From Hemileia vastatrix (Eukaryota > Basidiomycota > Pucciniomycetes > Pucciniales > Zaghouaniaceae): 64,000 nt of DNA. Position numbers and translations under genes: made by a program. A model generated the notes under the pieces. That model did not search any database, was not told where the DNA came from, and saw nothing but the letters and a program-made list of their open reading frames with translations. Of the stretch, positions 1-64,000 are shown one piece after another (position 1 is the stretch's first letter; the number at the start of each line of letters is the position of its first letter). The stretch spans positions 27,449,183 through 27,513,182 of the forward strand of contig JASXTE010000002.1 of assembly GCA_030280995.1 (NCBI GenBank), written 5' to 3'.

Positions 1-47
1 AGGGTCTAGGGGAACTCAATACTTATGGGATTTTACTTCAAGATATC

Positions 48-470
48 TGTTAGTCCTCCAAGACTTTAAACTGGCTACTGTTCAAGACGTTCTTTAAGGT
101 TTTTATACATATTTTGGATCTGTTAGTCCTCCAAGACTTTAAACTGGCTACTGTTCAAGACGTTCTTTAAGGTTTTTATACATATTTTGGATCTGTTAGT
201 CCTCCAAGACTTTAAACTGGCTACTGTTCAAGACGTTCTTTAAGGTTTTTATACATATTTTGGATCTGTTAGTCCTCCAAGACTTTAAACTGGATACTGT
301 TCAAGACTTTCCTTAAGGTTTTATACAAATTTTGGAGCTGTTAGTCCTCCAAGACTTTAAACTGGCTAATTTTCAAGACGGTCATTAAAGATTTTATATT
401 GGAGCTGTTAGTCCTTCAAGACTTTAAACTGAAATTAAAAGACGTTCAAGATTCTATGGATATTTTCGGA
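48..470 (+). repeat. Tandem array of a 73-bp unit containing the 22-bp motif
   Basis: Units begin at 48, 121, 194, 267, 339 and 406, so the period is 73 bp for the first four and then shrinks to 72 and 67. The first three units are nearly identical and later ones diverge. Each unit contains one motif whose reverse strand reads CAGTTTAAAGTCTTGGAGGA followed by CT. The array has no open reading frame of note. Confidence 0.9.
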
Positions 471-494
471 GACAGTTTTCTTTTTATATAAATC

Positions 495-985
495 AAATGT
501 TAGGTCCACCAAGACCTTAAACTGGACTGTTATCAAGCTGTTGGGTCCACCATGACCTTAAACTGGATTTCTTATCGATTAAATGTTTGGTCCACCATGA
601 CTTTAAACTGGTAGTTCATTCATTGTTTAGTCCACTATGACTTTAAACTGGAAAATTAATATCTGCAGGATAATTCAACATTCATTGGACCACTATGGCC
701 TTATACTGGATTACTTGTCGATCAAATGTTTGGTCCACTATGACATTATACTGGATTATCAAATTTATTCAATCTTTGGTCAAGCCTAGGCCTTACTTAG
801 GAATATATCAAGATATTTATGCACTTAAACGATCTTTGGTCCACCAAGACCATAAACTGGCAATCAATTATATGTTTGGTCTACCAAGACTTTAAATTGG
901 AATGTCAATCTTGTTTGGATAACTCAATTCAATCTTTTAATTTATCACTGTCCCCTAAGACTCTAAACTGGTTATTCAATTATTT
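495..985 (+). repeat. About ten diverged copies of the 22-bp motif
   Basis: Beyond the tandem array the motif continues at irregular 40-70-bp spacing (near 503, 545, 590, 629, 689, 731, 837, 877 and 948, with a weaker copy near 775). Typical form on this strand is GGTCCACYAWGACTTTAAAC followed by TGG. All copies have the same orientation, reading CAGTTTAAAG on the strand that encodes the 1561-2261 gene. The two small ORFs that cross this stretch are by-products of the repeats. Confidence 0.85.
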
Positions 986-1560
986 CTGGAATTGGGTGCT
1001 GATAGCTTTAGGAGGTTAAAACTTTAGGTGGTGATGATGCTAAAGAAAGCATAATGGTTAATTAGGTGAAATTTGTGGCGCTTTAACATGGTCTAAAGTT
1101 AAAATTATTATTGGAAGCCTGGAAAAAGTATTTTATGGGTTTGCTGTATAGCAAAGTTTGAAAATTGTGATGAAGGAATCAGAAGTTAGGATGGTAGTTG
1201 GATTTTAGGGAATGATTTTTTTTAGTGCCTCATAGTTAGGCCATTTTTTTTTTGGTGTGAAGCTTGGAGGACCTTATGGCGAGATTGGAATCATAGAATT
1301 CGGCTCAGTGGGGGGCCCTATGAGGTTGGAATCAGGAGTATTCGGCTCATAGGAAGATCCACTCTCTCAATGCTGTGACAAGAAGGAAGACTGGTATATG
1401 GGAGTCTGAAGGGATTCAAACCTTGCTCTCAGTAGTGGAATCATCACAAGATTTATATTATTTTATTTTATGTTATATCAAGCCAGAGAAGAAGAAACAA
1501 CATTTTTATTATAAAGTTTAAGAAGACCAAGCAAAAACAAAATTTTATCAAGTTATACTG
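986..1560. other. Non-coding spacer with two related stem-loop repeats
   Basis: No convincing coding region. Two related copies of about 45 bp lie at 1269-1310 and 1316-1353, both containing TTGGAATCA and TTCGGCTCA. In the second copy CTATGAG (1318-1324) can pair with CTCATAG (1346-1352). The part near 1370-1450 is similar, in inverted orientation, to 62330-62400 downstream of the related gene in Z3, so this spacer belongs to the element. Confidence 0.6.
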
Positions 1561-2261
1561 TTAGAAAAGATAATTTCTTTGAAATTTTTCAACATCATTA
1601 TCAAATATTTGCATTAAAATCCTTCTTTTCATGAGGTCTTCATGGTTATTAGCTGGAGTTTCTTGAAAATAGGCCAGCATTTTACGTTTCAACTCATTAG
1701 TAAAGTCAAGAAAAAGATAGCGATGAAAATTTGGGTAATGATTGATATAGTCCGTCTTCACTCTACCAACATCATCAGTGTTGGTTATTTCGACAGCTAG
1801 AAGTTCAAATATGTTATTAAGTCATAGGTTTAGTCAATTTTGATTAAAAGTTTTTTTATTTTTTTTAGTAAGATAAATAGGTTCTTACATTTAGAGCCAG
1901 GAAACATAGTCTCAGCAAAGTTAGTTGGGGGTACTGGCGTTATAGGATTAGGATCTTGTGAAGGCAAAATTAGGCCGGGATCCGTTGATGAAGATTGAAC
2001 TTTTGAAGCTGTTTTTGATCTTATTTGTTTTAAGAAGACAGGAATTTTGGATCGCTTTTTAGAAGTTGAGGGATCAGGGAGAGCTGCTGGTCCTAAATAT
2101 ATGTTTGTTTTAGAAGGAACTATTGGCCGGTTGCATTTGACTTTTTTCACACGGCATAAGTCGCAAGCTGTTCTGCCAGGAAGATTAGGGCTGGACATTA
2201 AACAAGGTACCTGGTATCGAGCGCAGAGTTCACATGGAGTGACAAGTTCTTTGGAAGACAT
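1561..2261 (-). CDS. Small Zn-cluster protein, antisense in LTR element Z2
   Basis: Two exons: 1889-2261 and 1561-1796, with a 92-nt intron (GTAAGA donor, TTCTAG acceptor). The intron is phase 1 and joins the exons in frame to give about 202 residues. Cysteines at residues 10, 13, 20, 33, 36 and 43 follow C-x2-C-x6-C-x12-C-x2-C-x6-C, which fits the fungal Zn2Cys6 pattern; the second half, CDLCRVKKVKC, carries the basic residues. A Ser/Pro/Lys-rich linker follows, then a charged C-terminal segment in exon 2 (YFQETPANNHEDLMKRRIL) that recurs in the genes at 4020 and 61497. The start codon lies about 105 bp from the polypurine tract, on the strand opposite to the retroelement. By homology of the cluster it could bind DNA, but order and length are unlike ordinary transcription factors. 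Function is inference. Confidence 0.75.
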
Positions 2262-2369
2262 ATTGATGAAGATGAATTTTATAGTTGATTAAAGAAGATG
2301 GTGGTTGAAGGTTAAAGATGAATATTGTGTTCAACCACTTATGCAAAGTTTTAAGAATGGGGACATTCT

Positions 2370-2384
2370 CAATTGGAGGGAGGA
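2370..2384 (+). other. Polypurine tract of Z2
   Basis: ATTGGAGGGAGGA directly precedes the LTR start TGTGG. The 25 nt up to and into the LTR are the same as at the G1 3' LTR read on the minus strand, which shows that the Z and G elements are related. Confidence 0.8.
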
Positions 2385-3470
2385 TGTGGTAGCCTAAAGT
2401 TTAGTACGGCACCTAAATATGTAAATGGAGTTATTACGGCGTGCAAGATTGGCGTTATTATTTTATAAAAAGGGTTTTATTTAATTTATTTTGGAGTTTA
2501 AAATATGAAGAAATTGGTCACAAGCGAATGCCTACACAAATACAATTTATTTTACGGAGAAAATTTATTTTTACGGTCTGAAAAATTTATAAGTATCAAG
2601 TCAAGTCACTCAAGAACCTTGGGAAATTTTCCCAGAATTTTTACTATTTTTTTTTATATTTTTAAATGAATTTTAAAGTTTTATAAAAATATTTACGTTT
2701 TCAAAAATTACTTAACTTTGATGAATTTTCACGGGGTAATTAGAGCTGCGCAGACTACGAAAATTAGTTTGGTATGTAAAGGGGAAGTAGCTCTATTATG
2801 TGTAATTTTTCTAGATTTTTTATTATGGTTTTAAGGTTCTAAATTGAGTCTGGAAGTCCGGACGGACTCCGTACGGGCTCCGGATTGACTCTGGAAGAGC
2901 TCTGGAGGGGAAAACTTAGGCACGTGACTAGGAATACTTAAGCGCTTCTCAAACTCGAAATTGAGAGGGGGGACACAACATACAGCTTAATCATTAACCA
3001 CCACAGTCTCATTTTTTATTACTCAACAAATTAAATAAATTTGTAATACCCTTATAACTTTATATTTTATATAACATTTTAGAAATACTACTCAACAATT
3101 TAAATCACACTTCATACAGGGTATCTTTAGAAAGGTCTTCATCGCTGGGACTTGATTATTGCTGTCTCATATAAATTTAAATTATTATAAAAACATAAAA
3201 GTCAATCTTTTCAGATCTTTCACTGGTACACCTTAATTGTTGTTATCAGTATTTCTTTTATCAACAGCCACTTTCTTTAAATCTCAATAAGCGTTAAATA
3301 TTTTAGAGTTTCATTATTTTTATCAATCAGATCTAAGTATATTGGTTAGCTTAGTGATTTAGAACACCCATTTTGTTATTTTTATTGGAAGGACGGGGTT
3401 TTCAGCTAAATCCACATATCTCCTCCGGATTCTGCTTACAGCAAGGCGACTGTAAGAGTTTACCTTACCA
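2385..3470 (+). repeat. 3' LTR of Z2
   Basis: Begins TGTGGTAGCC after the polypurine tract and ends near TTACCA at 3470. It matches the inverted LTR at 60238-61348 in patches throughout, including a TAAAGTTTAGTAYGGCAC start, a CTCAAGAACCTT block, a segment reading TAATTTTTCTAGATTTTTTA, and an end containing GGATTCTGCTTACA. No ORF of note. GC-richer patches near 2850-2950 are also part of the LTR. Confidence 0.75.
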
Positions 3471-3971
3471 TAGCAGGCGGGCCACCCGACGTCGGAGATG
3501 CCGCATGAAGCGGCCTGGCCTCCCTGAAGCCAGAAAACCAATAAAAACCACTAATCTACTTAAAAAAATTAGCTACAACTACTAAAACCTTTAAAACACG
3601 GAATTTCACTATAACAACATTGGGACATGAAATATAGAGAAAAATTAGCTCTATCCAATGGTACTAAGCACTTAACCCTAAGACTTAAGGTTATCCCGTA
3701 AAACACGAAAAACAAAATTAAACAGCAATCTTTTATAAATGAAAAATGAGGAAATGACCCCTTAAAACTCAGAATATGAAAAATGTCTACAAGACATAAA
3801 ATATAGAGAAAAACCAGGGCTATCCAATGATAGTACTCACATACCAGAAGACCCAATATCCACGGAATAAAACCAGAAAATTACCCAATTCTTTAACAGA
3901 TGTCAATTAAGACATGCACAAACAGCGCCAAATAACAAAACAAAGGCCCCTGCCAATGTTGAAAGACCACA
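3471..3971 (-). repeat. Truncated 3' LTR of G1
   Basis: From about 3475 it matches 21343-21839 almost base for base, including CCCGACGTCGGAGATGCCGC and the ending GACCACA. The part equal to 20747-21339 is missing where Z2 joins. A hydrophobic ORF read across it on the minus strand (3569-3856) is repeated in the other LTR and is not taken as a gene. Confidence 0.85.
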
Positions 3972-3986
3972 TCCTCCCTCCAATTG
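3972..3986 (-). other. Polypurine tract of G1
   Basis: TCCTCCCTCCAATTG follows the LTR on the plus strand, so the minus strand reads CAATTGGAGGGAGGA directly before TGTGGTC. Confidence 0.8.
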
Positions 3987-4019
3987 AGAATTTCTGCATT
4001 CTTTCTTCATCCAACCACC

Positions 4020-4660
4020 ATGTTTAACCTTCTTCCCAAATCTGCCTCTGAAATGGGTCCTTGCCAATACTGCATCAACAATAATTTAATCTGCACCATG
4101 ACACCACCTGTCCATCCATATAGAACGTCCTGCGATGTCTGCCAATCCAGAAAGAAGACCTGCCACAGACCTGGTCCACTTTCTTCCACAACAGATTCAC
4201 CTCCACCTCAACCTGGTCCTTCTTCTGCCAACACCAAAAGGTCTAGGCCATCCATCCTGATACCCAGATTAATCAAAAAGCTCCACCCTTCCCAGAAGAG
4301 TGCCACAACCCATAAACCAACTAGCTCCCCCATCCCTGGTCCATCTGATGGTAAAGAACATTCATTCCTTCCTTCAACTTTAAAACTGATAACTTCTCAG
4401 TTCCTCCCTCTTCTGATAGTGATGATAACAATGTAGGATCCATTGCACCACCAACACCAACGCACTTGCCCACTATCAAGGCCAAGTTCCAACAACACAC
4501 ATCTCAACAGAAACAACTTCTGCTTCACTACTTCCAATCCACTCCTGCTAGAGATCCACAGGACATTGAGAACAGAAGACATCTCATTCACCAGTTCAAG
4601 GATAATTCTGAACACTTCATTTCCTCTCTTGATTCCCTCTGTAATTCCACTAGTACTTGA
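4020..4660 (+). CDS. X1: small Zn-cluster protein, antisense in G1
   Basis: Exons 4020-4350 and 4401-4660, with a 50-nt intron (GTAAAG donor, AACTGATAAC branch-like site, TTCTCAG acceptor). It is phase 1 and joins the exons in frame, giving about 196 residues. The chosen ATG has the favourable context ACCACCATG; ATG at residue 12 is an alternative. Cysteines at 15, 18, 25, 38, 41 and 48 give C-x2-C-x6-C-x12-C-x2-C-x6-C, the same spacing as in the 1561-2261 gene. The linker is rich in Ser, Pro and Thr, with RSRPSILIPRL. Exon 2 encodes an acidic patch (DSDDNN) and a charged, probably helical C-terminus (YFQSTPARDPQDIENRRHL). It reads away from the 3' LTR and has no visible defect, so it may be the best-preserved member here. 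DNA binding is inferred only from the cluster. Confidence 0.75.
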
Positions 4661-4718
4661 GTTTGATTCAGAAAAGAAAAATTGACCACACCCTCTTTAG
4701 GATGTAACCACAAAACAA

Positions 4719-4773
4719 CCCTCAGTTTTAAGTCTTGGGGGACCATCCTCATTTTATAGTCTTGGGGGACTCA
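4719..4773 (+). repeat. Two copies of the 22-bp motif downstream of X1
   Basis: CAGTTTTAAGTCTTGGGGGA and CATTTTATAGTCTTGGGGGA, each followed by C. They are the left part of an array that continues at 13544 on the other side of E1. Confidence 0.85.
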
Positions 4774-4778
4774 AAAAC

Positions 4779-5601
4779 TGTCAAGGGTCACTTTTGGTCT
4801 AGAAGCTTTGGTACGGTGTAATATGAAGATTTTAAGGATTTTTTTTGACTCTAAATAATTAGGTATGTATTTCTCAATCAAGGATGATTCTTTTACTCAA
4901 ATTAAGATGTAGTTTTTAATAATTTATATAGATTATAGAATTAGAATTACGTATGGTGTAAATACTAAGGATATAAAATATAATAAATAAGTTTTAATTG
5001 TTGTAGTTGTAGTAAAATGAGTTGGTAAAATAGATTGATCAAAAGACAACAAAAAGAGAGGCCTTTTATAGGCAAAGGAGAGACAAAGCACGGAAATCAA
5101 ATTCTAAAAACAGTAGGAAGAGAGAGAGAAAAAGAACATTTCAGAAAGAGTATTTCACATAATAAAGTTATTCTAAAAAGAAGGCGTCAAAAAGATGTAT
5201 TTACAGAGTATGTCAGAAATACATCAATATTTTTAATATTTACTGTAAAAGTCAATCCTAAATAAGAAATTTGATTTTTTTGTATATATTTAATATTATT
5301 TGAATATTTAAATCTTATTTTATCTTTGTATTTATTTTTTAATATAAAATTTTATTTTTTCCCAACCTGTCAAATGAGCACGGTGTTAGAGAAAAATATA
5401 AGGGACAAAATTATAATTTTAATTTTAATTATTTATTTAATTAATTAATTTAATTTTAACATTCTGTAATTAGTTAATTTATTATAACTAATTTTAATGT
5501 AACTAAATGATAATTAAATAATAATTAAAAATGATAAGGTGCGGCTTCATCCAGTAAATAATTAATTATTTCACTGGGTAAGTCTAGTAGCCTGGCTGAC
5601 A
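4779..5601 (-). repeat. 3' LTR of E1
   Basis: 823 bp, nearly identical to 12716-13537; I counted fewer than ten differences, the largest near 5191-5210. On the minus strand it begins TGTCAGCCAGGCT right after the purine-rich AGAGTGAGGGAG. The ORF at 5035-5265 recurs in the other LTR and is not a gene. Confidence 0.95.
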
Positions 5602-5651
5602 CTCCCTCACTCTAAAAAAAACAATAAAAAAAAATGCTATGATTTTTTCTT

Positions 5652-6989
5652 TTAATAGTTTTTTAGTAGAGTAGGAAGATTAGATATCTCCTTCCCAGGT
5701 ATCCAAGAATCATATTCAGATGATTTATTCTTGAATCTCAATAAGTATTCTGTACCTTTCTCAGCAGTTACTAGTCTGTCATTTAAAATTTTTTCAATTT
5801 CTGCTGTCTCAGTGATTTCATTTGGGGTTTTCTTTGGTCTACCCCTCCTTTTTGGAAATAAATCACTATTGGATGTGTAAGGTTTCAAAAGAGATATTGG
5901 AAAAACAGGATGTTTTCTGTCATATGGGGAATACAGAATAACTTCAACTGCATTATCTCCAATCATTCTTCTGACAACAAAAGGACCAACAAATGGATCT
6001 TTTAATTTGTTATTACCTTGTAAGTTGAAGTTGACTGTAGAAATCAACACTTCATCACCCTTTTTAAAAGTGTATTCTTTATGGGATTTGTACCATCTTT
6101 TCTTCTCATATTCAAATAATTTTTCAATACATTTTTGAGCATGATTTCTACATAGTTGTTGCATTTGAAGAAAAGATTCTACACCAGGATGTATATCCAA
6201 TTTAGGTATTTTGTTATTGAGAATTTGGGCAGGAGTATTAGGAACATATCCCAGCCAGAGCTCAAAAGGCTTTCTTTGATTAACAGAATGAACAGTGCTA
6301 TTATAAGCAAATTCTAACCCAGGAAGTAAGGTAACCCAATCATGAGTGAATCTGTCATTATCTTTATACTCAAGGCCAAAGGCACAATATCTTCTAATCA
6401 TGTCCTCTAAAGTCTGAATCATTCTTTCAGCTAAACCATCAGTCTGAGGGTGATGGGCAGTAGAAAGTTTCAGATCACAACCACAAACATCCATCAGAGA
6501 CATCCAAAATTCAGAAGTAAATTTAGGGTCTCTGTCAGAGATTATGGCTTTAGGAAAACCAGAAGTATTAAACATATGAGACCACCATAAGAAAGCTAAT
6601 TCTTTAGTCGAAACATCCTTGTGGGTAGGGATAAATTTACACATTTTTGTGAATGTGTCCACAATAACCCAACAAGAGTTATAACTGTCTTTACCAGCAA
6701 TAGGTAATCCTGTTACAAAATCCATGTTTATTATTTGCCATGGAGCATCAGGAGGTTCAATATGTTGCATTAAACCTGCTCTTTTACCAGTTAATCTTTT
6801 TGATTTTTGGCATGAATCACAGGATTCAACATATAATTTTGTGTCCTCAGACATATTAGCCCACCAAGCAGTGTTCTTAATTCTGATCATTGTTTTGTCA
6901 AGATCAAAATGTCCAGCCAATATTTCATCATGACAAATTTTCAAGATGATTTCTTTCATAGAAGGAGGAATAACAATAACATTACTCAA
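5652..6989 (-). pseudogene. E1 pol, integrase and chromodomain
   Basis: 445 residues of integrase in one frame. Zinc-binding HHCC residues are His20, His27, Cys57 and Cys60. The catalytic triad is present: Asp90 (in NMDFVTG), Asp152 (in SDRDPKF) and Glu188 (in DGLAERM), with the typical D-x35-E spacing. FPKRRGRPKK is a basic linker. The last 45 residues, with YLLRF, SEYDSW and IPGKEI, resemble a chromodomain, which places the element among chromoviruses. Established role: joining element cDNA to host DNA, with the chromodomain guiding it to chromatin. The frame is separated from the upstream pol by a one-base loss near 7005, so it is called broken although this part is intact. Confidence 0.9.
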
Positions 6990-7390
6990 CTTTCTTCTAT
7001 AATATAGGTATCTTCATCAATTGAAAATTTTCCTTTTTCCAAAGCTTTTTGGTACTTTGGTGGAAGGGTTTTAATTAATGCTTGTATTGAAGCATTCTTT
7101 GGATCATTTAATATGGTGCATAAATTTTTCAAGTCAGTGTCCTTATCATATGATTCCAGAATAAGATGTAATAGCTCTTCCTCCATATCAACCACATATA
7201 TCCCATGGATATGGATAATTTCATCCTCAGGATCATAAGCAGGATTAGAGTCATCATTTGGTGAAGTTAACCTTGATAACATATCCACATTTGAGTGACC
7301 AATACCAGCTCTGTGAATAATTGTCATTCTCCCTCTGTACTCTTGAACAGCCAGCTGCCATCTAAACATATGTCTATTAGGTGTTTTCAA
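6986..7390 (-). pseudogene. E1 pol, RNase H end and start of integrase
   Basis: Same frame as the segment at 7415-9781 and separated from it by a TGA where the related E2 has a Cys codon (TDCSAVKS in E2). It covers the end of RNase H (MFRWQLAVQEYRGRMTIIHRAG) and the linker to integrase. It ends with a frameshift: compared with E2, one base is missing in the TATATAT stretch just before the integrase segment, which continues in the next frame from 6989. Confidence 0.85.
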
Positions 7391-7414
7391 GTTTAAAAGG
7401 GATTTAACTTCACT

Positions 7415-9781
7415 TCAGTCAGTGACAAGTTCAAATTTCTGGTCATCTAGATAATAATGGAGCTTTTCTAGAGCCCATACTACAGCTAAACACTCTAATT
7501 GAGTAGCACCATATTTCAATTCACTATTTCTCAAGGTTCTTGAAATATAAAAAATTACTACTTCTGAAACTTTATCATTTATCACTTGTTTTTGATGGAG
7601 GGCAGCACCAAGACCAATAAAACTGGCATCAGTGTACAAAACAAATGGTTGATCAAAGTCAGGTAAAGCCAGAATTGGTGCTGACATCAAACAGTGTTTC
7701 ATAGTGTCAAAGTCTCTTTGTCTTTCACTATTCCAGACAAAAGCAACATCCTTTCTAGTTAATTGGGTAAGGGGTAAAGCTATGACTTGGTAATTTTTAA
7801 TATACTGTCTATAGTATCCACACATTCCCAAAAAACTTTGGAGCTCTCTCACTCTTGTAGGAGCTTTCACCTGTTGTATGGCTGCCACTTTGTTCTGGTC
7901 AACACATATCTGTAAGCCTGAAACAACATGACCAAGAACTTTTAAAGAATGGAAACCAAATTTACATTTCTTCAAAGCAAGTGTCATATTTATTTCATCC
8001 ATTTTCTGGAATACTTTACACAGGTGTTTAAGATGGTCCGCAAATGTTTTTGAGAATATAATGATATCATCAATATAAACCATCAGCCAACCTTCAATTA
8101 TCTCTTGATGGAATGTGTTATCCATTACTTTTTGGAAAACAGAAGGGGCATTTTTAGGGCCAAATGGCATCCTAATATACTTATAAATACCCATATGAGT
8201 GGCAATCATCAGAAAGTTCTGAGAATTTTTCTCAACAGGTACCTGGTGATATCCCTTATTACCATCCAAACAGCTGATATATTTAGCACCCTGTAAAGTA
8301 GCATGTATAGAGCTGATTCTAGGTAAAGGATAGATATCATCAACAGTATAAGTATTTAGTGCTCTATAATCACCACATAACCTGGCTTTATCTTTCTCAT
8401 AAGAAATTAGGACAGGTGAGATAACACAATATTTAGGTGTTTCAACTACCTTTTCAATAATATTCATTTTTAAAAGGGTAGAGATATTATCTTCAATATC
8501 TTTTCTCTTTGTGGGAGAAGAAGGATAAGGCTTCTTCTTTAAACTAGGTGGTATATCAGTTAATGGGTAAGAAAATGAAAGTTTCATTTCCTCTTTAACT
8601 AATTCCAGTTCATGTGACCCATGAGCAAAGGCCATAGGATAAGATTTTATCAAGTTAATGATGGAATCTTTATCCTCACCAGAAAGTTGTTCTCCAAAAG
8701 AGGCATTGTCAATTTCAGACATAAGGGCATGCATTTCCTTTCTAGATCTTCCTTTATATTGAACCACAGAATTACATGTGTTCAATTCTGGTTTTAATAA
8801 TTTTTTAGGGGAGGAAATTTTAAATTTTCTCTTCCCATTCATCCCCATTGTGAAACATTGGTTTGAAGGATCCAATTTTATGCCATACTTGGTTAAAATA
8901 TCATTCCCTACAATAAACCAATTGCTCAAGTTATCATTTTTTATGACAACAAAATCACAAATAGCTCTTACAAAACCATGGTTATATTTAAAAAATACTG
9001 TGGCTTTGTATTTACCAATAAGGGACAAAACAGAGCCATACCCTCTCCAATTTTCAGAAATGATAGGCAACAGTTTAGATTTATAGTCTTGATCTACTGA
9101 GGCAAGTGCTCTTTCAGATACTACACTTCCTCCAGCTCCAGAATCCAGAACAACTTCAATGCTGGTTCCATTGATCAAGACTGGTGCCTTAAGAGGGGCA
9201 ATAACAATTGAGTTATCCTCAATGTTCTTTGTGACCTCAGCTTCCTCAACTGTAGATAAATCATTATTATCAATTTCAATAGTATTTAAATAATGAATAT
9301 CTTCTTCCAGCATCAAGATTTCTTGTTGAGATTCATATGAAATATTGCTGGCACAATCACTTGATGTATCATCCAGTGCCACTGTGTCATCAGCATGCTC
9401 CTCTGTTTGTTCTACAAGATTTATCTTCCTGTCACAAACATGGCCTTTCTGCCAAGGCTTTTTGCACTTGAAGCAAGTGTTTGTTGCATACTTCTTTGGT
9501 GCAACAGGAGCAGAAGGTTTACCAACCTTTTCCAGAGGTTTTTGTTGGTAAGTGGAGGGTTTCTCCAAAGGGGTCCTAGGAATGAATCTTCTTGCATCAT
9601 ACTTATGGTTTAGAAGTATCTCATTGCAAGTATTAATGAAAGAAGAGGTTTCTTTGGAGAACTCAGTCCTAGCCACAATCAAGTCTCTCAGAGACATTGG
9701 TAATTTATAGAGGATCCTGTCCTTCCATAAATCAAACTCCATATTTGGGTCCATTGCCCTTAAGATTTTTACAAGTTTCAT
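7415..9781 (-). pseudogene. E1 pol: nucleocapsid knuckle, protease, reverse transcriptase, RNase H
   Basis: 788 residues in one frame. Near residues 104-117 lies the knuckle CFKCKKPWQKGHVC, C-x2-C-x7-H-x-C, a known gypsy variant of CCHC. The aspartic protease motif DSGAGGS is near residue 213. RT has RLCGDYRALN, the FGPKNAPSVFQKVM region and an intact YIDD box near residue 567. RNase H begins near 715 with LYTDASFIGLGAALHQ. The active-site residues that I can check are present. The ORF is closed at both ends by single TGA stops: at its start CGA in relatives reads TGA, and at its end the Cys codon of TDC reads TGA. The element cannot make full-length pol without readthrough. Confidence 0.92.
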
Positions 9782-9817
9782 TAAAAACTCAATAGGTTTA
9801 TCAGTAGAAGAGCTATA

Positions 9818-11218
9818 TCAAGTTTCCTCATACTGCCTTTGTTGAGCCATTCTGAACTTGGAGCCACCAAATTGTGCTTTAATTAATTTCTTCCAATCCT
9901 CCCATGAGTAGTCATTCCCATCCAGGAGAACAGATTCATACCACATCAGGGCAACATTAGTGAACAAAGAAATTAATTTGGACACAATTTCCTCATCCTG
10001 GAGTTTGTAAGAATTTTTTAAATTATCAATTCTGCAAATAAATTGTTGCCAATCAGAGGAAGAATCACCATCAAATGTTGGGTACTGGTCAAGTTTTGGC
10101 CAATTCTTTTGATTTGAAGGAGTCTCCTTAGTACTAGCTTGTTTCTGAGTAAGAAGCAGCTGTAATTTCTCTAATTGTGCTGAAATCTCATTGTTTAATC
10201 CTTCTGTTGCAGATCCTGGTGCATCATCAGTTTTTGATGGAAACTCAGTGTTATCAACAGGTATTTCTGGATCAATTTTTATTTTAGATGAACTAGCCAC
10301 AGGTACTGGTTGAGCATCCTGCACTATATGTTCCTTCACAGAAATGTCAGAATATTTTTGGTCATTTAACAATGAGTTCAATTTTTCTTCAATGGTTGTT
10401 AGTCTTGTTTTCATTCTTGGAAGACTAGATAAACTTTCATTGATAGTTGCAAAAGATAATTGATTTTTATATTGAAAATATGAAAAATGGTCACTCAATC
10501 TTATCAGATTTATCTTATCTATCTCTACCTCCTAGCAACAGGCGGATACAGTATCTTTTAGTTTAGATAAATCATTTTTTATATTTTGCCATAAAGCAAT
10601 TTTCTTTTCATGGGTTGCTTTGTAATGAGACAATTCATCAGAGACTCTCTGTGCTTCACTTTTTAATGCTTGATAACCCTGATCAGTTAACAAACTATTA
10701 TATCTCTGAGTCGATTGCATATTGTTCATTATATGATTTTGCTTGGCAATAATATCTCTCAAGTGTTCATCATTAATTCTTGCTACATCTGGAGTGTTTC
10801 TCAATAAGGAAACTGAGTAACTTTCCAGACTCTCATAGAACACAGGGTCAAGAGTTTCATCAATCACAGCCATATCAGGATTAATCATTGAGGTAGCAAT
10901 TAAAAGTAATGGATTTGATACATGAGATAACTGTCTACTATTCCCAGCTTCTATAGGTCTCAAGGTTTCATCCTGCCTTCCAGATTTACCTGAAGGAATA
11001 GAGTCAGCCACAAGAAAAGGCACTTGAGAATCAATAGAGGGACGTACCAGGGTTTGCTGGGTATCACCATATTGGGCTTCCTTCTTCTTTTGCCTCCTTG
11101 ATAAGGGTGGGGAGGAGTGGGGTTGGCCTGGGTGGGCCTTGATGGACCTACCTGAGGTAACTGATGCTGATTTTGAGCCAAGTAGTCCCACTGTGTGTTG
11201 AGCCAGTCCCACTGCCAC
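9818..11218 (-). pseudogene. E1 gag: middle domain and capsid, pol-frame part
   Basis: Two stretches in one frame, 10532-11218 and 9818-10498, separated by an in-frame TAG after SACC. The first contains a region predicted to be helical (ESYSVSLLRNTPDVARINDE) and a coiled-coil-like stretch. The second holds the capsid domain: WPKLDQYPTFDGDSSSDWQQ and WEDWKKLIKAQFGGSKF, conserved in E2, E3 and E5. Frame and order match ORF 28761 of E2. The upstream limit is uncertain because the frame overlaps the other gag frame (10960-11529) and an intron-like 58-nt segment at 10990-11047. Confidence 0.75.
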
Positions 11219-11659
11219 TTGGACACTTCCACCATCTCTTGGGATTGGGGAGCCAACTGTTGTTGATCCCTGGGAGGAAGAGGTTTTCTTTTCTCTTGGA
11301 GAAAAGTATCTGTTCTTTTCACCCTTTCTTCCAAGGCATCTACCCTTACCTTTAGTTTCAAGCTGTCTGTCTTTAACTCCTTTATGTGGGTTGACAGATT
11401 CTTTATCTGCTGGGACAACGGCATCTTTTTTATCTTAAAGCCTTTTGGAAGCTCTTCTGGTGGGTTTGTCATGGGCTTCTGATCCTGAGTATTGTCCACT
11501 AGGATTTCTACTTCTTCCATTTCTACATCCTGTTTGGGGCAAGGATTTATTAGTTTGAGAAATTCTTCTTGTTAAAGGAGAACTTACAGAAGTAGGCTCA
11601 TCATAATCAATTAAGTCTAGTTCTTCTTCACGTGCAGCAAAACCACTTTGATCAGTCAT
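10960..11659 (-). CDS. E1 gag N-terminal protein, spliced
   Basis: Exon 1 is 11588-11659 (24 codons, MTDQSGF to DEPTS). A 58-nt intron follows (GTAAGT donor, ACTAATAA branch-like site, CAAACAG acceptor), and exon 2 starts DVEMEEVE at 11529. The phase-0 join has an exact counterpart in E2, E3 and E5. The protein has a basic segment (LPKGFKIKKMPLSQQIKNL), a coiled-coil-like stretch (HIKELKTDSLKLKVRVDALEERV), a Pro/Gln-rich region and an aromatic motif, SKWQWDWLNTQWDYL. There is no zinc knuckle here; capsid and knuckle are downstream in another frame. If a second 58-nt segment (10990-11047) is spliced, the protein ends at KPW, like PPLPW in E2 and E3; otherwise it reads on to 10960. Confidence 0.7.
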
Positions 11660-12715
11660 TTTATGATTCTACTGAAAAGAAGGAAAAGAGACAAAAATTA
11701 ATTAGTCTTTATTTTTAATTTTTATTTAACAGAAATAAAATAAAAATAATAAAAAAAAATCTTTTTAGGATGAAAATCAACTTAAATAAAATTAATAAAA
11801 GAAAAATTTAAAACCAGGATAATACAATCAACTGTAAAAATAAATTAGAATTTCTATTAATTTTTATTTTCAGGATTTAAATCAACTAATTTATTACCAG
11901 GATTTATTGTCAACTGAAATAATCAAATATGAATCTTTATTAATAAAAGTTATTTTAACTGATCACTTAACTACCATGACTTAATGTCAACTGAAGTAAT
12001 TTAAATATGAATTTTATTACTTAAAAAGATTTATTGGATTACCAGGACTCAAAGTCAACTGAAATAATGAAATGTTAATTATTTATTAATAAAAAAAATA
12101 TAATTGTCAGGACAATTTGTCAACTGGAACAATTAATTAATCAGGACAAATGTCAACTGAAAAATTATAATAATTATTTTATTTAATAAAAATATTATTG
12201 TCAGGACAATTTGTCAACTGGAACAATTAAAATTCAAATTAATCAGGACAATTGTCAACTGAAAAAGGATAATAATTAATATTAAAATATAATTATTTTA
12301 TTACCTCTGGGACTAAGAACAGTTATTGCTCTATTATGGTCAACCAGGAAAAAAAATAATAATAATAAAAATAAATTCCAATTACCAGACACCTCCCCCT
12401 GCAAAATGAGCAAATTAATGCCACTTACAGAGTGCTGAGTAAAAGGAAATACATAGCAAATGAAGAGTGAAGAGTAACCCACAAATAGTAATAACAATAG
12501 TTACCACAATATATACGATCTTTAGTCAGTATATGAACTTAAGTTTTGGAGCGCGGTTCGATTCCCATTTGCAGCAAAAACTTTTATCACGTGACGTATG
12601 ACGTTCGTTGTTTTCTCGCTTCCACTCGTCCTTTACAGGTACTTGTACGCCGATGGTCTCCTCAATTACGCCTCAAGTAACGTTGCGCTGTCAATATTTC
12701 GGAAAGGATCCCAGT
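11660..12715 (-). other. E1 5' leader with short CAACTGA-type repeats
   Basis: About 1 kb of untranslated leader between the 5' LTR and gag. Between 11815 and 12260 it contains roughly ten short repeats of the form CCAGGAYTTAATGTCAACTGAA or CAGGACAATTTGTCAACTGG at irregular spacing of 30-70 bp. The matching leader of E6 (59701-60237) has the same repeats. A primer-binding site is likely directly inside the LTR, where the minus strand reads ACTGGGATCCTTTCC; the same kind of sequence follows the 5' LTRs of E2 and E5. Confidence 0.6.
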
Positions 12716-13537
12716 TGTCAAGGGTCACTTTTGGTCTACAAGCTTCGGTACGGTGTAATATGAAGATTTTAAGGATTTTTTTTGACTCTAAATAATTAGG
12801 TATGTATTTCTCAATCAAGGATGATTCTTTTACTCAAATTAAGAGGTAGTTTTTAATAATTTATATAGATTATAGAATTAGAATTACGTATGGTGTAATT
12901 ACTAAGGATATAAAATATAATAAATAAGTTTTAATTGTTGTAGTTGTAGTAAAATGAGTTGGTAAAATAGAATGATCAAAAGACAACAAAAAGAGAGGCC
13001 TTTTATAGGCAAAGGAGAGACAAAGCACGGAAATCAAATTCTAAAAACAGTAGGAAGAGAGAGAGAAAAAGAACATTTCAGAAAGAGTATTTCACATAAT
13101 AAAGTTATTCTAAAAAGAAGGCGTCAAAAAGACGATTCACAGAGTATGTCAGAAATACATCAATATTTTTAATATTTACTGTAAAAGTCAATCCTAAATA
13201 AGAAATTTGATTTTTTTGTATATATTTAATATTATTTGAATATTTAAATCTTATTTTATCTTTGTATTTATTTTTTAATATAAAATTTTATTTTTTCCCA
13301 ACCTGTCAAATGAGCACGGTGTTAGAGAAAAATATAAGGGACAAAATTATAATTTTAATTTTAATTATTTATTTAATTAATTAATTTAATTTTAACATTC
13401 TGTAATTAGTTAATTTATTATAACTAATTTTAATGTAACTAAATGATAATTAAATAATAATTAAAAATGATAAGGTGCGGCTTCATCCAGTAAATAATTA
13501 ATTATTTCACTGGGTAAGTCTAGTAGCCTGGCTGACA
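12716..13537 (-). repeat. 5' LTR of E1
   Basis: 822 bp, TGTCAAGGG to GGCTGACA on the plus strand, matching 4779-5601. The next five bases, AAAAC, duplicate those before 4779. Confidence 0.95.
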
Positions 13538-13540
13538 AAA

Positions 13541-14070
13541 ACCCTCAGTTTAAAGTCTTGGGGGACTCAAAAACCTAAGTCATAAACCCAGAACCAGAGA
13601 TCAACCACATTAAGACACAGAGAAAAAACTAACATTCTGGGGTAATTGTGAATAGAGCAGCCAGCCCATCAATTACCCCCAAACTTGCCTTTGCTAAATT
13701 CGGAGGCTCCCCCTGTGGATACCCTCCACCAATCTTTCAAAACCAACTCCAACAACAAAAACTCCTTCCTCAGTTTATAGTCTTGGGGGACTTACAACCC
13801 TCAGTTTAAAGTCTTGGGGGACTAAACCAACAACAATCCTCAGTTTAAAGTCTTGGGGGACTAACACAGTGTTCAGTTTAAAGTCTTGATGGACTATCTT
13901 GACAAAATCTTGAAACCAGCCAGTTTAAAGTCTTGAAGGAATAAAAGAAACCAGATTTCAGTTTAAAGTATTGATGGACTGGTCTTGATACCATAGATTT
14001 TTCAGTTTAGAGTCTTGATGGACTGACTTGATAACATTGCTTTTTCAGTTTAGAGTCTTGATGGACTGAC
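13541..14070 (+). repeat. Nine copies of the 22-bp motif upstream of Y1
   Basis: Copies begin near 13545, 13771, 13803, 13839, 13875, 13920, 13959, 14004 and 14047. The first four read CAGTTTAAAGTCTTGGGGGA or close to it; the later ones change to CTTGATGGACT. Spacing is 30-45 bp except for a gap of about 225 bp that holds a stem-loop repeat (13631-13732). All point the same way as genes X1 and Y1. Confidence 0.9.
13631..13732. repeat. About 100-bp repeat with a stem of GGGGTAATTG/CAATTACCCC (copy 1)
   Basis: Starts CATTCTGGGGTAATTG and ends in a C-rich GGCTCCCCCTGTGG. The ten-base arms enclose about 25 nt. Related copies lie at 16590-16690, 16848-16940 and 40160-40262, always inside G elements, with changes in both arms that keep pairing in two of them. 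Confidence 0.75.
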
Positions 14071-14218
14071 CGAATTTTGCATAAAATGGACGCAGCCAAT
14101 TTCATGCAGCACACCTCTACAGCCAACCTGCTGAACTTCCACCTTCACTTCATCATCTACCCATCACTGACAAAAATCTCCTCCTATCCCTTTTCATCAT
14201 CTTTTCTCACCACAGATC

Positions 14219-15790
14219 TTGGCTGGATCTCCTGATGTTAACCCTTCTACTCTCCCTTGCTTCACTGCTCCCAAGGACTATGCCTGCAAACAGTGTATCC
14301 ACATGTGCAGACCTTGCACATTCACTCTTCCAAATCCTGAATCGAAATTCTACAACAGGGCTTGTGACTCTTGCTATTCCAAAAAGAAAAGATGTGACAG
14401 AGACGCCAACTACCCTATTCCTCCGCCTTCTCCTTCTCACAAATACATCTCCAGATCCCCTACCAGATCCCCAGAGCTTGGTCCTTCCTCTTCCTCTCTA
14501 TCTTCTGCTCCTTCCAGAAGATCCAGAAGCTCAGCTTCCCGCAGTCTTCCCAAAAGACCAGCCTTAGCCTCACAAGAAACTGCTTTTATCTCCGCCAAAT
14601 TAGCTCCAAAAGCTTCAAGATCAACTTCCAGGCTTCTAGACCACGTCCAAGCGGCCCGGCCAACGTCGGGCAGCCCGACTGCCTCACCAAACAGTGAAAA
14701 TCAGGGCCAAAACCTCCAAAAACGGCCAGAAAATAGCCAAATTCATCCAGACAACAACAACAACTCAACCCAACTACCTCCTACTGCTCCCTGAGCAATG
14801 CAACTCACCCTTCCAAAGTCCAAAAGCACCAAAATTTACCAGATTTCTAAGAGACCTGCCAGAGAACCCCAAGAAGAAACCAGAACACCACACACTGCTC
14901 CACAACAACAACTTTGTCCCCAACTAAGACAAAGAAACTACACCTCTCCTCTGTCAGCCAACTACTCTTCTGACAGTTCCATCTCTTCAAATTCTTCATC
15001 CAGAAGAGAGCAGCCTGCTTCCAAATTACCCTCTCCTGCTCCATCCTTTAACAACCCTGGTACTCCATCACCAGCACCTCCTCCAGCTGAATCCAACAGA
15101 ATTAACAACCATAACAACAACAACAATCTCACTGCTCCAACTAGGCCCCAGGAACATCAGCATCCCAGTTCACCTTCTCAGGATCCTTCAGAGGAATACT
15201 ATGAGAATCCATATCTTTCCCTAGTTGATCCACCCACTATGACAATAACACAATCGTCAGAGATCCAAATCCCAGTTGCTTACAGATTTGATGAGCTTCC
15301 AATCTGTAAGTACTAAATTAATTTATCCCATTTCTTCAACAAAAATAATTACTGATCCAATTCTTCTTGTCTAGTTGGCACCCCTCCTCCTGAATCTATT
15401 ATTGGAGTTGGCCAACCTCTTGAAACTTCTTTGACCCTGGATTATGGAGACATGAAGAAACACCTAAGCACCATGTGTTCCAACATGCTAAAAGACTTTG
15501 CCCTCCATGGACCTTTGAATGAATTTGAAAAATCCCTGAGAAGGTGCCTACTGGACGACCACTGGAAAATGTCTAGGATCATTAAACACACCCTCCAGCA
15601 CTCCATTCCTGCCTCTTCTTCTTCCTCCTCTGAACTTCCCTCTAATCCAATTCCTGACCATTACAATCCCTATCATCTCTCCAGCAGGATGCACTTCAAA
15701 GAACACAGTGCTACCCACAATCCCAACAAAAAACAAAAACGTCATCACAATCCGGACCAGCCTCCAGAAGCTTCATCATCCAGACAATGA
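14219..15790 (+). pseudogene. Y1: longer Zn-cluster gene of G1, one in-frame stop
   Basis: Exon 1 is 14219-15305 and exon 2 is 15375-15790, with a 69-nt intron (GTAAGT donor, TGTCTAG acceptor) that joins in frame as phase 1, as in X1. Cysteines at 23, 26, 33, 49, 52 and 59 give C-x2-C-x6-C-x15-C-x2-C-x6-C, with CDSCYSKKKRC as second half. A long Ser/Pro/Arg linker follows, an Asn-rich tract (15106-15128), then acidic DPSEEYYENPYLSLVDPP. Exon 2 encodes a charged C-terminal domain (LTLDYGDMKKHL to DDHWKMSRIIKHTL). A TGA at 14792-14794 interrupts exon 1, with the same frame open on both sides. The first codon is TTG where the related 51509 locus has ATG. Both could be decay; about 500 residues would result without the stop. 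Confidence 0.7.
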
Positions 15791-15956
15791 GCTCCTGCAA
15801 AAGATTAGAGACATAATAGTAATATAAAACAATTAATAAAAAATAATTTCAGATTTTTTTTTTTTTTACTAATATACTAAAATTAAAAATTGATAAATAA
15901 AATGAAATGAAATAACATAAATAAAATAAAATAAAATATAAAAAATAATTAAAATG

Positions 15957-16227
15957 GTATCCCCCAGCCAATTGATGAGCTGATCCCCTGATACCTTACC
16001 CACATCCAAGTGCACCTTGATGTGGATACACAATTAAATATTTTAAATGATTAACAGAAAACAAAATTCAAAAAATTTAGAAATTCAGAAGATAATAAAA
16101 ATAATGAAACACAGAAACACATGAAATAAATAATAAATAAAAATAAGAAAATAGCATTGCCCGGCCAATTGATGAGCCTTTCCCCACCAATGCTTGCCCA
16201 CATCCAGGTGACCCTGATGTGGTAACA
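15957..16227. repeat. Two copies of a stem-loop repeat of about 75 bp
   Basis: Copy 1 (15957-16032) opens GGTATC and can pair with GATACC at its centre. Copy 2 (16150-16227) has AGCATTG against CAATGCT at the same place, so the arms differ but both copies pair. Shared loop sequence is GCCAATTGATGAGC. A second stem, CCACATC against GATGTGG, follows in both. Confidence 0.7.
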
Positions 16228-16589
16228 TTCTATATTTTTGATTTTATAATTTTAAACAACCCCCATAAAAAATTAAAAGAAAAAAAGAGAAAAAAGAAAA
16301 TAATCTAAAACTGCTATCTAGCAAAAACATAACTGCAAAATCAAAGAAAGTCCAGCTCCATAGATGGTCCAATAACGGAAAGTCCGATCCATAGAAATGA
16401 TCACTTGGTGGGCTCCCTCCAATAAGTAAAAATGATGGGAGACCACCAGTGATCCACCACCAATCTGAAAGAAGCAAAAATAAAGAAGCCAGTCCCAAAC
16501 CAGTTTAAAGTCATAGTGGACTTAAAACCTGAATAATAAACAACAGAACTAGAATTCAACTAGGAAAAGCAAAGACTTGAAACAGACAT

Positions 16590-16690
16590 TCTGGGGTAAC
16601 TGTTCTACAGAGAAGCCAGCTCATCAGTTACCCCCACACTTGCCAAAATAAAATCTAGAAGCCCCCCCTGGGTACCTTCTAAGAAAAACA
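16590..16690. repeat. 100-bp repeat with GGGGTAACTG/CAGTTACCCC stem (copy 2)
   Basis: Arms are GGGGTAACTG and CAGTTACCCC, pairing perfectly although both differ from copy 1. The right part, TAGAAGCCCCCCCTGGGTACC, also corresponds. Confidence 0.75.
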
Positions 16691-16847
16691 CAACATCCAA
16701 CACAAAAAAAACCAAAACCAATAAACAGTGAAGAATCCAGCACTTGACAACCAGAGGAAATTCCAGTTTAAAGTCATAGAGGACTAAAACCTGTGAAAAG
16801 AAACCAATACTAGGGTTCAACCAAATTAAGAGAAAGGGTTGGAAACA

Positions 16848-16940
16848 GACAATCTGGGGTAACTGTTGATAGAGCAGCCAGCCCATCAGTCACCCCTACA
16901 CTTGCCAAGATCAAATCTAGAAGCCCCACCCATGGGTACC
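16848..16940. repeat. 100-bp repeat (copy 3)
   Basis: Arms GGGGTAACTG and CAGTCACCCC, one mismatch from perfect pairing; flanks as in copy 2. Confidence 0.7.
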
Positions 16941-17036
16941 TTCTAACAAAAAGTTTCCAACACAAAAGTTGCTCTGCAACAACATAAAATTCCAAAACAA
17001 AAAAAGAACGTTCCATAGTTTATCCTCATTGCGGAG

Positions 17037-18950
17037 TTAAACTTTTTCATGCCTAGTGCCTCTGGGATAAAACCTCTTCACTTGGTCTGCAGCCACCCTC
17101 TTTTTCAAGACTGCACCATCCAACTCTTCCAAAACATAAGAACCTCCAGATGCCTGAGATCTGACTCTGTAAGGTCCATTCCATCTGTCAGCAAACATTT
17201 TCCCCCACTGACTCTCCAAACTTCTATTATACACCAAAACCAAACAACCAGGTTTCAAGGGATTCTTGAGTCTATGAGCCAGCTTCTTGTCCCAGTACCT
17301 GACTGATTGATTCCTAATCTTAATCATTCTAGAGTATTCCTTCTCCTGACATTCCTCTCTACATTCCAAGTGTTGCATCCTGGAACAGAGCAATTCTTCT
17401 GTTGAGTGCACATCTTCCCAATCAATTCCAAGATAAGAGACAGCTTCCAAGTCCACTGGTAGAACGGCTTTCTGACCAAATATTAACTCATAAGGAGAAT
17501 AGCCAGTTGTCCTCTTCACAGTGACCCTATCAGCAAATAACACCAAGGGTAAATAATGCCTCCACTTTTCAGCACTATCTCCGCACATCTTCACCAAAGC
17601 ATTCTTGATAACTTGATGGCCTCTTTCAGCCATGCCTTCAGCTTCAGGATAATACTGTGTAGCCACTCTAACTTTAGAACCAACACTAGCCACAGCTTCT
17701 TTAAACTCGGCACCAAACTCTGGCCCACCATAAACAGTCACCAACTTCATTAACCCATACCTATAAATCCACTCCTTCTTCAAAAACTCTGCCACATTCT
17801 TGGCAGTCAAATTAACCAGAGGCACTGCCTCAACCCAACCAGACAAATCATCCCTAGCAACAATCAAGTATTTATACCTGCCCTCTTTTATATGGACAGC
17901 AACCAGACTGACTCTTCCAAAAACAGTTGATTCTCCAGTAGCACAGCCCACCTCTTTAGGTTTCAAGTGACTTCTTCTTTGACATTCTTCACAAGATTGA
18001 ACCCAACCCTGCACAGCCAACTTCATACCTGGCCACCAAAATCTGTCTGCTACTCTTCTATAAGTCTCCCCAAAGCCTCTATGACCAAGGTCTTCATGCA
18101 AAGGCTTCAAAACCAATTCTTGACCCTTCTTCTGAGTCACCACCACTTGAGGGTTTGTATGTCTCCTCCTCATCAACCGCCTTCCTGACACATAAAATCC
18201 AGGACTCTTCCTCTTGATTGCCAACCAATTATCATCATCACAACTATCTGGCCTCTCCAAGGTCAACAGATATTCCACCAAAATAAAATAAAAACCAGAC
18301 TGACCCCAGGTCTCATCTTCAAAATCCAACAATACCACATCCAAGGGTACCATTCTGTCATCAAAATCACCAGTATGAACATGAGCCAATTGAGAAGCCC
18401 AACCAGGACACCAATCCTTAAATTTTGGCACGTCCTTCTCTTTCCACTGAACCTTGTGAGAATCCAGTTCACTAACAAAAACACCCTTTTCCAAATTTGA
18501 GCTGTCCCAAACAACAACTCCATCTTCATCAACAAAAACATCCTGATCACCAGAATCAAGATCAGATCCAGCCAGTTTAGCCTCTTGGGGGAGGTCAGAA
18601 CAATCGTCCAGTTTAGCCTCATGGGGGAGGAGAGAAAAATCCTCAGCACCCTTTGTGCTGGCCCTAACCACTGGAACATCTTCGTCAAACTTTTCAGCAT
18701 CAGAATCCTCATCTGTAGGTGGCCTCCTTGATAATCCATCAGGCATAGTAAAAGTTTTACCTGGTTTGTGTACCAGGTCAAAAGAAAAATGTTGAATAAA
18801 TGCCACCCACCTAGTCATTGGAGCATTTGGAAGACTAGGTGTATTGATCATCTGAACCAAAGACTTTGCATCCACCTGCAGCTCAAAATGCTGCCCCCAC
18901 AAAACCATCTGTAGCTTCTTTAAAATTTTAGCTACGCCACACAATTCCAA
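17037..18950 (-). pseudogene. G1 pol: RNase H end and integrase
   Basis: 637 residues in the same frame as 18972-19886, separated by one TAA. The start (QPKLELCGVAKIL in the frame, FELQVDAKSLVQMI) is the end of RNase H. A Glu/Asp-rich linker follows. Integrase has His/His/Cys/Cys in HEDLGHRGFG and CEECQRRS. The core keeps Glu in AEGMAERG, but the middle Asp is replaced by Tyr in VTVYGGPEF and the first Asp is not at its usual place (SLVAVHI). I therefore expect no integrase activity. The linker contains two copies of EAKL encoded by DNA that resembles the 22-bp motif (18573 and 18609). No chromodomain was seen. Confidence 0.85.
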
Positions 18951-18971
18951 CTTAGGTTGAGAATACCTAGA

Positions 18972-19886
18972 TTACACCTCATTAAACACCACAGACTCAT
19001 ACCTTACTGGCCTGACCCTCCCAGTCTTATCCTCCTGAGACAAAACAGCACCAGCAGCAATATAACTTGAGTCCACTGCCAGATAAATTTTTCCAGCACC
19101 AACCCCATAATCCAACTTGTGAAGAACAATATTTTTACCAACAACCTTTTTCAACTTCTGAAAAGCCTCTTCACACTCTTCAGTACATTCCCAATCTGCA
19201 TCTTTTCTGGTCAACCTCCTTAAAGGTGAAGCCAACAAAGAAAAATCCTTAATAAAAATCCTGAAATATACACATACGTTCAAAAATCCCCTGACTTCAG
19301 TAGTATCTTTAGGCCTTGGCCATGACTGGATTTTATTAATCTTCTTCTTCGCCATAATCCTTCCCTCTCTACATACCACATGACCCAGAATTTCCAAAGC
19401 AGGAACACAACAACAGAATTTTGACCCTGAAATGGTCAAACCAGCCTCTTCAATCCTAAACAACACTCTCTCTAGAGTTATTGCATATTCCCACACAAAC
19501 CTCCTTACACCAGGGCTCTCCGCTAACACCTCATTACCATAATCAGTGGATGGTCCTTTAATTCCACCATCATAAATAAAAATACCAGCATGAGTAGGAA
19601 CCTCATACTGCAAAATCCAAGCCATCTGTGCTTGATAAACTGCCACTGAATTAGTTGCTCCTTGAGGAAACCTAGTGAGCTGAAATCTTCCCAAAGGAGT
19701 CTCAAAAGTTGTGAGAGGCCTTGAATCCGTATGGAATTCCCTCTCATCATAACCACCCATAATATCACCCAAACCATAACACACCCTTCCAGAAAAAGCT
19801 TCAACAAAATCCTCTGCACTTGGTGGCATACCAGCATCCTTGATAGTGACTCTATTCAAGGCTCTAAGATCATGAACCACCCTCAA
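18972..19886 (-). pseudogene. G1 pol: reverse transcriptase and RNase H start
   Basis: 304 residues. RT features are MRVVHDLRALN, GGYDEREFHTDSRPLTTF, TPLGRFQLTRFPQGATNSVAVYQ and LEILGHVVCREGRI, a type of gypsy RT common in basidiomycetes. The catalytic box, usually FxDD, reads FIYDGG, so the first Asp is Tyr and the enzyme is probably dead. RNase H begins with YLAVDSSYIAAGAVLSQ. Stops close both ends: TGA where relatives continue VKKNGK, and TAA before SRYSQPKLEL. Confidence 0.85.
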
Positions 19887-19889
19887 CTT

Positions 19890-20708
19890 TCAATTCTGCT
19901 TCTTTACACAGAAAACCGGACTTGAGTAGCTGGATGTTGATTGTTCATATAACCCAGTCCTGACTCTTTCCCTAACAATCTCCACAAAATCCTCTCTAAT
20001 AGCGGCTTGAATCGTAATAGGTTTGATTTGCCAAGGTTCATGACAAACCACAGGAATCAAGTAAGTTTCCCCATAAGAGTGCTTCAACACACCGCTTTCC
20101 TCCTCAACAAACGCCACAGCTTTTTCCCTTAGCACAGTAACGTGCAACAATAACTTCTTTTCTTCCTCAGACAACCACCCATCATGACCAAAATTAACAA
20201 CTTTCAATCTTTCCACAGTCACCCTAGCCGTCTCTACAAATTCTGGAGGATTCTTCACCAAAGGAGTACAGTACGGATCTCTTGAAAAAGGAGGTCTCTT
20301 CAAAGGCGGATTCAAACCCACAGGCATAGGCTCATTGACAGGCCTAATCTTCTGCGCTACCTTCTTATACTTTGCCGCTCCACCTTCAACTTGTGGGATC
20401 TTCAGGAAATCTTCACCACCAGACCTGGAACAAAACCCAAGGGTTTCCCCATTGCTCACATGTGTGGCCAAGGTAATGTTTTTGAAAGGTGTAGAAGAAA
20501 CCCTAACGGTGCACATTTGGGAGGACTTACTTTTAGACCTCAATCTCACCACTCCAAAACTTTTCCGCAATTCCACATCTTTGTCCTCACCTCCAACTTC
20601 CAAATCTTCAAATCTTGATTCATCTTCTGAACCACATCTTCTAAAATTGTGCAGTATATCCTCATGCTGGAGGCCCAAAAATCGATCTTGATGATCTTCA
20701 TTCTTCAT
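19890..20708 (-). pseudogene. G1 pol N-terminal region
   Basis: 272 residues in the same frame as the RT segment. The second half, AAKYKKVAQKIRPVNEPMP to EEEKKLLLHVTVL, and the end, IVRERVRTGLYEQSTSSYSSPVFCVKK, are the conserved stretch before RT in this gypsy type. I recognise no capsid, zinc knuckle or protease in the first half. The start codon lies only about 20 nt inside the primer-binding site, so there is no room for a separate gag upstream. Gag was either lost from this copy or supplied by another element. Confidence 0.75.
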
Positions 20709-20725
20709 AATTTTCTGCAGTTTAA

Positions 20726-20742
20726 CCCCATGTTGGGCGCCA
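20726..20742 (-). other. Primer-binding site of G1
   Basis: The minus strand reads TGGCGCCCAACATGGGG, four bases inside the 5' LTR. This is like the tRNA-Lys type of primer-binding site known from retroelements that begin TGGCGCCCAAC. It differs from the site used by E1, E2 and E5. Confidence 0.8.
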
Positions 20743-20746
20743 GAAA

Positions 20747-21839
20747 TGTAGACAATCCTATAGTACTAGCTATAGGCCTTGACCAAGGGAGTTGGAGAAA
20801 AACCAGAGAGAAAATACCCTGTCCCTTTAGAAAAATAGAGTCAGATTTAGTTGCTAAAGTAAGTTGGTTCCTGTTTTGCTAAAGCTCCTGTTTAACACAC
20901 TTGACTGCTTGATGAGCTAAGAAAGTAGTCCCCAGATAGACTACCAGACCAAAGAACTGAAATGTAGAACTATGTCCACACCAGAGACAGCAAAGATACT
21001 TGATGTAGGCTGCAAATCCACACCAGAGACAGAAATAATACTTGCTATAGCTTGCAAGACTATAACAGAGAAAACAGTTGCCAAAGTTAAGTTAAATGAA
21101 GAATTCACTTGCAAAAAACACAGCCAATTGTGGCCAGAAAACAGTGAAAACTGAGTGAGGAACAATGATATCACCTCCGGATGGTTGTATGATGATTAAG
21201 GTTGCCCCAAACTGTCTTATTCACTATGTACACACAGACCACTAACTAAGAGCCCATGCGCACCCACCAATCTGGCACCTGTACCCGCCAAATTGCATAA
21301 AAAACCCTCCTGGAGCGCTCCCCAACCTCCTGAAACAGAGGCAGGTGGGCTGCCCGACGTCGGAGATGCCGCCTGAAGTGGCTCGGCCTCCCTGAAGCCA
21401 AAGAACCAATAAAAACCACTAATCTACTTAGAAAAATTAGCTACAACTACTAAAACCTTTAAAACACGGAATTTCACTATAACAACATTGGGACATGAAA
21501 TATAGAAAAAAATTAGCTCTATCCAATGGTACTAAGCACTTAACCCTAAGACTTAAGGTTAGCCCATAAAATACAAAAAACAAAATTAACCAGCAATCTT
21601 TTATAAATGAAACATGAGGAAATGACCCCTTAAAACTCAGAATATGAAAAATGTCTTCAAGACAAAAAATATAGAGAAAAACCAGGGCTATCCAATGATA
21701 GTACCCACATACCCGCAGACCCAATATCCATGGAATAAAACCAGAAAAATACCCAATTCTTTAACAGATGTCAATTAAGACATGCACAAACAGCGCCAAA
21801 TCACACAACAAAGGCCCCTGCCAATGTTGGAAGACCACA
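20747..21839 (-). repeat. 5' LTR of G1
   Basis: 1093 bp with ends TGTAGAC and GACCACA on the plus strand, so TGT...ACA in both directions. The inner half matches 3471-3971 closely, and the whole is related to the decayed LTR at 38387-39267. A 42-bp subrepeat (ACACCAGAGACAG) occurs at about 20979-21085. Small ORFs across it are repeated with the LTR and rejected. Confidence 0.88.
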
Positions 21840-23733
21840 ATGCTTGTTATTTAATTTTTTCCTTGGTGCTGATTTTTCTTTATAAACAAACTTTGTGAAG
21901 CCTGCATCTTGTAGTGTAGTAAATAAGAAATTAATTTAATTCAAAAATAAATAAATAAATGTGCAAAATAATGCAATGGTTAAAAATAAGGCCTCAAAAA
22001 TAATCATTATATTCTTAATATTAAATAAAAAATCATATCCAACATGCATGTAGAAAACATGAGTATTAGCTGCATTTAAAATATTAATCAAGTATTTGGA
22101 ATTAAAGCTTCATTTTATTGCTTACAAGTATAGTATTCTGCCATGTGCATTTGGCACACGAGATTCAACTATACCCTAAACATAAACAATTAAATGTGAA
22201 GCTTAAATCCAAACCCAATTATTATGATAAATACAGAAATAATACATAAGTATCTGTTGATGCTTAATTTAATTTTTCTCCATATATCAATAATATATCA
22301 AACCGCCAGATATCCATAATTTATAATGTTGAAAGGTATAGTTTCCTTAAACAAGAATCAACTATACCTCTACCCTTAATAGAATTACAGGAGGCCAATA
22401 CAATAAATTATTGATATGTAGAAAAAAATTGATCACATACACATGTGAATACTATGATATTTTATTTTATTTAATTATTTAATATATAATCATTGAGAAT
22501 AATAAAAAGTTTAAAAATGAAATAGTGAAAAAAAGATATTCTTACTTGAAATTTAACAAAAATCCTTTGGTAGGAGTTGATTGATTGATAAATGGACAAC
22601 TAATCTGTTAATTATAATTTTTAGGAATAGATTATTGTAGAAAAATAAGTATCATTTTTATTGAATGAAAAAAATAAAAAGAGAAAGACAAACCAAAATA
22701 AAATTTGGATGCTAACCAAAAATTAGCTTTTTGATGATACTATGACAAGTTACAGATCAAGCTGCCAAGAGTTAGAAACAATCATCAGTTCTATTTTTTT
22801 ATTTTTTATAGAGATTAAAAAGGAGAGTAAAATACCAAAAATTCAAGTTAGTAATCTGTAAACAAGTTACTTTGGTGGCAAACCTAATGGGTGAGAAAAA
22901 TGGATTCCCTAAAATTTGAACTTATATTTAAAGTGAAATTAATATTTTTACTTAAGAAACAGGTATAAGAGACAAACCAAAATAAAAAACTCTTAAGTGA
23001 AACAGATGGAAAGCTAATTATTAAAATAACCTGTCTCTAAGTTGAAGGAGAGAAGTAGAAAATTTGCCACTCGGATGAAAATTCGCTTACAGTTATGCAT
23101 ATAGAAACATGCAAGTTACTGAAGCCGGTTGCATGGCATGCAGTGACTTGCATAAGATGTATATGCAACAGGTTTTTACACAGCAATATATTGTACAAAT
23201 GATGACTAAACATTTTCACATGCTTTTAATTAAAACTTACATATTGTTTTTACAGCTTATTTTTATAGGGTTTCACAAAGTATAATTCGAGGAACCAAAG
23301 CCTCGGATAGTTTCACACAGATGCAATTAATATTTACATTCACTTATTTTACGAAATCAATCCACTTATCCATATTATTTGTTCACATAAGGTTGGAAAA
23401 CTAACCTTCAGATGTTATGGACCAATTTTTTATCACTTATTATTTTTTTTGCCACTAAGTTGACATTTGGCTACAAAAGAGTTAACAACCAAGTATGCAT
23501 TTCTGAAAAACAATCTACACACAAAATTAGTATTCTGATATTTCTAACATTTTAAAACTGGGCATATAAGTTTTGGCATTTAAAAATATCCAATACCTCT
23601 TTTTTTGGCTTTGATTCTTTATTATGCACATATACATTTCACACTGTCAAAAAACTAATGGCAAATGGCATGTAAAAGAGTAGTGCAAATTTAAATGTAT
23701 ATCAACTTTTATCTTATTTCTTATTAATTCAAA
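21840..23733. other. AT-rich non-coding stretch, no gene seen
   Basis: No ORF above chance. It contains an imperfect inverted repeat (23092-23175) with arms of about 29 nt, both including ATGCAAGTYACTG, and a pair of related short blocks (TATACC near 22170 and 22370). It could be old transposon residue or intergenic sequence. Nothing here can be assigned. Confidence 0.5.
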
Positions 23734-25165
23734 CCAGTCAGGCTTGCCATGACTGGTAGTTTATTTTTATAGTAGCCAATGTTCCTTTAAGCAACATTGG
23801 CTGCTCAAATCTCACCATCAAACCTCCCAGCCAGTGTTATCTGGCTGGGAGATGCAAAAAACAGTTTGCAACCAAAGTTGCTGAAAGAGACTTTGGTTGC
23901 TTTATTAAATGACTTGCAGCCAGTTTATAACTGGCTGCAAGTCAATAATATAAAAAAAAAAGCGAGCGAAGTTGCTTCATGCAACTTCGCTCGCTTTTAA
24001 ACACAAAATCTTGCAGGCAGTTTTAAACTGCCTGCAAGATGTATTATAAAATTGGCCAAAGCCACTAAAAGTAGGTTTGGCAAATTTTTTTATATTTTTT
24101 ATTAAACACTGCCAGCTTAAAGCTGGCAGCAATTCTTTTTTTTTCAATCCCGAGCCACTTCCTGTGGCTCGGGTTCTTTTTTTTTATGTAATTATAAATT
24201 ACTACCAGCCAGGCTCCCCCTGGCTGGTAGTTTATGTTTTAAGCAGCCAATGTTGCTTAAAGAAACATTGGCTGATCAATCACCTTAAGACCTCCCAGCC
24301 AGTGTTATCTGGCTGGGAGATGAAAAAAAAATTATTGCAACCAAAGTCGCTTGTAGCGACTTTGGTTGCTTTATAAAAAGACTTGCAGCCAGTTTTATAC
24401 TGGCTGCAAGTCATTAATATAAAAAAAAAGTGAGAGAAGTTGCTGCATGCAACTTTGCTCGCTTTTAAACACCAAATCTTGCAGGAAGTTTTAAACTGCC
24501 TGCAAGATGTATTATAAAATTGGCCAAAGTCACTTTTAGTGGCTTTGGCCAATTTTTTATTTTTTTATTTTTTATTAAACGCTGCGAGCTAATTTTTTTT
24601 TCAATCCCGAGCCACAGGAAGTGGCTCGGGTTCTTTTTTTTTTATGTAATTATAAATTACTACCAGCCAGGCTCCCCCTGTCTGGTAGTTTATGTCTTAA
24701 GCAGCCAATTTTCCTTAAGCAAATTGGCTGCTTAAACCTTACCTACAACCTCCCAGCCAGTGTTATCTGGCTGGGGGGTGCAAAAAAGAGCTTTCAACCA
24801 AAGTCGCTGCAAGAGACTTTGGTTGCTTTATTAATTGACTTGCAGCCAGTTTATTCCTGGCTGCAAGTCAATAGTGTAAAAAAAAAGGTGAGCGAAGTTG
24901 CTACATGCAACTTTGCTCACTTTTAAACACAAAATCTTGCAGGCAGTTTTAAACTGCCTTCAAGATGTATTATTAAATTGACCAAAGACACTTTTAGTGG
25001 TTTTGGTCAATTGATTTTTTATGTTACAAGAAGCGCTGCTAGTTTACAAAGCTGGTAGCAAAATATTCTATTTTATTTTCAAACCTAAGTCACTTCCTGT
25101 GGCTCGGTTTAATTTTTTTTATGCATTTTCAAATTACTACAAGCTAGGCTCCATCTTTCTGGTAG
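23734..25165. repeat. Hairpin satellite: three tandem units of about 470 bp made of serial hairpins
   Basis: The hairpin starting CCAG, with TGG on its right arm, occurs at 23734, 24205, 24663 and, decayed, near 25140, giving periods of about 471, 458 and 477 bp. Each unit is a chain of about ten hairpins with 7-18-bp arms and short loops, separated by A/T runs. Examples from unit 1: CTCCCAGCCA with TGGCTGGGAG; GACTTGCAGCCAGTT with AACTGGCTGCAAGTC; AGCGAGCGAAGTTGC with GCAACTTCGCTCGCT; ATCTTGCAGGCAGTTT with AAACTGCCTGCAAGAT. Paired changes keep arms complementary between units, and some loops are inverted. The ORFs that cross it are by-products. Confidence 0.9.
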
Positions 25166-25439
25166 TGTTATCTGACATTTGAAATCTTGAAAAAAACATT
25201 ATATGAAATAAAAAAAGCATATTCTTTGATATATTAAGAATTATGAGTGGTAAAGGATTGATGAAGGGATTAATGGCTCAAAAATAAAATTGGCCATTGC
25301 TGATAAGGAGAGTTCTAGAACAATAGATATTATTTATGAAAATTAGATGGGATGGAGTACATTAGGGCATCTCAAACTTGATCAAATACGCCACATAAAC
25401 ACACCACAAAAAAAGTACCAAACACATCATAAGAAAATG

Positions 25440-25468
25440 AAATACACCTGCCTCGGACAGGTGTATTT
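25440..25468. repeat. Perfect hairpin AAATACACCTG/CAGGTGTATTT
   Basis: Eleven-base arms enclose the seven-base loop CCTCGGA. It lies just inside the left end of the possible DNA transposon. Confidence 0.85.
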
Positions 25469-25839
25469 TGATGGTGTGTTTTGCCTCAAACACACCTTAT
25501 TTTGGTAAAAAAAGCCATCAAAACACTTTTCTCCTTCATCTTGATTAGTCAGAAATAGGTACAGACAAGCCATCTCTTTAGATTCTTTTCCGCCTAATTC
25601 TTAAGGGCTTATTATTCAACATGTGAAAAACATGACTTCCCACCACTTAAGCAGCCACTTCATCATACACTCACCCTTAGTCTTAATCACCATTCACTAA
25701 AATTCCTTTTTCAGTCCATTGTAAACTAGAAATAACTGCTACCACTTTAGCCCTGGATCTATTGGTTAACTCAGATACCAACTCCAATGCTGAAATTGAC
25801 TTGGCTTACATGTGTGACATGCTGAAGAATCACTACTTA

Positions 25840-26976
25840 TGTCAGCCAGGCTATTCCAGGAGTCCAGTAAATGATATATAAATTATAAAACCTTAAAGAG
25901 TGGGTAAGACTTGTATTTAATGAATATAACTTAATATTTTATTGCATAATGAAATTATATAAGAATTTTATTATATACAAGTGTTACATTAAATTTATTG
26001 GTTATATATATTTTTATATACTATTAAATTGAGCATAATATAATATATTCTACAAATAATGGCGCACTTTTATGTATTTAATAAATATAAATTTATATTT
26101 AATTAATTGAAAAACATATATTATAATTACAAGTGTAAAATTGATTTATAATATATTTAAATTAATTACTTAAATTTATATATTAAATAATACTTCTCAT
26201 ATGATACTAAACAATAATTAATGACGCTTCTTTTGACCCTTAATTGTGTTAGAAAAAACAATTAAATTAATTTGGACTAAATTGAGATTAATTGCTTGTT
26301 TTGTTGCGTCAAATTATTTTTTGTTTCACTTAAAATGTCCTTTAATCAGAATGTACCATCTGTTTGGAATTATATTTCTCATAGTTCCTATGTTTCCAAT
26401 CTTGTTTAGTTATTCACTATTGTCACTTACTGATTTGGGAATTAATGGCGGGGAAATTGGATTCTTAATTGGGGTTTTAATTATTTGTTTCATGTTTTTC
26501 TCTATATTGTTATGTTTCATTTACTCTTTTGATATATTTGTTTTATTCCATTCTAATCATTGTATTTACAAAGATAGTAGTGCTTCAGAGGACCCATTGC
26601 CTATAAAAGGGCCTTGGATAATCCCCTGTAGCCTCATCACTTATTATACACTCAACAAATTAAATAACCATTTTATTACGTTTATATTTTTTATTAGTAA
26701 TACAAATCTAATTTAAATTCTATACAACAAATCAAAGGTTGCTTTAAGTCTAATAGTAATTAAAAGTGTTTGCCGCGCAGAACCCTTACATTGAATAATA
26801 TTATTATTAATAAATACTAAGCTTTTGTCATCTCTCAAAGTTGCTCGCCGTTGTTTTCCCTCTTAAATAAAATTAAAATACTGTTACAAATTATACCTCT
26901 TATTTTCCCTTGTCATCCTCCTTCTCTCCTCCTTTTTCTCCTATTTTTCTTACCTCTTCTAGACGACTGACCGACA
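25840..26976 (+). repeat. 5' LTR of E2
   Basis: Starts TGTCAGCCAGGCT and ends GACCGACA. It differs from the 3' LTR at about ten single positions, roughly 1%. The sequence after it, ACTGGGGACCTTTCC, is the likely primer-binding site. TATAAAAG occurs at about 26602 (GCCTATAAAAGGGCC), a possible TATA box. The 156-residue hydrophobic ORF 26246-26716 recurs in every LTR of this family and is not taken as a gene. Confidence 0.95.
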
Positions 26977-27656
26977 ACTGGGGACCTTTCCAAACAACGA
27001 CGACGATCGAGCCTGGCGACGAACGACAAAACGCACGGACCACCTAGCAAAACAAAACTTTTGCGGCGACTGTGTTTCGAACTTGGGTTCGACATCTTAG
27101 GTTTATATAATATTAATTTTTATATTATTTTGAAGTGATTTTTCGATCACTATAGTAAGTTCACCTTTGCGCCTCTCACTCTTATTACTATATTTTTATT
27201 GCAATAACAGTGATTGTGGCTTAATTGCTGATTCACTGAGTGTAAGTGTTCAATTTTTAAATTTTTTTTTTTCCTAGTTGACCATTATAGAGTGTTAAAT
27301 CCTCTTAGTCCTAGAAGAATTGACATATTTTAATACAAAATTGAATTATTAATTTAATTTTTTTTATTAATTATTGTTAATTTTGGTTGACTTAAAAGTA
27401 CATTGTGCTTAGTCCCAAATATATTGCCATATTTAATATTGGTAATTAATTGGTTGAATTAACTTGATTGTTATTCCCAATTTAACCTTGCAATCCATTT
27501 TTTTAAAATTAATTTTTTTTAATTATTACTTTATATTGAAAATTATTTTTTCTAAAATTTAATTAATAAAATTTTTTTTATTATTTGGAACAATTATTGA
27601 CTAACTTTTTTATTTTTTTATAAAATAAAAAGTAAATTATAAATCTTCCCACTAGT
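26977..27656 (+). other. E2 5' leader
   Basis: About 680 nt between the LTR and the gag start. It has two pairs of repeats around GGTTGACTTAAAAG and CTAGTTGACCATTATAGAG, and an AT-rich end. The leader of E3 is the inverted counterpart (49107-49768) and that of E5 is 56133-56839. Confidence 0.65.
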
Positions 27657-28338
27657 ATGTCCAACAATTTGGCAGAAAAAATGGATAACATGCAAGTGGA
27701 TGAAATAGAAATTGACTATGATGCTGACACTGTAAGTTCTTCTAAAGTTGGTCATAAAAAATCTTATACTAACACAAAGAATTCACATACTGCAGGATGT
27801 GGAAATGACAGGAAATTCAAACACACCAAACCCACTTCCTCCAGTACCACAGAAGGAAGTAAAGCCTCTAGTGCCTCAAGAAGGTCTTCCAAAAGGCTTC
27901 AAAATAAAAAAGCTTCCTCTGCCACAACAAATCAGCAACCTATCCAGTCATATAAAAGAGTTGAAGACAGAAAATATGACGTACAAAGCAAAAGTAGACA
28001 CATTGTGGGATCAGGTCCAAGAACTCAGGAACCAGATTCAGGCCCAGGCCCCTCCTCAGTTGCCTCCCAATCAGCCTCAGTTTCAGGCTCAACCTTCACA
28101 GCCACCCAGCTCAACCATCCAAAATCCAAGTACTATGGAAGTAGAGCAATGGAAATGGGATTATCTAATGAGTCACTACCAACAGAATGTGCAACACCCT
28201 CCTCATCATCAGCCTGGCCCATCCAGAACACCCAATTTCCATCCAACTCCTCATCCCTACCAACAAGGCAGGAGAAAGAAGGCCCAAGCACAATCCCAAA
28301 CCCAGTCCCAGGGGAAGTTTCCTCCTCTGCCATGGTAA
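27657..28338 (+). CDS. E2 gag N-terminal protein, spliced
   Basis: Exon 1 is 27657-27731 (25 codons, MSNNLAEKMDN to YDADT). The 64-nt intron 27732-27795 has a GTAAGT donor, an exact TACTAAC branch site and an ACTGCAG acceptor. Exon 2 begins DVEMTGN and ends GKFPPLPW followed by TAA at 28338. The product has about 205 residues: an acidic start, a basic motif (LPKGFKIKKLPLPQQ), a coiled-coil-like stretch (SSHIKELKTENMTYKAKVDTLWDQV), a Pro/Gln-rich part, and EQWKWDYLMSHYQQNVQ. The same layout is found in E1, E3 and E5. The unspliced first frame also stays open to 28607, but the exon-2 frame looks like real protein. No enzymatic motif. Confidence 0.75.
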
Positions 28339-28795
28339 GTAATTTGGTTGATAGTCACTTGGGTATGTTTTCTAATAAATCTTCTTCTGCAGGTAATATT
28401 ATTGAACATGGTGAAAGAACAGTTAAACCTGTTAAAAGACAGCTTCCTGTAACTAGTAGCCCTATTGATGTAATTAGCAAATTGTCATTTGATGAACCTT
28501 TACATTTAACTTCTACACCTTTAATTAATCCTTCTCTTGCAATTAAAAATAATTCTGTTCCCCCTGAAAGCTATACCTTAATTGAAAAACTTCTGAGGAA
28601 ATATTGAAAGATACCCTTGATTTTAATATTGTAAAAGACAAACATGTGAGAGATGTGTTAATCCATGAAAATGATAGATTAAATAATTTACACTTGCAAT
28701 GTAAAGTGAGTTCTTCTGTACAAGATACAGCTTATTTAAAAATCAAAGAAACCTTGAATATTGTTCTTAGTCAAAAAAAAACAAATAAGAAGTGA
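28332..28795 (+). pseudogene. E2 gag middle domain, two frames after one-base loss
   Basis: From ATG 28332, which overlaps the stop of the spliced gag (ATGGTAA), the frame reads MVSNLVDSHLG to LIEKLLRKY, ending at 28607. Relatives read EKTSEEIL here. One A is missing from a run near 28587, and the sequence continues at 28604-28795 (KDTLDFNIVKDKHVRDVLI) in another frame. A one-base gain in the A-run near 28780 then returns it to the frame of the ORF at 28761. The two indels cancel. Upstream a 58-nt GT-AG segment (28335-28392) looks like an intron but is open in this frame. Confidence 0.7.
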
Positions 28796-31700
28796 CCATA
28801 GAGCTATCTCAGATAGAAATATCAGTCTACATAAGACCTTCAGTGAATTGAAACCCCTTATTGAGGAAAATTATTCATTCAAAAATGAAATAAAATCTCT
28901 GCAAAATGAGTTTAAGAAGCTAAAAAATGATTTCCATGCACTAAGTACCAAACACTCAGTTTCTGAGGACAGAAATGTTCTATCTCTTGCAAAAGTAAAT
29001 GACCAGATGTCTGAAATTCCAAGGATAAGAAACTATGTGTCTGACCTACAGGAAAAGTTCTCAACCTTAAACACCAATAATGAATTAAATGAGATTTCTG
29101 TAAATAAGCTGCATAAAAATAAAGGGAAAAGACCTGAGCAAAGTTCATCCTTTCTTCCTCATATTTCAACCATTAAACAAACTGACAATGAGTCTGTAAA
29201 ATCTTTTGCTACTAGCAAAAAATCTTGTGATGGTCATGCACCAGCTGTTTCTGTAAATAATGAAATTTCTGAACACCTGGCTAAACTTCAGGAATTATTA
29301 ATAATGAATAATTCAAACCAAAAAGTGGACCATCCCAGTAGTCAGAAAAATTGGCCTAAGTTAGACCAATATCCTACCTTTGATGTTGATTCTTCCTCTG
29401 ATTGGCAACACTTTATCCAGAGAATTGATAATTTAAAGAGATCTTATAAACTACCTGATGAGGAAATTGTTTCTAAACTAATTTCTTTATTTTCCAATGT
29501 AGCCTTGATGTTGTATGAATCTGTCCTCTTAGATAACAATCATTATACATGGAATGATTGGAAATCCTTGATTGAGAATCAGTTTGGTGGTTCAAAATTC
29601 AGGTTAGCTCAGCAGAGACTGTATGAGAATACTAGATATGTATCCTCCTCTGTTGAAAAGCCCATTGTTTTTCTGATGAAAATAACTAAAATCCTTAGAG
29701 CAATTGATCCAAAGTTGGATTATGATATTTGGAGAGATAAAATCTTGTATAAATTACCAAATTCTCTTAGGGATTTGATTGTTGCTAGAACTGAGCATGT
29801 AAGGGAAAATTCTTCTTTCATTAATATCTGTAATGAAGTACTACTCAACCATAGATATGAACCAAAGAATTACCTTAGTAAATCTTATAATGATCAGAAT
29901 AAACCTTCTATAAAGCTCCCAGAAAAATCTGGTAAACCCTCTGCCCCAGTTGCACCTAAAAAATATGCAACAAATACTTGTTATAAATGTAACAAACCAT
30001 GGCAGAAGGGTCATGTTTGTGACAAGAAAATTCATCTTGTTGAACAAAATGAAGACACTGATGAAGTTGAACTTGATGTCAATAATTCTTCCAGTGACTG
30101 TGAAAGTAATATCTCCTATGACAATGAATCTGTTAAAGATGTTTTAATGTTGGAACATGATGTCCATTATTTAAATAATATATCTGAAGATTGTGTATTG
30201 AATTTATCTTCAGTAGAAAATGCTGAGATAATTAAAGATATTACTAACAATTCTATTCCTATATCCCCTTTAAAGACACCTGTTATCATTAATGGTAAAA
30301 ATGTTGATGTAGATCTTGATTCTGGTGCTGGAGGAAGTATAGTATCTGAAAAAGCTTTGGCTTCAGTGGATAAGGAATATTTGAGTAAATTATTGCCTAT
30401 AACTTCTGAAAAATGGAGAGGGTATGGTTCTACCTTAATTCCTATTGGCAAATACAAAAGCTCTGTATTTTTCAAATATAATGGTGGTTTTGTCAGAGCT
30501 ATTTGTGAGTTTGTTGTCATGAAAAATGATAATTTGAGCAATTGGTTTATTATGGGAAATGATATTTTAACCATGTTTGGTGTGAAACTGGACCCAGAAA
30601 ATAATTGCTTTACCTTAGGAATGAATGGGAAAAGAAAATTCAAAATTTCTTCTCCTAGACCTTCTGGGCATTTGTTGAAATCTTGTAACTCACTGACCCA
30701 ATGTAAAGGTAGAACAACAACTGAAATGGATGATTTATTACATGAAATAAATACTGCTTCTTTTGGTGATCAGTTGACTTGTGAACAAAAAGATTCTATT
30801 GTTGCCTCTATTACCTCTTTCCCTATGGCTTTTGCTCATGGGTCTCATGTCTTGGGAATTGTTCAAGAAGAAATGAAGATTACCTTATCCTGTAATTTGA
30901 GTGATATTCCTCCTACCCTTAAGAAAAAACCATATCCTGCTTCTCCATCAAAAAGAAAAGATATTGAAGATAATATTGAAAGATTATTGAAAATGAATAT
31001 CATTGAGAAAGTGAATGTCACCCCCAAATATTGTGTCATCTCCCCAGTCTTAATTTCTTATGAAAAAGATAAAGCTAGATTATGTGGAGATTACAGAGCT
31101 TTAAATACTTATACTGTTGATGATATTTATCCTTTACCCAGAATTAATTCAATACATGCTACCTTGCAAGGTGCAAAATTTATTAGTTGTCTGGATGTTA
31201 ATAAAGGTTATCATCAAGTTCCAGTTGAGAAAAATTCTCAAAATTTTTTGCTTATTGCTACTCATATGGGAATATATAAGTATGTTAGGATGCCATTTGG
31301 CCCTAAAAATGCTCCTTCAGTTTTCCAGAAGGTAATGGATAACACTTTCCATCAAGAAATTATTGAAGGTTGGCTCATGGTTTATATTGATGATATTATT
31401 GTTTTTTCTAAAACTTTTGATGAACATATGATTCACTTGAATAGAGTTTTCCAAAAAATGGATGAAATCAATATGACCTTATCTTTAAAAAAGTGTAAAT
31501 TTGGTTTTCAATCTTTGAAAGTCCTTGGCCATGTTGTGTCAGGCTTACAAATTTGTGTAGACCATAATAAAGTTGCTGCCATTCAAAATGTGAAAGCACC
31601 AACTTCTGTAAGAGAAATCCAAAGTTTTTTGGGTATGTGTGGCTATTATAGACAATATAATAAAAATTATCAGGTCATAGCCTTGCCTCTTACAAAACTG

Positions 31701-33410
31701 ACCAGAAAAGATGTTGCTTTTCTCTGGAATTATGACTGTCAGAAAGCTTTTAATACATTGAAGAGTTGCTTAATGACAGCCCCTATATTGGCTCTTCCAG
31801 ATTTTAACAAGCCATTTGTACTTTATACAGATGCTAGCTTTATTGGCCTGGGAGCTGCCCTTCACCAAAAGCAAATTATTAATGATAAATCCTCAGAGGT
31901 TGTAATTTGTTATATTTCAAGAACCTTAAGAAATAGTGAATTGAAATATGGTGCCACTCAATTGGAGTGCTTAGCAGTTGTTTGGGCTCTTGAGAAACTT
32001 CATTACTACTTGGATGACCAAAAATTTGAGTTGGTAACTGACTGTAGTGCTGTTAAGTCCCTCTTAAACCTAAAGACACCTAACAGACATATGTTCGGGT
32101 GGCAACTTGCTGTTCAAGAATACAGAGGACGGATGACAATTATCCATAGAGCTGGAAATGTTCACTCCAATGTTGATATGCTCTCCAGATTGCCTCTGCC
32201 AAATAATGACTCAAATCCTGCTTATGTACCTGAAGATGATACTGTTCATATCCATGGTATATTTATAGTTGATATGGAAGAGGAGTTATTACAATTAATA
32301 CTGGATTCATATGATAAGGATTCTGATTTAAATAAATTGGTTACTATCTTAAATGATCCTAAGAATGCTTCAATTCAAGCGTTAATAAAAACTCTTCCTG
32401 CAAAGTACCAAAATGCTTTAAGTAAAGGAAAGTTTTCTATTGAAGATGGTTATATATATTATAGAAGGAAGCTTACCAATGTAATTGTTATTCCTCCTTC
32501 AATGAAAGAAACTATCCTCAAACTTTGTCATGATGACATATTAGCTGGTCATTTTAATCTTGAAAAAACATTGATTAGAATCAAAAACACTGCATGGTGG
32601 GCTAATATGTCTGAAGACACAAAATTATATGTTGAATCTTGTGATTCCTGCCAAAAATCTAAAAGGTTAACAGGTAAGAGAGCAGGGTTATTACAACATA
32701 TTGAAGCACCTAGTGCTCCCTGGCAAATAATTAATATGGATTTTGTCACTGGTCTTCCTGTTGCAGGAAAAGACAGCTTTAACTCTTGTTGGGTAATAGT
32801 GGATAGATTCACAAAAATGTGCAAATTTATTCCAACCCACAAAGATGTATCCACCAAAGAATTAGCTTTCTTATGGTGGTCTTACATGTTTAATATTATT
32901 GGTTTTCCAAAAGCCATTATCTCTGATAGGGATCCAAAATTCACTTCTGAGTTTTGGACCTCTTTGATGGATATTTGTGGCTGTGAGTTGAAATTGTCTA
33001 CAGCTCACCATCCTCAGACTGATGGTCTAGCTGAAAGAATGATTCAAACTCTGGAAGATATGATTAGAAGGTATTGTGCCTTTGGTTTAGAATATAAAGA
33101 CAATGACAGATTTACTCATGATTGGGTCACTCTTTTGCCTGGTCTTGAATTTGCATATAATAGCACTGTTCATTCTGTCACTGAGAAAAAGCCTTTTGAG
33201 CTTTGTTTAGGTTATGTCCCAAACACTCCTGCTCAGATTCTCAATAATAAATTACCTAAGTTGGAACTACACCCTGGTGTAAAATCTTTTATGCAAATGC
33301 AACAGCTATGCAGAAAAGATGCTCAAAGTTGTATTGATAAAGCATTTGAATATGAAAAGAAAAGATGGGATAAATCCCATAAAGAATACACATTTAACAA
33401 GGGTGATTAA
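28761..33410 (+). pseudogene. E2 gag-pol: capsid, knuckle, protease, RT, RNase H, integrase
   Basis: 1549 residues in one frame, the most complete pol here. Order by rough residue: coiled-coil gag 20-120; capsid (WPKLDQYPTFD, WNDWKSLIENQFGGSKF) 195-300; knuckle CYKCNKPWQKGHVC about 405; protease DSGAGGS about 517; RT with RLCGDYRALN and intact YIDD about 875; RNase H LYTDASFIGLG about 1022; integrase HHCC about 1255-1297; catalytic Asp in NMDFVTG about 1325, Asp in SDRDPKF about 1389, and Glu in DGLAERM about 1425. All active-site motifs are intact. The ORF ends at a TAA (33408-33410) where relatives have GAA in KKGDEVLIS, so it is one substitution from being open. Established roles: capsid assembly, reverse transcription and integration. 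Confidence 0.92.
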
Positions 33411-33824
33411 GTGTTGATCTCTACTGTCCATTTCAATTTACAGGGTAACCACAAATTAAAAGATCCTTTTGTAGGACCATTTGTTGTTAAACGAATGGTT
33501 GGTGATAATGCAGTAGAAGTTGTATTGTATTCTCCATATGATAGGAAACATCCTGTCTTTCCCATTTCTTTGCTTAAACCTTATACTTCCAACAGTGACT
33601 TATTTCCAAAAAGAAGAGGAAGACCTAAGAAGAACCCTCAGGAAGTCACAGAAACAGCAGAAATTGATAAAATTCTCAATGATAGAATTATCACTTCTGA
33701 GAGAGGTACTGAATATTTATTGAGATAGAAGAACAAATCATCTGAACATGATGCATGGATACCTGGCAAGGAAATTTCAAATATGCCTTCTCTGTTGAAA
33801 AAATACAAAAAGAAAAAATCTTAG
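33411..33824 (+). pseudogene. E2 integrase C-terminus and chromodomain
   Basis: Continues the frame after the TAA at 33408. It holds the GPF/Y-like module (KDPFVGPFVV), FPKRRGRPKK and the chromodomain-like end. A second stop, TAG at 33726-33728, interrupts the chromodomain at YLLR; the same frame then reads NKSSEHDAWIPGKEIS to the natural end at 33824. The Trp corresponds to one aromatic residue of the chromodomain. Confidence 0.85.
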
Positions 33825-33855
33825 CATTTTTTTTATTGTTTTTTTAGTGAGGGAG

Positions 33856-34992
33856 TGTCAGCCAGGCTATTCCAGGAGTCCAGTAAATGATATATAAATT
33901 ATAAAACCTTAAAGAGTGGGTAAGACTTGTATTTAATGAATATAACTTAATATTTTATTGCATAATGAAATTATATAAGAATTTTATTATATACAAGTGT
34001 TACATTAAATTTATTGGTTATATATATTTTTATATACAATTAAATTGAGCATAATATAATATATTCTACAAATAATGGCGCATTTTTATGTATTTAATAA
34101 CTATAAATTTATATTTAATTAATTGAAAAACATATATTATAATTACAAGTGTAAAATTGATTTATAATATATTTAAATTAATTACTTAAATTTATATATT
34201 AAATAATACCTCTCATATGATACTAAACAATAATTAATGACGCTTCTTTTGACCCTTAATTGTGTTAGAAAAAACAAATAAATTAATTTGGACTAAATTG
34301 AGATTAATTGCTTGTTTTGTTGCGTCAAATTATTTTTTGTTTCACTTAAAATGTCCTTTAATCAGAATGTACCATCTGTTTGGAATTATATTTCTCATAT
34401 TTCCTATGTTTCCAATCTTGTTTAGTTATTCACCATTGTCACTTACTGATTTGGGAATTAATGGCGGGGAAATTGGATTCTTAATTGGGGTTTTAATTAT
34501 TTGTTTTATGTTTTTCTCTATATTGTTATGTTTCATTTACTCTTTTGATATATTTGTTTTATTCCATTCTAATCATTGTATTTACAAAGATAGTAGTGCT
34601 TCAGAGGACCCATTGCCTATAAAAGGGCCTTGGATAATCCCCTGTAGCCTCATCACTTATTATACACTCAACAAATTAAATAACCATTTTATTATGTTTA
34701 TATTTTTTATTAGTAATACAAATCTAATTTAAATTCTATACAACAAATCAAAGGTTGCTTTAAGTCTAATAGTAATTAAAAGTGTTTGCCGCGCAGAACC
34801 CTTACATTGAATAATATTATTATTAATAAATACTAAGCTTTTGTCATCTCTCAAAGTTGCTCGCCGTTGTTTTCCCTCTTAAATAAAATTAAAATACTAT
34901 TACAAATTATACCTCTTATTTTCCCTTGTCATCCTCCTTCTCTCCTCCTTTTTCTCCTATTTTTCTTACCTCTTCTAGAGGACTGACCGACA
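33856..34992 (+). repeat. 3' LTR of E2
   Basis: 1137 bp, the same length as 25840-26976 and about 99% identical by eye. It follows the purine tract AGTGAGGGAG directly. Confidence 0.95.
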
Positions 34993-36205
34993 TAATTAGT
35001 CTATGAAACAAGATTCAACTTTGGATGAAGTTATCTCAGCAACCACTAGACCAAATTCAACACCATTTGCTGGAAATAAAATAAATGATTCTTGAGATTC
35101 TTCCTAAAAAAGTATATTTCATTTAAAAAGCCCCAATCCTATTTCTGACCTTTTATTTTTCACTTAAAATAAAATAAAAAAAGGGTTATAAAAATTAAAG
35201 TCAGGTATTATAAATGGTCTAAAAAGATCTATTTTAGCTACCTATGTTATTTATAAGTATTATATTTGTTCCAGAGTAAGACCTACTTGAGAAGATTAAA
35301 ATAAAGTTGATGGAAGTTTGAGCCAAGTAAATAATAAATATCTCATTAACCAGTGAGCCAAATCAGATGTTGCTTGGTGGATATGAGAGCTAGGCTTCTG
35401 TAGAACCTTCTTAAAAGTGGAAATGTGATTTGAGAAAACAAAAAAAGAAATAGAAAAAAAAAACAAATTCAGAAAAAGAACATCAGTTAAAATTGAAAAA
35501 AAGATGGTGGGAGGATGACTTACCTGATGAGATGTCTTCAAAGATGTAAAAGGACCAGATAGAAGTTCAGGAAGTGATGGATAAAAAAAATAGAAGAAGA
35601 GTTAAGGAAGTGAGAGAAGATGAATAAAAGGATATGAGGGATCATTGAAAAACAGAAAGAATAAAAAATTATGCAATTTCTGAAATTTGCAACTTCATGT
35701 TGAGATGATTAACCAAAATGAATCAGGAAGGGAAAAATTATGCTTTCAGTGAAAATTCAAAATAAAAGTTAATATGCAAAAATAAAACAAAACCAAGTGG
35801 AAAGTACATGCAACTTGATCATTTTGAGAGCAAGAAAAAAGGATTTAAAGGGTTGTGTTGACAATTTTGTAGTGTTCTTGGCATGATGACTGAGTTTTGA
35901 GGATATAAATTTGTTCAGGAATTGTTGATAAAGAAAGTAATGAAAAGATCAAAATTTACTGGGGCACCATGTGTAAAAATTTGTATCAAAAAAGTGGGTT
36001 GGGAAAGATGTGATGTGTGGTGAATTGGGAGGATCTTTAGATTGGTTGCCTGTGCTGTGGTTGGAAAATTTTCACTAAAGAAGGACATATTTGACCCCAT
36101 GTTTATAATCTCATGTACCAAATCAGCCATGTTTCATGGTGTGTTTATGTGGTGGTTTTCAAATGAAATCCACCAGGCATATTTGTTCAAGTTTGAGACC
36201 CCCTA

Positions 36206-37769
36206 TTAAAAAGTAGATGGGTAGAGGAGGAGGAAGAGATCCTTAAGAAGATGAATAAAATATTACTTTCAAAAATTTTTTTAGATAAATATTAAATTGA
36301 AATAAATTTTGTAAATATTTTTGTCATTATATTGGTTTCCACTTTTAAATGCAGTTACTATTTCACATGTACTCATACCAAAACTTGGGAAAGTGATTTA
36401 TATAAGCATTAAATATTTAAAAAGGAAAACTTGCATATTAATTTCCATAAAAACCTTTCATGTTATACACTTTAAGGACTATTTTTATTTTTATTTAAAT
36501 ATAAATATTTCTTTTAGTTGAGTAACTGAAGATTTTATTTTCAATAGCCTGTAGGTCTTATATTTTTGGTAAAATTTAAAAAATTATACAAAATTTAGTT
36601 TTGCAAAGGCTTAACAGATTAGAAGTGAGAAGTGACTATAATCTTTTTAAATTTTGAAAATAGGAATGGCATTAGTTATTTCAATTCCTATAGTTATTAA
36701 TATTTGTGATCAAAAAAATTTGCTAAATTAATTTATTGTTACAATTATGTAGTAAAAGATATTATTATTGTAAATTAAATTTACTTTCATAATTTTATGT
36801 TTTATCTTTTGAATGCAAAGTAATGATTGGGTATGTTAAAGAATAATTTTCTTCCTCTAAATTGATAAAAATATTGTATATTCAAAAGGTTATGCTGGAT
36901 CAATGTGTGCTCAATGTGTGCTCAATGAAGGATAAAATCATTGTTATAGCTGATCAACTTATGCATAACTTGAGATCAGTTGAGGTTCATTTTTGGACCA
37001 ATCTGAGAATAAATGTAAATCTAACTTTAATTTACTTATGTTTATAAAGTATTCATAAACCTGGCATAATTAAGGGACACTCTAAATTTCAGGAGAGCGG
37101 ATTGCTAGCAATTCACCCCTAGATTTCCCATGGTGATACTGCTTTGAGATAATTTTTAGGTAAATAATATTTAAATTTACAGTTACACTAAATATTCAGG
37201 TTAATTTCAAAAATGGTTTTAACTTAATCATCAAAAGGTAATAAGGAGTTTAAGAGTTTGCAAAGAAAATAATTATTAAGAAAGGTAGGAAACAATAATA
37301 GCCTTATATAAATTTAACAACTATCACAACAATATTTTAATTTAATTCTAAGGAATGTTGAACCAAATCTGCCAAATTATATAGACATCTCCACCTTGCA
37401 TTGAAACCTTTAATAAACTGCCCTTAATCTATCACTGACTCTCCAATATAACCCACAGATTATTTAACCTTACTCCTACTCCTACGCACAGGCTATTAAT
37501 TACCCTCAGACACACAATAACCCAATATAAAAAATCTATCATTGACAATAGCACTATTAAATTGCACATTTGCTTAAGACTGAAAAGTATAAGCATATGA
37601 TTGAATAATTTAGATTTAATGTTTAGATAGCATTTTTGCTAGTGTGGTCAAATTAATACACAAAAGAAAAAGAAGTTTCTATTTAAATGTATATCTCTGC
37701 ACTTTATATATGGATTTGTGTTCTAATTAATGGATTGAAAGATTGACTTTTTCTTTGAGTGTTGCATTT
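36206..37769. other. AT-rich non-coding stretch, no gene seen
   Basis: No supported coding region. A near-palindrome, GGATTGCTAGCAATTC, at 37099-37114 resembles the palindrome in the MITE ends (GGACTTGCTAGCAAGTCC), but no second end was found nearby. Confidence 0.5.
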
Positions 37770-38386
37770 CATGTGATAAATAGTTATAAAACATGTTTTA
37801 AATTAAATTAGTTAATTTTATTTTGTCTCACACTTATTTAATTTCTCACCAAGCTGATTGTAACTTTTTTGGTTTAAACTGGTGGATTTTTGGCTCTTAA
37901 AAATATATCTTAGTTACTTGTGTCACCCTTTCTCTTAAATCTTGTTATTTTAGTTTCATTTATGATTTACTTGACTATTGAAATTGTATACACATTTTGT
38001 GGTGCTTTAGAAGGCTCTTGCCTATATACAGGCATTGGATAACCTCCTGTAGCCCCATCACTTATATTGTTTTTATTATTACCTTATTTTATTTTATAAA
38101 ATAAAATAAAACTATTATATTAACCTTTTAAATTTTATTTCAGAACTGAACTTTATTAAAATTAAAAGTTATATGATATCTAAAGGTTGATTTATGAGAT
38201 TTTTAATATTAGCAATTTTTTTGTTAATCACAGAGAATTAAAAGTACTTAAACATGAATAACACTCCCTTTAAACTGCTACAAGTTCACTCCACTCCTTT
38301 TTTTTCTTGTCACTTCTTCTTTCTTTGTTCTTCTATTTTCTCCATTTTCCCTTACCTTTCTTCTCCTTCTCTTTATAGAAAACCAG
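37770..38386 (+). repeat. Decayed LTR fragment of the E2/E5 type
   Basis: Similar to the second half of the E2 LTR: GTGCTTTAGAAGGCTCTTGC, then CATTGGATAACCTCCTGTAG and CCCCATCACTTAT in the same order, followed by a pyrimidine-rich end (TTCTCCATTTTCCCTTACC). It is cut at its right end by the G2 LTR at 38387. Its left limit is unclear. Confidence 0.55.
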
Positions 38387-39267
38387 TGTATATAATCCTA
38401 TAGTACTAATTGTGGACCTTGATAAGGGAGTTAAAGAAAAACCAGAGAGAAAATCCCTTGTTACTTTGAGAAATACCAGGTGAGATTAATTTGCTACAGC
38501 GAATTCTAGACTGTTACAATACCCCTTCCAACACACTTCTTGACTTCTTAACAAGTCAAAAAAGTAGCCTAGATAGACTACAGACCAATAAAAACCTGAA
38601 ATGCAGAAATATCCATATAAGAAAACCAAAACACTGTGAACTTGTTGCACAGAAAACAGCAATAATACTTGATGCAGGTTGCAAAGCTACACCAGAGAAA
38701 ACAGTTGCCAAAGTTAAGTTAAAAGAAGAACTAAACTTTCAACAAACCCAGAAAATTGTGTCCAAAAAACAATGTAAACAGAGTTCAAATCAGTAATCTA
38801 ATTACCAGATGGTTGTATGATAATTAAAGTTTCCCCAAACTGTCTTATTCAGTATGTACACACAGACCCCTATCTAAAAATGTATGCTACAGCAACTAAT
38901 TTGACTTTTCTTCCAGCCAAATTGCATGAGAACCCTCTAAAATCGCTCCCCAGAATGCTAAAGTAGAGGCGGGAAGGGTGCCTGAGGCCAGGGGGCCTCC
39001 TGAAGCCATAAAACCACCAAAAAACAACTAAAAACCCTAAAAAACAAGAGAAACACTTTATACCTTAAAATATGCTAAAAATTCATCAAGACATGATATA
39101 TAAAGAAAAACCTTGGCTATCAAATGAAAAAAGTCTCATCTTCATACCTCCAATATTCATCCTGTTAATCCAGAAAAACATCCTTATCAAAATCAGTTCC
39201 ATTTAAGTCGTCACTAAACAGTACCAAAATACACAGCAAAGGCCCCAGCCAATTTTGTATTAAAAAA
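38387..39267 (-). repeat. 3' LTR of G2, decayed
   Basis: Opens TGTATATAATCCTATAGTAC and continues AGGGAGTT, AAAACCAGAGAGAAAAT as in 20747-20815; the later part is also related (CCCCAAACTGTCTTATTCA). It is about 880 bp, shorter than the G1 LTR. The polypurine tract follows at 39268 (TCCTCCCTCCAATT on plus). Confidence 0.75.
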
Positions 39268-39350
39268 TCCTCCCTCCAATTAAAAGTTTCCACATTCTTT
39301 CTGCTCAAACATCTACCATTTTCAAACATTTTTCAAAATCAATCTCTGAA

Positions 39351-39950
39351 ATGGCTCCCTGCCAATACTGCATTGACCACAACCTTATCTTTGCCATAAC
39401 ACCCCCAGTTCATCCATACAGGACATCTTGTGATGCTTGCTATACCATAAAAAAACCTGCTTCAGACCTGGTCCTTCATCCTCTTCATCATCCTCATCTA
39501 CACCTCAACCCGTTCCCTCTTCCAGAAAAACCAAAAGATCTAGGCCTTCCATTCTTATACCTAGGTTATTCAAAACACTCCACCCTTCCAAAAATAGTAC
39601 CAACACCACTACTACCACTAATTCCACCATACCTTATCTTTCTGATTGTTGACCCATAGTTCTCTATACTGAAATTTAAACTAATGACTTTACAGTTCAT
39701 TCCCATCCAGATTTTGATGATGACAATGTGGCAACCATTGAAACACCAACATCCAATCATTTTCCCACCATTAAGAACAAATTTTAACAACATTCATCTC
39801 AACCAAAGCATCTTATCCTAAACTATTTCCGATCCACTCCTTCCAAAGATCCACAGTATTTGAGAAAGGAAGACACCTCATTCACCAGCTCAAAGCTAAT
39901 GCTGAAAACTTTATTTCATCTCTTGATTCTCTTCTGTAAGTTGATTCTTG
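39351..39950 (+). pseudogene. X2: broken Zn-cluster gene of G2
   Basis: Clear counterpart of X1: MAPCQYCIDHNL against MGPCQYCINNNL, then PPVHPYRTSCDACY. The third cysteine is Phe. A one-base loss in the A-run near 39452 shifts the frame; the remainder, KKTCFRPGPSSSS to SRPSILIPRLFKTLHPS, continues in the ORF at 39437-39652. The exon 2 equivalent (from about 39690) has TAA in NKF and further changes. Not functional. Confidence 0.8.
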
Positions 39951-40018
39951 ACTTAGAAATAAATTTTTTTTTTGACCTCTTTCTAGACTTCCTGAATGTA
40001 GCCAACATAAAAAAAATT

Positions 40019-40106
40019 CCCCAGTTTAAAGTCTTGGGGGACTAACAGCCCTCATTTTATAGTTTTGGGGGACTCAAAATCCTTGGTTTAAAGTCTTGGG
40101 GGGCTC
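40019..40106 (+). repeat. Three copies of the 22-bp motif downstream of X2
   Basis: CAGTTTAAAGTCTTGGGGGA at 40022, CATTTTATAGTTTTGGGGGA near 40053 and a copy near 40084 with GGTTTAAAGTCTTGGGG. Same position relative to X2 as the 4719 copies relative to X1. Confidence 0.85.
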
Positions 40107-40159
40107 AAAACCTAAATACAAAAAGAAAGAACCAGAGATCAAAACATTAAAGAGTCAAA

Positions 40160-40262
40160 GAAAAAAACTAAAACTCTGAGGTAACTGTTTCACAGAGCAG
40201 CAAGCTCATGAGTTACCCCCACACTTACCTTAACTAAATTCAGAGAATCCCCCTTTGAATGC
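40160..40262. repeat. 100-bp repeat (copy 4)
   Basis: ACTCTGAGGTAACTG with GAGTTACCCC; the stem has one changed pair at each end. Ends AATCCCCCTTTGAATGCCGT. Lies directly left of E3. Confidence 0.65.
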
Positions 40263-40280
40263 CGTCTGCCCAAGTGAAAC

Positions 40281-41814
40281 TATTGGCCGGATGTCTAGAA
40301 GAGGAAGAGGAAAAGTGAAAGAATGGAGAGGAGGAGTAGAATATAGGGACGGAAATAAAATAATAAAAGTAGTTTTAATTATTCTATAAGAAAAAGGTGA
40401 CAAGGACTACTTGGGACTTGACAAAATACTAAGGGTTATAAAATTATAAAATATATTTTTTAAATAAGATTATTTCAATGCGCGGTAAACACTTTTATTA
40501 TTATTAGACTTATTGAAATCTTAGATATTTATATAGAATTTAGATTAGAATTAAAGTACTAATAAAAAAAATTACATGTATCACCACACAATATGGGGGG
40601 CGGACTTGCTAGCAAGTCCGCAACCTTGGACCCAAACTCACCATAGATTGAACACACATTGAGCTATTGATAAAGGAACCATACAATCAGGGATGAACAC
40701 CACTCAGCAGAACAGTTTTAGGTGGGTGTTCAAGTAGAGTTCAGTATGGGTTCAGTATGAGTTCAGTCTGAGTTCCATCTGAGTTCCATCTGAGTTCAGG
40801 TTGAGGACTTGCTAGCAAGTCCACCCCCTATATTGCATAGTGTATTATATTTAAAAAAATCTGTTTAAATGGTGAGTGTATATTAAGTTATTCAGCTACA
40901 GGGGATAATTCAAAGCCTTTTATAGGCAAAGGACCATCTGAAGCATCACCATATAGTAATTAAAAAAGGAATAACATGAAACTAGACATTAAAAAGAATA
41001 GAACTAAAAAATGGAGACTGAGAGAAAAACATGAGACATTCAACTAAACCCATGAGTAAGTAACTAATTTTCCCACCATAATTTCCCAAAAACACTTAAT
41101 TAAAATAATTAGTAACCAAGTAAGTGTGAAACATGAGAACAGTGAGTAAAATAATCCAAAACAGACATTATAGTGACATGTAAAGGGTTTAAGTAAAACA
41201 AATAGAATTATTTTCACGCCAAAAATTCATGTAATCAATTCAATTCAGCTTAAAGCAATTTTAATTAATTGTTTAAACTATGTAATTAATCCAATAATTA
41301 GTTTAAATGAAACATATAATTAATTTAATGATATTTGTAATTTAAAGTGGGGATTTTAATACTATGTTATTAATAAGTGTTATAATTTATTTAATAATTT
41401 TTCTGACACAATTAAGGGTCAAAAAAGCGCCCAATATTATTGTTTAATAATATATAAAAATATTTAATTAATATATAAAATTAATTAATTAATTTAATTA
41501 CATTATAAGTCAACTTTACACATATAATTATAATATATGTTTGTAATTAATGAAATATTAATTTATAATTATAAAATACATAACAATGTGCCAATATTTG
41601 TAGAATTTAAAATATATTATGCTTAATTTAAATGTATGAATAATTTATATAACAATAAAATTAATATAACACTTATATTTAATAAGATACTTATATAATT
41701 TTATTATGCAATAAAATATTAATTTATATACATCAAATGCAATTCTTACGCCCTCTTTCAGTTCCAATAAATCAACATATCATTTACTGGGCACCTGGTA
41801 TAGCATGGCTGACA
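40281..41814 (-). repeat. 3' LTR of E3, containing a MITE
   Basis: Without the 261-bp insertion and its 3-bp duplication it is 1270 bp, against 1269 for the other LTR. It ends GCATGGCTGACA before the purine tract. The outer end, TATTGGCC, lacks the usual TG start in both copies, so this is a family trait rather than damage. Confidence 0.92.
40582..40842. mobile_element. MITE with palindromic inverted ends
   Basis: About 261 bp. Left end CACCACACAATATGGGGGGC and right end, inverted, CACTATGCAATATAGGGGGT. Each is followed by the perfect 18-base palindrome GGACTTGCTAGCAAGTCC. TAT is found on both sides, and the empty site is preserved in the other LTR at about 50066-50072 (ATGTATTATA). The interior has a run of about five repeats of a 12-bp unit, GTTCAGTMTGAG (40735-40800). 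No coding capacity. Confidence 0.88.
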
Positions 41815-43881
41815 CTCCCTCACTCTAAAAAAAACAATAAAAAAAGTACCAAAATTTTTTCTTTTTGTAATTTTTTAACAGAGTAGGAAGAATTAAAATC
41901 TCTTTCGCAGGTATTCATGCATCATGTTCAGATGGTTTGTTCTTATATCTCAATAAATATTAAGTATCTCTTTCATAAGTGATAACTCTATTATTGAGAA
42001 TTTTATCAATTTCAGCAGTTTATGTGACTTCCTGAGGGTTTTTCTTAGGTCTTCCCCTTCTTTTGGGAGATAATTCACTGTTTGAATTATAAGGCTTAAG
42101 CAAAGAAATGTTAAAAACAGGATGTTTCCTATCATATGGAGAATACAACACAACTTCTACTGCATTATCCTCAACCAATTTTTAACAACAAATGGTCTTA
42201 CAAAAGGATCTTTTAATTTTTTGTTACCTTGTAAATTGTAATGGAAAGTAGATATCAACACTTCATCACCCTTTTTAAATGTGTATTCTTCCATCTTTTC
42301 TCTTCATATTCAAATGCTTTATCAATACAGCTTTGAGCATTTTTTCTGCCTAGATGTTGCATTTGCATAAAAGATTTTACACCAGGGTGTAGTTCCAACT
42401 TAGGTTTTTTTATTATTGAAAATCTGAGCAGGAGTGTTTGGGAAATAACCTAACCAAAGCTCAAAAGGCTTTTTCTTAGTGACAGAATGAACAGTGCTAT
42501 TATATGCAAATTAAAGAAAAGGCAATAGAGTGACCCAGTCATGAGTAAATCTGTCATTGTCTTTATATTCTAATCCAAAGGAACAATACCTTCCAATCAT
42601 ATCTTTGGGAGTTTGAATCATTTTTTCAGCTAGACCATCAGTCTGAGGATGGTGAGCTGTAGACAACTTTAACTCACAGCCACAAATATCCATCAAAGAG
42701 GTCCAAAACTCAGAAGTAAATTTTGTATCTCTATCAGAGATAATGGCTTTTGGAAAACCAATCATATTAAACATTTACGACCACCATAAGAAAGCTAGTT
42801 CTTTTGTGGATACATCTTTGTTGGTAGGAATAAATTTTCACATTTTTGTGAATCTATCTCCTATTACCCAACAAGAGTTATAACTGTCTTTACCTGCTAC
42901 AGGAAGACCAGTGACCAAATCCATGTTAATTATTTGCCAAGGAGAATCAGGTGCTTCAATATGTTGTAATAACCCTGCTCTTTTACCTGTCAACCTTTTA
43001 GATTTCTGGCAGGAATCACAAGATTCAACATATAATTTTGTATCTTCAGACATGTTAGCCCACCAAGCAGTGTTTTTAATCCTAATTAATTTCTTTTCAA
43101 GATCAAAATGACCAGCTAATATGTCATCATGACAAAGCTTTAGGATAGTCTCTTTTATAGAAGGAGGAATTACAATTACATTAGTAAGTTTTCTTCTATA
43201 ATATATATAACCACCTTAAGAAGAAAACTTTCCTTTAATAAAAGCATTTTGATACTTTTCAGGAAAAGTTTTAGTCAATGCTTGAATTGAAGCATTCTTT
43301 GGATCATTTAAGATAGTAACTAATTTATTTGAATTAGAATCTTTATCATATGAATCCAGAATTAATTGTAATAACTCTTCTTCCATATCAACTATAAATA
43401 TAACATGGATATGTACAGTATCATCTTCAGGTACATAAGCAGTATTGGAGTCATTATTTGGCAGAGGAAATCTTTACAGCATATCAACATTGGAGTGAAC
43501 ATTTCCAGCCCTATGGATAATTGTCATTCTTCCTCTGTATTCTTTAACAGCAAGTTGCCACCTGAACATATGTCTAGTAGGTGTTTTTAGGTTTAAATGG
43601 GACTTCACAGCACTACAGTCGGTTACCAATTCAAACTTTTGATCATCTAGGTAGTAATGAAGCTTCTCAAGGGCCCAAACAACCGCTAAGCACTCTAATT
43701 GAGTGGCACCATATTTCAATTCACTATTTCTCAAGGTTCTTTAAATATAACAAATTACAACCTCTGATGATTTATCATTAATAATTTGTTACTGGTGGAG
43801 GGAAGCACCTAGACCAACAAAGATAGCATCTGTATATAGGACAAATGCTTTGTTAAAATCTGGAAGAGCTAAGATAGGGGC
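41815..43881 (-). pseudogene. E3 pol: RNase H end, integrase, chromodomain (broken)
   Basis: Pieces in different frames: 43474-43734 (RNase H, LECLAVVWALEKLHYYLDDQ), 42838-43053 (integrase zinc part, CDSCQKSKRL, and NMDLVTGLP), 42511-42774 (integrase core, SDRDTKFTSEFW and HHPQTDGLAEKM), and 41950-42153 (a frame with FPKRRGRPKK lost). At least five frame changes. The catalytic residues can still be recognised, but the product could not be made. Confidence 0.85.
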
Positions 43882-45022
43882 TGTCGGCCGGTCGTCTAGA
43901 AGAAGGACAAAAAATAGAAGAAGGAATGAGAGGAGGAGAAGGAGGAAAGGAGTATGGGTAATAAAAGAAATAAAATTTAATAAAATTATTTAATTTATTG
44001 AGAGAAGACAATGATGAGTGAGCTGAGAAGAGACAACAAATTGGTTTTATAAATATTATTATTATTTAAGTAAGAGTTCTGCGCGGCAACCAATATAATT
44101 ACTATCAGACTTAAAGCAACCTTTAAATTGTTATATAAAATTTTAATTAGAATTTTATTACTAATAAAAAGAATATAAACGTAATATAAAAAGTGTATTT
44201 AATTTGTTGAGTGTATAATAAGTGATAAGGCTACAGGGGATTATCCAAGGCCCTTTTATAGGCAATGGGTCCTCTGAAGCGCTACTATATCAGTAAATAC
44301 AATGATTAGAAAGGAATAAAACAAATATATCAAAAGAGTAAATGAAACATAACAATATAGAGAAAAACATGAAACAATTAATTAAAAGCCCAATTAAGAA
44401 TCCAATTTCCCCGCCATTAATCCCCAAATCAGTAAGTGACAATAGTAAATAACTAAACAAGATTGGAAACATAGGAACTATGAGAAATATAATTCCCAAC
44501 AGATGGTACATTCTGATTAGAGGACATTTTAAGTGAAACAAAAAATAATTTGACGCAACAAAACAAGCAATTAATCTCAATTTAGTCCAAATTAATTTAT
44601 TTGTTTTTTCTAACACAATTAAGGGTCAAAAGAAGCGTCCTTAATAATTGTTTAGTATCATATGAGAGGTATTAGTTAATATATAAATTTAAGTAATTAA
44701 TTTAAATATATTATAAATCAAATTTACACTTGTAATTATAATATATGTTTTTTAATTAATTAAATAGAAATTTATAATTATTAAATACATAAAAATGCGC
44801 CATTATTTGTAGAATATATTATATTATGCTCAATTTAATTATATATAAAAATATATATAACCAATAAATTTAATGTAACATTTGTATATAATAAAATTCT
44901 TATATAATTTCATTATGTAATAAAATATTAAGTTATATTCATTAAATACAAGTCTTACTCACTCTTTAAGGGTTTATAATTTATATATCATTTACTGGAC
45001 TCCTGGAATAGCCTGGCTGACA
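43882..45022 (-). mobile_element. Solo LTR of the E2 type, inside E3 pol
   Basis: 1141 bp, TGTCGGCC to CTGGCTGACA, the reverse complement of an E2-type LTR. The duplication GGGGC is present at 43877-43881 and 45023-45027. It splits the RNase H sequence TAPILALP of E3. No internal sequence remains, which fits recombination between the two LTRs of a former full element. Confidence 0.93.
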
Positions 45023-45027
45023 GGGGC

Positions 45028-46549
45028 TGTCATTAAGCAAAATATTAATATATCAAAAGCTTCTTGACAGTCAATATTCTAGATGAATGCAACATCTTTA
45101 CTAGTTAGTTTGGTAAGAGGCAAGGCTATGACCTAATGATTTTTAATATATTGTCTATAATTTACACACATACCCAAAAAACTTTGGATATCTCTTACAG
45201 AAGTAGGTGCCTTTACATTTGAATAGCAGCATTTTTGTTGTGGTCTACACAAATTTGTAGGCCTGACACAAAATGGCCAAGGACTTTTATAGATTGAAAG
45301 CCAAATTTACACTTTTTTAAGGACAAGGTCATATTGATTTCATTCATTTTTTAAAAAACTCTATTTTAATGAATCATACATTCATCAAAAGTTTTAGAAA
45401 AAACTATGATATCATCAATATGCACCATAAGCCATACATCAATTATTTCCTTATGGAAGGTGTTATCCATGACTTTTTAAAAAACTGAAGGTGCATTTTT
45501 AGGGCCAAATGGCATTCTAACATACTTATATATTCCAATATGAGTAGCAATAAGCAAAAAATTTGAGAATTTTTCTCAACTGGAACTTGATGATATCCTT
45601 TATTACCATCCAGACAACTAATAAATTTTGCACCTTGAAAGGTAGCATGTATTGAATTAATTCTGGGTAAAGGATACATATCATCAACAGTATAAGTGCT
45701 TAATACTCTGTAATCTCAACATAATCTAGCCTTATCTTTATCATAAGAAATCAAGACTGGGGAGATGACACAATATTTGGGGGTGACATCCACTTTCTCA
45801 ATGATATTCATTTTTAATAAAGTGGCAATATTATCTTCAATATCTTTTCTTTTTGTTGGAGAATCAGGATATGGTTTTTTCTTAAAACTAGGAGGAATAT
45901 CACTTAAGTTACAGGATAAAGTAATTTTCATTTCTTCCTGAACACTTCATAAGACATAAGAACCATGTGCAAAAGCCATAGGGAAAGAGGTAATTGAGGC
46001 AATTATAAAATCCTTTTGTTAACTAGTAAACTGATCACCAAAAGAAGCAGTATTTATTTCATTTAATAAATCATCCATTTCAATTTTCGGTCTGCCTTTA
46101 TACTGGATCAGTGAGTTACAAGACTTTAACAGATGCCCAGAAGGTGTTTTAGGGGAGGAAATTTTGAATTTTCTTTCGCCATTCAATCCCAAGGTGAAGC
46201 AATTATTTTCTGGGTCCAATTTCACACCAAACATGGTTAAAATATCATTACCCATAATAAACCAATATCTTAAATTATAATTTTTCATGACAAAAAATTC
46301 ACAAATAGCTCCGACAAAACCACCATTATATTTGAAGAATACAGAGGTTTTGTATTTGCCAATGGGACACAAGATAGAACAATACCCTCTCCATTTTTCA
46401 GAAGTCATAGGTAACATTTTACCCAAATAATCCTTATTTACTGAAGCTAAGGCTCTTTCAGACACTAAACTTCCTCCAGAACCAGAGTCAAGAACTAAAT
46501 AAACATTTTTACCATTAATGATAACAGGTGCCTTCAAAGGAATTGCCAT
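45028..46549 (-). pseudogene. E3 pol: protease and reverse transcriptase (broken)
   Basis: 46019-46549 includes the protease with DSGSGGS; 45716-45931 and 45443-45679 hold the start of RT, LKMNIIEKVDVTPKYCVISPVLIS and GCHLALKMHLQFF in a shifted frame. In the segment corresponding to the YIDD box the plus strand reads ATCATCAATATGCACC, so the box is VHIDD. Several stops and indels. Confidence 0.85.
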
Positions 46550-46618
46550 TAATATCTTTAATTATTTCAGCATTTTCCACTGAAGATAAATCCAATACAC
46601 ATTCTTTGGATATTTTAT

Positions 46619-49106
46619 CTAAATAATGGACATCCTGTTCCAACATGAAAACATCTTAAACAGATTCATTGTCACAGGAGATATTACTTTCACATTCACT
46701 AGAAGAATTATTGATATCAATTTCAGTTTCATCAGTGTCTTAATTTTATTCAACAAGATGAATTTTCCTGTCACAAACATGACCCTTTTGCCATGATGTG
46801 TTACATTTATAACAAGTATTTGTTGCATATTTTTTAGGTACAACTGGGGCAGAGGTTTTACCAGGTTTTTCAGCGGTCTTTGTAGAGCGTTTATTTTGCT
46901 CACGATAAGATCTTTCAGGGTAATTATTTTGTTCATATCTATGGTTGAGCAGTACTTCATTACATTTATTAATGAAAGAAAATTTTCATTACATGCTCAG
47001 TTCTAGCTACAATTAAATCTCGAAGAGAATTCGGTAATTTATACAAGATTTTATCTCTCCAAATATCATAATCCATCATTGGATCATTTACTGTCAGGAT
47101 TTTTATTACTTCCATAAGAAGAACAATGGGTTTTTCAACAGAGGAGGATACATATCTAGTATTCTCATACAGTCTTTTCTGAGCCAACCTGAATTTTGAA
47201 CCAGCAAACTTATTCTCAATCAAGGATTTCCAATCATTCCATGTATAATGATTGTTATCTAAAAGAACAGATTCATACCACCTCAAGGCTACATTGGAAA
47301 ATAAAGAAATTAGCTTAGAAACAATTTCCTCATCAGGTAGTTCATAAGATCTCTTTAAATTATCAATTATTTGGATAAAGTGTTGCCAATCAGATGAAGA
47401 ATCACCATCAAAGGTAGGATATTGGTCAAATTTAGGCCAATTTTTCTGACTACTGGGATGGTCCATTCTTTGCTTTGAATTATTTATCATTAATAATTCC
47501 TGAAGTTTTTCCAGGTGTTCCAAAATTTCATTATTTACAGAAACAGCTGGTACATGACCATCACAAGATTTTTTGCTAGTAGCAAAAAATTTTACAGACT
47601 CATTGTCAGTTTGGTTAATGGCTGAAATATGAGGAAGAAAAGAGGAACTCTGTTAAGGTTATTTTTTCTTTTATTTTTAAAAAGCTTATGGTCAGCATTC
47701 TCATTTATACCATAATTATTGATGGTAAAGGTTGAAAATTTTTCCTGAATTTCAGACACAAAGTTTCTTATCCTTGGAACTTCAGACATCTGGTAATTTA
47801 CTTTTGCAAGAGATAAAACATTTCTGTCGTCAGAAACTGTGTGTTTGGCACTCAGTGCATGGAAATCATTTGTTAGCTTTTTAAACTCATTTTTTAGAGA
47901 TTTAATTTCACTTTTTAATGAATAATTTTTCTCAATAAGGGGTTTCAATTCAATCAAGGTTTTATTTAGATTGATATTCCTTTCTGAGATAGATCTATGG
48001 TCACTCCTTATTTGTTTTTGTTGGCTAAGAACAATATTCAAGGTTTCTTTAATTTTAAAATAAGCTGTATCTTGTAAAGAAGAACTTTCTTTACAATTCA
48101 AGTGAAAATTATTTAATCTATCACTCTCATGTATTAACACATTTCTAAAATGTTTGTCTTTTACAACATTAACGTCAAGTGTATCTTTAAATATTTCTTC
48201 AGAAGTTTTCTCAATTAAAGTATAGACTTCAGGGGAAACAGAATCATTATTAATTGAAAGAGAAGGATTGATTAAAGAAGTAGAAGTCAAATGTAAAGAT
48301 TCATCAAATGATCATTTGCTAATTACATCATTGGGGCTGCTCAATAAAGGAAGTTGTCTTTTTAAGGGTTTAACTTTTCTTTCACCAGAATCCACAATAT
48401 TACCTGAAGAAGATTTGTTATTATACATACCAACATGTTTATCAAACAAATTACTCACCATGGCAAGGGAGGAAACTTCCTCTGTGCCTTCTTTCTTCTG
48501 CCTCCCTGATAAGGATGGGGCTGAGGAGATGGATGGTAAGTTGGTGTCCTGGATGGGCCATGGTGTTGAGCTGTTGGTTGCTGAACATTCTGTTGGTAAT
48601 GGCTCATCAAGTAATCCCATATCCACTGCTCCACCTGCAGAGTACTTTGATATTGCGTGAAGGAGCTGGGTATTTGATTGGGCTGAGGTTGAAGCTGAGG
48701 CTGAGGCTGGAAGGCTGGGAAATGAGGAGTTTGAGCCTGTTTGGGATTTAATAATTCCTTCATCTGCTGCCAGAGTGTGTCTACCCTTACCTTGTACTTC
48801 ATGCTTTCTGCTTTCAGTTCTTTGATGTGACTGGAAAGATTGTTTACTTGTTGGGTTAGAGGTATCTTTTTTATTTTTATACCTTTGAGTTGATTGTCCT
48901 GATTTATTTGAGGTTTTACATCTTTCAGAGGTGTTTGGTGAGGGTGGTTTGCCACTTCTCCTGAAATTTCCACGTCCTGAAGTTTTTTTTTCAGCTGAAT
49001 AATTTTTGTAAGTTAATTTAGAAGAACCTACAGATTCAGTGTCAACATCCACTTCAATCTCATTCACATGTAAGTTATCCATGCTGTTAGCCAAACTACT
49101 GGTCAT
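46619..49106 (-). pseudogene. E3 gag, spliced start and capsid (broken)
   Basis: Exon 1 is 49032-49106 (25 codons, MTSSLANSMDN to DTES). The 55-nt intron (GTAGGT donor, ACTTCAG acceptor) joins in phase 0 to exon 2, DVEISGEV at 48976, which reads to RKFPPLPW at 48455. The other frame stays open over the same stretch to 48312. Downstream are the middle domain (47592-48290) and capsid (46969-47523, WPKFDQYPTFDGDSSSDWQH), then the knuckle in a shifted frame. The first protein is whole; the capsid part is broken. Confidence 0.8.
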
Positions 49107-49768
49107 TTAAACTGTTAAAATAGAATCAAAATTATTTATTGATGCAAATTGTTATTTCAAAATAAAATATAATTTATTTAATTTTTAACAAAAAAAATTT
49201 AAATTTTTATCAAAAAAATCAATTGATTAACAAAAAATGTAATTACAATTATTTATTAAGAATTAACAATAATTAAAATGGGACCAACAAACAAAGGTTT
49301 ATAAGTCAACCAAAATAATTAATACCAAATAATTAATATAATGGTAATACTGGGACTTAGTACTGAGTACTATTATGGTCAAGCAATAAACAAAAAATAA
49401 TAATAAAATTAATTTAATAATTTATTAAAAATTAATTGTCTTCTAGGACTAAGATTTTTACTCTATTATGGTCAACTAGGAAAAAAAAATGAATACTTAC
49501 ACTCAGTGAATCAGAAATTAAGCCACAAACACTGTTATTGCAGTAAAATTATAATAATATGTGTGAGAGGTGCAAAGGTTCTCTTACTATAGTGATTGTA
49601 AAAAAACTTCAAAATACTATATGATTTAATTTAATATAAAACTAAATGATTGAACCCAAGTTTGAAACACAGTTGCGGAAAAAGTTTTTTTTTGGTTGGG
49701 TGGTCCGTGTGCTATGTTGTTTGTCACAAGTATCGCAGTTGTCGTCATCGTTTGGAAAGGCTCTTAAT

Positions 49769-51037
49769 TATTGGCCAGATTTCTAGAAGAGGAAGAGGAA
49801 AAGGGAAAGAATGGACAGGAGGAGAAGATAGGGAAGGAAATAAAATTATAAAAGGAGTTTTAATTATTGTAAGAGAAAAAGGCAACAAGGACTACTTGTG
49901 ACTTGACAAAATACTGAGGGTTATAAAATTATAAAATATATATTTTAATTAAGATTATTTAAATGCGCTGTAAACACTGTTATTATTATTAGAATTATTT
50001 CAACCTTAGATATTTATATAGAATTTAGATTACAATTTTAGTACCAATAAAAATAAAAATAAATGTATTATATTTAAAAAAATATGTTTAAATGGTGAGT
50101 GTATAATAAGTGATGCAGCTAAGGGGATAATCCAAAGCCTTTTATAGGCAAAGGACCCTCTGGAGCGTCACCATCTAGTAATTACAAAAAGGAATAACAT
50201 GAAACTAGACATTAAAAAGAATAGAACTTAAACATGGAGACTGAGAGAAAAACATGAGACATTCAACTAAACCCATGAGTAAGTAACTAATTTTCCCACC
50301 ATAATTTCCCAAAAACACTTAATTAAAATAATTAGTAACCAAGTAAGTGTGAAACATGAGAACAGTGAGTAAAATAATCCAAAACAGACATTATAGTGAC
50401 ATGTAAAGGGTTTAAGTAAAACAAATAGAATTATTTTCACGCCAAAAATTCATGTAATCAATTCAATTCAGCTTAAAGCAATTTTAATTAATTGTTTAAA
50501 CTATGTAATTAATCCAATAATTAGTTTAAATGAAACATATAATTAATTTAATGATATTTGTAATTTAAAGTGGGGATTTTAATACTATGTTATTAATAAG
50601 TGTTATAATTTATTTAATAATTTTTCTGACACAATTAAGGGTCAAAAAAGCGCCCAATATTATTGTTTAATAATATATAAAAAGATTTAATTAATATATA
50701 AAATTAATTAATTAATTTAATTACATTATAAGTCAACTTTACACATATAATTATTATATATGTTTGTAATTAATTAATTATTAATTCATAATTATTAAAT
50801 ACATAAAAATGCACCAATATTTGTAGAATATAAAGTATATTATGCTTAATTTAAATGTATGAATAATTTATATAACAATAAAATTAATATAACACTTATA
50901 TTTAATAAGATACTTATATAATTTTATTATGCAATAAAATATTAATTTATATACATCAAATACAATTCTTACGCCCTCTTTAAGGTCCAATAAATCTACA
51001 TATAATTTACTGGGCTCCTGGTATAGCCTGGCTGACA
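49769..51037 (-). repeat. 5' LTR of E3
   Basis: 1269 bp, TATTGGCC to GGCTGACA, similar along its whole length to the other LTR, with scattered substitutions. A plus-strand ORF (49650-49901) that crosses its end is a by-product. Confidence 0.92.
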
Positions 51038-51052
51038 GAAACCAAAAAATTA

Positions 51053-51350
51053 TCATTTTATAGTCCTCAGTGACTCACCCATAACCAATCATCAATTTAT
51101 AGTCTTGGGAGAGTCACATTCCTCAGTTTAAATTCTTGGGGGACTAAAAAACCTTTCCAATTTTCAGTTTAAAGTTTTTATGGACTGAAATAATTTCAAC
51201 AATGTATAAAGACTTAAATAATTAACCAGCTTAACATCTTAGAGAACTACATAATCCCTTTTCAGTTTAAATTCTTGATGTACTGCAATCAATTTTTAAT
51301 TTAATTTCTTGATGGACTTTCACCAATTTTCAGTTTAAAGTCTTGATGGA
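51053..51350 (+). repeat. About eight diverged copies of the 22-bp motif upstream of Y2
   Basis: From CATTTTATAGTCCTCAGTGA near 51054 to CAGTTTAAAGTCTTGATGGA near 51330. As at Y1, copies nearest the gene have GATGGACTG and distant ones GGGGGACT. Confidence 0.8.
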
Positions 51351-51508
51351 CTGAAAAAATTCCTATTTTGCATAAGAATTTCTTACCACGCTCATGCATA
51401 CCCACCACATTCTACTTGTTGACTTAAACACCCACTTCAGTTTCTACCATCACTGTAAAATAATTTTCTCTTCATCACTTTATTTTCATTCTTCTCTCAT
51501 AACAGTTC

Positions 51509-53000
51509 ATGGTAAATCTTTGATCCCCTGAATTTGACCCTTCCAATGTTCATTTCTTCACTGCTCCTAAGAACTATGCCTGCAAAGAATGGATTCATAT
51601 GTGCAGACCCTAAACTTTCACCTTGCCAACATCTGAGGACAAATTATAAAACAGGGCTTGTGACTCCTGCAACTATAAAATGAAAAGATGGGAAAGAAAT
51701 CCCAATTATCACATTTCTCCATCTTTACCTTCTCATAAAAATATTTCTAAATCTCATACAAGATCTCCAGATTTAGGCCCAGCCTCTTTTTCTATCTTTT
51801 CTGCTCCTTCCAAAAACTCTAGAAGATCAGTCCCCAGAGCCCTTTCTAAAAGACCAGCTTTATCCTCTCAAGCTTCTTCTTTCCTCTCTCTAATCCATCT
51901 TCAAATGCCTTTTAATGAACTCCTAGAATCTTAGACTGCGTCCAGATGGCCCGTCTGCCTTGCTCAGAAGTAAAAATCAGGCGGAAAACTCCCTAATATC
52001 ACTAAAAGTCAACCAAATTAACACCAAAAACAACAAAATCACCAAGAACACCAAGAACACCAAGAACACCAAGAACACCAAGAACACCAAGAACACCAAG
52101 AACACCAAGAACACCAAGAACACCAATAACACCAATAACACCAATAACACCAATAACACCAATAACACCAATAACACCAATAACACCAATAACACCAATA
52201 ACACCAATAACACCAATAACACCAATAACACCAATAACACCAATAACACCAATAACACCAATAACACCAATAACACCAATAACACCAATAACACCAATAA
52301 CACCAATAACACCAATAACACCAATAACACCAATAACACCAATAACACCAATAACACCAATAACACCAATAACACCAATAACACCAATAACACCAATAAA
52401 ACCAATAACACCAATAAAACCAATAACACCAATAACACCAATAACACCAACAACACCAATAACACCAATAACACCAATAACACCAATAACACCAATAACA
52501 CCAATAACACCAATAACACCAATAACACCAATAACACCAATAACACCAATAACACCAATAACACCAATAACACCAATAACACCAATAACACCAATAACAC
52601 CAATAACACCAATAACACCAATAACACCAATAACACCAATAACACCAATAGCACCAATAACACCAATAACACCAATAACACCAATAACACCAATAACACC
52701 AATAACACCAATAACACCAATAACACCAATAACACCAATCTTTCTACAACTAGGCCTCAGGAAAAGTCCCACCCTAGTTCACCTTCTCAACACTCTATAG
52801 AAGAGGATCAAGACAACCCTTATTTATCTCTGGCTGATCCACCAGCAACACATCTTCCAGATCCTTCAGAAGTCTACATTCCAATGGCTTACACTTTTAA
52901 AAAACTTCCCATCGGTAATTACCATAGTATTAAATCCAATTTAATCAATCAACAAAAACCAAATCTGTTCAAAATTCTTCTTGTTTTAGATGGAACTCCT
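51509..53000 (+). pseudogene. Y2: broken Zn-cluster gene with a huge Asn-rich repeat
   Basis: Counterpart of Y1. It keeps an ATG (51509) where Y1 has TTG, but TGA and TAA stops follow within exon 1. Cysteine positions 2 and 6 are Trp and position 3 is lost at a stop. 51680-51934 matches the Ser/Pro linker (SHTRSPDLGP, RALSKRPALSSQ). After a frame change, 51960-52913 reads through the 9-bp satellite and then [13 protein letters not shown] and DNPYLSLADPP, as in Y1. The intron donor (GTAATT) and acceptor (TTTTAG) are at the same place. Exon 2 stops after DGTP, where the E4 LTR begins at 53001. Confidence 0.85.
52039..52739 (+). repeat. 9-bp minisatellite, about 78 units, encoding Thr-Asn-Asn repeats
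   Basis: The first nine or ten units are ACCAAGAAC, encoding Thr-Lys-Asn; the rest are ACCAATAAC, encoding Thr-Asn-Asn. Only a handful of single-base variants are seen (near 52399, 52417, 52449 and 52650). It starts and ends in the reading frame of Y2. Five of the six frames have no stop, so the long ORFs on the minus strand, (GVI)n and (VLL)n, mean nothing. Confidence 0.97.
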
Positions 53001-53743
53001 TGCTAAGGGGTTCTTTTGGTCAAAAAGATTCATTGGTGGTCCAATGGCAATGAAAGTTGAAGGAAGACTCAAGATTTCAAGATAGGTATGTATTTATTTC
53101 TTTATATTTTATACTCAATGAAGAGTTAAAAAAGATTATTATTATTATTACTTTAAAGTCTAAGAAATATGCAGATGTAAATACTAAGGTGGCAATAGTA
53201 GTAATAGATTGGGTTTGTATATATGATATTTAATTGTACAGTAAGTATGAGATTAAATAAAAAAGCTAGATTAAGAGCCCTTAAAGAGTCAAAAAGGTGA
53301 GAAACTATGGATCCATAAGTCTACATACATGGGTATCATAGAGAGAACCTTCCCACAGATAGAAATTTTCAATGTTAAAGTGTATTCAATAAAGAATGTA
53401 CTCATATACAGAATTTATCTGTATATGTCAATTTTAATTTAAATTATTTTATTTATTTAAGTTTTATGTATATTTCAAAGTAAAATATAAATATTTGATT
53501 TTAATATATAGTATTTTTATAGTTTAGTCTTCTTTTCAGCTGTCATGAGGATGCTGTCAAGGAACAAGAAGTGAGGGATCTTTTATAATTATATATTTAA
53601 TTTAATTTTACTTATTAACTAGTTAAAAAATTAAAAGTAATTTATAAAATAAATATAACTAATTAAGTGAGAGGTAAAGGTGTAGTTTTACTGTAGTAAA
53701 TAATCATAACTATTTACTGGGTAGGTCTAGTATCCTGGCTGAC
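53001..53743 (-). repeat. 3' LTR of E4
   Basis: Related to the E1 LTR mainly at its two ends (CTTTTGGTC, TAGGTATGTATTT, and GGTCTAGTATCCTGGCTGACA). The middle is diverged. Purine tract on the minus strand next to it. Confidence 0.75.
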
Positions 53744-55146
53744 ACCCCCTCACTCCAAAAAAACAATAAAAAAATGCTATGATTTTTTCTTTTTATATTT
53801 CTTTAGTAGGGAAAGAAGCTTGATATCTCTTTCCCAGCTATCCAAGAATAATATTCAGAAGATTTATTCTGGAATCTCAATAAATATTGAGTACCTTTTT
53901 CAGAAGTGACAATTCTGTCATTTAAAATCTTATTAATTTCTGCTATTTCAGTGATTTTATTAGGGATTTTCTTTGGCCTTCCCCTCCTTTTTGGAAATAA
54001 ATCACTATTGGATGTGTAAGGTTTCAAAAGAGATATTGGAAAAACAGGATGTTTTCTGTCATATGGAGAATACAGGATAAATTCAACTGAATTATCACCA
54101 ACCATTCTTCTGATAACAAATGGACTTACAAATGGGTCTTTTAATTTTTTATTATCTTGTAAATTGAAGTGGACTGTAGAAATAAGTACTTCATCACCCT
54201 TTTTAAAAGTGTGTTCTTTATCCAATTTGTCCCACCTCTTCTTCTTATATTCTAAAGATTTTTTCAATACATTTTTGAGCATCACTTCTGTCAAGCTGTT
54301 GCATTTTAAGAAAAGATTTTACACCAGGATTTAAATCCAATTTAGGTATATTCTTATTGAGAATTTCTGCAGGGGTATTTTGAACATATCCATGCCAAAG
54401 CTCAAAAATCTTTCTTTGAGTAACAGAATGAAAAGTGCTATTATAAACAATTTCTAGACCAGGAAGTAAGGTTACGCAATCATGAGTGATCCTATCATTG
54501 TCTTTTCACTCAAGGCGAAAGGCACAATACCCTCTTATCATGTCATCTAAAGTCTATATCATTCTTTCAGCTAATCTATCAGTCTGGAGGTGATGGGCAG
54601 TAGAAAGATTCAGATCACAAACACAAACATTCATCAGAGACATCCAAAATTCAGAAGTAAATTTAGGGGCTGTGTCAGAGATTATTGCCTTTGAAAGACC
54701 AGCAGTATTAAATATATGATACCACCACATGAAGGCTAATTCTTTAGTGGAAACATCTTTGTGAGTAGGGATGAACTTACACATTTTTGTAAATTTGTCC
54801 TCAATAACCCAGCAAGAGTTATAAATGTCTTTACCAGCAATGGGAAATCCTGTTACAAATTCAATATCTATAATCTGCTATGGTGCATCAGGAGACTCAA
54901 TATTTTGCATCATACAAGCTCTTTTCCTGGTTAATATTTTTGATTTCTGGCAGGAATCACAGGATTCAACATATGGTTTGGTGTCTTCAGACATATTAGC
55001 CCACCAAGCAGTGTTCTTTATTCTAATCATTTTTTTCAATATCAAAATGTCCTGCCAATATTTCATCAGGACAAATTTCAAGATTTCTTCTTTTATAGAA
55101 GGAGGAATAAAAATAACATTACTCAAATTTATTCTATAATAGAGAT
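53744..55146 (-). pseudogene. E4 integrase and chromodomain (broken)
   Basis: 53803-54294 holds the C-terminus: KDPFVSPFVI, FPKRRGRPKK and the chromodomain-like end with SEYYSWIAGKEIS. 54554-54784 is the core, with SDTAPKFTSEFW where relatives have SDRDPKF and with the Glu in LAERM. 54878-55146 is the zinc part (CDSCQKSK). The first catalytic Asp region near 54860 reads EFVTGFP instead of DFVTGLP, and is in another frame. Not functional. Confidence 0.85.
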
Positions 55147-56132
55147 TGTCAGCCAGGCTGTTCCAGGAGCCCAATAAATATGCATAAAAATTTATTGAGG
55201 ACATAATATTTGAAGCTTATGTATTAAATTTATATTGTATAATATATTATATAAATATTTTATTTTATAAGTGAAATAAATTTTATATTAATTGTATTAT
55301 CATAGAAATTAAGTATACATCAATTAAATTATTATATTCCATATAAAGGAATGCATTTTATATGTATTTAATAAATAAATAATTAATTACAATTTTATAA
55401 TAAAATTACTTCCTTTTAATTATCTTATATTGTAATTACATTAATTATTTAATTTAAATTGATTACATACCTGGTTGTGTCAAAACATTTTATTTGTTTC
55501 ACTTAAAAATTCTGAAAACATATTGTAATACTTGTTTTGAATTATTTTTCCCATAGTTCTTATGTCACAGGGTTGCTTAGTTACTCATTATTGTTAATTA
55601 ACTTATTTGGGGATTTATGGTGGGAAACTTATTTTCTTAATTGGGATTCTTATTATTTTTGTATATTTTTCTCTCAAATACTATTGTTACAAGTATTTTC
55701 TTTGTTCTTCTTGTTTTATCTCATTACCATTTTGTATATATTCATTTGTAGTGCTTTAGAGGTCCCATTGCCTATAAAAAGGCCTTGGTAAACCCCTTTT
55801 GCATCATCACTTACTTACTCATCAATAATTTTAAATATTACATTCTATTTTATTATTTTCTGTGGCACCTAAGTTCCCTTAAATATTAAATAAAATTACT
55901 AAGGTTGTTTTAAGATATTTAATAATCAGTTGTTGATATTTGAGCAGAGAGAAGTATTAAAAGTACTAACTTATATAACTAATTCACTCCTCCTCAACTT
56001 TGTCTACCAAAATACCTATTCTATTGTCCTTTTATCCTTCATTTCTTGCTTCTTCCTTTTATCTCTCTTCCATCCTCTTTATTCCTTTCTTTCAATTCTC
56101 TTCTTCACCTCCTTCTAGACGAAATCGCCAAA
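55147..56132 (+). repeat. 5' LTR of E5
   Basis: About 986 bp. Similar to the E2 LTR at GTGCTTTAGAGGTCCCATTG, CCTATAAAAAGGCCTTGG and the end TTCTAGACGAAATCGCC. It is inserted in E4. Confidence 0.85.
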
Positions 56133-56839
56133 AATTGAGGACCTTTCCGTACAAGGACGATACACAAGAAAAATCTTTGGACAAAAGACAAAACCCACGG
56201 ACCACCTTGCGCAAAAAAAGAAACTTTTTCCGCGAGCATGAATTGAACGGGGGATCCTAACATTAGGTTTATATATTTTAAAAATTTATATACTTTGTAG
56301 CTGATTTAACGATCACTACTGTAAGTCAACCTTTGCTCCTATCAACACTTAAATTAGATTTTTTACTACAATAACTGTGATTGTGGCCTTGTGCTGAGTC
56401 ACTGAGTGTAAGTGTTCAATTTTTTAATTTTTTTTCCTAGTTGACTATTATAGAGTGTTAATTCCTCTTAGTCCTAGAAGAATTTCACAAATATTAATAT
56501 TAATATTTAAATTATTAATTTGATTTTAATTATTATTAATTTTGTTGATTTTTTTTGGTTGACTATAATAGTACTCAGTACTTATTACCATTAATTGCCA
56601 TATATAAATTTGGTAATTTTATTGTTGGTTGACATTATAATTTATTTTTTTAGTCCCAATAATAATTATTTCTTATATAATTGTCTTTACTGAACTATAT
56701 TAAATAATACTTTGTATTTAAATATTTTGTATTTCTTTTATAAAATATTTTGATATATATTTTTATTATTATTTTGGTTTCATAAAACTAAAAATAATAA
56801 TTATTTTATACAAATTACTTAATTAATCTTCCCACTTAC

Positions 56840-58545
56840 ATGACTAGCCAGCTAACTGAGAGCATGTATAACCTCCAAGTGGATGAAATTGATGTTGATT
56901 GTGAAGCTGATTCTGTAAGCTCTTCAAGATTAATTTATAAAAAATCAATGGCTGATTCTAAAACTTCTCACTCTACAGGATGTAGAAATGTCAGGAGGGG
57001 TGGAGGCAAAAACCCCCTTCCCCAAACCATTCAGAAAGAAGCCAAACCTCTGGTCAATCAGGAATATCCTCTAAAAGGTATAAAAATAAAAAATATTCCT
57101 TTAAGCCAGCAGTTCAAGAACTTATACAGCCACATCAAGGAGCTGAAGGCAGAAAATATGAAATACAAGGCAAAAGTGGAAACCCTTTGGTCCCAGATGC
57201 AAGAGCTTCTTTCTCAAAAGCAGAGTCATCCTCATCCCATGTCACCAACTCAGCCTCAGCCCCCTCAACCTCCCACCTCCTTCCAGCTAAACCAAAGTAC
57301 TCTGGAATTAGAACAATGGAAATGAGATTATCTAATGAGCCACTACCAGAAGAATGTGCAACATCCTCCTCATCATCAGCCTGGCCCATCCAGAACACCC
57401 AATTTCCATCCTCCTCACAATCAATACCAACAAAGCAGGAGAAAGAAGGCCCAAGCCCATACTCAAACCCAGCAGAAGTTTCCTCCTCTGCCATGGTAAG
57501 TAATTTGGTTGAGAAAAATTTTGGAATTTATTCTAATAAGCCTTCTACTACAGATAATATTATTGAGAGTGGTGAAAGATCAGTTAAGCCTGTTAAAAGA
57601 CATCTTCCTGTAACTAGTAGCCCTATTGATGTTTCAAGTAAACTTTCTTTTGATGAACCATTACATTTAACCTCTACCTCTTTAATCAATCCTACTCTTG
57701 CTACTAAGAATGATTCTGTTGCTCCAGAAATTTATGTTTTACTTGAAAAAACTTCTGAAGAAATATTGAGAGACTTTCCTGATTTTAATGTTATCAAAGA
57801 CAAAAATTTGAGAGAATTGTTGAAACATGAGATTTATAGATTAAATAATTTGCATTTACATTGCAAAGTAAGTTATTCTATTCAAGACACAGATTGTTTC
57901 AAATTTAAAACATTAAATAATGTACTTTCTCAACATAAGTCTATTAAAATTGATCACAGATCACTTTCAGATAAATATTATCATCTACGCAAAGTTATTG
58001 ATGATCTAAAAGATTAAATTACTTCTTTAAAGAATGAAAATATGCTTCTGAATAGTTAATTAAGAAAATTGAAAATTGAGTCCCAGAATTTGAGTAAAAA
58101 ATTCTCTATAGATGAGGACAGAAATTTTCTATCTATTGCTAGGATTAATGATCAACTATCTTATATTTTTGATTTAAGAAATAAATTTTCTGATCTTGAG
58201 AAACTATTTTTTTCATTTCAGGATGTCCAGACTACTCATTATCATGAGTTAAAAATATATCTCAACCTGCTGTTAATCATAAAAAACAGCCTGAACAGGG
58301 TGTTTCTTCTCTCCCTTGTAATGTACCAATTTTGTCAGCTGAAATTTATTCTGAAAAATCTGTTACATCAAACAAAAATAATTTAAATGCTCAAAATGAG
58401 AAATCTGCCTCTGTAAATAATGAAATGTCTGAACACCTTTCAAGACTTTAAGAATTAATAACCTTGAATAGTTCAAACTTTAAAACTGACCATCCTGGTA
58501 AGAATAAAAATTGGCCTAAATTGGACCAATATCCTAACTTTGATG
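56840..58545 (+). pseudogene. E5 gag (broken)
   Basis: Exon 1 is 56840-56914 (25 codons, MTSQLTESMYN to EADS) and the 64-nt intron is 56915-56978 (GTAAGC donor, CTCTACAG acceptor), as in E2. One extra base near 57000 puts exon 2 into the unspliced frame, so ORF 56840-57325 runs through. The protein ends QKFPPLPW at about 57500. The middle domain is 57502-58017 (AMVSNLVEKNFGIYSN, LEKTSEEILRDFPDFNVIKD), followed by stops, and a capsid start, NWPKLDQYPNFDG, at 58508-58545, where the element is cut. Confidence 0.8.
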
Positions 58546-60237
58546 GCCTTCTAGCTCTTGGAAACAGATAGACATAGTCCCTTGCACTCTGGATAGATCA
58601 TTTTTAATATTTTTCCACAAAGGAATTTTTTTTCATAATTTACTTTGTACCTATAAAATTCATCAGATACCCTATTCAACTCACCTTTTAACCCTTGGTA
58701 ACCTTGTTTAATTAATATGCTATTGAATTTTTAGGTCAAATATAAATTATTCATTATCTTACTTAGTTTTGTGATAATTTCTCTCAAATATTGATCATTA
58801 ATAGTTGCTACATCAGGAGCACTTCTTAGGAGAGAGACAGAGTAATTTTCAAAAGTCTCATAAACTTCAGGATGAATTGATTCATCTATAATAGGCATAT
58901 CTGTGTTCATAATTGAAGTATCAATTAAAAATAAAGGATTATCTACATGACTAGAGACTTGATATATTTTTCTGCTAGAACCATCTTTTTCTGGTCTCAA
59001 AGTGCTGTCTCCCATCCCTGAGTTACCTGAAGTAACTGAATAAATAACAAGAAAAGGAACTTGAGATTTAATAGAAGGCCTTACAATGGTTTTGTAATAA
59101 TTTGAATATGATTGTTTTTCTTTCTTCTTCCTCCTTGGTAAGGGTGAGGGGTGGTTGGATTGAAGTGTTGGGGCCTGGAGGGTCCTGCCTGAGGAGCCTG
59201 TTGCATTTGCTGAGCCTCAAGGGTATCCCATTGGGTGTTCAGCCATTCCCATTGCCATTTTGATACTTCCACTTATTCTTGTTGTTTAGGAGCCAAATGT
59301 GGAGGGGTTTTTCCTACTTGTGGATTTTTCTTCTTCTCTTAAAGATAAGTTTCTATGCTTCTTATTTTTTCTTCTATTGCTTCTACCTTTACCTTGAGTC
59401 TTAGGTTCTCTGTCTTCAACTCCATGATGTGAGTTGAAAGGTTGTTCACCTGCTTCTGTAAAGGCATCTTTTTTGTTTTTTAAGCCTTTTGGAAGCTTTT
59501 TGGGGGGGTACCTGGGAGTTGGAGTCCAGAGGAGGATTTTCCTTCTTGATTTTGACTCCAGCATTTCTACATCCTTTTTGGTTTAGTTTTTTATAAATTT
59601 GAGAAAATTTTATATTCAAAGGAGAGCTGACAGAATGTGCATCATTATCAATAAAATACGATTCCTCTTCATGGCTGTTACAAAGATTTAATTCAGCCAT
59701 TGTTTGTATAACTAGAGCTGAAAAATAAAATATTAATGTTTTTTCAGTTATTATTTTTTTTTAAAAAATAAGAGATAAAATAAAAAATATTTAAAGTTTA
59801 TTATCAATTACCAAGACTACTGATCAACTGAGATAATTAAAATAGATCAAAATAATTAATAAAATTTCTTAACCAAATAAATAAGCTAATAATTGAATTT
59901 ATTTAATTACAAGGACTAAATTTCAACTGAAATAATTTATTAATATAATTTTTTAATCAAATAAATAATTTATATTTTTTTATTATTATAATTACCAGGA
60001 ATAACTTTCAACTGAAATAATAAAACAATATTTTAATTATCAGGACAATTTTTCAATTGAAATAATCAAATAATATAATTTTTTATTAAATAATTTAAAT
60101 TATATTATTTCTAGGAATAAGAACAGTGTTGATCTATCTTAATCAACCAAGAAAAAAGAATATTATATACCTGACACCTCCCCCTGCAATTTGATCAATA
60201 TAATGCCAACTTCAAAGTGCTGAGTAAAAAAGGTATA
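58546..60237 (-). mobile_element. E6: gag and leader fragment of an E1-type chromovirus
   Basis: Minus-strand counterpart of E1 from the middle gag domain to the leader. It is joined at 58546 to the end of E5 and cut at 60238 by the Z3 LTR. The leader, 59701-60237, has the same CAACTGA repeats as E1 and the block ACACCTCCCCCTGCAA. The LTR is missing. Confidence 0.8.
58600..59700 (-). pseudogene. E6 gag (broken)
   Basis: Start MAELNLCNSHEEESYFIDND at 59700 corresponds to E1 MTDQSGFAAREEELDLIDYD. The intron donor is weak (GTCAGC), and the acceptor AAAAAG with GATGTAGAAATG is in place. Exon 2 is broken into 59286-59564 and 59081-59272 (EVSKWQWEWLNTQWD). 58731-59015 holds the middle domain (VYETFENYSVSLLRSAPDVATINDQYL). 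Confidence 0.75.
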
Positions 60238-61348
60238 TGTTGTAGAAAGACTCCTACAGGTGCCTTGATGTAAGCAGAATCCAAGGGAGTTCAATAAAAC
60301 AAAGAAAACCCTGTCCATTTAAGTAAATAATGAGTTTACAATTATCTAAACTATAACCTCTACTTGATAATAAATAACCAATAAACTATTGGTTTTTAAT
60401 GGTCTTGAGATGTAGAATCTGTGTTCTTTATAATTAGGTTGAAAAACACAACAGTGAAGTTGTATTTAGAAAAGTTATTTAAATGATTGAAATATCTGTT
60501 TTTATGAAGCTTTATTTTTATAATTTAGTTGTTAAAATTAGATCTCTAGTGATGATACCTTTAAAATGGTACCCTTTAAGTTAATATATATGATGATGAG
60601 TGAATTTAATAAATTTATATTTAAAAGTGTTATTTTTAAAAGGGTATAACAATTTAATAATTTGTTATGAAAAATAATGAATGATTTTTATAATTTGTTG
60701 TTGGTTGTTAGTTGTATGATGATATATAGCTGGCTAGATAAATCTAACTTTGAGTCTACAGTCTTTATATGCATAGTATTTTCTGTGCCCTACTTTCCCT
60801 AACCAGAGCATTCTGGAGCTTGTCAAGAGTTTGTAAAGATCTTGTCTGGAAAATTGTGGAGCTTGTACTTACTTCTGGACTCAACTAGAACATTTAAAAT
60901 GCTAATAAAAAATCTAGAAAAATTACAGATGCTAGAGCTACTTCTCAATTTTTTTTAATTCTAATTTTTGTAACCCACACAGCCCTATTCATCTAGTAAA
61001 TAATTATAAAAGTTAAGCAAATTATAAAAAATAAAAAATAATCATAAATACTTTAAAAAATTATTAAAAATAGTAGAAAAAAAGTAGAAGATCCAGAAAA
61101 ACCTTAAAGGTTCTTGAGACTACTGAATCTAATTTCCTTAAACTTTTAAACCAATACTTGCATTTCCTGTCCAGTAATTATTTGTTAAGTCTTGACTCAT
61201 AAAATTAACCCCTTTTAACCAATTTTAATACTCAATTTATTTAATATAACCAATTTAAAATTAGATTAGCCTTTCCAATCTCAATAATCACTCCCTAAAA
61301 TCTTTTTTAAACAAACTTAAGTGCCATACTAAACTTTAGACTTACACA
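60238..61348 (-). repeat. 3' LTR of Z3
   Basis: About 1111 bp, ends TGTTGTAG and TTACACA, so TGT...ACA. Matches the Z2 LTR in the same blocks in inverted order. Confidence 0.75.
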
Positions 61349-61496
61349 TCCTCCCTTCAATGAAAAATGTCCTCATTCTTTAAGTTGCATAATTCATTGA
61401 ACCAATATTCATCCTCTCTTTATCCTCTTCAATAATTTGCCTTAGCTAGTCCTGAAAAGTTTTAATTTTTTATTTAAAATAAATATCATCATCAAT

Positions 61497-62172
61497 ATGT
61501 CATCAAAAGACCTTGATGTCCCATATGAACTTTGTGCCAAATACCAGATTCCTTGTTTGATTTCTAACCTTGGTCTTCCTGGAAGAACTGCATGTGATTT
61601 TTTCAGGCTTAAGAACATGAATTTTAATTGTCCAATTATTCCTTCCAGAACTAATGTCTATACTGGACCAGCCTCTCTTCCTGATCCTACTGTTCCTAAA
61701 AAGAAATTATCAAAAATTCTAACTTTCTTTTGTCATATAAAGGCCAAAACAGCTTCTTCATCTAAAAATCCCAATCCTGAGCTTCCTCCTCCATCTCAAG
61801 ATCCCAATCCTATTATTCCAGTTTCTCCTTTCAGTTTTTCAGAATCATTATTTCCTGGCTCATAAATTTAGTCTTTTAATTTTTAATATAATAAGTCTCC
61901 TTCTAATTACAAATCAAAAGAATACCTCTTCCAACTCCTAAGCTATTAGAATAACTAATACCAAAGACATTGGCCAAGTGCAGAATGATTACATTAATAA
62001 TTATACTAAATTTCATAGATATCTTTTTCTTAACTTTTGTGATGATATGAAGCATAAATTTTTAAGTAATTTTCAGGAAACTTCTGCTAACATTACTAAA
62101 GATACAATGAAGAGAAGAATTTTGAGGCAAATTTTTGATAATGATGTTGAAAGATTTCAAAAAAAAAATTAA
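61497..62172 (+). pseudogene. Broken Zn-cluster gene of Z3
   Basis: Counterpart of 1561-2261: MSSKDLDVPYELCAKYQIPC against MSSKELVTPCELCARYQVPC, then LPGRTACDF. Cysteines 1 and 5 of the cluster are Tyr and Phe, and the last is displaced by two residues, so it should not bind zinc normally. Exon 1 ends at FPGS followed by TAA instead of the donor. Exon 2 starts at about 61943 (ITNTKDIGQVQNDYINNY) and ends at 62172, with YFLNF-like and KRRILRQIFDNDVERF segments conserved. Confidence 0.8.
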
Positions 62173-62412
62173 TTTTGATTTTTTTCTCTTCTTTATAACT
62201 TTAATACTTTGATTCTTTTATTCTTTAGTGCTGATGATCAATTTTTTCTGGTTGATAGAAATTCCTCTTTAAATGTCATTTAATTGACATAATTTGAAAC
62301 AAACTTTTTATAAACTGTATTTGCATTTTGATGATTCTACTACTGAGAGCAAGTTTTAATACCTTCAAACTCTCATCTACCAGTCTAAATTGTTCTTCAC
62401 AGCAGGTACATT
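62173..62412. other. Spacer of Z3
   Basis: Non-coding. 62330-62400 corresponds to the inverted 1370-1450 of Z2 (CTACTGAGAGCAAG and CATCTACCAGTCT). The end coincides with the start of pol sequence. Confidence 0.6.
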
Positions 62413-64000
62413 GATGAAAGGGTTTTAATTAATGCTTTTATTGAAGTATTCTTTAGATCATTTAATATGGTAAATAACTTTTTTTAAGTCAGTTTCCTTA
62501 TCATATGAATCTAGAATAAGCTGTATAAGCTTTTCCTTCCTATGAACCACATATATTCCATGAATATGAACTATCTCATCTTCAGGAACATATGCAGAAT
62601 TTGAGTCAGAATTTGGAAAAGGTAACCTTGATAACATATCTATATTTGAGTAAACAATACCAGCCTTATGAATTATTTTCATTCTCCCTCTGTATTCTTG
62701 AAAAGCTAGCTGCCATCTGAACATATGTCTATTAGGTGGTTTCAAATTTAAGAGGGATTTAACTGCACTGCAGTCAGTGAAAAACTCAAATTTCTGGTCA
62801 TCCAGATAATAATGTAGCTCCTCAAGAGCCCACACTACTGCCAAAAACTCTAGTTGACTGGAACCATATTTCATTTCACTATTTCCCAATGTTCTTGAAA
62901 TATAACAAATTACTACTTCTGATACTTTATCATTCATCACTTGTTTCTGATGGGGGGCAGCACCAAGAGCAATGAACCTGGCATCAGTGTATAAAACAAA
63001 TGTTTGATTGAAGTCAGGTAAAGCAATAATTGGTGCTGAAATAAAACAATGTTTCATAGTATCAAAAGCTCATTGTCTTTCACTATTTCAGACAAAAGTA
63101 ACATCTTTCCTAGTCAATTAGGTAAAGTTAATGCTATGACTTGATAATTTTTAATATAATGTCTATAGTATCCAAATATTCCCAAAAAACTCTGGAGCTC
63201 TCTAACTGTTGTAGGAGCCTTCACCTGTTTTATGGCTGCCAATTTGTTTTGGTCAACACATATCTGTAAACCTGAGACCACAAGACCTAGCACTTTTAAG
63301 GACTGAAAACCAAATTTTCATTTCTTCAAAGCAAGTGTCATATTTATATCATCCATTATATGGAGTACCTTACACAGGTGGTTAATATGATCCTCAAATC
63401 ATTTAGAAAATATGATTAAATCATCAATAAAAACTATCAGCCATCCCTCAATTATTTCCTGATGGAATGTGTTGTCCATAACTTTTTGAAAAGCTAAAGG
63501 GTCATTTTTAGGGCCAAATAGCATCCTAACATACTTATAAATACCCATATGAGTAGCAATCATCAGAAAATTCTGAGAATTCTTCTCAACAGGTACCTGG
63601 TGATATCCCTTGTTACCATCCAAACTGCTGATATATTTTGTACCTTGTAGGGTAGCATGTATAGATCTAATTCTACGTAAAGGATAGATATCATTAACAG
63701 TATAAGTATTTAATTATCTATAATCACCACATAACCTGGCTTGATATTTCTCAAAAGATAGTAGGACAGGTTAGATAACACAATATTTAGGTGTTTCCAC
63801 TAACTTTTCAATAATATTCATTTTTAAAAGGTAGAGATATTGTCTTCAATATCTTACTCTTTGAGGGAGAAGAAAGATAAGGCTTCTTCTTTAAGCTAGG
63901 TCGTATTTCAGCTAATGCGAAAGATAATGAAAGCTTAATTTCTTCCATTACCAATCCTAAATCATGTGAACTATGAGCAAAGGCCATAGGAAAAGACTTT
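62413..64000 (-). mobile_element. E7: part of chromovirus pol, RT and RNase H (broken), continues past the window
   Basis: Minus-strand pol closest to E1. 62458-63057 is RNase H (LYTDARFIALGAAPHQ, where E1 has TDASF) to MFRWQLAFQEYRG. 63399-63623 is part of RT with FIDDLIIFSK. Further RT sequence runs to 64000 with stops (for example near 63300 and 63740). The left end is cut at about 62413, so integrase is missing. Confidence 0.85.

What the first reader, a model, noticed from the sequence alone, without database searches (positions are those of the whole stretch)
1561..4660. LTR retroelements that carry Zn-cluster genes on the antisense strand, next to the 3' LTR
In all four places where the polypurine tract and 3' LTR of this group are visible (2385, 3971, 39267, 61348), a Zn-cluster gene or its remains begins within about 50-150 bp of the tract and reads away from the LTR on the opposite strand. 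Two element types (Z and G) share this, and G carries a second, longer gene (Y1, Y2). Gene structure is constant: cluster exon, phase-1 intron, helical exon. Antisense ORFs between pol and the 3' LTR are known from some plant gypsy elements, but I do not know of a Zn2Cys6-like gene in this position. Inference: the protein may control the element or its neighbours, perhaps from an antisense promoter in the LTR.
Basis: partly seen in the sequence, partly recalled or inferred. Interest (0 to 1): 0.88.

Follow-up and report, generated by a model that had tools for sequence, protein, structure and literature searches.

The report
Antisense regulator genes inside fungal retrotransposons
Two abundant families of retrotransposon in what is probably a rust-fungus genome carry, back to front next to their end repeat, small genes for a zinc-cluster protein that looks DNA-binding, together with arrays of one DNA word with a palindromic core, which suggests a mobile element with its own regulator and binding sites.

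Summary
At all four polypurine-tract/3' LTR junctions a Zn-cluster gene or its remains starts 34-134 bp from the tract on the opposite strand; all six such genes found in the window lie in Z and G elements. The 747.6-Mb genome has 2,755 exact tract copies. Of the first 30, taken without regard to genes, 23 have the gene: 21/21 G-type, 2/9 Z-type. The other seven share one deletion of this gene, found 992 times genome-wide against 1,131 gene-bearing junctions. The proteins are under purifying selection. The cluster resembles Zn2Cys6 with its halves swapped. New here: a 22-bp word with palindromic core forms same-strand arrays in these elements (38 of 38 window copies; 14,627 exact genome copies); gene-less copies keep the array. 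Best reading: an element-borne trans-acting DNA-binding regulator and its cis sites. Expression and binding are untested. It works like plant Retand antisense genes, HBZ or VANC but belongs to none: a new variant of a known kind.

The parts
1889..2261 (-). [not shown]
   Evidence: open frame; 150 of 150 scored genome matches open (best-first list of 8526 candidates)
1797..1888 (-). [not shown]
   Evidence: splicing inferred from sequence
1561..1796 (-). [not shown]
2370..2384 (+). [not shown]
2385..3455 (+). [not shown]
52..970 (-). [not shown]
3473..3971 (-). G1 3' LTR, cut off at about 3462-3473
   Evidence: 94.6% to 21341-21839
3972..3986 (-). G1 polypurine tract
4020..4350 (+). G1 Zn-cluster gene, exon 1
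   Evidence: 149 of 150 scored genome matches without a stop (best-first list of 11283 candidates)
4351..4400 (+). G1 phase-1 intron
   Evidence: splicing inferred
4401..4660 (+). G1 exon 2 (helical)
4723..4772 (+). G1 array, first part (2 copies)
4779..13537 (-). A-type Gypsy element inserted in G1; target duplication AAAAC
13546..14068 (+). G1 array, second part (9 copies), upstream of Y1
14171..15790 (+). Y1, second and longer Zn-cluster gene of G (one in-frame stop in exon 1, donor 15306, exon 2 from 15375; start codon unresolved)
16501..16786 (+). two further copies of the word between Y1 and pol
17037..20765 (-). G1 pol (RT, RNase H, integrase) with two in-frame stops; no gag or protease match in the stretch before RT in this copy
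20718..20742 (-). G1 primer binding site TGGCGCCCAACATGGGG...
   Evidence: matching tRNA not searched for
20747..21839 (-). G1 5' LTR
38387..39268 (-). G2 3' LTR
39318..39940 (+). G2 Zn-cluster gene, broken
40022..40106 (+). G2 array, first part (3 copies)
40281..51037 (-). A-type element inserted in G2; target duplication GAAAC
51093..51352 (+). G2 array, second part (7 copies), upstream of Y2
51470..53000 (+). Y2, broken, with an expanded 9-bp minisatellite
60250..61348 (-). [not shown]
61349..61363 (-). [not shown]
61497..62170 (+). [not shown]

Best explanation
Z and G are Ty3/Gypsy elements. Between pol and the 3' LTR, on the opposite strand, they carry spliced genes for small proteins with a permuted Zn2Cys6-like cluster, a basic stretch and a helical domain. 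The proteins are probably made from a short antisense transcript that starts in or next to the 3' LTR, enter the nucleus and bind, as dimers, the word with core AGTC-N6-GACT that the element repeats in arrays on the same strand. So each element would carry a trans-acting regulator and its cis sites. Shown: anatomy, linkage in gene-blind and gene-first samples, purifying selection, arrays, symmetry of the core, and gene-less derivatives that keep arrays. Inferred: transcription, splicing, zinc binding, DNA binding, dimers, and the pairing of this protein with this word. Whether it activates or protects from silencing (VANC-like) or represses (HBZ-like) is open; I lean to a positive, shareable function, because gene-less copies kept gag-pol and the array and still spread.
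Confidence: 0.5

Rival explanations
1. The word is an RNA stem-loop (packaging, dimerisation or processing signal of the element RNA) and the Zn-cluster protein is an RNA-binding or nucleocapsid-like helper.
For: The arms covary as a stem would; nearly all copies have one orientation; copies occur inside pol; gene-less copies keep the array.
Against: The cluster resembles DNA-binding Zn2Cys6 domains, not CCHC knuckles; L039, L041 and L042 have their own frame with a retroviral-type protease ahead of pol.
Confidence: 0.15
2. The protein is a self-limiting repressor, HBZ-like, and the gene-less Z derivative spread by losing it.
Against: 21 of 21 G loci keep the gene; a trans repressor from other copies would still act on gene-less copies that keep the sites.
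Confidence: 0.2
3. The antisense transcript itself (double-stranded RNA or promoter interference) is what matters; the protein is incidental.
For: Antisense transcripts of LTR elements are proposed to act in this way (PMC7264820, parts 1 and 2 read).
Confidence: 0.08
4. A host transcription-factor gene was captured and rides along without a role in the element.
For: The genome has Zn_clus matches of its own (13 over the E limit).
Against: Five of eight of these that could be read in frame have the usual half order; the element genes are permuted and had no homologue in 5.8 billion proteins (word-limited search); three related genes (Z, G, Y) share structure.
Confidence: 0.05

Closest known systems
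Plant Retand, Grande and RIRE2 antisense ORFs between pol and 3' LTR (PMC11963269: abstract, passages and the Discussion read; PMC7264820: parts 1 and 2 of 3 read)
   Same: Ty3 element, antisense gene between pol and 3' LTR, predicted DNA binding, tandem repeats in the same region
   Different: TRP28 instead of a permuted Zn cluster; repeats there are described as family-specific and without known function, here one word is shared by two diverged families
Boty of Botrytis (named in PMC7264820; original paper not seen)
   Same: fungal LTR element with an antisense ORF
   Different: no Zn cluster or word array mentioned in what I read; the protein was not compared here
HBZ of HTLV-1 (search listing with openings of abstracts only)
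   Same: antisense gene for a DNA-binding-type regulator, transcribed from the 3' LTR
   Different: bZIP, retrovirus of people; word arrays not known to me
VANC of VANDAL transposons (PMC5735166: passages read)
   Same: element-borne protein that binds a short word accumulated in arrays in the element
   Different: DNA transposon of a plant (recalled), different protein; binding was shown there, not here
Fungal Zn2Cys6 transcription factors (PF00172; GAL4, LAC9, PPR1)
   Same: six cysteines in two C-x2-C-x6-C halves, ACDxCR..K.KC half, similar predicted fold
   Different: order of the halves swapped, small protein, borne by a retroelement

Membership tests
Ty3/Gypsy LTR retrotransposon | LTRs, PBS, PPT, protease-RT-RNase H-integrase order | tested here: met
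   [not shown]
Ty3/Gypsy LTR retrotransposon | target duplication at the ends | not tested
   shown only for the A-type insertions, not for G1 or Z themselves
Retand-type antisense aORF elements | antisense ORF between pol and 3' LTR | tested here: met
Retand-type antisense aORF elements | TRP28 domain (PF04195) | tested here: not met
   [not shown]
[quoted passage not shown]
Zn2Cys6 (PF00172) | score over the Pfam cut-off | tested here: inconclusive
   [not shown]
Zn2Cys6 (PF00172) | basic CxxCR..K.KC half first | tested here: not met
   [not shown]
Zn2Cys6 (PF00172) | fold | tested here: inconclusive
   [not shown]
HBZ | bZIP domain | tested here: not met
   no bZIP in Pfam scans
HBZ | spliced antisense transcript from the 3' LTR | not testable with these tools
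   no RNA data; splice signals in sequence only
VANC/VANDAL | DNA transposon host element | tested here: not met
   elements are Ty3
VANC/VANDAL | protein binds the arrayed word | not testable with these tools
   arrays present, binding unknown

The most novel reading that the evidence does not exclude
Z and G are retrotransposons with a full cis-trans control system: antisense genes for a new, circularly permuted class of Zn2Cys6 protein, and thousands of near-palindromic sites that it reads, so that one protein could address thousands of element copies at once; gene-less copies that keep the sites would be cheaters living on the shared factor.
Probability: 0.35. Interest if true: 0.87.

Novelty: new variant of a known kind. 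Interest (0 to 1): 0.7.

Why it matters
Antisense genes next to the 3' LTR are known in plant elements without a known target. Here a gene with a recognisable DNA-binding-type cluster sits beside a well-defined word with a palindromic core in thousands of copies, with a natural comparison between gene-bearing and gene-less copies of the same family. That makes the open question of what such genes do directly testable. If the pairing holds, it would show in fungi the kind of element-borne regulation seen with VANC in plants and HBZ in a retrovirus, with a new arrangement of a very common fungal DNA-binding domain.

Tried and rejected

Literature: searches. One search (Zn2Cys6 with LTR retrotransposon and antisense) gave 0 papers; of 236 papers the 10 listed do not hold 'circularly permuted'; two rust-genome papers were checked by term only, with 0 occurrences of 'antisense' and 'zinc'. 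So 'not in print' means not found by these searches in an open-access library.

Full report

Whole genome. The genome search answered seven times. RT of G has 183 relatives with E <= 0.001; the best is 70% identical and unnamed. Among the 120 listed, the rows that name an organism are Austropuccinia psidii except three: Puccinia striiformis, Phenoliferia and Hypsizygus. A rust fungus is therefore likely, but no call names the host.

Full elements. In four 10-kb stretches, gene-bearing Z (L039) has a frame ahead of pol, pol, array, Zn gene and no Y; gene-less Z (L040, L042) has the same without the Zn gene; G (L041) has a frame ahead of pol, pol, Y, array and G gene. The frames ahead of pol in L039, L041 and L042 hold a retroviral-type aspartyl protease (the capsid part is not recognised by Pfam; L040 not scanned). 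Some pol frames are interrupted. So G1 of the window probably lacks gag-protease by deletion, and the two gene-less Z copies read kept everything else that was looked for.

Mechanism. Shown: position, structure, selection, arrays, gene-less derivatives with sites. Inferred: antisense transcript, DNA binding, pairing of protein and word. The simplest story is a trans-acting regulator with cis sites, with gene-less copies using the factor of others. A repressor, or an RNA-level role, is not excluded. It works like Retand antisense genes, HBZ and VANC, and is a member of none of them by the tests above.

Noticed in passing
window 11893-12223 and 59807-60062: A-type elements, in which no Zn gene was found in the window, have their own repeated word in the 5' leader (TTTCAGTTGACATTAAGTCCTGGTAAT; 10 copies with up to 8 mismatches against 0.7 expected).
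   Followed up: partly
window 52019-52745: A 9-bp minisatellite (CACCAATAA units) has expanded inside the broken Y2 gene where Y1 has a short Asn-rich stretch.
   Followed up: no
window 28758-33410: An A-type element has a 1550-codon open frame on the plus strand; its LTRs are 99% identical.
   Followed up: no
[not shown]
   Followed up: partly
L001-L005, L007, L008: Seven of the eight fetched Zn_clus matches lie on contigs under 60 kb, one (L006) on a 33-Mb contig; the small contigs may be contaminants.
   Followed up: no
window 23821-25017: Three units of about 460 bp, 71-89% alike, of unknown nature.
   Followed up: no
L039, L040, L042 (pol region): Copies of the word lie inside pol coding sequence with both arms changed in a matching way (CCTC...GAGG).
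   Followed up: partly
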